Positions 1-37,138 of a DNA stretch of 37,138 bases are shown here, piece by piece. Within the stretch, counting starts at the first letter, position 1. The number at the start of each line of letters is the position of its first letter. The stretch spans positions 1-37,138 of the forward strand of contig JACRGV010000034.1 of NCBI GenBank assembly GCA_016212215.1. Reading direction: 5' to 3'. The stretch comes from Nitrospirota bacterium. Lineage in GTDB: Bacteria; Nitrospirota; 9FT-COMBO-42-15; HDB-SIOI813. Below the pieces are notes generated by a model. The model ran no database searches, was not told the DNA's origin, and was given only the letters and a program-made list of their open reading frames with translations. Position numbers and translations under genes: made by a program.

Positions 1-92
1 ATCCCCACCCTAACCCTCCCCTTGAAGGGGAGGGGATAAAAACTAAGCACCCTCTCCCTCAGGGAGAGGGTCCGGGTGAGGGTGGGGTTGTT
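1..92. repeat. GC-rich palindromic repeat, family P1 (complete compound copy)
   Basis: Two adjacent hairpins are visible. One is CTCCCC-TTGA-GGGGAG-like at about 18-38. The other is CCCTCTCCCTCAGGGAGAGGG at about 50-70. Both are enclosed by an outer inverted pair, CCCCACCCT at the left and AGGGTGGGG at about 79-87. The same design recurs at 6966-7052 and 7542-7685. It resembles REP-type extragenic palindromes. No REP-associated transposase is visible in the window. Confidence 0.85.
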
Positions 93-106
93 TCATCCTG
101 AGCCTC

Positions 107-286
107 ATTTTCATGTACCTTTGTGAGCCGAAGGCTCATGACGGTTCATCCGAAAATCACCTCCGGCGGGGTTGGAAAACCCCGCCTATCCCTTTCTACG
201 AGGATAGGCGGGACTTTCTTGTCCCGCTGATTTTCATGGCCCTTTGTGAACCCTGGTTCATGTGGGTTCATCCGAAAATAACCTCA
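107..286. repeat. Palindromic repeat, family P2 (three overlapping hairpins) downstream of the motE-like gene
   Basis: The core at about 160-225 contains GGCGGGG...CCCCGCC, then CCGCCTATCC...GGATAGGCGG, then GCGGGAC...GTCCCGC. The middle stem competes with both outer stems. Flanking units of the form TTTTCATG-(N)-TTTGTGA...GGTTCATCCGAAAAT occur on both sides (about 107-158 and 229-277). Further copies lie at 6870-6962, 12908-12963 (inverted) and 36876-37010. As it lies just past the stop of the last flagellar gene, it could help terminate or stabilise that transcript, which is an inference. Confidence 0.8.
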
Positions 287-838
287 TTATTTCAAGGCTG
301 CAATCTTTTCCGTCAGTAGGACTGACTTTTCTGCGGACATTGCCTCCATTATCTTCCCTGCATGTTTGCTTTTTATCTTCGACAGAAGCTCAACTGCCAT
401 TCCACTGTCTAATTTCTCTATCCTGCGGGCGGCATCGGATGGTGTCATTGCCTCATATATCTTTACTATGTTCCCAATCCCTTGCGAAGATTTTCCATTA
501 CCGGCACCATTAGTGCCATTACCATTATTCGATGCTAACTCTTTCTGAATCCGCTCACGCATTGTGGAATACTGCTTAATTGACAAATCAACTGTATTCT
601 TCAATATATTTATCCTGTCTTCCTCCCTTTTTAAGGCATCTTCTCTCTTAACCAATTCTCTTTCCCTGTCTTCAAGCGCCTTCATAATACCTGAGATATC
701 TTTATTCTCTTCACTAGAGACATTCTTAACAGTATCCTTATTCTCCTGTTTGGCAGACGCAGGCAGGAATAAAAAAACACCAGCTAAAACAGTCAAGAAG
801 ATTGTAAGGTATATAATAAACTCTTTCCTGTTTAACAA
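287..838 (-). CDS. MotE-like protein with MgtE N-terminal-type domain, flagellar cluster
   Basis: The protein has an N-terminal membrane or signal segment (residues about 7-27, ending FLFLPASA). A charged coiled coil follows (about 45-105), with a Gly/Asn-rich linker (about 106-120). The C-terminal helical segment has the pattern EAMTPSDAARRIEKLD...LLSKIKSKHAGKIMEAM, typical of the MgtE intracellular N domain. Proteins of this build sit next to fliJ in many flagellar operons, and MotE is known as a periplasmic chaperone for the stator protein MotC. The start is TTG, with a GAGG stretch upstream, and overlaps fliJ by 7 nt, so it is translationally coupled. The domain assignment is fairly firm. 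The exact stator or export role is inferred from context. Confidence 0.75.
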   Translation of the reverse strand: MLNRKEFIIYLTIFLTVLAGVFLFLPASAKQENKDTVKNVSSEENKDISGIMKALEDRERELVKREDALKREEDRINILKNTVDLSIKQYSTMRERIQKELASNNGNGTNGAGNGKSSQGIGNIVKIYEAMTPSDAARRIEKLDSGMAVELLSKIKSKHAGKIMEAMSAEKSVLLTEKIAALK

Positions 839-1269
839 TTCTCCCTCACATAACGGATATTGCCCGTCTCATCAAGTACCTTTTTTTCTGCCCTCTTCTC
901 AGCATCCCGCATTATTGCCTTATCCTTTGATTTTACCTTCTCAATTATCTTTTTTTCCTGTGTTGCAATAATCAATGACTCTTTTTTCTCGTCGTATAAT
1001 ACTTGTGTCTCCATAACTCTCTTTTGTTGAGATTCTATTTCTATTTTTATCTGCTGTAGGTACATCTGATAAAGAACAAGCTCATGGGGTGCAAGATTTC
1101 TCTCCTGTTTTTGTTTCAGCTCCTCATAAGCCTGTCTTCTTATTTCTTCAAGGGTAAACAACCTTTTTTCCTCAATATCTAATTTTTCTGTTGCCTCTGC
1201 CAGCTCACTCATCTTAGACTCCTCTACAAATACCCTATATTGAAGCAGGGATTCATATCTGAATTTCAT
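832..1269 (-). CDS. fliJ: Flagellar export protein FliJ
   Basis: A 145-residue, almost entirely helical and highly charged protein beginning MKFRYESLLQYR, the usual FliJ opening, and made of two long coiled-coil stretches. FliJ is the soluble stalk-like component of the flagellar type III export apparatus. It binds the FliI ATPase hexamer and FlhA and escorts export chaperones. The length matches the family (about 140-150 residues). GGGAG lies 8 nt before the ATG. It is downstream of fliI across a repeat-filled gap and overlaps the motE-like gene, so it is probably expressed as part of the flgB-fliJ operon. Confidence 0.88.
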   Translation of the reverse strand: MKFRYESLLQYRVFVEESKMSELAEATEKLDIEEKRLFTLEEIRRQAYEELKQKQERNLAPHELVLYQMYLQQIKIEIESQQKRVMETQVLYDEKKESLIIATQEKKIIEKVKSKDKAIMRDAEKRAEKKVLDETGNIRYVRENC

Positions 1270-1284
1270 CTAATAAACTCCCTT

Positions 1285-1425
1285 CCGCTTCTCACCTCCC
1301 CCTTGACGGGAGGGGGAAATGGCTTGGGAGAGAATGTCCCTAAGCAATCTTACTTCTTACATCTTGCTTCTTGCCTCTGTCTTCTTACTTCTTACATCTT
1401 GCTTCTAACTTCTGCTTACTGCTTC
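1285..1425. repeat. fliI-fliJ spacer: P1 palindrome plus degenerate 7-mer array
   Basis: A P1-type hairpin (CTCCCCCTTGACGGGAGGGGG, about 1298-1318) is followed at about 1346-1425 by a degenerate 7-bp tandem array built of units such as ACTTCTT, ACATCTT, GCTTCTT and GCCTCTG. The array runs into the 3' end of fliI. Confidence 0.75.
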
Positions 1426-2741
1426 CCCTTCTCCTCAAAAATATCACCCAACCCCTTTACACTATTCTCAAAATCCACCTTTTCATTTATCCCCTGGCAG
1501 AGAAAGGAATTGATCCGGTCTATCATCTGAATGGCATAGTCTATCCTCGCATTATTCCCTTTTTTATAGGCACCTATATTGATCAGGTCCTCTGCCTTCT
1601 TATATATCGCAAGTACCTCCCTCAAACGTCTCGAGTGATTTATGTGGTCTGTGGCGGCAACGTCTATCATTGTCCTGCTTATGCTGTGCAGTATATCAAT
1701 GGCAGGGAAGTGATTCTGTGAAGCGATCTCCCTTGAAAGGACGATGTGGCCGTCCAATATAGACCTCACAGCATCTGCAATAGGGTCATTCATATCATCC
1801 TCTTCAACAAGCACAGTATAAAGCCCTGTTATACTGCCTTCGCCGTAACATGTGCCTGCCCTCTCCAATAACTTAGGCAGGGCAGAGAATACAGATGGTG
1901 TATATCCCTTAGTAGTCGGAGGCTCACCGACAGCAAGCCCGACCTCCCTATGTGACGCAGCAAACCTTGTTACAGAGTCCATCATAAGAATAACCTTTTT
2001 ACCGCAGTCCCTGAAATACTCTGCAATGGCTGTGGCAATGTATGCACCCCGCATCCTCACAAGCGGCGGCTGGTCAGAGGTAGCAACTATAACAACCGAC
2101 CTGGCAAGGCCTTCTGTCTTCAGGTCTTTTTCTATAAATTCCTTAACCTCCCTGCCCCTCTCTCCTATAAGTGCAATAACATTTACATCTGCATTAGTGT
2201 TACGCGCAATCATTCCAAGCAGGACACTCTTTCCAACACCGCTTCCGGCAAAAATCCCGAGCCTCTGCCCCTGTCCGCATGTCAGAACCCCATTTATAGC
2301 CTTTATCCCAAGGTCAAGCGGTTTTTCAATCCTTCTCCTGTCCATAGGGTTCAGCGGGTCAGAATAGATAGGGTAAGAAAGCTTCTCAACAACATCCCCT
2401 TTATTATCAATAGGATTTCCAAAGCCGTCCAATATCCTTCCTAAAAGACTATTACCGACTTTGATAAGAGCCTTGTGCCTCTTTGCAACTATCTTACTGC
2501 CCGGTGAAAAACCTCTTGTCTCTCCAAGAGGCATAAGCTGTATGCGTTCACCTTTAAAACCTACTACCTCAGCCTCCACGGATTCATTGCCCCACTTTGT
2601 ATAAATATCGCAAAGCTCACCGATTGATGAGCCCGGCCCATGTCCTTCAATTATGAGACCCAATATCTGAGTAACCTTACCGTATATCTTTATTGGATCT
2701 ATATCTGAGATTGCCCTGTGATACTTCTCTATGTCTAACAT
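1416..2741 (-). CDS. fliI: Flagellum-specific ATP synthase FliI
   Basis: A 441-residue F1-beta-like ATPase of the flagellar type III secretion system that uses ATP to help unfold and feed export substrates at the cytoplasmic face of the basal body. The Walker A motif GSGVGKS lies at about 166-172, GERGREVKEF follows as the family hallmark, and the Walker B region is VILMMDSVTRFA. The N-terminal beta-barrel (about 15-90) and C-terminal helical domain are both present, so it is full length. AGGGGA precedes the ATG. The 213-nt gap to fliH is unusual, since these genes normally abut, and is filled by an inverted-repeat element. Confidence 0.97.
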   Translation of the reverse strand: MLDIEKYHRAISDIDPIKIYGKVTQILGLIIEGHGPGSSIGELCDIYTKWGNESVEAEVVGFKGERIQLMPLGETRGFSPGSKIVAKRHKALIKVGNSLLGRILDGFGNPIDNKGDVVEKLSYPIYSDPLNPMDRRRIEKPLDLGIKAINGVLTCGQGQRLGIFAGSGVGKSVLLGMIARNTNADVNVIALIGERGREVKEFIEKDLKTEGLARSVVIVATSDQPPLVRMRGAYIATAIAEYFRDCGKKVILMMDSVTRFAASHREVGLAVGEPPTTKGYTPSVFSALPKLLERAGTCYGEGSITGLYTVLVEEDDMNDPIADAVRSILDGHIVLSREIASQNHFPAIDILHSISRTMIDVAATDHINHSRRLREVLAIYKKAEDLINIGAYKKGNNARIDYAIQMIDRINSFLCQGINEKVDFENSVKGLGDIFEEKGKQ

Positions 2742-2761
2742 ACATCCCCTGAAAAAGAAGG

Positions 2762-2951
2762 TAAACCACAGAGCACACCGAGAAAAAGATTACCATTAAA
2801 GGAATAATTTATTTTCTCTGTGTACTCATAAAGTGAAATTACCTGAATTAGATATATTATTTTATTAAACATATTTAATACTTGAGTACACAGGGGAAAG
2901 CTTATATTTAATTTGTTTTTTTATTATATCCTCTGTGTTCTCTGTGGTTTA
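2762..2951. mobile_element. MITE-like nested inverted-repeat element between fliH and fliI
   Basis: The outer arms 2762-2782 and 2931-2951 are inverted repeats matching at about 19 of 21 positions (TAAACCACAGAG at the outer end). The inner arms CTGTGTACTCA (2818-2828) and TGAGTACACAG (2883-2893) are perfect 11-bp inverted repeats. The interior is strongly AT-rich and has no ORF of note. It almost exactly fills the intergenic gap. The size, terminal inverted repeats and lack of coding fit a miniature inverted-repeat element or large extragenic palindrome. No target duplication was established. Confidence 0.65.
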
Positions 2952-2954
2952 AAA

Positions 2955-3626
2955 TTACTCAATTTGGGTATTCACGTTTCCGGCCCTTCTGACCTCTTCT
3001 TCAATAATAGTAAACTGTGAATCTATCCTCGCATCAACATCCCCGTGATTTGTCTCAACCATGCATCCTCCGGGATGTATCTTCTCATCAACATCAAACA
3101 ATATATTTTTTACACCATCAACTAAGTGTAAAAACTCAGACTTGTTCTTGCTCAGAATATCGTAATCAACAGGGCTTATTTTTATTTTGAGTGTTTCACG
3201 GTCGGACGTCTTTTTGATTGCCTCCCGCACTGTATTAACTACCACATCCCGCTCCTTCTCTGCTGCCTCATACACTATCTTTTTTGCCATAGCAATGGAT
3301 AGCTCTACAATGTCAGCCTCTATCATCCCATAAATACCGGCACTCAGTTTCTGAACACCATCAATCAATGACCTTACAAGGTTTAACTCATTGCTTAACT
3401 CCTTGAGCATCTGAAGCCTGCCTGCGTCCAACCCCTCCTTAAACCCCTTTTCAAATGCATCTTCTACCTGTCGTAGCCTTTCAATTTCATCCTCATCTAC
3501 ATACTCCTGGGCCGCCTGACCGCCTCCGGCAGAATTATCAACCGACCGTAAGAGGAATGGTTTAACATCATGCATACTATGATGACTTTTTAGAATCCTG
3601 CCGTTCTCAGATGAGGACTTCTTCAC
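2955..3626 (-). CDS. fliH: Flagellar assembly protein FliH
   Basis: FliH is the peripheral-stalk-like regulator of the FliI ATPase, tethering it to the C ring through FliN. The middle of the protein (EDEIERLRQVEDAFEKGFKEG) is the charged helical region with the Gly-spaced pattern common in FliH. The C-terminal half (ADIVELSIAMAKKIVYEAA and onward) matches the FliH/HrpE/V-ATPase E-subunit-like domain. I chose the GTG at 3626 (VKKSSSENGR) because GGAGG lies 8 nt upstream. An ATG at 3665 would sit deep inside fliG without a ribosome site. The overlap with fliG is 20 nt. Confidence 0.85.
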   Translation of the reverse strand: MKKSSSENGRILKSHHSMHDVKPFLLRSVDNSAGGGQAAQEYVDEDEIERLRQVEDAFEKGFKEGLDAGRLQMLKELSNELNLVRSLIDGVQKLSAGIYGMIEADIVELSIAMAKKIVYEAAEKERDVVVNTVREAIKKTSDRETLKIKISPVDYDILSKNKSEFLHLVDGVKNILFDVDEKIHPGGCMVETNHGDVDARIDSQFTIIEEEVRRAGNVNTQIE

Positions 3627-4614
3627 TCCCCTTACCTCCAAGTACAATCTTGCCTTCCTCTTCAAGCCGTTTTGTAATCTTTAAGATCGCCTGCTGTGCC
3701 TTTTCAACATCACTTAATTTAACAGGCCCCCTTGCCTCCATATCTTCCTTTATGCTTTGAGCTGCCCTTGAGGACATGTTCTTCAGGAACCTTGCCTTCA
3801 ACTCCTCACCTGCCCCTTTCAATGACAGCATAAGTTCTTCCTTGCCAACCTCTTTTAATATCTCCTGAATACCCCTGTCATCAACTTTATTAAGGTCCTC
3901 AAACACAAACATCATCTGTCTTATCTTTTCAACAAGGTCAGGATAGTTCTGTTCCATACTGCTCATAATTGCACTTTCACTTGTCCTGTCCATGTTATTC
4001 AGTATTGCTGCAACCGCCTCCGGGCCGCCTATCTTCTTACTTACCACACTGCCGCCCATCTGCAGTTGTTTGGTAAGCACCTCTTCTATCTCCTTAATTA
4101 CCGACGGCGATACACTCTCTATTGTTGCCATCCTCAATATTACATCCGGCCTGATTGCCTGAGGAAGCGAGGTCACGACTTGTCCTGCATGGTCAGAATC
4201 AAGATGTACCAATATCAGGGCGATTGTCTGCGGATGTTCACCTTTAATAAGATTTGCTATACTGCGTGCATCTATCCATTTTAATGACTCAAGCCCTTTG
4301 CCCTCACTTGATATTGCAAAATTTTCAATAATCTTATCCGCCGTATCCTGTCCCATGGCCTTTGTGAGCACATTTCTGAGATAATCCTCCCCTGCAACTA
4401 AAAGCCCGTCCGGTGACTTTGCAACCTCACAGAATTCCTTCATTATGGCCTTCACACTGGTAGGTTCCGGTTTGTTATTCTTAGAAAAATAATTACCTAT
4501 CATCCTGATCTCTTTAGGCTCTAAACTCTTCATAACCTCTGATGCTACATCCTCACCCAGAGACAACAACAGAATCGCCGCCTTCTCAAACCCGCTCGCC
4601 TTTTCCTCAGCCAT
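3607..4614 (-). CDS. fliG: Flagellar motor switch protein FliG
   Basis: A 335-residue C-ring protein that carries the torque-generating contacts with the stator and docks on FliF. The N domain (about 5-100) has KAAILLLSLGED near the start. The middle domain carries the conserved EHPQ motif at about 126-129 (GEHPQTIALILVHL). The C domain includes MFVFEDL and the charged helix DDRGIQEILKEV...LKARFLKNMS that bears the torque residues. The length is typical. AAGGAG lies upstream of the ATG. The 3' end overlaps fliH, while the 5' side is separated from fliF by repeats. Confidence 0.97.
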   Translation of the reverse strand: MAEEKASGFEKAAILLLSLGEDVASEVMKSLEPKEIRMIGNYFSKNNKPEPTSVKAIMKEFCEVAKSPDGLLVAGEDYLRNVLTKAMGQDTADKIIENFAISSEGKGLESLKWIDARSIANLIKGEHPQTIALILVHLDSDHAGQVVTSLPQAIRPDVILRMATIESVSPSVIKEIEEVLTKQLQMGGSVVSKKIGGPEAVAAILNNMDRTSESAIMSSMEQNYPDLVEKIRQMMFVFEDLNKVDDRGIQEILKEVGKEELMLSLKGAGEELKARFLKNMSSRAAQSIKEDMEARGPVKLSDVEKAQQAILKITKRLEEEGKIVLGGKGSEEVLI

Positions 4615-4639
4615 TACCGGAACACTCCTTTATTTAGTG

Positions 4640-4790
4640 CGTCTTTCTTCAACCTTCAGCCTATTTACCTAATACCTTCCAATGCTCACCCCCACCCTAC
4701 CCCTCCCCCCTCAAGGGGGAGGGAATATTGAAGAATTCCTCTTGCTTCAGCCTTCCAACCTTCAGCCTTCCTACCTAATTACCTTGCCTT
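4640..4790. repeat. fliF-fliG spacer: P1 palindrome and 7-mer arrays
   Basis: A P1-type hairpin (CCTCCCCCCTCAAGGGGGAGG, about 4702-4724) is flanked on both sides by degenerate 7-mer stretches: CTTCAAC-CTTCAGC-CTATTTA-like at about 4648-4680, and GCTTCAG-CCTTCCA-ACCTTCA-like at about 4742-4790. Confidence 0.7.
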
Positions 4791-6420
4791 ATTTTTCACT
4801 TATCCACGTCTTTATCAGCTTAGCTGTCTGTGTTGGATTTTCTTTTGCAAGTTTTATAGCCTCTTCCCTGAACCTTGTATCTTCAACCTGTCCCTGCCCT
4901 ATATTATAATTCCCTGCTGCCTCAAGCTCACTTACCTTTGGAAAGTGGCCGCCGGTTCCGGCAATAGCCGGGACTTCCCGAACTGCTACAGAAGGTGTAA
5001 GTACCGTATTCATCATTGGTTTTATTACTAAGAGGAAGATCAAGAGGACTGTAATACCCGCAACAAAATATTTAATAATGGGCAGCAGCCCATTCAACTG
5101 GAATAACTTGCTGAATGTACCCTGTTCCGGTTCAGGTTCATTTATGGAAACATTAGAATCAAAAGAAATTCCGGATACCTCAACCTGGTCTCCCCGTTCT
5201 TCACTGTAACCTACAGCCTTTTTCACAATCTCTGTATATTTTTTTAGTTCTTCATCTGTACGAGGGATATATTTCCTTGTCTCTTTACCGTCTGTCCCCT
5301 TTACAGCCTCGTAATTGCCGTCAATCAACACAGCAGCAGAAAGACGCTTCAATGTCCCGACAGGCTCAAGTATATGGTTCACAGTCTTGTTAATCTCATA
5401 ATTTATGGTCTCCTGCGTATGGTTTGAAGAAGAATTATTCCCACCCTTGCCGCCTGCGGCCTGGGGATTCTCAGCCTTTGCCCCCGGCATATTTGATATA
5501 ACCCCGGGTACACCTGATGCACTGCCTGAGGAACCGGAGGCGTTCTCCTGAGACCTCTGCTCGCTCCTCACAGCCGTCTTCTCCGGGTCATACTTTTCTT
5601 CAGTTGTCTCTACCTGTTTAAAATCCAGTGTACTTGATATCCTTACCACCACCTTGCCGGAACCGACAGCATGCTCCAGCATACTCTGCACCCTATCTTC
5701 AAGCGATTTTTCAAAACCCTTCTGGTAGTCATTCTGATAGTTTGTAAGCTGGGCATTATAACTGTCATCTGATGGACGGGATAATACATTTCCATGAGTA
5801 TCTATAATTGTGACATTCTGGGGAGACAAACCTTCTACACTGCTTGACACAAGGTGAACTATGCCCTGCACCTGACTCTGTGAAAGGGTCCTGCTGCCGC
5901 GGAGTTTAAGGACTATAGAGGCACTTGTGTGCTCTTTTTTATCTGCAAACAGTGTCTTTTCAGGGACAGCAAGATGAACCCTTGCATTTTCAACCTCTGA
6001 AAGCTGACCGATAGTACGGGAAAGTTCCCCCTGAAGGGCCCTTCTGTAATTCAGCTTCTGGATAAAGTCAGTCATTCCTATTGTTGTCTTATCGAATATC
6101 TCAAACCCCACACCTCCGCCGGCAGGCAATCCCTGACCGGCAAGTGTCATCCTTAGCTCATGTACCTTATCACCGGAAACCATTACAGAACCGCCGTCTC
6201 CAACTTCATAAGGGATCTTCAACTCCTGTAACTTCTGAGTGATTGCCCCTGCATCTTCAGCAGACAGATTTGAGAAAAGTACATGAAACACAGGACGGTT
6301 AGCCCATAGGACTATAACAGTAACTACAGCTATGGCTGCTGCTATACCTCCAATGGCCATTAATTTTTGGCCGATGGAGATTCCTGCTAATTTATTTTGT
6401 ATGTCCGATGATATAGCCAT
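4789..6420 (-). CDS. fliF: Flagellar MS-ring protein FliF
   Basis: A 543-residue inner-membrane protein that forms the MS ring on which the C ring and export gate assemble. There is an N-terminal membrane segment at about 19-43. A YscJ-like ring-building motif region follows (HVLFSNLSAEDAGAITQKL, then the PGGGVGFEIFD-like stretch). Next come a long periplasmic region with a Gly/Ser/Asn-rich loop (about 285-335) and a second membrane segment at about 446-468. The cytoplasmic tail ends in an acidic/helical stretch (RFREEAIKLAKENPTQTAKLIKTW) that is the FliG-binding helix. It is full length. The ATG has only a weak upstream ribosome site. Confidence 0.97.
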   Translation of the reverse strand: MAISSDIQNKLAGISIGQKLMAIGGIAAAIAVVTVIVLWANRPVFHVLFSNLSAEDAGAITQKLQELKIPYEVGDGGSVMVSGDKVHELRMTLAGQGLPAGGGVGFEIFDKTTIGMTDFIQKLNYRRALQGELSRTIGQLSEVENARVHLAVPEKTLFADKKEHTSASIVLKLRGSRTLSQSQVQGIVHLVSSSVEGLSPQNVTIIDTHGNVLSRPSDDSYNAQLTNYQNDYQKGFEKSLEDRVQSMLEHAVGSGKVVVRISSTLDFKQVETTEEKYDPEKTAVRSEQRSQENASGSSGSASGVPGVISNMPGAKAENPQAAGGKGGNNSSSNHTQETINYEINKTVNHILEPVGTLKRLSAAVLIDGNYEAVKGTDGKETRKYIPRTDEELKKYTEIVKKAVGYSEERGDQVEVSGISFDSNVSINEPEPEQGTFSKLFQLNGLLPIIKYFVAGITVLLIFLLVIKPMMNTVLTPSVAVREVPAIAGTGGHFPKVSELEAAGNYNIGQGQVEDTRFREEAIKLAKENPTQTAKLIKTWISEK

Positions 6421-6484
6421 AATTATTAAATCAAAATCCCCCTAACTCATTAACCAATCACTGACCACTGTTTATAGGAAAATC

Positions 6485-6560
6485 TCCATAGCTCACCCTC
6501 CACCTGCCCCCCTCCCGTCAAGGGAGGGGGAATATTTACTATTCACTATTCACTGTTTTC
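6485..6560. repeat. fliE-fliF spacer: P1 palindrome plus CACTATT 7-mers
   Basis: A P1-type hairpin (CCCTCCCGTCAAGGGAGGG, about 6511-6529) is followed by three CACTATT/CACTGTT 7-mers at about 6536-6558, ending near the fliE stop codon. Confidence 0.7.
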
Positions 6561-6562
6561 AT

Positions 6563-6865
6563 TTATAACTGCATTCTCATCATTTCTTCATAAGCATTAA
6601 CAATCTTGTTTCTTACCTGCATCATCATCTGAAATGACAGGTTTGCCTTTTCCATTGCTATCATAACCTGATGGATATTTGTATCTTTACCGACCAGAAA
6701 ATCCTGTGTTGCCTGATCCGCCTCGTTCTGAAGCCCATTGACCTTCTCAATCGAACCCTTCAGCACATCCGCAAAAGACTCCTTTGCCCCTGATGCCTTA
6801 TCAACACCCTTAGTTGAAACATCCTGAATTACTTTACCGATGCCTTTTATACCGATGTTATCCAT
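6563..6865 (-). CDS. fliE: Flagellar hook-basal body protein FliE
   Basis: A 100-residue protein. FliE joins the MS ring to the proximal rod FlgB and is among the first export substrates. The hallmark C-terminal half is present: IHQVMIAMEKANLSFQMMMQVRNKIVNAYEEMMRMQL. The N-terminal region (KESFADVLKGSIEKVNGLQNEADQA) is also as expected. Length is typical. The start lies at the edge of a P2 palindrome copy, so its untranslated leader is largely repeat sequence. Confidence 0.95.
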   Translation of the reverse strand: MDNIGIKGIGKVIQDVSTKGVDKASGAKESFADVLKGSIEKVNGLQNEADQATQDFLVGKDTNIHQVMIAMEKANLSFQMMMQVRNKIVNAYEEMMRMQL

Positions 6866-6869
6866 GAAT

Positions 6870-7107
6870 TCCCCCGAAAATCCTCTCCGGCGGGGTAAGA
6901 AAACCCCGCCTATCCATTTCTATGAGGATAGGCGGGACATTCTTGTCCCGCTGATTTTCTATAAACCCCATCCCCACCCTTACCCTCCCCTTGAAGGGGA
7001 GGGAATAAACTTAGCGCCCTCTCCCCTGAGGGGAGAGGGCAAGGGTGAGGGGTGCTTCTTGCCTCTTGCATCTAACTTCTAACTTCTTACTTCTTGCCTC
7101 TTGCTCA
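6870..7107. repeat. flgC-fliE spacer: P2 copy, P1 compound copy and 7-mer array
   Basis: This spacer consists almost entirely of repeats. The P2 triple-hairpin unit occupies about 6875-6962. A compound P1 copy with two hairpins and outer arms occupies about 6966-7052. A 7-mer array (GCCTCTT, GCATCTA, ACTTCTA, ACTTCTT and similar) occupies about 7053-7107 and runs into the flgC stop. Confidence 0.8.
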
Positions 7108-7515
7108 TCTCCCTATCTCCATCGCCTTCTGCGCCATGCTCTTCGCTGAACTTATTGTTGTTACATTTGCCTCATAAGCCCTTGAAGCTGAGATCATGTT
7201 TACCATTTCCTCAAGAAGATTTACATTAGGCAACTGGACATAGCCCTCTGCATTTGCATCCGGGTGCTGAGGGTCGTAAACAAGTTGAAACGGCCTCTGG
7301 TCCTCAATCACTTCGCTAACATTTACCTTCCCAGAACCATTTCCGCTCATTGAATCAAGCACCTCTGAAAACACCACGTCTTTCCTCCTGTAAGGCCCCC
7401 CCTCAGGAGAATGTGTTGAATGAGCATTTGCAAGGTTACCTGCAATAATATTCATCCTCACCCGCTGTGCCTCAAGCCCTGAAGCGCTTATGTTAAGAAT
7501 CTTTTCTATGTCCAT
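7105..7515 (-). CDS. flgC: Flagellar basal-body rod protein FlgC
   Basis: A 136-residue proximal rod component exported through the flagellar apparatus. The N-terminal rod motif is present (LNISASGLEAQRVRMNIIAGNLANAHST), with the characteristic SGL...NLAN pattern. So are PYRRKDVVF, GYVQLPNVNLLEEMVNMISASRAYEANV and the C-terminal helix. It starts at an ATG with GGAGGAG upstream. It is preceded by flgB across a 197-nt repeat-filled gap. Confidence 0.97.
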   Translation of the reverse strand: MDIEKILNISASGLEAQRVRMNIIAGNLANAHSTHSPEGGPYRRKDVVFSEVLDSMSGNGSGKVNVSEVIEDQRPFQLVYDPQHPDANAEGYVQLPNVNLLEEMVNMISASRAYEANVTTISSAKSMAQKAMEIGR

Positions 7516-7528
7516 TTGATGCTCCTCC

Positions 7529-7710
7529 TGTTCATCCGAAAATAAACCCCATCCCCACCCTAACCCTCACCTTGAAGGGGAGGGAATAAACTAAGCACCC
7601 TCCCCCTAACCCCCTCCCGTCAAGGGAGGGGATAAACATTGCACCCTCTCCCTCAGGGAGAGGGTCCGGGTGAGGGTGGGGTTTTCATTTCACTATTCAC
7701 TGTTCACTAT
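7529..7710. repeat. flgB-flgC spacer: P1 compound array and CACTATT 7-mers
   Basis: A short P2-edge motif (GTTCATCCGAAAAT) at about 7529-7542 is followed by three consecutive P1 hairpins (about 7569-7588, 7611-7630, 7646-7667) enclosed by CCCCACCCT and AGGGTGGGG arms. A CACTATT/CACTGTT 7-mer stretch at about 7688-7710 ends close to the flgB stop. Confidence 0.8.
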
Positions 7711-7712
7711 TT

Positions 7713-8126
7713 TTACCTTCCTTCCCTTATCGCAGATAAGAGGCCCTTAAATTTTCCTGTTAATATCTGGGCAGATGCATTGTAGGTAATGGTGTTCTCA
7801 GCCATCCTTGCCATCTCCATCTCGACATTTACATTATTATTGTCATAATCAGCGCCGCTGGTATTTTTTATCTCAACAAGGCCCTGCACATTTCCTGATC
7901 CGGCACTATTGAGATTTATGTGGGCCGGATTTGTTACGGAAATATTGTTTGCCTTTTGTGTATTCATTACTGTCTCAAGTTCTTTGGCAAAGTTCACACT
8001 CTTTGCGCTGTAATTAGGTGTATCCTGATTTGCAATATTTGATGCAATGACCTCATGCCTGACATTCATCACATCAAGGGCCTTTGAAAGAAAAGATACT
8101 GTCTTGTCAAATAAATTAATGTTCAT
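7713..8126 (-). CDS. flgB: Flagellar basal-body rod protein FlgB
   Basis: A proximal rod subunit, 138 residues from the chosen start. It shows LFDKTVSFLSKALDVMNVRHEVIASNIANQDTPNYSAKSVNF, the classic rod-protein N terminus (SNIANxDTPxY). The C-terminal helix MEMARMAENTITYNASAQILTGKFKGLLSAI is also classic. I chose the ATG at 8126 because codons further upstream (to 8147, a GTG) are translated from a P1 palindrome and lie outside the family's normal length. The gene is first in the structural operon and lies about 93 nt below a predicted sigma-54 start site. Confidence 0.94.
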   Translation of the reverse strand: MNINLFDKTVSFLSKALDVMNVRHEVIASNIANQDTPNYSAKSVNFAKELETVMNTQKANNISVTNPAHINLNSAGSGNVQGLVEIKNTSGADYDNNNVNVEMEMARMAENTITYNASAQILTGKFKGLLSAIREGR

Positions 8127-8135
8127 ATGTAAGAA

Positions 8136-8228
8136 CCCCATCCCCACCCTAACCCTCCCCTTGAAGTGGAGGGAATACTTCTACCTTCTACCTTCAGCCT
8201 ATCTACCTAATTACCTACTTATTACCTG
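8136..8228. repeat. P1 palindrome and 7-mer array in the flgB leader
   Basis: A single P1 hairpin with one mismatched base (CTCCCCTTGAAGTGGAG, about 8154-8170) is followed by degenerate 7-mers (ACTTCTA, CCTTCTA, CCTTCAG, CCTATCT, ACCTAAT) to about 8228. Both elements would lie in the 5' untranslated leader of the flgB transcript. Confidence 0.65.
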
Positions 8229-8229
8229 T

Positions 8230-8248
8230 TTGCAATTGACATACCATA
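8230..8248 (-). promoter_or_regulatory. Predicted sigma-54 (-24/-12) promoter for flgB operon
   Basis: Read on the minus strand the site is TATGGTATGTCAATTGCAA. The invariant GG and GC are exactly 10 nt apart, the -12 half TTGCA is perfect, and the -24 half TGGTATG matches five of seven positions of TGGCACG. The expected start site is near 8219. The adjacent sigma-54 activator gene makes the prediction plausible. No activator-binding site was identified. Confidence 0.65.
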
Positions 8249-8367
8249 TTCCAAATAGTTATATTTACCATAATTTTCAATGAGTTATACATTGCCTTTG
8301 TTTTCCTTAGCATTTTATATACGGTCATATTGGCCGCCTTGTTTTTGAGGGGCAGGCAAAATCTGCC

Positions 8368-9720
8368 TCATATAACACCCTCTTCCCTGTACTCCTTCAA
8401 TTTATTCCTTAGGGTACGGACCCCGATGCCGAGCAGTTTTGCTGCCATTGTCCTGTTGCCCTTTACATCTTCAAGGGTTTTCATTATCAATGACCTCTCC
8501 ATTGCATGTACAGAAAGACCTGCGCTGATTACGGATTCTTTCTCCTTTTCTTCTGTTTTCCCATCTATCATTATGTGTTCAGGCATAATGGTATCACCGT
8601 CCGTCAGTAGGATGGCCCTTTCCATGGTGTTTTCGAGTTCCCTTATGTTTCCCCTCCATTCATGCTTCTGCAATATTGACATTGCATCCCCGGATACCTT
8701 CAATAAAGACAACCGGTTTCCCTTGACACCGATATTACGGTGCTTTGTCAAAAAGAATTCAGCCAGATATGGTATATCCCCGCTCCTATCTCTCAAAGGG
8801 GGAAGGGTTACCGGAAAAACATTCAGCCTGTAATATAGGTCCTCCCTGAATCTTCCTTCTTCAACCTCTTTTTTCAATGACTTGTTTGTAGTGGCAATAA
8901 CCCTGATATTGATGTCTACAGGTTCCCTTCCGCCTATAGTATCAACCTGGCGTTCCTGAAGAACACGTAACAGCTTGGCCTGTAAGGGCAGGCTCATCTC
9001 GCTGATTTCATCAAGCAGTAATGTCCCATTATGGGCCTGAATAAATTTCCCGTTTCGTTTGTTAATTGCGCCGGTAAAAGAACCCTTTTCATATCCGAAC
9101 AACTCACTCTCAAGCAGGCCGTCAGGAATAGCCGCACAATTTATTGCTGTAAATGAGCCGGAAATCCTCCGGCTTCTGTTATGAATAAACTTTGCGAACA
9201 TCTCCTTGCCTGTGCCGCTTTCCCCTTCTATGAGTACAGTTACATCGCTGAGGGCAATCCCTTCTGCAATCTTTAACAGCCTCTGCATCTTTGGGTCCTG
9301 TGTAACAATCTCATGTTGAATTTTCTTTTCTGCAGAAGTATTTTTGTTTTCCGGCATTGAGGCTATTCCCCTTTTCACAACCTCTTCAAGGGCCTCTATA
9401 GAAAACGGTTTTATAAGATAATCAAAGGCCCCCAGTTTCATGGCCTCCACAGCATTATCAATAGTCCCGTAAGCAGTAATAATAACAACCGGCGTATCCT
9501 GCGACTGTCTCTTAATCTCTTTTAATACATGTATACCTTCACTGCTGTTGGTCATCCTGATGTCAGTAATTACCATGCAAAACTTTCCTGATGAGAATTT
9601 TTCAATCGCCTCGTTACCCTCTGATGCTGTTTCAACAATGTATCCGCACCGTTTGAGTGTTTCGCTCATGGCGTATCTCATCTCCCGGTCATCATCTACA
9701 AGAAGGATTAATTGATTCAT
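8368..9720 (-). CDS. Sigma-54-dependent response regulator, FlgR/FleR-like
   Basis: A 450-residue NtrC-family activator. The receiver domain (1-120) has acidic pocket DD at 9-10, phospho-acceptor D53 and KPF near 104. The AAA+ domain has Walker A GESGTGKE at about 166-173. The sigma-54 contact loop is GSFTGA (about 213-218), a common Ala-to-Ser variant of GAFTGA. The C-terminal Fis-type helix-turn-helix includes GNRTMAAKLLGIGVRTLRNKLKEY. It starts with ATG overlapping the kinase stop (ATGA) and lies just upstream of the flgB promoter. By context it probably drives rod and hook transcription as FlgR or FleR do elsewhere. Confidence 0.88.
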   Translation of the reverse strand: MNQLILLVDDDREMRYAMSETLKRCGYIVETASEGNEAIEKFSSGKFCMVITDIRMTNSSEGIHVLKEIKRQSQDTPVVIITAYGTIDNAVEAMKLGAFDYLIKPFSIEALEEVVKRGIASMPENKNTSAEKKIQHEIVTQDPKMQRLLKIAEGIALSDVTVLIEGESGTGKEMFAKFIHNRSRRISGSFTAINCAAIPDGLLESELFGYEKGSFTGAINKRNGKFIQAHNGTLLLDEISEMSLPLQAKLLRVLQERQVDTIGGREPVDINIRVIATTNKSLKKEVEEGRFREDLYYRLNVFPVTLPPLRDRSGDIPYLAEFFLTKHRNIGVKGNRLSLLKVSGDAMSILQKHEWRGNIRELENTMERAILLTDGDTIMPEHIMIDGKTEEKEKESVISAGLSVHAMERSLIMKTLEDVKGNRTMAAKLLGIGVRTLRNKLKEYREEGVI

Positions 9721-10454
9721 AATTCATCCTCTGCTGATTGTTTAACTGCAGGAAACTTGATTGTAAACTTAGTCCCCTCGCCTTCCTTGCTCTGCACCTT
9801 GATATTCCCTCCATGCACCTTCAGAATATTGTGAACTATAGTTAAACCAAGACCCGTGCCTTTCTCACTTGTAGTAAAAAAGGGGTCAAAAATCCTTTCT
9901 GATAATTCAGCAGGGATTCCGCATCCTGTGTCTGTAATATGGATATCAACATCCATATCAGGGAATCTTTTTATTGTTTCAATAGTCAAAACACCACCGG
10001 CCTTCATAGCCTGCAGGGAATTCACAAACATATTGACGAACACCTGCCTTATAAGTATTTCATCACAATTTATCCATATATCAGGGTCTATCTTCTGTAT
10101 TACTTTTATATTATTTTTCAATATGTTATATGACACAACTTCAAGGCATTTCTGAAGCATAATTTCAGCATTATTCATCTTTAAGTTTGGTTTAGGTGTG
10201 CGGGTAAAGTGGAGGAGGTTTGAAAGGATTGTGTCAATATTCTTGACACTGCATATCACATGGTCAATAAGCCTCTTTTTGTCTGCATCATCGTTTAATT
10301 CCTTACGGAGTAAAGATGTTATCAGTTCAATACTACCCAGAGGGTTTCTAACCTCATGCACAATCTTTGTTACAATCCATCCTAAAGATTCAAGACGCCC
10401 CTCTCTCTCCTGATCTATTGTGGGCCGTATATTCATTAGCGTATCATCCTTCAT
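9717..10454 (-). CDS. Soluble histidine kinase, FlgS/FleS-like
   Basis: A 245-residue cytoplasmic kinase with no membrane segment and no recognisable PAS domain. The H box HEVRNPLGSIEL has phospho-acceptor His at about 33. The N box NMFVNSLQAM and the G boxes DTGCGIP and GTGLGLTIV complete an intact ATP-binding domain. It is coupled to the downstream sigma-54 regulator by a 4-nt overlap, so the two form a cognate pair. Soluble kinases of this type sense completion of the flagellar export apparatus in FlgS-type systems. That role is inferred here from the neighbourhood. Confidence 0.85.
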   Translation of the reverse strand: MKDDTLMNIRPTIDQEREGRLESLGWIVTKIVHEVRNPLGSIELITSLLRKELNDDADKKRLIDHVICSVKNIDTILSNLLHFTRTPKPNLKMNNAEIMLQKCLEVVSYNILKNNIKVIQKIDPDIWINCDEILIRQVFVNMFVNSLQAMKAGGVLTIETIKRFPDMDVDIHITDTGCGIPAELSERIFDPFFTTSEKGTGLGLTIVHNILKVHGGNIKVQSKEGEGTKFTIKFPAVKQSAEDEL

Positions 10455-10485
10455 TTATACTCCCGTAAATAGTGTCCGTTAAACC

Positions 10486-10572
10486 GTCTTACTTCTTACC
10501 GTCTTACTTCTTACCGTCTTACTTCTTACCTCTTACTTCTTGCCTCTTACTTCTTGCCTCTTGCCTCTTACC
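10486..10572. repeat. 7-mer array between the TPR gene and the kinase
   Basis: The array is a run of ACTTCTT, ACCGTCTT, ACCTCTT, GCCTCTT type units. It includes a thrice-repeated 15-bp higher-order unit (GTCTTACTTCTTACC) at its left. The array directly abuts the end of the TPR gene. Confidence 0.8.
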
Positions 10573-12655
10573 TGACTACCAACGCTAAATCCTTCATCCT
10601 CTCCTCTGAGACCTGTTTTATAAGCCCTGTAGAACCATCTGCGAGCCTTGAGAATATCCTCTTTGCATCCTCTTTCTTATTCAATCTCATCAGGCAGTCA
10701 CCTATCATAAACTGGACTGTATCCGAGTCTTCTTTACCGGCTTTATAATTAGATGCCGAACGATAGGCATCAAGCGCCTCCTGATATTTTTCAAGTCCAA
10801 AATACGCATTACCAAGGGAGATGTTTGCAGTCTGTTTATATTCAACATCCTTACCCTTTCCTGAATGCGTTAACAAATCATTAAGAATAACAGCACCTTC
10901 TTCAAGCTTTCCTGATTTTAAAAGTATGTCTGAGAGCTTTACATAAGCAGTGGGATACTGATACGGGGCACCGCGTAAAACAGCATAAAAATAATTCGCT
11001 GCTTTATCATACTCTTTGAGATTATATAGGCTCTCTCCTGTCATAAAGGTTGCACTATTAAAATACTCACCCTGCGGGAAATCTGTTATATATCTCCCAA
11101 GTGCCTCCACAGCCTTACCATACTCACCAGTGTTAAAATACAATTCCCCCACCCTGTATAATGCTTTTTCTCTTTTATCACCATTTCGATCAACCACTTT
11201 CTGATATAGAGAAACAGCCTCACCTGTTAAATAGACCCGGCTGTTTGCATAAGCAATATCCATCAACAGGTCATCATCAGTAATACTGCCTACTGTTTGT
11301 TTAAGATATTTCTGATAACCCAATACAGCACCTGCATAATCCCCTTTTTTCATCTTTTCCCTAACCTGTTTACCGAGTCTTTCTGTAAGAACAGATAATG
11401 CGGATGACAGCTCCTTTGACATATTAGCGTCAGGCGATTTACTGAGCAGAGCACTGTAAATGTTGATGGCCTCATTCACTTTCCCCTGTGACTCGAGCAC
11501 CTTTGCAATCTTATATCTTGCCTTAACAGCCGTTGGATTATTACCGGATGCTGATTCAACATCCTTGTAATACTCAACCGCCTCATCCAGCAAACGATGG
11601 TCTGTTCCGAACATAAACTTCAGATCTCCAATAGCGAGTTTAATCTTGGTCTTTTCTTCAGTTGTGGGTGCTATTGCCATTGCCTCTCTGTAAATCTTTT
11701 CAGCTACAATAGCTTTATGTTCAAGGAGATAGGTATCAGCCACCCTTTTTAATGCAGTACATGATTTTGTTGTCTTAGGATAAAGGTTAAAATAATTGAG
11801 GAAACCCTCTCTCGCCTCTGAAAGCAGGCCGTTTTGAAATTGAACCTCGCTATAATTATAAAGGACTTGAGGTCTTCCCTTAATGTATGAAGGCCATTTC
11901 CTTAAACCTTCATCATATATCTTTTTTGCCTCCCCGTACTCATTCATTTCAACAAACACCCCTGCGATCCCAAAAAAACCTTCTCTCTCCTTATTCTCCG
12001 GGTACTCCTGTATCACTGTCCTGTATCCTTGTATAGCCTCTTTATATCTCCCCGTTTTCTCATAAGTTAAAGCAATCAGATACAGTGCCTCTGATCCGTA
12101 ACGTGATGCAGGGTAGTCATTCAAAAGCCGCTGAAAAATAGCCATAGCCTCTTCAAACTTTTCCATCTCAATATAGACTTTGCCGACCTCTATCAATATT
12201 GGAGGAACTTCTTGTGGTGCAACAGCCATTGCTAAGGTAAGTCCCTCCTTGAACGACTTGTGGGTTTTCATCAAAATATTCATATCCTTCTTTTCTTTTA
12301 ACTTAGCGCTTCGAAAAAAAATACTGCCGATATAAAGAACTGCTATCCTGTCCGAGTTAGTATTCGGATATTTTTCTGTTATGTCTGTAAAGATCCTGAA
12401 CGCATCTTCATACTTTCTATCCTTACAAAACCGTACAGCCTGTAAAAACTCTTCACTCCCTTTTCCCTGCACAGATTCTGCCCACAAAGGAACAGCATTG
12501 TCATCAAAATATTCAACCGAAACTGAGTTGAACGGCGAGGCAAGGAGAAGGGAATAGTTCATAAGTACAAACAGTAAGATTATTATTGCAAAGGAGAATT
12601 TTTTGAAGCTCCCTGCAAAAAACCGCAGGGAATCTTCGAAATGTAAGGTAGTCAT
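10568..12655 (-). CDS. Secreted or periplasmic TPR-repeat protein of the flagellar cluster
   Basis: A 695-residue protein with an N-terminal hydrophobic export segment (about 21-41, FAIIILLFVLMNYSLLLASP). The rest is a series of tetratricopeptide repeats, for example EEAMAIFQRLLNDYPASRYGSEALYLIALTY and EAIQGYRTVIQEYPENKEREGFFGIAGVF, with YfiO/BamD-like spacing. It has no enzymatic motif. It sits directly below a very good sigma-54 promoter and upstream of the kinase/regulator pair, so it is presumably co-regulated with motility. A function in envelope anchoring or placement of the flagellum is possible but unproven. The N-terminal 20 residues precede the hydrophobic segment and the true start could be internal. 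Confidence 0.8.
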   Translation of the reverse strand: MTTLHFEDSLRFFAGSFKKFSFAIIILLFVLMNYSLLLASPFNSVSVEYFDDNAVPLWAESVQGKGSEEFLQAVRFCKDRKYEDAFRIFTDITEKYPNTNSDRIAVLYIGSIFFRSAKLKEKKDMNILMKTHKSFKEGLTLAMAVAPQEVPPILIEVGKVYIEMEKFEEAMAIFQRLLNDYPASRYGSEALYLIALTYEKTGRYKEAIQGYRTVIQEYPENKEREGFFGIAGVFVEMNEYGEAKKIYDEGLRKWPSYIKGRPQVLYNYSEVQFQNGLLSEAREGFLNYFNLYPKTTKSCTALKRVADTYLLEHKAIVAEKIYREAMAIAPTTEEKTKIKLAIGDLKFMFGTDHRLLDEAVEYYKDVESASGNNPTAVKARYKIAKVLESQGKVNEAINIYSALLSKSPDANMSKELSSALSVLTERLGKQVREKMKKGDYAGAVLGYQKYLKQTVGSITDDDLLMDIAYANSRVYLTGEAVSLYQKVVDRNGDKREKALYRVGELYFNTGEYGKAVEALGRYITDFPQGEYFNSATFMTGESLYNLKEYDKAANYFYAVLRGAPYQYPTAYVKLSDILLKSGKLEEGAVILNDLLTHSGKGKDVEYKQTANISLGNAYFGLEKYQEALDAYRSASNYKAGKEDSDTVQFMIGDCLMRLNKKEDAKRIFSRLADGSTGLIKQVSEERMKDLALVVR

Positions 12656-12674
12656 ATTTATATTCGTTCGTTAA

Positions 12675-12694
12675 CCCCGCAGTAATCTGCGGGG
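12675..12694. promoter_or_regulatory. Hairpin in the leader of the TPR gene
   Basis: A perfect 8-bp stem, CCCCGCAG-TAAT-CTGCGGGG, lies between the predicted start site (about 12726) and the start codon at 12655. A related CCCTGC...GCAGGG pair lies just inside the coding region at about 12611-12632. It could influence mRNA stability or translation. Confidence 0.55.
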
Positions 12695-12736
12695 ATTGCA
12701 CTCACTATGCATTTTCATAAGCCAAGTTAGAGATAA

Positions 12737-12752
12737 AGCAATTCGTATGCCA
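12737..12752 (-). promoter_or_regulatory. Predicted sigma-54 (-24/-12) promoter for the TPR-kinase-regulator genes
   Basis: On the minus strand the sequence is TGGCATACGAATTGCT, an essentially perfect match to the consensus TGGCAYR-N4-TTGCW, with GG and GC 10 nt apart. The expected start is near 12726. It precedes the TPR gene and, by read-through, the kinase and regulator genes, implying possible autoregulation. Confidence 0.82.
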
Positions 12753-12907
12753 CGAAAATAATAAATGTAACTTATTGATTTGTTAAGGAAATTTAATGTG
12801 GAGTTAAATTTAGAAATATAGGAATTGTCAATCTATTGACGGATAGGAAGTCAAAAAAACAAAACAAACCTCAGCCATTCTCGCTGAAACATACCTCTCT
12901 TACAAAT

Positions 12908-12963
12908 GCGGGACAAGAATGTCCCGCCTATCGCGGCGATAGGCGGGGTTTTCTAACCCCGCT
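12908..12963. repeat. P2 palindromic repeat (inverted copy)
   Basis: The order of stems is reversed relative to the other copies: GCGGGACA...TGTCCCGC, then CCGCCTATC...GATAGGCGG, then GGCGGGG...CCCCGC. It lies downstream of the sigma-54 regulator gene and might serve as its transcript end. Confidence 0.75.
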
Positions 12964-13005
12964 GTAAGGGCATTTACCTGATACTTCACATAGAATTGCT
13001 GAAGA

Positions 13006-14394
13006 TTAATTATTGACGGGCATATCCAGTTTCTTCTTCTTTAGTTTTTCAACAAGGGTCGTCCTGTTTAATGACAGCAATTCAGCAGCTTTATTTTTTA
13101 CACCCTGTGCCTTTTGAAGCGCCTGCAGGATCAGTTTATTTTCAAACTCCTCTACTACATCATTAAGGTTTATACCGCTGTCAGGTATTGTCATAGATGA
13201 GATGCCGTGTTTTTCCCCTGAAAACCTGATCTTATCAGGAAGGTCTTCAATCATTATAATGCCTTCACCTTTTAAGATAACCAATCTCTCGATAAGGTTC
13301 TCAAGCTCCCTTATATTACCGGGCCATCTGTAAGAGATAAGTAATCCCATTGCCTCTCTTGAAAACCCTTCCAGCTTCCTTTTCTTTGACTTATTGAACT
13401 GCTCAAGAAAATGTTGAAGTAATATGGGAATATCATCCGTACGATCTCTTAGCGGCGGTATTAGAATAGGTATTACATTAAGTCTGTAAAACAGGTCCTC
13501 CCTGAACTTATTTTCTTCAACAGCCTTTTCAAGGTCAATATTTGTAGCAGCTATTATCCTTACATCTACCTTTATGGTCTTTGTCCCGCCGACACGTTCA
13601 AACTCTTTTTGCTGAAGTATCCTGAGAAGTTTGACCTGGAGGGTGGGACTCATCTCACCAATCTCATCAAGGAATATCGTTCCACCGTCGGCAAGTTCAA
13701 ACCTCCCGACACGCATAGCTATTGCACCTGTAAAAGCGCCCTTCTCATGGCCGAACAACTCACTCTCAAGGAGGTTCTCAGGAATGGCCCCGCAGTTTAT
13801 AGGTATGAGGGGTTTATTGCGTCTCTGGCTGTTAAAGTGGATAGTCCTTGCAACCAGCTCCTTACCTGTGCCGCTCTCACCTAAAATCAGGATTGTACTG
13901 TCAGTATCTGCCACCTTTTCGATAAGGGAACATACATTCTTTATTCCTTCACTTACACCTATGAGTTTTTCAAAACTGTACTTACCCTCAAGGCTCCTTT
14001 TGAGCCGGTCATTCTCAGTCTTAAGGTTCAGAAAATCCAGTGCACGCTTTATTAAGAGCAATACCTCTGTCTTATTGAACGGTTTAAGTAAATAATCAAA
14101 TGCACCTGCCTTCATTGCATCCACAGCCGTTGCCACTGTTGCATAACCGGTAATAATTATGCATTGTAAATCAGGGCAGATCCCCCTGACCTCCTTTATA
14201 AGCTCAATACCATTCATTAGAGGCAGATTAAGATCTGTAATCATAAGATGAAATTTATCTTTTCTTACCTCTTCGATTGCAGCGGGGCCATCGCCGGCTG
14301 TAGTAACAAGATAGCCGTTCATGGTAAGAAGGGTCGCCATTGTCTCACGGATATCGCGGTCATCATCAACTACAAGGATATGGGAGGGTTTCAT
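13006..14394 (-). CDS. Second sigma-54-dependent response regulator (NtrC family)
   Basis: 462 residues from the chosen ATG. The receiver domain has DDD at 10-12 and phospho-acceptor D54. The AAA+ domain has Walker A GESGTGKE (about 172-179) and an intact GAFTGA loop (about 219-224). The Fis-type C-terminal helix-turn-helix is VKNKAAELLSLNRTTLVEKLKKKKL. I prefer the ATG at 14394 (MKPSHILVVDD) over the in-frame TTG at 14400. There is no ribosome site upstream, and the predicted -10 box ends only six bases before the ATG, so a leaderless message is possible. No cognate kinase lies beside it. Its proximity to the flagellar cluster suggests, but does not prove, a motility role. Confidence 0.88.
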   Translation of the reverse strand: MKPSHILVVDDDRDIRETMATLLTMNGYLVTTAGDGPAAIEEVRKDKFHLMITDLNLPLMNGIELIKEVRGICPDLQCIIITGYATVATAVDAMKAGAFDYLLKPFNKTEVLLLIKRALDFLNLKTENDRLKRSLEGKYSFEKLIGVSEGIKNVCSLIEKVADTDSTILILGESGTGKELVARTIHFNSQRRNKPLIPINCGAIPENLLESELFGHEKGAFTGAIAMRVGRFELADGGTIFLDEIGEMSPTLQVKLLRILQQKEFERVGGTKTIKVDVRIIAATNIDLEKAVEENKFREDLFYRLNVIPILIPPLRDRTDDIPILLQHFLEQFNKSKKRKLEGFSREAMGLLISYRWPGNIRELENLIERLVILKGEGIIMIEDLPDKIRFSGEKHGISSMTIPDSGINLNDVVEEFENKLILQALQKAQGVKNKAAELLSLNRTTLVEKLKKKKLDMPVNN

Positions 14395-14400
14395 GTGCAA

Positions 14401-14443
14401 ATGCTACAAAATTTTGCAGTCTATGTCAACAAATAACTTGTTG
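14401..14443 (-). promoter_or_regulatory. Strong sigma-70-type promoter overlapped by a palindromic operator
   Basis: On the minus strand, a perfect -35 TTGACA (14424-14429) and a -10 TAGCAT (14401-14406) are separated by 17 nt. The palindrome CAACAA-N5-TTGTTG (14427-14443) overlaps the -35 box, an arrangement typical of repressor control. The site drives the sigma-54 regulator gene at 14394. Confidence 0.65.
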
Positions 14444-14447
14444 CACT
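14436..14447. repeat. 12-bp direct repeat at the left edge of the BREX island
   Basis: ACTTGTTGCACT here is identical in sequence and orientation to 33950-33961 at the other edge of the BREX island. It partly overlaps the palindromic operator listed above, so shared regulation is an alternative to a recombination scar. Confidence 0.5.
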
Positions 14448-14564
14448 CTGCAATTCTATGTGCAGCATCCGTCTTGAACTCCATGCAAATGTTTTCGCAC
14501 TATCTGAACAATCGTCTTACCCGCTCTATGCTCATACCTTGTTCTTACCTTTCCATTTATAGGC

Positions 14565-16592
14565 TCACTCAACCCCCATAGCCTTAAACACCGCATCAAT
14601 AGGATCGGCATAGAAGCTGTTCTGAAACTTTGACAATAGCTCCCCTGGAACCGTCTGAAAATCTCCGACACTGCTGGATGGGATAAGTATTCTCCTGGCG
14701 CCTGCGTCAAGGGCCACCCGCATGGCCTCTGCCAGATTTTCCACAGGTATAATATTCCCGCCTAAACTCATACTGCCTAAAACGACTATTTGCGATTGAA
14801 CTGATTTTCGTGTCAACGCCGAGGCAAGTGCAATAACTGCTGTCAAGGTCAGCGCTTCTGCCGGCCCGGAATTATGCAATTCAACGACATGAATATGAAA
14901 GTCGTGATCCCCGGCCTTTGGCGTAACGCTGACCCTTGATGAATTTGCCTTAAAATAATCAAAGGCCACACGCAAACATTCCTTAGAGGCGGAGCTTGAT
15001 CCAAGACCTGAAAAACGAACGGAACCATTACCCGGACTCATCTGAATCTCAATCCGATACATACCCAGGTGTCCGTTACTGCCTCGCGCAACAGTATGCA
15101 CCGTTCCCGGATTCATCGGCCCATCAGGAATGAGGAAACCACCGCCCTGCTCAGGAACAGAGATATACTTTTCCTCACTGGATACCTTGTCTGCATAACT
15201 AAAATGCACGTCATAAAACTCCATCCCGCCTATCTTCTTAAGCTGCTCCTTAACACGCCGTCTTGATTCAAGCGCGTAATCCAAACACCTTGCAACTGCA
15301 GCCTTATCATATTCACCATGAGGATAAAGAAGCTTTAACAACCCTGATACCATCTTTCTCACAGCAATCACGTCGCGCTGATTCAAATCCCGACCCAGGC
15401 GAAAATATTTATCAATCGCATCTGAATAATTATGTTTTCTCATCTCCCGTAAATACTCTGCCAGATAATCCACTATAAGACCGTAGTTGTTCGTAAAGAA
15501 CTCCGGCTTCATCTTGGGTATTTCCCATCCTGGTATATACGCATGGAACCGGTCAAAGAATGCAGAGTCAATCATATTCTCAGGAAAAGGCGAAAGCAGA
15601 TGGCTCGTTTTTATCAGAGTATCTACTGGCTGATTGATATTACCCACAAAAACCATCGAGGCATTGGCGTTTATCTGATCACGCCCGCGGGCAAATGAAC
15701 CTGACGCCATATAATCCTTCATAATCTGGACGCCATCTTTGTCAGTAAACGATATCCCCGCTACTTCATCAAACGCTACAACGTCCCACACACCCACAAG
15801 CCCGATCTGCCGGCGGCTCATATTGTAGAAAAGGTTGGCCACCGTTGTCTGTCCGCCAGAGACTAAAATGCTGTTCGGGCTGATTTCCTTATATAAATGG
15901 CTTTTACCGGTATTACGCGGACCCAGCTCACACGCATTGTAATTATTTTCAACAAAAGGTATCATTCGGGCTATCAGATGCCATTTAACACGCTCGGCAA
16001 ATAGAGTAGGCTCCATTCCGGCCGAACGCAACAAGGCATCCAGCCACTGTTCTTCAGTAAATGCGCGGCGTCCTTCAAAAAGAGTCTCCATGTCCATATT
16101 AGGCATTTGGATCGGCTTGATATCTTCAAGTATAAACGGCGATACACTCTGCCCTTCTTCATAAAAGTAACGCAAGTTTATAATTGACCAGATACCACCG
16201 GCCAGTAATTTCTGGTATTTCTTTACCGTGTCACTCGGCACAATGACATTCTTGATCCCCAAATTAGAAAAAACCGCCTCATAGATGTCTTTTTTTTCAT
16301 TGAGAGCGACCGTCACCTTATCAATCACTTTAAGCCCGCCCTTTTCCCTGACAATGGATTTGACCTTCTCCGCCTCATCAGGACGAACATAGTTCTCGGC
16401 AAGCACACGCTTGACGGTCTTCATACCGTCTTCAATGATCAAGTCGTCCGTTGACGCGCAATACTGCCCCAGAAGATACTCAAGGACATACACCGGCACA
16501 TTCGCGCCTTCCTTAATCTTCTTCGTCAAGTCCTTGCGGACAACCTTACCGCTAAAATGTTTATTAAGCAGATTATCCAATTCCGTATTCAT
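14565..16592 (-). CDS. brxL: BREX effector BrxL, AAA+/Lon-like protein
   Basis: 675 residues. The AAA+ core has Walker A GPRNTGKS (about 224-231) and Walker B VVAFDE (about 271-276). A C-terminal Lon-type domain runs from about 490 to the end. In the Lon catalytic region the usual GPSAG reads GPAEA (about 576), and the helix with the usual catalytic Lys reads ENLAEA. Both members of the Ser-Lys dyad are therefore replaced. BrxL is the restriction-side factor of type 1 BREX, a DNA-binding AAA+ ring rather than a proven protease. AAGGAG lies 6 nt before the ATG at 16592. It is last in the cluster, 15 nt after pglZ. Confidence 0.95.
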   Translation of the reverse strand: MNTELDNLLNKHFSGKVVRKDLTKKIKEGANVPVYVLEYLLGQYCASTDDLIIEDGMKTVKRVLAENYVRPDEAEKVKSIVREKGGLKVIDKVTVALNEKKDIYEAVFSNLGIKNVIVPSDTVKKYQKLLAGGIWSIINLRYFYEEGQSVSPFILEDIKPIQMPNMDMETLFEGRRAFTEEQWLDALLRSAGMEPTLFAERVKWHLIARMIPFVENNYNACELGPRNTGKSHLYKEISPNSILVSGGQTTVANLFYNMSRRQIGLVGVWDVVAFDEVAGISFTDKDGVQIMKDYMASGSFARGRDQINANASMVFVGNINQPVDTLIKTSHLLSPFPENMIDSAFFDRFHAYIPGWEIPKMKPEFFTNNYGLIVDYLAEYLREMRKHNYSDAIDKYFRLGRDLNQRDVIAVRKMVSGLLKLLYPHGEYDKAAVARCLDYALESRRRVKEQLKKIGGMEFYDVHFSYADKVSSEEKYISVPEQGGGFLIPDGPMNPGTVHTVARGSNGHLGMYRIEIQMSPGNGSVRFSGLGSSSASKECLRVAFDYFKANSSRVSVTPKAGDHDFHIHVVELHNSGPAEALTLTAVIALASALTRKSVQSQIVVLGSMSLGGNIIPVENLAEAMRVALDAGARRILIPSSSVGDFQTVPGELLSKFQNSFYADPIDAVFKAMGVE

Positions 16593-16607
16593 CAAATGCT
16601 CCTTCCC

Positions 16608-19262
16608 TTAAAAATCGCTGGTAAAAGCCCTGTCTATCCGCACAGGGATTGACAGATCTTCAATATCAGTACCAGCGTTACGGAATATCAGGCGATAAGG
16701 CATTCCAACCGGGAGTGCCATGTTCTTTAATGTCAGGACAACCTCTTTCTTACGGTCAACCATATCCTGAGACGTGCTGTCGAACTTGAGTGTCTGTATA
16801 TCGCTTACCGGCTCATTACCCGCATAAATCCCGATCTTATACGTGACTGCCTTGATCCTCTCAGACACGGCATCGGTTTGAATAATCTCAAACCTATGCC
16901 TTCCTGTCGTAATACGATGGTCCTGCCCCAGAACCTGCACGCCAACAGTCCTTTCCCGCGTCTTTTCCTTTTCATCGCCCCGTACCTGCTCGACCGTAAT
17001 AACAGGGATCACTACCTCCTGCAGGCTCATGCCTCCATGAAAGTACCGCGCCCCCCCTGTAAAATAAAATAGGCTTATCCCTTTAGGTATAATGAATTGC
17101 ATATCCCCTTCAGATGAAATACCGGCTGTACAAGAGACATTCCCACGATGCACATCCTCATTTCCGGAGATCTTTCTTCCGGTTATAAAACGCTTGTTTG
17201 TTTTGAAAAAGTCGCCGTTAAAGTCCGCTCCCGACTTCTGTCCCATTCCGCGGCCTTTGCTGCGACTCGTCTCGTCCGGAAATTTATCCCTGTAAATAAA
17301 CCCGTGGTCCGCAGTAATAAAGACAAATCTCGCATTCAACTGATTCATCACAAAAGAGACTATGTCACAAACCTCACCTATAGCCTGGTGAACTGCAGAA
17401 AATGTTTTATTCTCAGTCATGGCGTCATCACCCAGGGCGTCAATCGTATTGTGATATACATAAACAATATTTTTCCCCCGCACAAGTTCCCGTGCATCCT
17501 CCCGGCTCATACGAAGTAAATCGTCGCACTTTATCGCAAACCCCTTCTTCGCAGATAATATTTCGCTTCTCTGCTCGATGCCGGCACATGATTTACCATC
17601 AACAAACACATCACCCCTGTCTGAAATTAGTAAACGAGTATGCGGCAGAAGGGCCGCCATACCGAGTGCTGTGTATGATGGGACACATCCAAGCATTGAC
17701 TCTATCTTAGCCTTAAAACGATATCGTCCATTAAGGGCTTCGCTGACCTCAACACCTGCCTCATAACGCATAGCGTCACTGACGATTACAAAAACTGCCG
17801 CACTTTTATCACCGGCTTTACTCCCGGGATATTTCCTAAAGAAGTCATACTGATTGGTAACACCTTCAATATACCAATTATCGAGCCTGGCCTTCTCTTC
17901 CCATAGAATCGCCAAAGTCTCAAGAAACCAGTTTTGATACAAGTCTTCCATCTCATCCTTGAGGTCTTTGAGCACTGCCCAGCCTTTGGAGTCTGCAATG
18001 CCGGCATGTTCGGAAAAATGACGATATTGCCGGTCAAAGACATACAAATCCCTCGTATATGCCTCAAAAACATCTTTTGTATTGGCATAAGAGAACCCAT
18101 GGGGAAAGCTGTTCTTTCTGTCTATAAAAATTGTAGCGGCTATCATCGCTTCATAGACCGACCAAAACGCCGCTCTTGGTACAACTTCATGGCCCAGCCG
18201 CCGGTTTGCCCAATGCTTCTCCTGACGTTCACGGCAAAAGGAAATGAGAAAATCTTTGTCTAAGGTATCCCGATGCTCACGGACGTAAGCCTTGACCCTG
18301 CCTGCACATAGTTTCTCCACTACAAAGAATGTAACCGCTCCTCTAAGCGTCTCAAGAACCTTATCATCCGGAATCTCCTTCAAATATCGCTCAATACCTA
18401 AAGCCTCAGCCACCATCTCAGAAAGACAATCATACGATGCTGCCATCTTTATGCTGTCACGCCACTCGCTCATGCATACCGCAGCATCACGACAAAAGTT
18501 TCCGGGTAAGACAAACTGCCGAACATTCTCCGGCAGGGCCGGACCAATATCGTTATGAAGATCACTCACAAGAAGGCACGTCAGAAAATGTCCCGGATTA
18601 GGCTTTTCCGCATGATAGCCAAAGGCCTCCCGCGCAAATTCCCAGAACATATCTTCAAGCTCCATCTTCTGTATATCAACAAACCTTGCCGGTATGGAGT
18701 CCATCCCCTCTTCAAATGGAAAGGAGGTGAATAAAGAGTGAACGATGTCAAAGAAGCGGTCACTGTCTGCCTTCACCAGCACTGCCAACATCTTCCGGTC
18801 AATATCTTCCGATCTATCCCCCGGCGCAATAATCTTTTTTAGCTGAGCCATCCTTTGCTTGTTGGCAAAGAATTTCTTTCGTTTGGCGATGTGATCCCGC
18901 AAAGAATGGTTCCTTAATCCAAGCTCCTCAACAATCATGGATGCTGTATCAGCGAAAAACTGATAGCTGTATAACCGCACATCAAGAAGCCAATCATCCT
19001 CAGGCCTGGGGATTGCGTCTGGAGAATAAACAAGAAACTTGTCGCCAGGCCTCTCAAGCTCTATAACCACCTTGGTCTTTAATTGCCCGATCTTTTCAGG
19101 ACGCAGGATATTGATGCCGGTATTGCCATCTGGGCCATCCGGGCCGTCAAGTCCCAAAGAGGGTAACATATCCTCGAACTCTCTCTCGGAATCATTCCAA
19201 AAGACGATGCGGTAGCGGGTAAAAAGCTCGTCCAATCTATTCCGTATCTTCTCTTTGTCCAT
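16608..19262 (-). CDS. pglZ: BREX type 1 alkaline-phosphatase-superfamily protein PglZ
   Basis: An 884-residue protein. The C-terminal half carries the PglZ domain with metal-site motifs of the alkaline phosphatase superfamily: FVIVSDAMRYEAG, the nucleophile region VPSYTALGMAALLPH, and FITADHGFIY. The N-terminal part (DELFTRYRIVFWNDSEREFED) is the usual BREX-1 PglZ opening. PglZ is required for both host methylation and phage exclusion in type 1 BREX. Its length is typical. The cluster position, between an accessory AlbA_2 gene and brxL, keeps the canonical pglX-pglZ-brxL order apart from the inserted pair. Confidence 0.95.
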   Translation of the reverse strand: MDKEKIRNRLDELFTRYRIVFWNDSEREFEDMLPSLGLDGPDGPDGNTGINILRPEKIGQLKTKVVIELERPGDKFLVYSPDAIPRPEDDWLLDVRLYSYQFFADTASMIVEELGLRNHSLRDHIAKRKKFFANKQRMAQLKKIIAPGDRSEDIDRKMLAVLVKADSDRFFDIVHSLFTSFPFEEGMDSIPARFVDIQKMELEDMFWEFAREAFGYHAEKPNPGHFLTCLLVSDLHNDIGPALPENVRQFVLPGNFCRDAAVCMSEWRDSIKMAASYDCLSEMVAEALGIERYLKEIPDDKVLETLRGAVTFFVVEKLCAGRVKAYVREHRDTLDKDFLISFCRERQEKHWANRRLGHEVVPRAAFWSVYEAMIAATIFIDRKNSFPHGFSYANTKDVFEAYTRDLYVFDRQYRHFSEHAGIADSKGWAVLKDLKDEMEDLYQNWFLETLAILWEEKARLDNWYIEGVTNQYDFFRKYPGSKAGDKSAAVFVIVSDAMRYEAGVEVSEALNGRYRFKAKIESMLGCVPSYTALGMAALLPHTRLLISDRGDVFVDGKSCAGIEQRSEILSAKKGFAIKCDDLLRMSREDARELVRGKNIVYVYHNTIDALGDDAMTENKTFSAVHQAIGEVCDIVSFVMNQLNARFVFITADHGFIYRDKFPDETSRSKGRGMGQKSGADFNGDFFKTNKRFITGRKISGNEDVHRGNVSCTAGISSEGDMQFIIPKGISLFYFTGGARYFHGGMSLQEVVIPVITVEQVRGDEKEKTRERTVGVQVLGQDHRITTGRHRFEIIQTDAVSERIKAVTYKIGIYAGNEPVSDIQTLKFDSTSQDMVDRKKEVVLTLKNMALPVGMPYRLIFRNAGTDIEDLSIPVRIDRAFTSDF

Positions 19263-19293
19263 ACTTTCTTTCTTATATCCCTATCCTTATCAA

Positions 19294-20445
19294 CTAAATA
19301 AAACGTTTTATCGTTACCTTGAACTGATTTCCACTGTGATCATCTTCGAAATCAATTTCAGGATATGCCTTTAATGCGCGTCTTATCCCTGTTCCTAATC
19401 CCCGATAAGGGAGGATCTTTGTAGCGTAAGAAGACAATATAGGATTACGGATATTAGAATTACCACTTTTAATGTTTTCAATTGTCAAATTATTAGGCAA
19501 ATGCCCCGGGCTGATTATTTCTATACGATCCCGAAAAATAAAAATGCGCACAGGAGCAGATACAAAATAATCACGATGAATAAGTGAATTGGCAATTAAC
19601 TCTTCAAGAGCTACCCGTGGGATTTCCGGTTCTCCAGGACTATTGATGCTTCTGTCTCTTTGCACATGCTTAAGGTTACCTATAACAAACCCTAAACTTT
19701 TTTGAAAAACATCTGCCAATTTCCCGGTAATGTCCTGACTGTCTATATATTCAGATTCATCTATAGAGTTTCCGGGATAACATACCGCTTTAACGATAAA
19801 AACCGGCAGTCTCATTTGTGGATTCTTTGCAAAAAGTAAAGCCCCGCTTATGTTTAAGACACCATCTTTTATTAGATTCATATTTTCAAGTATCTTTGGC
19901 AAAGAGATATCCTGAGCATCCAGTTTTTCTCCATATTCACGCTGAAAAAAACCACTAAAATAAGAAAGATCAACATCAGCAACAGTCATACCAGTAGTTG
20001 GAATTTCATCTCCATGAATTAAACCTGCACTTTGAAACATGCGCTGAATCTCTGCACGTGATGTTACTTTACGTTTATCTGCCCCACTCTTAACCACAAC
20101 CGCCCCTTGATTATCCAAATATGGCTTGCTAATCCCGTCAGAGATATTAACAACCATAACCAGCCCATCCGGCAAGATAACATTTTCCGTCTGTGGATTA
20201 ATTGGGGGGTGAACATGTTGCGACGCTGCATTTGAAACTAATTGATTTAATCTTTGCATGTCTTCAACTGTAAGCCCTGACCTGGCGCCATTATCCCCTA
20301 CACCTATGAACAGCCAGCCTCCACCGGAATTACTGAAAGCAACCATCTCTTCTGCAAGGGCAATAACATTGGTAACATTGCCTTTGAATTGGTGCTTCCC
20401 ATCTTCGCCACGGGAAATTATTTCGAGGAGTTCTGAAGTTTCCAT
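19294..20445 (-). CDS. AlbA_2-domain putative DNA-binding/ATP-binding regulator, BREX accessory
   Basis: 383 residues. The N-terminal AlbA_2 (Schlafen-like) domain shows GKHQFKGNVTNVIALAEEMVAFSNSGGGWLFIGVGDNG. The C-terminal part has ALEELIANSLIHRDYF, RIFIFRDRIEIISPGHLP and RGLGTGIRRAL, the GHKL-like ATP-binding region common in this family of predicted regulators. It starts inside the TrlF-like gene (28-nt overlap), so the two are translationally coupled. Families of this kind occur in many defence loci, and whether it is a regulator or an effector is not known from sequence. It is distinct from the 500-residue AlbA_2 protein at 27332-28834. Confidence 0.8.
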   Translation of the reverse strand: METSELLEIISRGEDGKHQFKGNVTNVIALAEEMVAFSNSGGGWLFIGVGDNGARSGLTVEDMQRLNQLVSNAASQHVHPPINPQTENVILPDGLVMVVNISDGISKPYLDNQGAVVVKSGADKRKVTSRAEIQRMFQSAGLIHGDEIPTTGMTVADVDLSYFSGFFQREYGEKLDAQDISLPKILENMNLIKDGVLNISGALLFAKNPQMRLPVFIVKAVCYPGNSIDESEYIDSQDITGKLADVFQKSLGFVIGNLKHVQRDRSINSPGEPEIPRVALEELIANSLIHRDYFVSAPVRIFIFRDRIEIISPGHLPNNLTIENIKSGNSNIRNPILSSYATKILPYRGLGTGIRRALKAYPEIDFEDDHSGNQFKVTIKRFI

Positions 20446-23063
20446 ATTTGATAAATCTCCTTCCTTCTATTAAACGCTTCTTTACCACCTTCCATAATAT
20501 CTACTATTTTCTGTTGTGTCTCAGAACAATCAATATTTCCATAGGAAATTGACATATGGTCATCTGCATAATTGCACGCAAAAATCCTTTCAGAGTCACC
20601 TAAGACCGGAATATTTGCATTATGTGTTGCAAATATGAATTGTGTATTTCTTTTAAGTCCTCTTATCAATTTGATGACATCTTCATAAATAGTCTGGTTA
20701 TCAAGATCATCTTCCGGCTGATCAATCAAAATCAGGTCATTTTCACGCTGGCTAAGAACAAAAAGGATTAAGGCAGAAGCCCTCTGACCGAGTGAATGAT
20801 GCTTTAACTCTTTATCTCTGTATTTAATTGTGAAACGGTTTGGTACTTGCCATGTTAAGAGAGGCGTCATATTTTCTTTAAAATATTCTTCAAATGTATG
20901 CGCAGAATTTCCGCAAATATTTTTTGCCTTTTCAAAGTCTTTGAACATCGCTCCAAAGTCCGAAAAACCTGCGGTAATACTGGTAAATGTGTTTTCTCTG
21001 ATCTTACTCCCTCTGAATAAATTCTTCATATACTCAACAAATGCCTTTTTGTCTTCTTTAAAACCAACAAATATTTGAAGCGAGGAATGATTTTCATTAA
21101 CCTTTTGCAGCTCATTCTGAATAGCAACAAACTCGTCATGCCATAAATCGTTTAACTTTGTTAATTCCAAGAGCAGTTCTCCATGTATGCCCATTTGTTG
21201 TGATTGTTGTTTTTCAAGCGCTTTAAGCATTTGCCCTGCCTGATCAACTGTTTTTTTCAATTGCAGGAATTCATCCGGACGTATAGCTTGAGCGCCCCTC
21301 TCTGTGAGCTCTTCAGAAAGCCTTCGCTCAATCTCTGCAAACTCTTCCTTAAGCCCCTTTTTCTCTTTATCAAAATCTTTCTCTTTTATAGTCAATTCGT
21401 TGAAACCTAACCTGCCGGCATCCAATGCCTTCTTTAAAAGGCCAAAAGAATCAGTTATTTTTTTATATATCTCAAAAAAATTAACAAAAAAAGATTCATT
21501 CCTTTTAGACTTATAAAGAAGATGATTTGCTAAATCATCTTCATGACGACCAATCAATTGTTCCAGATCGTCCAAATATTCCTTAGCTGAGGACAATACC
21601 TGAACACATTTGCGACTATCCACATCAAAATCAATCTGTTTCTGAAGTTTCTCTTCAACACCATGTTGTTTATATAAATTCAATTTAAACTCGGCATCTC
21701 TTTTCTTTGAATCGTATTCTTTTTTACTTTCCTCGACATTGGTGAGTTTTTTCAAACGTATCACGGTGTCCGCTACTTTCTGACGTTGCATTTCAATACG
21801 ATTACGAATTGCCGTTAGATTTTCTCCAACCAATTTCTCTACAAGGTCTTTTTCAAAACCCTCGCCAGAGCTGGAAAGGTCTTTTTGTCCAAAATAGATT
21901 GGTTTATAAAGAATAGTTTCCCGGATTGATACACCTGGTTGAAGTATTCCGCCAACATAGACATCCGGCTGTTCATTCAGAATGCGTCTGATCTCGTACT
22001 CTTGCCCTCGTCTGTCTATAGCCTGCAAGACAATCTTCCCACCACTGCCGAGTGTATGTTCAACCAATCTGCTCTTATAATTACTATCCACCACCTTATC
22101 TCCAAAAGGGATGTCTAAGGCATATCTTAACGCCTCCAGAATAGATGATTTCCCACTCCCACGAATCCCAATTAAGGAATTCAACTCAGGCGAGAAGTCT
22201 ATTTCATGCCCATCCAGCACACCTCCCGCAAAAGTAATGCTCTTGATATGTGAGTGTTTATACTGTACAGCTTCTGGTGCTACTCTATTCTCAAAATCAA
22301 TTAAAGCATATTTAATTGCTGAGAAAACATAATCTCCTAATTTAAGAAAGGTCTTTTTACCCCTGCCGACTTCATCTATAGATTTACAATCAGACCCTTC
22401 GATTTCTGCAGGATACCAATTTATCAACCAGTTTTGCACCTTTATCCTGCATACACGATCATGGACATCGTGCGTCATCACTTTTTGAAAACCAAGAGTT
22501 TTTTTCTTAAACTGTTCATCTTTCGCTAATTCCTGTATACGCCCGCCCGAAAGGCTTCCCCATAGACCATTCTCCGTTTCAACATGAGCAAACAACAAAA
22601 AATAATCCCGTCCAAACTTATCTAATTCTCTTATCGTTTCAAGCAAATAATGATTTGATCTTGCATTTTCATTTTCATAATTTGACCGCCCTGCAAACGT
22701 CACTCTTAGAAAGTCGTTAATATAATCTTTGTTCTCAGTATTACTAATCCAATCATCATTGAAGATAACTATTGTGTGCACACCGCTTTTCCCATCCTTC
22801 ACGGATAATTCAATGCCAGGTAACAGAAAAATATCCTCTTTTAGTGCATTTTTGCGTAATGCCTTAAATTCTCCTGAATCGAATTTATTGTGATTAGTTA
22901 TCGCTCCGACCCGGATATCTGCTTTTTTTAAGGCTTCAATATACGACTTAACAAAATCCTTTTCATCATCCTGATAAGAAAACTCACTGTCCTTGCAGGT
23001 ATGCAAATGAAAATCTGCACGCACCCAGGCAGAACCATGCTTAAATATGCTGTAATTACTCAT
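20418..23063 (-). CDS. PHP-domain/SMC-like ATPase, TrlF-like, BREX accessory
   Basis: 881 residues. The N-terminal PHP phosphoesterase domain has DFHLHT (17-22), TNHN (56-59), GIEL (83-86) and His96. A long coiled-coil ABC/SMC-type ATPase follows, with Walker A GIRGSGKS (about 299-306), coiled coils at about 405-640, signature HSLGQRA, Walker B LILIDQPEDDLD and ATHN. In the last PHP motif, where relatives usually have SDAH, this protein has SDCK (224-227), and TDH is TNH, so the metal site may be altered. I chose ATG 23063 over GTG 23075 because GGAGG lies between them at proper spacing. The architecture matches nucleic-acid-directed defence ATPases. The role in BREX is inferred. Confidence 0.82.
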   Translation of the reverse strand: MSNYSIFKHGSAWVRADFHLHTCKDSEFSYQDDEKDFVKSYIEALKKADIRVGAITNHNKFDSGEFKALRKNALKEDIFLLPGIELSVKDGKSGVHTIVIFNDDWISNTENKDYINDFLRVTFAGRSNYENENARSNHYLLETIRELDKFGRDYFLLFAHVETENGLWGSLSGGRIQELAKDEQFKKKTLGFQKVMTHDVHDRVCRIKVQNWLINWYPAEIEGSDCKSIDEVGRGKKTFLKLGDYVFSAIKYALIDFENRVAPEAVQYKHSHIKSITFAGGVLDGHEIDFSPELNSLIGIRGSGKSSILEALRYALDIPFGDKVVDSNYKSRLVEHTLGSGGKIVLQAIDRRGQEYEIRRILNEQPDVYVGGILQPGVSIRETILYKPIYFGQKDLSSSGEGFEKDLVEKLVGENLTAIRNRIEMQRQKVADTVIRLKKLTNVEESKKEYDSKKRDAEFKLNLYKQHGVEEKLQKQIDFDVDSRKCVQVLSSAKEYLDDLEQLIGRHEDDLANHLLYKSKRNESFFVNFFEIYKKITDSFGLLKKALDAGRLGFNELTIKEKDFDKEKKGLKEEFAEIERRLSEELTERGAQAIRPDEFLQLKKTVDQAGQMLKALEKQQSQQMGIHGELLLELTKLNDLWHDEFVAIQNELQKVNENHSSLQIFVGFKEDKKAFVEYMKNLFRGSKIRENTFTSITAGFSDFGAMFKDFEKAKNICGNSAHTFEEYFKENMTPLLTWQVPNRFTIKYRDKELKHHSLGQRASALILFVLSQRENDLILIDQPEDDLDNQTIYEDVIKLIRGLKRNTQFIFATHNANIPVLGDSERIFACNYADDHMSISYGNIDCSETQQKIVDIMEGGKEAFNRRKEIYQIWKLQNSSK

Positions 23064-23125
23064 GGTATCCTCCACAATTTATAGTAATATTTGTTTGTAA
23101 ACCAATATAATTACTTTCGTCTGAT

Positions 23126-26100
23126 TTATTCTGTATCTTCTCTTTGTTCATCGTTATCTTTCCCGATAATCTTTTTTACATCTGCCAGAAGGCCGCCAAA
23201 TTTTGCGTAATTGACCTTAACTCCATCATCGAGGTCAAGCATAATCTTTTTGTCTGCATAGTGGCGCAGAAGCTCATCAAACTTCAAGAGCTCGGCCTGC
23301 TGTCTTCGCAATGCAATTATCTCCCGTTGTATCTTATTCGCCGCACTCCCTGACACTGCATCTCTATCTTTTTCAAGATGCTCTATCTGCCGAGCTATCC
23401 TGGTCTGAAGCGGCAGTACGTACTCGGTGCGCATACGTGACAGCGTGCCTTCATTATAGCGGTGCAGATAGACTATCGCCTGAAATGCCTTTTCCTTGCC
23501 GCTTGAGAAGAGCCAGTAGATCGGTCTGTTCTTATAGGTCTGGCAATGATCTTTAAAGAAAGCATCGGCAAAATACCGGCGGATGACCTCACGGCCCGAC
23601 TCTCCGGATTTCCTGCCTATGGCATCAGCGATAAAATCCAGATTGGCATCCAGCCCCTTCTTATCCCACGCGGTCTCAATAAATCGGGAAAACCGGCACC
23701 CGGCGTCATCGTCAAACCATTCCCGCTCAGTAATGGGAATAATACCGTCTTCGTCAGGAACGTAAGTCAAGTGGCGAGTGACGAGTGGCGAGTGGTTAGT
23801 GGTTAGTGGCGAGTGGCAAGTTTGCTGATTAATGAATTGATCATCTTGTTTACTTCCTCCTGAAGAGCAAGAACTTCCTCTACAGTCTGCTGAGACAGGT
23901 AGGTCAAACGTTGAGCAAGAAGTATCTGAGTCTCCACTTCTGCCAGAGAACCCCTGGATATGGATAGGAAGTTCTTGAACTCCGCTGTTGATTGTCTTGC
24001 CTGCCCTTCCGCTATATTCGATGGAACCGAGACCGCAGCCCTTCGTATCTGATTCGTCAGCCCGTACTGTTCCTCTTTCGGAAATTGTTTTGTTGCCTGA
24101 TATACAAGTTCGACTAAGTCCATCGCCTTCTGCCAAACGATCATATCCTTGTAACTCTTTATCATCCGTATCTCCTCCTCCTTCACTCGTCACTGCATTA
24201 AAGTGGCGAGTGGTTAGTGGCGAGTGGTTAGTGACTAGTGACGAGTGGTTAGTATTTTTGGGCTGTTCCCTCGTCCATCGCCCCTCGCCACTCGCCCCTC
24301 GCCACTCGCCCCTCGCCCCTCGCCCCTCGCCACTCGCCACTCGCCACTCGCCCCTCGCCACTATCCTATCAAAGTCCTTATTCCCTGCATGGGCATACAC
24401 AAGGCCAGGCATATCCAGAGAATACCGGCCCATCATACAGCCGACGGCATAACTGATTAATTCCTTCATAGTATCTTCAAGCATTCGGCGTTCAAGCTCT
24501 GTTTCTTTTTGCTCGTCACTCGCCACTAACCACTCGCCACTTAACCTATAGCGGTAGTGCGGGTTAGCAAAAAGCGTAATCTCCTCGATAGGAACATCCG
24601 GTGTAAGCTCGTCCTGCAGACCGTATGCCTCGATGAAGATACGGTTGTTTTCTTCTTCGAGTTGCTTCATTTGATCGGTCATTTGGCGACAGTAATCTCT
24701 ATATCTTTCATATGATCGCGCAATATCTGTGATCCTATTTTCCTTTCGCAGGAGAGGATATTTCTCAAAGTCCCAAGAGGTTTCATATGAGTCCCAGTCC
24801 TTTCTTGAGACAGACAGGCAGTTTGCAACAGTTTGATTAATTTCACTTAGCCTTGAATCTATACTTTCTAACAAAGGTAAACATCGAACTTCTCCAACGT
24901 TCATATTGAGTGTCGGGTTAATCACCTTAAGTAACTTCGCAACATATTTGGTATTCAGGAATCCCAGGCATTTGGGAATATTGATTTCATCATTAAAAAA
25001 CAGTGATGGTGCAGCAAGGTTGAATATCTGATTAGGCTCAAGCGTTCTAAAAGACACCTCACCACTTGTGATTAACGTCCATGATATGCCTTTCTTCCCC
25101 CATAAATACTCAGGCAGTATCCTTGCAACGTGGTCTTTTCGATAATGTTTACGAGCCTCCTCAGACCAGTCGATGACCCAATCTACATTCCCATACCACT
25201 TCCGATAAGTACCTCCTTTGGGGTGTTGCCACCATTTTTCCTTAACTCCAACTTTATTTGATTCGACTTCCCAATGCTGCCGTAGAAATTTATCGTTATC
25301 ACCCGTCTTGGTTTGTCCGTCTGATATAGTTTGATCATGGATGAGTTCCTTAGCATTTACAAAAGGGCTAACAAATCGCTCACTCACCCAATACGCGATG
25401 GGTGAGCCGGGGATCTTTTTGAAGTCGTCCTGGATAGTCCGATTAAACAGGTTGCTCTTATTGATAATGCCTTGCCTCTTTTCCTCCTCGTCCCCATCAA
25501 TCAGCCGTAAGAAAGACGGTCTGTATTTTTTCAAATGGCAATTTAAAGAACTAAATGACGTAACAGTAACCACTTCGCCGGAGATCGTGCTGAATGCCCG
25601 TGCGCCCAAGTGTGCCATGCTCTGAATTGTTTTAGTCTCCAGCCAAAATTCACGACATTTTTCAAACGACGACAGAAACATCCAGCTCTGCATCGTCACC
25701 ATCGCATTATGACCAATACCATCCTTAGCCATTTCAAATCCCCGCTCGATGAACATTGCGAACAGGTCTGATTTGGTGTCGGGATATTGACTCCTGGCAA
25801 ACTCTTTAAGAGTAGCGTTCATGCCCTTCCCGCCCATATATGGCGGATTTGCAATTACACAGTCATAGCGCCTTGACAATAAGTCTGCCTGCTTTAATAA
25901 GTCAGTAACAATCTCTGCCTCTTTCTGCTCAAACATGTTGCCGGATTTCATCCGGTCAGCTATCTCCCCGATCTCCGGTAGTTTCCTTCTTAAATCCGAC
26001 GGCACCCTGATGAGCGAACCATAAGTCATGGCGTTTTCAAACAGCGTTATCAATTCTTTTGCCTCTTTGAAGTGCGCAACCTCGCCATTACTGCTTTTCA

Positions 26101-27256
26101 GACATACAATGCTGGGTCTGACGTCTTTCCTGAATATCTCCCTGTCATCCGCCCTTGCCTTCATCATCACGGCAAACCCGGAAAGCTGGGCAGCACGCTC
26201 GTCAATCTCAAGACCAAAAAGGTTCCTGGTCAGGATAAGCGCCGGGATGTCTTTTTCGCGGTATCCACGCTCAAGATAAATCAGTTTCAGGAGATCATAC
26301 GCCTCAACCAGGATATGGCCTGAGCCGCTGGCCGGGTCTATAACCGTCAACTCCTCAGGATTAAGCGCTGTCGGCGTGATTTCTTTGAGCCTGGCCTTTA
26401 CATCTTCATCCTGCAGGGCCGGCTCGATGTAATATTTCATCATGGATTTTATACCTGAAGCAGGATATGTAGAGAGCCATTTGGCGCCAAGAGAATTCTG
26501 TACCATATATTTAACAATCCAGTTCGGCGTAAAGAGCTGGGTGACCGCCGGGATGTCCTCAGTCCTATACGCCTTCTTTGCCTTCATAAGCGAGTCTTTT
26601 TTCTCAGAGATATAGAACTGATACAACCACCCGATGATCTCGACCTCTTTCCAGTCATCTTCCGGAATCTCGCTCACCATGTGCCGGATAACAGAATCAG
26701 TGTTGAGGAGATTGTCCGGCAGAAGAAGCTCAGTCGGGTCATCAAGCCGCTCAAAGAGAAACGGCATTGCCGCATTTAAGTCATTGCACTGGGCTATAAG
26801 AAGCCTGCGATATAATTCGTTCTCCTTACCGGCCGCCATTTTGAGCCTGATGATCTCCCCTCTCTCAAGACCGTCCAGCCGCTCAATAAATTGCGCCTTC
26901 TCAAGAATCTCCGGCTCAGCATGGCCTTCCGGATGACTTAGCACGCGATAGCCATGGGAGAGATAGCCGTTCACCTCCATAAAACGGATAGCAGCGATAC
27001 GATTAAACCATGTATAGGCAACCTCTTCAATGACCTGAGGGAATGAGGACTTATCAATCTGATCAAGAAGTGCCGTGCGCGCGGTCACAACCCCTTTTGG
27101 AAATGCCCGTCCTGTAATAAAAGCAAAATCTCCCTGGACAGTACAGGGCTCGGCCTTTTCCTTAGAGATGCCATAAAAGTGCACCCGCTCAGTAACCGCC
27201 TTTATGAACTCTAACCGCGCCGCAGGGGCATAAGTTTTAAGCCTGCCTTTATTCAT
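23126..27256 (-). CDS. pglX: BREX type 1 adenine-specific DNA methyltransferase PglX, carrying a large in-frame insert
   Basis: 1376 residues. The N6-adenine methyltransferase motifs are DPASGSGH (about 307-314, SAM binding) and NPPY (about 470-473, catalysis). PglX marks host DNA and defines the BREX recognition site. Residues about 964-1163 are a Gly/Ser/Thr-rich, low-complexity block with no family counterpart, encoded by a 7-mer-flanked insert at about 23768-24366. A shorter 7-mer patch encodes LSGEWLVASDEQ at about 905-916. Removing both leaves roughly 1165-1170 residues, close to the usual BREX-1 PglX. Flanking family sequence (GNKDFDRI before, YVPDEDGIIPITEREWF after) joins cleanly and in frame, so the gene is intact on paper. 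Confidence 0.95.
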   Translation of the reverse strand: MNKGRLKTYAPAARLEFIKAVTERVHFYGISKEKAEPCTVQGDFAFITGRAFPKGVVTARTALLDQIDKSSFPQVIEEVAYTWFNRIAAIRFMEVNGYLSHGYRVLSHPEGHAEPEILEKAQFIERLDGLERGEIIRLKMAAGKENELYRRLLIAQCNDLNAAMPFLFERLDDPTELLLPDNLLNTDSVIRHMVSEIPEDDWKEVEIIGWLYQFYISEKKDSLMKAKKAYRTEDIPAVTQLFTPNWIVKYMVQNSLGAKWLSTYPASGIKSMMKYYIEPALQDEDVKARLKEITPTALNPEELTVIDPASGSGHILVEAYDLLKLIYLERGYREKDIPALILTRNLFGLEIDERAAQLSGFAVMMKARADDREIFRKDVRPSIVCLKSSNGEVAHFKEAKELITLFENAMTYGSLIRVPSDLRRKLPEIGEIADRMKSGNMFEQKEAEIVTDLLKQADLLSRRYDCVIANPPYMGGKGMNATLKEFARSQYPDTKSDLFAMFIERGFEMAKDGIGHNAMVTMQSWMFLSSFEKCREFWLETKTIQSMAHLGARAFSTISGEVVTVTSFSSLNCHLKKYRPSFLRLIDGDEEEKRQGIINKSNLFNRTIQDDFKKIPGSPIAYWVSERFVSPFVNAKELIHDQTISDGQTKTGDNDKFLRQHWEVESNKVGVKEKWWQHPKGGTYRKWYGNVDWVIDWSEEARKHYRKDHVARILPEYLWGKKGISWTLITSGEVSFRTLEPNQIFNLAAPSLFFNDEINIPKCLGFLNTKYVAKLLKVINPTLNMNVGEVRCLPLLESIDSRLSEINQTVANCLSVSRKDWDSYETSWDFEKYPLLRKENRITDIARSYERYRDYCRQMTDQMKQLEEENNRIFIEAYGLQDELTPDVPIEEITLFANPHYRYRLSGEWLVASDEQKETELERRMLEDTMKELISYAVGCMMGRYSLDMPGLVYAHAGNKDFDRIVARGEWRVASGEGRGARGEWRGASGEGRWTREQPKNTNHSSLVTNHSPLTTRHFNAVTSEGGGDTDDKELQGYDRLAEGDGLSRTCISGNKTISERGTVRADESDTKGCGLGSIEYSGRAGKTINSGVQELPIHIQGFSGRSGDSDTSCSTFDLPVSADCRGSSCSSGGSKQDDQFINQQTCHSPLTTNHSPLVTRHLTYVPDEDGIIPITEREWFDDDAGCRFSRFIETAWDKKGLDANLDFIADAIGRKSGESGREVIRRYFADAFFKDHCQTYKNRPIYWLFSSGKEKAFQAIVYLHRYNEGTLSRMRTEYVLPLQTRIARQIEHLEKDRDAVSGSAANKIQREIIALRRQQAELLKFDELLRHYADKKIMLDLDDGVKVNYAKFGGLLADVKKIIGKDNDEQREDTE
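23768..24366 (-). mobile_element. 7-mer-bounded insert inside pglX carrying a four-helix-bundle gene
   Basis: The left border at 23768-23822 consists of GTGGCGA-type 7-mers (GTGGCGA, GTGACGA, GTGGTTA). The right side has the same 7-mers (about 24199-24254), then about 24272-24366 the inverse 7-mers (CACTCGC, CCCTCGC). The outer ends are thus inverted repeats of each other, and the right half can fold as a long hairpin. Between them lies one complete small gene. The insert interrupts PglX at a loop between conserved blocks and keeps its frame open. No transposase or reverse transcriptase is present. Confidence 0.75.
23803..24165 (-). CDS. Four-helix-bundle protein of the 23S rRNA intervening-sequence (IVP) family, nested in pglX
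   Basis: 120 residues from ATG 24165. Hallmarks of the family (TIGR02436-like) are [15 protein letters not shown] at the start, [27 protein letters not shown] in the middle, and [19 protein letters not shown]. The structure of relatives is a compact four-helix bundle, similar to the accessory protein Avd of diversity-generating retroelements. Function is unknown. The ribosome site GGAGGAGGAG, about 8 nt upstream, decides the ATG over an in-frame GTG at 24186. The reading frame is +1 relative to pglX on the same strand, and its last codons (LATRH) and TAA stop are made of the flanking 7-mers. It would be co-transcribed with BREX genes. Confidence 0.88.
   Translation of the reverse strand: [120 protein letters not shown]
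24508..24543. repeat. Short 7-mer patch within pglX
   Basis: About five 7-mers of the CACTCGC/CACTAAC type lie here, 140 nt from the larger insert. They encode LSGEWLVASDEQ in the pglX frame, replacing a short loop between NPHYRYR and ETELERR. They match the repeat type that bounds the large insert. Confidence 0.75.
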
Positions 27257-27259
27257 CTA

Positions 27260-27310
27260 ATAATAACCCCATCCCCACCCTATCCCTCCCCTTGAAGGGG
27301 AGGGTATCTG
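27260..27310. repeat. P1 palindrome between the AlbA_2 gene and pglX
   Basis: The hairpin CTCCCCTTGAAGGGGAG (about 27286-27302) is preceded by the CCCCATCCCCACCCTA arm. It lies in the 75-nt gap upstream of the pglX start, so it would be in the polycistronic message and forms most of the pglX leader. Confidence 0.75.
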
Positions 27311-27331
27311 GTAGCTGATTCTCACCCTTTC

Positions 27332-28834
27332 CTATCTTCGGATAACAAGCCAATGTCCACCTTTATCAGGGCCGACTCTTTTTAGAAGACCCATATCTTT
27401 TAATTTTGCAATATTATCCTGTATGTTACGAGAGGATATCCCAATTACGTCAGCCAATGCTTTTGCAGAGATAGCAGGATCTTTAACAATAGCTTCTACA
27501 ATTTTTCTCTGATTTGGAGTCAATCTTTCTACGACCTTTTCTACGACCTTTTCTACGACCTTCTCTACGACCTTCTCTACGACCCCTGCTTTCGCCCCAG
27601 GATGATTTCTAATCATTACCATAAAATACTCGCGGTCATCATCCGTTTCAAAAACAGGCGCCGGGGATCCATTCCTTTTTAAAGCCCGGCGAATCTTTGG
27701 AAATCCTGTACCACGGCCCTCAGTTAAATGAAGTTCTTTCAGGAAATCACCCAGACGGCTGTTACGATAACGATGAAAGGTAACGATTGGCTTATTTATA
27801 TTGTCTTTGCCAAGCGGAGGTAACGGACCCGGATAATTAAGTACCATCACACGGTCGGGATATACCCGCACTTCAACCGGCTCGCGTTCTTCATAACTGC
27901 GGTGATACACAGCGTTGACTAAAACTTCTTCCAGTGCCTCATACGGATAATTATAAAATCTGTCTGCTTCCGCCCGACCTGGTATCTTACGGACAAATTC
28001 CTTGATCACTGCATTCTTCAAATATCCAAGCGCAGAACGAACCTGCTGATGTACCGGACCGGTAAAAATCTTTTCCGAAAAAACATCGCCTACATCATCT
28101 TCAAACTCAACAATATCAATTCGCGCACGAGGAAAGAATTTCTCCGGATCATCACTGAAAAGCAACAGACCGATATTCTTAGGCTTTAAATATTCCGCCG
28201 GCCCCTGAGCTATATTCATCCGTAAACACAGGTCAGCAAACGGCAGCTTTGATACCTCGGCAGAAAGGGAGCTGCGGATTTCCGCCAGATATGACTGGAT
28301 CAGGATAATATTAAGATCATTCAAATCAGCGTTATGGTTAATGCGGTCATCAAATGGAATATTATTAGCAAGCTTTATTAAACCACGCTCTTCTGCCGTT
28401 GTCGGCAATTTGGTAACGGCATTACGACGGATGTAATATGCGTATTCAGCTCCTTTAGCCAAACTCACTGCAGCCTTATATGGGCGGCCATTTCCACCTG
28501 GAACCCAAACTATTAGGATGTCCCGCCTTTCAAAGTTCGTCACCTCAACTACAGGAAAATATTCTGGTCTCATCTTGTGAGATAGTCCCAAAATCTCTTT
28601 CTGAACCTTCACAATCTCTGACCGGGACAGTCCTTTAGGAGGAAAGACCGGAACGTTATCTTTCTCAGCCACGCCGATCACGATATAGCCGCCGCCCCAA
28701 TTATTGATATCATTGGCAAAGGCGCACATCGTATGCAAGACCGCTTCAGGATTCCATCCTTCCTTAAACTCAAGGCGTTCAGACTCCACTACACGACCAT
28801 GAAGTAATTCATAGATATTAATTGGTAATGCCAT
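27332..28834 (-). CDS. AlbA_2-domain protein with C-terminal winged helix, BREX accessory
   Basis: 500 residues. The N-terminal AlbA_2 domain is ESERLEFKEGWNPEAVLHTMCAFANDINNWGGGYIVIGV. The middle GHKL-like ATP-binding part shows ALEEVLVNAVYHRSYEEREPVEVRVYPDRVMVLNYPGPLP and EGRGTGFPKIRRAL. A VVEK tandem repeat (about 417-437) is followed by a DNA-binding winged helix (LTPNQRKIVEAIVKDPAISAKALADVIGISSRNIQDNIAKLKDMGLLKR). The start is ATG with AGGAG 7 nt upstream. It sits between brxC and pglX, where canonical BREX-1 has no gene. It may serve as the regulator of this locus, since no BrxR-type protein is evident. Confidence 0.83.
   Translation of the reverse strand: MALPINIYELLHGRVVESERLEFKEGWNPEAVLHTMCAFANDINNWGGGYIVIGVAEKDNVPVFPPKGLSRSEIVKVQKEILGLSHKMRPEYFPVVEVTNFERRDILIVWVPGGNGRPYKAAVSLAKGAEYAYYIRRNAVTKLPTTAEERGLIKLANNIPFDDRINHNADLNDLNIILIQSYLAEIRSSLSAEVSKLPFADLCLRMNIAQGPAEYLKPKNIGLLLFSDDPEKFFPRARIDIVEFEDDVGDVFSEKIFTGPVHQQVRSALGYLKNAVIKEFVRKIPGRAEADRFYNYPYEALEEVLVNAVYHRSYEEREPVEVRVYPDRVMVLNYPGPLPPLGKDNINKPIVTFHRYRNSRLGDFLKELHLTEGRGTGFPKIRRALKRNGSPAPVFETDDDREYFMVMIRNHPGAKAGVVEKVVEKVVEKVVEKVVERLTPNQRKIVEAIVKDPAISAKALADVIGISSRNIQDNIAKLKDMGLLKRVGPDKGGHWLVIRR
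27528..27592. repeat. 12-bp coding tandem repeat in the AlbA_2 gene
   Basis: Five near-identical 12-bp units (TCTACGACCTTT-type on the plus strand) encode VVEK-VVEK-VVEK-VVEK-VVER on the minus strand. Unit length is a multiple of three, so copy-number change alters linker length without frameshift. Related EKV-type repeats are common before the winged helix of this family. Confidence 0.85.
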
Positions 28835-28913
28835 AACATACTCCTGATCAATAAAACACTTGAAATCACTGGCTACAATGAATGTATAATGCGTACTACT
28901 TTATTTGATTTTT

Positions 28914-31900
28914 CTATTCAACCCTTATCCGCTTACCGTCTTTAATTGCCTTTTTAAACCTTCCGCTTAAATTATCTATAAACTCATCAACATCTGCATC
29001 AGATTCAAGGTACGGTTTGCTTGCCTCGCTGCGAATATGAACAATCTGCACCTCCCTGACCTGGTGGCCGCCTGCATCATTGGCAACTGTTTTGACCAGG
29101 CTGTTCATTTCTGCCACAAAGATATTCTTCGCCTCATCCGCAAGACGATTGATATTGGCGATACTCTCCTCGCTTTCAAGCCGCTCTCCAACAGAAGTGT
29201 AAGCCCTGCTGGTACGTTCTATGTCTTTGGGTAAAGCCTTAATACCCTCTGCTTCTTTAACGAACCGCTCTGCAAGAGTGGATATTACATTACTTGCTTT
29301 TCCCCTCGCATCAGCAAGTAGCTTGTCGTTGGCTTGATCTACCTTTTGTATCAGCGATGCGGCTTCACGAATGATGCCGTATGGTGCTGGTGCTGCCAGA
29401 ATATCCCGCATCCTTATCAATGCGGTTTTTATATCTTCGCTGTTTTCAAGATCAAAACTGTTTATCTCAAACCTCGCCATGGCATCACGTAATTCATCCC
29501 ATTGCGGGCGCTGTTTGATATAAAAACCATTTATGTCAGCAAATGTATTTGCGGCGGTTATAAGTCCATCACGGTTCTCTAATATACGCCCTATGAACTC
29601 AAAGCTGTCTTGACCGTCTAAGAGCAGTTCAACCAATCTCGATATTTCCTGAATATCTTTAAGCCCAGGGTATTTTCCGGTATCTGCAAGGGTCTTATGC
29701 TGGTTTATGGAATCCCGCCAACCTTCCAACTGCTGCCTCAGAAATTGATAAAGCGGCAGCTCCTTGTCAGACCCCATTTGTCCGAATACCTCCTGCCCCA
29801 GTCTGCGTGCCTTTTCAATATGCGCGACGTCAACCACTTTGCGCTGACGAACCGTTACCTTTTTCCAGTTGCTGGTCCGCGTGATCACTTCCGCCACCCG
29901 TCCGCGCTCAAGTATCCCTCCGCTAAAGAGAAACTGTATTTCTCCAAGACAATAGAGTTTAGCAAGTATAAGCGCCGTTTCCCACTCGTTCCATCCATAG
30001 GGACGAGCGGCAAAACGCTCGATGATATCGCCTGCAACCATCTGTTTGCTCTGCAGGACACATAATGAAATATAATCCCGCACCTCTCTTGCAGCCTTCG
30101 GATTATTGTCTGGAATGTTCATATCGAACACTCTTTGAGCGGTGTCATCATGACGCATCACTGACTGGATCTCTCCCTGAGGATTAGCAGACGGGTGTTC
30201 GATGTATCCCATTTTGGAAAAGCTGTTGTCTACAAGGTAATCCAGGGCATTATTGGACGCGATAAACGGGTCTTCTGCGTCTGCCCGCCATTCCCATCCA
30301 TTGATATAATATTCTGCCCGGCCCAAAAGTTCTTTGACGAGTTCTATGATCCTTCCCTTACGCTCCCGATTCTCTGACTTGCGCTCATCAAGGATCCGTT
30401 TTATCTCGGGGTTGCCTTCGTTTTTACGGGCTATATACTTTTCAGTCTTCAGAAATGTCTGTATTTCTTTCCCGAGAAGATCGCTATCCGGTAATTTAAT
30501 GACAATGCAGCCATTATCGTTAGTGCTCTCCCCGATACACCGGTGCGAACCAAAAAGGGAATATTCGTCATAAAATGCAGAGATGACGGAAATAGTCAGG
30601 CCGCGCTCAACACGTCCGCCGCAGACCTGTAAATCACACATCCTCAGGAGATCAAAATCTTTCCCGGTCTTTACGTAACGGTGTTTTTTGTCACCCCGAT
30701 AGATATCTTCAAAGATTATTTTACTCAATGTGCGGCTTTCATCGCCAAAGCCCAATTCCACATTCTTGATCTCGCGGCTGACATCCTGTTCTTCATTGGT
30801 AAGAAAATAATAATTCTCTCCACTTCTGGCGATGAGTGTTTCCTTCTCAAGCCTTAAAAGGGACTCTTCGATCTTTTTGCGGAGGATAAGACGATCTTCA
30901 TCAATGCCTTCTATGCATAAAGTAACGAGATTATCTACGTTACCTTTAACCTCCTGAATATAGCGGATCATAAACAGCGCCTTAAGTATGGAAATATCAT
31001 ACTCATGGAGCGACTTATTAAAACCGGCCTGATCAATCGTGCGCTTAACAGCGGTATCAAGGAAACTCTCAATAGAAGGATAGAACCAATAAATCGGGAC
31101 GAGGATACCTGCGTCTTTTGAAGCGGCCTGCTGTGCCGCGAACTGGAATGCATCCAGCATGGAGCGCTCTCCCCGGGAAAGGTGAAGCCCTGTCGCTCCG
31201 GCGCGGCGGATCGTCTCAAATACTTTTTGAATCAGCTTGAATTGATAGGGGACAAACGGGTAATTGCTCACGAATTCATCGGGATTGTTATAGGACGGAA
31301 GGGTCATGCCGGTATCCGATGTGAAGGTAAGCTGGTTTTTTAAGATATCGGCATTGGGTGTATATAGTTTCTTCAGTCCGGCTACGCAGTCGTCCTTCTT
31401 TTCCAGAAGCCGCCGCTGAATGACTTCGTCTGTATTTGAGCTTGATAAGGAGATACGCGTTTTGAACCTGCCCTGTATTTTTGAAAAGTCATTTGTGCGT
31501 GCATTACTAAGAGATCCCAGAACAGTGTCAATATCTTCCTGAGAGGTAACGACCACCCATGCCCTGCCTGCACAGACAACCCCCAGATTCTCAACTATCG
31601 TCTGAAGGCTTAGCATCAAATGCCCGTCACTGCCTATAAACTGCCCGATCTCATCTACAAAGAAGAATAACCTGTGCGATGGGCCTTTGGCATCAAGATA
31701 CTCCTTTACCCACCTGGCAAAATTCTCTACGGTCAGAGAAAAATCTGTCTCAGCATGGTCTATCCACCGGTGACACGACTCTTCGCTTTGTCCAAGCACT
31801 CTCGTGAGAGACTTTACGATCTCGTCCTGATTAAAGTGCCAGTCAACCCTTCGGTCTTCCCATTCTTCGTTAGTAAGTGCCGCATATTCCCGTTTGAAAT

Positions 31901-32459
31901 CCCCGAGCTGTTTCTTTTTATCGAGATAACGTTCCATGTGTGCGATATGCGGATGATCAGGGCTGTAGCCCTGAAGCTCATTTAATACTTTTAAGAAGAC
32001 TGACAGGATGGCTTCCCGGCCACGGGATTGATCTGCCTTGCTGTCAATATTGAACAGGATAGCGTCAATATCTTTACCGGCAACCCGCTTAACCGTTCCG
32101 GACAGCATGGCATCACTTATCTTTTCTTCAAAAAACTGCAATGCGGTTTTCTTTTTGCCGCCCATTTCAACAGACGTATTCGCAAATAAGTAATAAAGCG
32201 CTTTGATAAAATGCGACTTTCCAGAGCCAAAGAAACCGGACACCCAAACGCCTACCTTGCCAGCGGCGTCAGAGCTTATGGGATCGTCAACCGTATCAGC
32301 GTATACGGAGAAGAATCTGTCAAGATGGCCGGTTAACTCCTTCGTCAGCACAAGTTCGTCAAGCTCCTGATATATGGATGCCTCGTCTTTTTGCTCTGCC
32401 TTGATGACGCCGTTAATTGCGCGAAAGATGTCTTTTTTGAAAATTTCTTTGATTTTCAC
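28914..32459 (-). CDS. brxC: BREX P-loop ATPase BrxC
   Basis: An 1181-residue protein of the expected size for type 1 BrxC. Walker A GFFGSGKS lies at about 75-82 (VWVSGFFGSGKSHFIKALYYLF) and Walker B LFFFVDE at about 264-270 (LFFFVDEIGQFIG). The N terminus KEIFKKDIFRAINGVIKA is typical. BrxC is essential for BREX methylation and exclusion, and is thought to power assembly of the complex on DNA. The start is GTG at 32459. Its only ribosome-like stretch is the G-run of a nearby palindromic repeat about 10 nt upstream, so the exact start is somewhat uncertain. Confidence 0.95.
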   Translation of the reverse strand: MKIKEIFKKDIFRAINGVIKAEQKDEASIYQELDELVLTKELTGHLDRFFSVYADTVDDPISSDAAGKVGVWVSGFFGSGKSHFIKALYYLFANTSVEMGGKKKTALQFFEEKISDAMLSGTVKRVAGKDIDAILFNIDSKADQSRGREAILSVFLKVLNELQGYSPDHPHIAHMERYLDKKKQLGDFKREYAALTNEEWEDRRVDWHFNQDEIVKSLTRVLGQSEESCHRWIDHAETDFSLTVENFARWVKEYLDAKGPSHRLFFFVDEIGQFIGSDGHLMLSLQTIVENLGVVCAGRAWVVVTSQEDIDTVLGSLSNARTNDFSKIQGRFKTRISLSSSNTDEVIQRRLLEKKDDCVAGLKKLYTPNADILKNQLTFTSDTGMTLPSYNNPDEFVSNYPFVPYQFKLIQKVFETIRRAGATGLHLSRGERSMLDAFQFAAQQAASKDAGILVPIYWFYPSIESFLDTAVKRTIDQAGFNKSLHEYDISILKALFMIRYIQEVKGNVDNLVTLCIEGIDEDRLILRKKIEESLLRLEKETLIARSGENYYFLTNEEQDVSREIKNVELGFGDESRTLSKIIFEDIYRGDKKHRYVKTGKDFDLLRMCDLQVCGGRVERGLTISVISAFYDEYSLFGSHRCIGESTNDNGCIVIKLPDSDLLGKEIQTFLKTEKYIARKNEGNPEIKRILDERKSENRERKGRIIELVKELLGRAEYYINGWEWRADAEDPFIASNNALDYLVDNSFSKMGYIEHPSANPQGEIQSVMRHDDTAQRVFDMNIPDNNPKAAREVRDYISLCVLQSKQMVAGDIIERFAARPYGWNEWETALILAKLYCLGEIQFLFSGGILERGRVAEVITRTSNWKKVTVRQRKVVDVAHIEKARRLGQEVFGQMGSDKELPLYQFLRQQLEGWRDSINQHKTLADTGKYPGLKDIQEISRLVELLLDGQDSFEFIGRILENRDGLITAANTFADINGFYIKQRPQWDELRDAMARFEINSFDLENSEDIKTALIRMRDILAAPAPYGIIREAASLIQKVDQANDKLLADARGKASNVISTLAERFVKEAEGIKALPKDIERTSRAYTSVGERLESEESIANINRLADEAKNIFVAEMNSLVKTVANDAGGHQVREVQIVHIRSEASKPYLESDADVDEFIDNLSGRFKKAIKDGKRIRVE

Positions 32460-32461
32460 CT

Positions 32462-32561
32462 GAAAATAACCCCCCCATGCCCCCCCTTATACAAAGGGGG
32501 GGATTTTCATTCCACTTAGTGAGCCCATGGATCATGAATGTTTCATATTGACTCCATTTTT
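32462..32561. repeat. brxB-brxC spacer with degenerate palindrome
   Basis: CCCCCCCTTATACAAAGGGGGGG (about 32480-32502) forms a hairpin resembling P1. It is followed by a degenerate P2 edge unit (TTTTCATTCC...GATCATGAATG, about 32505-32542). The other BREX core genes abut closely, so this gap is a repeat insertion. Confidence 0.6.
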
Positions 32562-33131
32562 TTAAGGCACTAATCTAAAGGCCCTGTAGTAATTGTCCTC
32601 CGCCAGCAGGTCAAATAACCGAAATGACTGGCCGCTGTATTTCCCGGGATAAAACAGTACCACCGATGCATTGCCCGTAACGTTTTGAAGATTATTCAAA
32701 AGTGAATGCGCCCTGACCCAGGGCCAGATAGTACCGGTACCGCTGATAAATACAAGGTCACACTGCGCAAGATTATATTTCTCTGCAATGATGTTAACAA
32801 ACCGCTCCGGCTTAACAGCCGCAGACAATGCCTTCCACAATGCCGCCGACCCTTTCCCGCATTCCATGTCGTACGCCTTTTCTATATTCCCCCGCTCCGT
32901 CAGGTGCTCGATCATCAGATGGAACAATCTGACATGTCTAAATTTAATACCGGGATGATGTTTTTTAATCCGTTCTTCCATAAACAAAATATGCCCGCGC
33001 ATTTTTAATTCATCTTCCGGAAGATAATCAAAAACATAAAAAGGGATTTCACCGCTTAGTTTGTTTCTCTTCAGGAATCCATCGCTTGTTACTTCCGGTA
33101 AAATTGCATCTAATCTTTCCTGAAATGTCAT
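32562..33131 (-). CDS. brxB: BREX protein BrxB (DUF1788)
   Basis: 189 residues from the chosen ATG (MTFQERLDAILPEV). Recognisable DUF1788 features include EIPFYVFDYLPEDELKMR and LVFISGTGTIWPWVRAHSLLNNLQ, ending FYPGKYSGQSFRLFDLLAEDNYYRAFRLV. BrxB is a small core factor of type 1 BREX, required for defence, with no known catalytic motif. I chose ATG 33131 because AGGTGAG lies a few nt upstream and it overlaps the brxA stop as ATGA. A start at 33149 lies inside brxA without its own site. Confidence 0.92.
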   Translation of the reverse strand: MTFQERLDAILPEVTSDGFLKRNKLSGEIPFYVFDYLPEDELKMRGHILFMEERIKKHHPGIKFRHVRLFHLMIEHLTERGNIEKAYDMECGKGSAALWKALSAAVKPERFVNIIAEKYNLAQCDLVFISGTGTIWPWVRAHSLLNNLQNVTGNASVVLFYPGKYSGQSFRLFDLLAEDNYYRAFRLVP

Positions 33132-33724
33132 TTGCTCACCTGTATACATCTACAAACATACTCTTCATTATTCTTTATCAAATAGTCTATTACCTCAGGC
33201 ACGATTTCTACTCGCTTCAATCGCCAATCATGAGCGCTATGTAAATAGCCTGCTTCCACAAGAATTTTATGCACGACACTGCGCATCTTTTCCGCGGTTG
33301 ACGGCGGGAAATCCTCCATAAATGGGTCTCTTTGCTTGCATAAAACAATGAACTCGTCCCACAACGCCGGGGAAAGCCTGTCTTCCATCTTCCTGAATTG
33401 CTCACGAACAACAATATCCAAATAATCCCCTAAAATCCGGCAATGCTTAATCGCTGCCGCGAATACGGCCTGAGTTGCGAGTACAGCATCCCCGTCCCGA
33501 ACCATCTTCCAGAGTTCCGGAGTCATCAGCCCCAACCGAGCCCTTATGAATGACGCGACCCTTTTTGACGATGAGACGCTCAGCTTCTGCAGGATGTTCT
33601 TATTCTCAACAGCATCCTTCCATTCCTCGACTGAAACCTCCCTGATCATCAAATCTGCAATCTTTCTGCTTTCAGACACCAATAAGGCGCCTGCTGTTAT
33701 ATTGGCTTTATAAATTCCTTCCAT
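33128..33724 (-). CDS. brxA: BREX protein BrxA (DUF1819)
   Basis: 198 residues and first gene of the BREX operon. It shows the DUF1819 layout: ITAGALLVSESRKIADLM near the start, then a helical body with SSSKRVASFIRARLGLMTPELWKMVRDGD and WDEFIVLCKQRDPF. It resembles NusB/TrmB-like helical DNA-binding folds described for BrxA. AAGGAT lies before the ATG, and a sigma-70-type promoter is about 20 nt further up. The stop is shared with brxB as ATGA. Confidence 0.93.
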   Translation of the reverse strand: MEGIYKANITAGALLVSESRKIADLMIREVSVEEWKDAVENKNILQKLSVSSSKRVASFIRARLGLMTPELWKMVRDGDAVLATQAVFAAAIKHCRILGDYLDIVVREQFRKMEDRLSPALWDEFIVLCKQRDPFMEDFPPSTAEKMRSVVHKILVEAGYLHSAHDWRLKRVEIVPEVIDYLIKNNEEYVCRCIQVSK

Positions 33725-33748
33725 AATATCCTTATTTTAATACCCCTT

Positions 33749-33777
33749 ATAGTATCAAATGCTTATGAAGATGTGAA
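33749..33777 (-). promoter_or_regulatory. Predicted sigma-70-type promoter for the BREX operon
   Basis: On the minus strand, TTCACA (33772-33777) and TACTAT (33749-33754) are separated by 17 nt. The expected start near 33742 gives a leader of about 18 nt before brxA. The match is fair (five and four of six positions). Confidence 0.45.
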
Positions 33778-33949
33778 CAGTAATTCTATGAGAGAAAGCT
33801 TCTTGCCGTCATAGAGACCCGCACTATGAATTTTCTTTTTGGAGGTCAGAATAGCAGGATGATATTTATGAGTCAATTTAGATTTCGCCTTGGGTAGATT
33901 TCTCATAGGGCTAACCAATAAATTTGTCGTAGCCCCAAAGCCCCAATTT

Positions 33950-33961
33950 ACTTGTTGCACT
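33950..33961. repeat. 12-bp direct repeat at the right edge of the BREX island
   Basis: ACTTGTTGCACT is identical to 14436-14447. The two copies bracket the entire BREX cluster, 19.5 kb apart. It contains one half-site (TTGTTG) of the left-edge palindrome. Confidence 0.5.
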
Positions 33962-34000
33962 TTTTATTTGTATATGTTAGTTGTAATAGACGACAGGATA

Positions 34001-34034
34001 GAAGCAAGAGGTTAGAGGTTAGAGATAAGAGGTT
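34001..34034. repeat. 7-mer array supplying the ribosome site of the Fis-like gene
   Basis: Units AGAAGCA, AGAGGTT, AGAGGTT, AGAGATA, AGAGGTT run directly into the ATG at 34035. The AGAGG cores of the repeat provide the only purine-rich ribosome-binding stretch, so the repeat may set translation of this gene. Confidence 0.7.
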
Positions 34035-34478
34035 ATGGATCGGGATAATATAATAATTGTTGGGAAGGGCAGCGGGGTATCTGATTTAAAAAAGTCTTGG
34101 GAAGACAGGGGCATAGGTGTAACCCTTATCAGGGATGCCCATGAGGCAAAAAAAAAGATCAACAAAACGCCTTACAAACTGATTGGTATTGAACCTGACC
34201 TCTTTAATACCTTTGTTTCGGAAGAACCTGCACCTTCAATTTCACTTAAAGATTTCATTGAGAGAAGGCTCCATGATTTTATAAAAAGATTTAAGGCATC
34301 AGAAGGTTCCAATCTATACCACACACTTCTAAGAGAGATAGAGAAACCCCTTATTACTATGGTTTTAAAAGAGACCGGCGGGAATCAGATACAGGCGTCA
34401 CATATACTCGGCCTCAACAGAAATACACTCAGAAAAAAGATAAAAGAATTAAATATAGTTCTTGACAACATTGCCTGA
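34035..34478 (+). CDS. Fis-family helix-turn-helix protein
   Basis: 147 residues. The last 75 residues (SLKDFIERRLHDFIKRF...LLREIEKPLITMVLKETGGNQIQASHILGLNRNTLRKKIKEL) closely resemble the DNA-binding end of NtrC, as in stand-alone Fis proteins. The first 55 residues (IIIVGKGSGVSDLKKSWEDRGIGVTLI) look like a shortened receiver fold lacking the acidic phosphorylation site. There is no AAA+ domain. It is followed on the same strand by HU, so the two genes encode nucleoid-associated or architectural proteins. Its exact target is unknown. Confidence 0.8.
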   Translation: MDRDNIIIVGKGSGVSDLKKSWEDRGIGVTLIRDAHEAKKKINKTPYKLIGIEPDLFNTFVSEEPAPSISLKDFIERRLHDFIKRFKASEGSNLYHTLLREIEKPLITMVLKETGGNQIQASHILGLNRNTLRKKIKELNIVLDNIA

Positions 34479-34545
34479 AAATTGATAGTCTTACTCTCCA
34501 TCCGACAACCTTTTACATCCTCAAGATACCGGAAAGGGAACATGT

Positions 34546-34818
34546 ATGACAAAGACAGAGCTTATTGAAAAAATCGCCATTTCAGCAGGTATAAGCAAAA
34601 AGGCAGCCAACAGTGCATTGCTTGCAACCCTTGATAATATTGTTAAGGCATTACAGAAAGGCCAGAAGGTAACATTGTTAGGCTTCGGTACCTTCTCTGT
34701 AAATGAGAGAAAGGCCAGAGACGGCAGGAACCCAAAAACCGGAGAGGCAATTAAGGTCTCTGCTTCAAGAGCACCGAAATTCACAGCGGGTAAGGCATTA
34801 AAGAGTGCGATAAAATAA
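34546..34818 (+). CDS. HU-family DNA-binding protein
   Basis: A 90-residue histone-like protein. The N-terminal helices are MTKTELIEKIAISAGISKKAANSALLATLDNI. The HU signature is VTLLGFGTFSVNERKARDGRNPKTGEAIKV, with the DNA-wedging RNP in the arm, and the C-terminal helix is PKFTAGKALKSAIK. It bends and compacts DNA as a dimer. GGAAAGGGAA precedes the ATG. It lies 67 nt after the Fis-like gene and probably shares its transcript. Confidence 0.96.
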   Translation: MTKTELIEKIAISAGISKKAANSALLATLDNIVKALQKGQKVTLLGFGTFSVNERKARDGRNPKTGEAIKVSASRAPKFTAGKALKSAIK

Positions 34819-34846
34819 AGGGTTCAAGGGGGCAAGTCCGGATAAG

Positions 34847-35026
34847 TTATTCTGTGCCCTCCATTTCGAGTACAGTATTGCAATTCATACAGAGATAACC
34901 TTCACCTTCAACATAGCGGCACGACTCTGATATATACCTTATCTCATACACCATCCCGCATTTCCCGCAAATAATCTGGTGCTTAACATTCCCTTCACCT
35001 GATACAGAATCGAACTCAGACACCAT
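34847..35026 (-). CDS. Small zinc-ribbon protein
   Basis: 59 residues, beginning MVSEFDSVSGEGNVKHQIIC. Two CxxC knuckles are visible (C20/C23 in CGKC, C46/C49 in CMNC), so it should bind one zinc, with a further Cys at 36. AAGGGGG lies 5 nt before the ATG. It is convergent with HU, the two stops being 28 nt apart. It is too short to assign a function. Similar small zinc ribbons are often nucleic-acid- or protein-binding adaptors. Confidence 0.68.
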   Translation of the reverse strand: MVSEFDSVSGEGNVKHQIICGKCGMVYEIRYISESCRYVEGEGYLCMNCNTVLEMEGTE

Positions 35027-35075
35027 TTATCCCCCTTTGTGAGTATCCAGCTTAGGCCACTTTATTATAAAGTTT

Positions 35076-35195
35076 CCATAGCTCACCCTCCCCCTATCCC
35101 CCCTCCCGTCAAGGGAGGGGGGATAAACTTTGTACTTTTCTAAAGGAGGAATTCTCATTTCTTACTTCTTGCTTCTTACTTCTACCTTCCGCCTA
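35076..35195. repeat. ilvD downstream spacer: P1 palindrome and 7-mer array
   Basis: A P1-type hairpin (CCCCTCCCGTCAAGGGAGGGG, about 35100-35121) is preceded by TCCATAGCTCACCCTCCCC. The same lead sequence occurs at 6486 and 37012. A 7-mer stretch (TCTTACT, TCTTGCT, TCTTACT and similar) lies at about 35156-35195 and abuts the ilvD stop. Confidence 0.75.
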
Positions 35196-35197
35196 AG

Positions 35198-36877
35198 CTA
35201 TATCAACACTGCTCCCTTACTCCCTGAAGTCACCATCCTCGCATATCTCGCAAGCCAGCCCTTCTCAACTTTCGGATGGGGCGGCTTCCACTCCTGCCTT
35301 CTTTTGTTCATCTCTGCCTCACTTATTGCCACATTCAGGATTCGTTCGTTGAGGTCAATACTTATAATGTCACCATCCTGAATAAGGGCTATCGGGCCGC
35401 CCTCTGCCGCCTCAGGTGAGACGTGGCCTATACATGCTCCTCGTGTTCCTCCTGAAAACCGGCCGTCTGTTATAAGTGCAACCTTATCACCAAGCCCAAG
35501 CCCCATTATATTTGCTGTAGGGGATAACATCTCCTGCATACCAGGGCCGCCCTTAGGCCCTTCATAACGTATAACTACAACATGCCCTGCCTTTACCCTG
35601 CCTCCGAGTATACCGGCACATGCATCTTCCTGTGATTCAAATACAATTGCAGGCCCCTCATGTCTCCGCATTGCAGGGTCCACACCCGCTGTCTTTATAA
35701 CAGCCCCCTCAGGTGCAAGATTTCCATAAAGGATTGCAAGGCCCCCATCCTTACTATATGCATTCTCAATGGGCCTGATAACCTCTTTATTCTTTATAAC
35801 AGCATCTTTGATGTTATCGCCAAGCGTGTTAAGGGTAACAGTCTTCTGCTGTAAATCAATTACTCCATCCACCCTGCTCAATTCCTTTAAGATAGCACCC
35901 ACACCTCCTGCATTATGCACATCCTCAATATGCCACTGAGATGACGGGCTTACCTTGCAAATATTGGGTACTATTCTTGAGAGTTCATTTATACGCTTCA
36001 GGTCGTAACTTATTCCGGCCTCATGAGCAATTGCAAGGGTGTGAAGAATAGTATTTGTTGAACCGCCCATTCCCATATCAAGTGCAAAGGCATTATCAAT
36101 TGCCCCTCTTGTGACAATATCCCTGGGTTTAAGGTCGGCCTTTATTAACTCAATAATCTGTCGTGCTGCACGCTTTAAAAGTTCCTCCCTCTCAGGAGTC
36201 TTTGCGAGTGCAGTACCATTTCCAGGAAGGGCAATACCAAGTGCCTCCATCAGACAATTCATAGAGTTCGCAGTAAACAGCCCTGAGCAGGAACCACAGC
36301 TTGGACAGCCATTGTCTTCTATCTCTTTTAATTCTGCCTCAGTTATCCTGCCGGCCTGCAGTTCCCCTACCCCTTCAAATACTGAGATAAGGTCAACAAC
36401 CTTTCCGGTTGATGTCCTGCCTGCTGCCATAGGCCCGCCGCTCACAAAGACCGCAGGCACATTCACACGCATTGCCGCCATAATCATACCCGGCACTATC
36501 TTGTCGCAATTGGGAATACATACCATACCATCCAGCATGTGTGCCTGTATCATCGTCTCGACTGAGTCTGCTATAAGTTCCCTGCTTGGAAGGGAATAGA
36601 GCATCCCCTTATGTCCCATAGCAATACCGTCATCAACACCAATAGTATTAAACTCAAACGGGACACCGCCCGCTTTCCTGATCTCATCTTTAATTATCCT
36701 TCCATACTCCTGCAGATGAACATGACCTGGGATGATGTCTATATATGAATTAACAACACCGATGAATGGCTTATTAAAATCCTCATCTTTAAGACCGGTT
36801 GCCCTCAGAAGACTCCTGTGCGGCGCCCTCTCAAACCCCTTTTTTATTGTATCACTGCGCATAATATTATCATTCAT
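35198..36877 (-). CDS. ilvD: Dihydroxy-acid dehydratase IlvD
   Basis: 559 residues from the chosen ATG. It catalyses dehydration of 2,3-dihydroxy-isovalerate and -methylvalerate to the 2-keto acids in valine, isoleucine and leucine biosynthesis. Conserved blocks include [36 protein letters not shown], the iron-sulfur ligand region [17 protein letters not shown], and [25 protein letters not shown]. Near the N terminus it has PGHVHL where E. coli-type enzymes have PCNxHL, a variant seen in a subgroup of IlvD. I chose ATG 36877 because GGAGAG lies 8 nt upstream. The frame continues to 36967 only through a P2 repeat. ATG 36862 is an alternative. Confidence 0.97.
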
Positions 36878-37010
36878 CCGAAAATCTCTCCGGCGGGGTA
36901 AGAAAACCCCGCCTATCCACACAGAGATTGAGGATAGGCGGGACATTCTTGTCCCGCTGATTTTCATGGCCCTTTGTGAACCCTCGGTTCATGGGGGTTC
37001 ATCCGAAAAT
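36876..37010. repeat. P2 palindromic repeat upstream of ilvD
   Basis: The triple-hairpin core at about 36891-36958 is followed by the TTTTCATG...GGTTCATCCGAAAAT unit (about 36960-37009). The GGAG on its minus strand forms the apparent ilvD ribosome site, so the repeat makes up the gene's leader. Confidence 0.8.
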
Positions 37011-37138
37011 CTCCATAGCTCACCCTCCCCCTAACCCCCTCCCGTCAAGGGAGGGGGAATCTTCGGCAATCTTTCATATCTCCCCTCCCCTTGCGGGAGG
37101 GGACTAAGGGGAGGGGGCCTCATTTTCATTATCCTTTG
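37011..37138. repeat. P1 palindromes at the right edge of the window
   Basis: Hairpins CCCCTCCCGTCAAGGGAGGGG (about 37034-37056) and CCCCTCCCCTTGCGGGAGGGG (about 37082-37102) are followed by a start of another P2-edge unit (CTCATTTTCATTATCCTTTG) cut by the window end. Confidence 0.75.

What the first reader, a model, noticed from the sequence alone, without database searches (positions are those of the whole stretch)
23768..24366. A self-contained four-helix-bundle (IVP) gene element inserted in frame inside the BREX methyltransferase gene
The insert carries a complete IVP-family gene with its own ribosome site, while pglX remains open through about 199 codons of the same DNA in another frame. 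The IVP family was first known from intervening sequences in 23S rRNA, where the insert is excised or tolerated. Here the analogous object sits in a protein-coding gene at a loop between conserved blocks. Non-coding frames of this length usually contain several stops, so either selection keeps the frame open or a rare in-frame insertion was retained. This hints at a general class of IVP-bearing elements that spread between 7-mer arrays.
Basis: partly seen in the sequence, partly recalled or inferred. Interest (0 to 1): 0.9.

Follow-up and report, generated by a model that had tools for sequence, protein, structure and literature searches.

The report
Mobile gene read in two frames
A small element with its own gene has landed inside a bacterial anti-phage gene, and the same DNA is kept readable in a second frame so the host protein can still be made; the same trick recurs in DNA-methyltransferase genes of many bacterial phyla and seems not to have been described.

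Summary
A 595-bp insert in the BREX-1 methyltransferase gene pglX (about 23768-24362, minus strand) carries a complete IVP/S23 gene. The pglX frame runs through it without a stop. A same-family relative has an empty PglX at 74% identity.

This is not a one-off. Of the 80 nearest IVP relatives in sequenced species, 71 have period-7 arrays beside the gene, and upstream and downstream arrays are reverse complements (0 of 5000 permutations match). In all 18 loci with pglX or a PglX-like gene on both sides, across many phyla and three loops, the host frame is in phase and open through the IVP gene. In embedded copies a third-base T that would create a host stop occurs 0 times in 602 chances, against 416 in 2462 elsewhere. 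Other hosts are type III Mod, other DNA methyltransferases and Mfd.

The IVP frame is conserved as protein; the host frame only for being open. The same genome holds about ten dispersed, shortened IVP elements with exact heptamer-built inverted ends, some with 8-bp duplications.

Best reading: a mobile IVP element whose resident copies are tolerated as an in-frame, translated, disordered loop. IVP function and transposition enzyme are unknown.

The parts
23126..27256 (-). pglX, BREX-1 adenine methyltransferase, one open frame of 1376 codons including the insert
   Evidence: NF033452 1365.5 bits, model match split at residues 962|1164
23768..24362 (-). the inserted element, array to array; edges approximate to a few bases
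   Evidence: absent from same-family PglX L139 and from L140; alignment to E. coli BrxX continuous at residue 992 across it
23803..24186 (-). IVP/S23 four-helix-bundle gene; likely start ATG at 24165 behind GGAGGAGGAG, alternative GTG at 24186; stop falls in the downstream array
   Evidence: PF05635 146.9 bits, TIGR02436 139.8 bits; solved relative 2gsc
24268..24362 (-). upstream terminal array, AGTGGCG type in gene sense, about 13 units
   Evidence: TRF; pairs with the downstream array in the RNA fold
24202..24248 (-). second upstream array in the opposite sense (CCACT type), about 7 units
   Evidence: TRF
23770..23821 (-). downstream terminal array, CCACT type in gene sense, about 7 units
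   Evidence: TRF; stem in the RNA fold, z -7.25
24517..24546 (-). short solo heptamer array, a second in-frame insertion in pglX (SGEWLVASDE), absent from the same-family relative
   Evidence: comparable in-frame solo arrays in other PglX
14565..33724 (-). BREX-1 locus around pglX: brxA, brxB, brxC, extra gene, pglX, two extra genes, pglZ, brxL
   Evidence: PADLOC models

Best explanation
The insert is a small mobile element: an IVP (S23, Avd-like) gene between inverted arrays of heptamers that act as terminal inverted repeats and fold into a long stem. In pglX, related PglX-like proteins and some other large proteins it settles in flexible loops. It survives there only when the host gene stays in phase and stop-free through it, so ribosomes read straight through and the host protein gains a disordered loop of about 150-200 residues, while the IVP protein is made from its own internal start in another frame. 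Shown by sequence: the architecture, the empty site, phase and openness at recurrent sites, codon signatures for two frames, and dispersed copies with exact ends in the same genome. Inferred: that both proteins are made, that PglX still works, that full-length IVP elements move like the shortened copies, and that IVP serves the element's own spread or upkeep.
For: Empty PglX in a same-family genome. Heptamer arrays beside 71 of 80 IVP relatives, inverted with respect to each other (0.74 against 0.604, 0 of 5000 permutations). 18 of 18 loci with pglX or PglX-like sequence on both sides are in phase and open. Third-base T before AA/AG/GA 0 of 602 in embedded copies against 416 of 2462 in others; 76.8 stops expected, 0 seen. 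IVP positions 1-2 conserved, position 3 near saturation, host-frame identity barely above non-embedded copies. Further stop-free hosts: type III Mod, a DNA methyltransferase, Mfd. Insert modelled as disordered, pLDDT 22-30. Dispersed shortened IVP elements with exact inverted ends and 7-8 of 8 bp duplications in the window's genome.
Against: No RNA or protein data. Loci share ancestry in part, so 18 of 18 is fewer than 18 events. One MmeI-like host (L183) is out of phase, and L034 has a broken IVP, so not every copy is doubly intact. Target duplications are known only for shortened copies, not for any pglX insert. No transposase or reverse transcriptase partner was found.
Confidence: 0.8

Rival explanations
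1. IVP inside pglX is a domesticated BREX part: an overlapping gene whose protein regulates PglX or BREX, so both frames are kept because both products serve the host.
For: About 28 of the 80 nearest IVP relatives lie in or beside BREX genes, some between pglZ and brxL or next to pglX and brxC. IVP is conserved as protein.
Against: The same guest sits in type III Mod, other methyltransferases and Mfd. Close PglX relatives do without it. L034 keeps the PglX frame open with a broken IVP. Positions vary among three loops and several spacers. The sample was drawn by similarity to a pglX-resident IVP, which inflates the BREX share.
Confidence: 0.12
2. The heptamer arrays are a contingency switch: gain or loss of one unit (7 = 1 mod 3) turns PglX on and off.
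For: Arrays lie in the coding sequence and the unit is not a multiple of 3. One host (L183) is out of phase.
Against: 18 of 18 pglX cases are in the ON phase, and stops are purged even within the IVP core, which a simple switch does not need. Arrays also flank IVP genes between genes.
Confidence: 0.08
3. The insert is removed from the mRNA (intron-like splicing or RNase III excision as in 23S IVS), so the host frame is irrelevant.
For: Terminal arrays form a long stem. 23S IVS of Coxiella are excised by RNase III and carry heptamers before the S23 gene (PMC4990558).
Against: No intron family reaches its Rfam threshold. Removal would not require a stop-free, in-phase frame, yet both are conserved in every pglX case.
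Confidence: 0.04

Closest known systems
Intervening sequences (IVS) of bacterial 23S rRNA with an S23/IVP ORF, e.g. Coxiella burnetii (PMC4990558)
   Same: IVP-family gene, terminal complementary stem, heptameric repeats before the gene.
   Different: Here the element sits in protein-coding genes, in phase, with the host frame open through the IVP gene; no excision is implied.
Rickettsia palindromic elements (RPE; from general knowledge and the papers listed)
   Same: Palindromic mobile-like DNA found in frame inside protein genes, tolerated as an extra peptide.
   Different: RPE are not known to carry a gene of their own; here one frame encodes a conserved protein and another serves the host.
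MITEs (miniature inverted-repeat transposable elements)
   Same: Shortened IVP copies in the own genome have exact inverted ends and, in some, about 8-bp duplications.
   Different: Ends are built of heptamers; full elements carry an IVP gene; no parent transposon with these ends was seen.
Bacterial heptamer repeats: TAACTGA of Beggiatoaceae (PMC4679880), STRR of cyanobacteria
   Same: Tandem 7-bp units between and within genes; one own-genome IVP dialect (TAACAGT/TTAACTG) resembles TAACTGA.
   Different: Those papers do not connect the repeats to IVP genes or to inverted pairs.
Avd of diversity-generating retroelements
   Same: Homologous four-helix-bundle fold (bAvd PF22296 42.1 bits, cut-off 40).
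   Different: Below the Avd equivalog cut-off (40.2 against 80) and no reverse transcriptase in the genome.

Membership tests
IVP/S23 family (PF05635, TIGR02436) | full-length match above curated cut-off | tested here: met
   146.9 bits (cut-off 33.8) and 139.8 bits (cut-off 24)
23S rRNA IVS | located in a 23S rRNA helix | tested here: not met
   located in pglX
23S rRNA IVS | ends complementary and able to form a stem | tested here: met
   RNA fold z -7.25 with ends paired
23S rRNA IVS | excised by RNase III | not testable with these tools
   needs RNA
MITE-like mobile element | several copies with identical ends in unrelated flanks | tested here: met
   for shortened IVP copies in the own genome; not shown for the AGTGG-type pglX element itself
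MITE-like mobile element | target-site duplication | tested here: inconclusive
   7-8 of 8 bases duplicated in 3 of 5 complete shortened copies; not recognisable at the pglX insert
Rickettsia palindromic element-like in-frame guest | in-phase, stop-free insertion in protein genes | tested here: met
   18 of 18 pglX or PglX-like loci; sequence relationship to RPE not tested
Diversity-generating retroelement (Avd) | reverse transcriptase in the genome and Avd equivalog score | tested here: not met
   no PF00078 hit in G000; 40.2 bits against cut-off 80
Self-splicing intron | intron RNA family match | tested here: not met
   no intron family even at E <= 1
BREX-1 PglX (host) | NF033452 above cut-off, in a BREX locus | tested here: met
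   1365.5 bits, cut-off 500; brxA, B, C, L and pglZ alongside

The most novel reading that the evidence does not exclude
IVP elements with heptamer-built inverted ends are a widespread, unrecognised class of mobile DNA whose members can live inside protein genes as dual-coding guests: one frame encodes the element's own protein, a second is kept open for the host. 23S rRNA intervening sequences would be the rRNA-resident members of the same class.
Probability: 0.6. Interest if true: 0.9.

Novelty: new variant of a known kind. Interest (0 to 1): 0.85.

Why it matters
It ties three loose ends into one testable object: orphan IVP/S23 genes, unexplained bacterial heptamer repeats, and low-complexity inserts in DNA methyltransferases. 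It shows how a gene-bearing element can sit inside an apparently working gene without splicing. It also offers clean natural cases of long same-strand overlapping genes, with an explicit codon signature, in bacteria.

Tried and rejected
Assembly artefact: rejected, the arrangement recurs in many independent genomes. Chance open frame: rejected. Reverse transcriptase as a required partner: none in the own genome. Rfam RNA: only sub-threshold, low-complexity hits. Shorter arrays in embedded copies: expected but not found (medians 68 and 72 bp, P = 0.42). Element ends from similar copies in complete genome G022: similarity blocks were ragged and not usable. The dispersed copies have no match in nine same-genus and same-family genomes, so no empty sites could be read from those. 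Frame +1 as an alternative host frame: dense in stops and not used by any verified case; the one apparent case, L018, is a frame mislabelled by my script at a contig edge.

Full report
What is in the window. On the minus strand lies a BREX-1 locus (brxA, brxB, brxC, pglX, pglZ, brxL with three further genes). pglX (23126-27256) is one ORF of 1376 codons that scores 1365.5 bits to the BREX-1 PglX model, with a gap in the model match after residue 962. That gap is the insert. Inside it, 23803-24186 encodes a full-length IVP/S23 four-helix-bundle protein with GGAGGAGGAG before an ATG at 24165. The insert begins and ends with heptamer arrays: in gene sense AGTGGCG type, then CCACT type, then the gene, then CCACT type. 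The host frame is the only one of six without a stop over 23768-24366.

Empty site. A same-family genome has a 1181-residue PglX, 73.9% identical outside the insert, with a short linker where the insert sits; a second, more distant PglX is also empty. The short solo array at 24517-24546 is likewise an in-frame addition that the relative lacks. The alignment to E. coli BrxX (8zek) is continuous across the insert at residue 992. AlphaFold gives pLDDT 22-30 over the insert and mostly 75-93 over the C-terminal region after it (11-sequence alignment), so the insert is best seen as a disordered loop.

The element is general. Eighty loci were drawn by similarity to the IVP protein from genomes across many phyla. 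Of these, 71 have a period-7 array within 400 bp and 48 have one on both sides; arrays cover 21% of the nearest 150 bp, under 1% beyond 1 kb, and no other period stands out. Upstream and downstream units are reverse complements of each other, more so within a locus than between loci (0.74 against 0.604, sd 0.012; 0 of 5000 permutations). The window's RNA folds with its ends paired, z = -7.25. Coxiella's 23S intervening sequence has heptameric repeats before its S23 gene and a 28-bp terminal stem (PMC4990558), so an rRNA-resident member looks alike.

Recurrent, in-phase insertion in pglX. tblastn of the window's BREX proteins found pglX or PglX-like sequence on both sides of the IVP gene in 18 loci including the window. 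The hosts include Lentisphaerota, Omnitrophota, Verrucomicrobiota, Chlorobiota, Fibrobacterota, Chloroflexota, Bacillota, Pseudomonadota and a cyanobacterium. There are three positions: the window's site, a loop just before methyltransferase motif I, and a loop just after it (the last in distant PglX-like proteins, about 25% identity). All 18 are in phase and open. The choice of loci did not depend on phase. One PglX (G246, 1522-residue ORF) carries two IVP elements and several solo arrays. Solo heptamer arrays in frame are common in these genes, and L033 shows an IVP-less footprint at the window's own site.

Two frames, two kinds of selection. The host frame is IVP frame +2, in which a stop arises only when an IVP codon ending in T precedes AA, AG or GA. 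In embedded copies this occurs 0 times in 602 chances, though T is the third base in 20.6% of other codons of the same genes; in non-embedded copies it occurs 416 times in 2462. With IVP protein and codon usage held fixed, 76.8 stops are expected and none seen in 21 embedded copies. IVP codon positions 1 and 2 are conserved and position 3 is near saturation. Host-frame identity at equal IVP identity is only slightly higher than in non-embedded copies (0.285 against 0.249 at 60%). So IVP is selected as a protein and the host frame is selected to be open. These counts are not independent, since some BREX loci share descent; the IVP tree nevertheless scatters embedded copies among non-embedded ones (13 changes at least on the best tree; 4 forced by well-supported branches).

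Other hosts. A profile of the host-frame peptide found further stop-free copies in type III Mod-like methyltransferases, another DNA methyltransferase (L227) and the repair factor Mfd, besides an MmeI-like enzyme that is out of phase. In a sample of 299 genomes from the phylum of L020 only the starting genome's own copy was stop-free in a long frame among the strong matches. Embedding is therefore the minority state, and an open second frame is not a property of IVP genes as such. Five non-embedded copies (L024, L028, L045, L054, L073) also lack stops in this frame; several are close kin of embedded ones and may have left a gene recently, which is a guess.

Mobility. The window's own genome has nine IVP matches. 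One type is dispersed as shortened copies of 175-320 bp with identical ends, GTAACCGTTCACAG...CTGTGAACGGTTAC, built of heptamers, in unrelated flanks. Of five copies complete on one contig, three have 7 or 8 of 8 bases duplicated at the edges (CTTAAACC, TAATAAAC, GAAATGTY). Two more such pairs appear if contig ends C37/C128 and C53/C81 are taken as two sides of one copy, which is my inference. No autonomous partner with these ends shows up, and no reverse transcriptase.

Mechanism, with what is shown and what is inferred. Shown: architecture, empty sites, phase, openness, codon signature, dispersed copies. Inferred: translation straight through the insert, working PglX, IVP made from its internal start, and a role of IVP in the element's own upkeep or spread. 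Because 7 is 1 mod 3, gain or loss of a unit in either array can bring a fresh insertion into phase; this is an attractive but untested reason why such elements can settle in genes.

Known or new. No paper found in the searched library (open PubMed Central, no preprints) links IVP genes to inverted heptamers or to in-frame residence in protein genes. A 2026 survey of BREX does not mention them in the passages searched. IVP genes in cas loci were noted before (PMC3936711). I file it as a new variant of a known kind, because IVP elements in 23S rRNA and in-frame palindromic elements in Rickettsia are both known; the union, a gene-bearing guest with two maintained frames, is what appears to be new.

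Noticed in passing
own genome, L203-L226 (contigs C106, C37, C52, C128, C149, C64, C86, C53, C81, C43, C9, C44): A family of 175-320-bp shortened IVP elements with exact heptamer-built inverted ends and, in several copies, 8-bp flanking duplications.
   Followed up: partly
window 1348-1413, 7053-7105, 10487-10573, 34007-34035, 35152-35189: Solo 7-mer arrays between genes; several (TCTTACT type) share the dialect of another IVP element of this genome (L002, AGAAGTA).
   Followed up: no
L228 (G246): One PglX ORF of 1522 residues holds two IVP elements at two sites plus several solo arrays, all in frame.
   Followed up: partly
L184: An IVP element with 8-bp arrays sits in frame in mfd, a DNA-repair gene, so hosts are not only defence genes.
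   Followed up: partly
L183: In an MmeI-like methyltransferase the upstream half reads into the IVP frame, so this copy breaks or splits its host.
   Followed up: partly
L121 (G022): An IVP gene between inverted 8-bp arrays (AGGTGAAG / CTTCACCA) instead of 7-bp ones.
   Followed up: no
L024, L031, L054, L073: In purple sulfur bacteria the IVP element sits between pglZ and brxL; three of the four still lack stops in frame +2.
   Followed up: partly
L169, L172: On cyanobacterial plasmids an IVP gene lies between cas6 and cas4.
   Followed up: no
window 19294-23075 and 27332-28834: Three extra genes inside the BREX locus, two of one ATP-binding kind and one PHP-ATPase; the gene at 27332-28834 has a 12-bp tandem repeat coding VEKVVEKVVEKV (27526-27584).
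   Followed up: no
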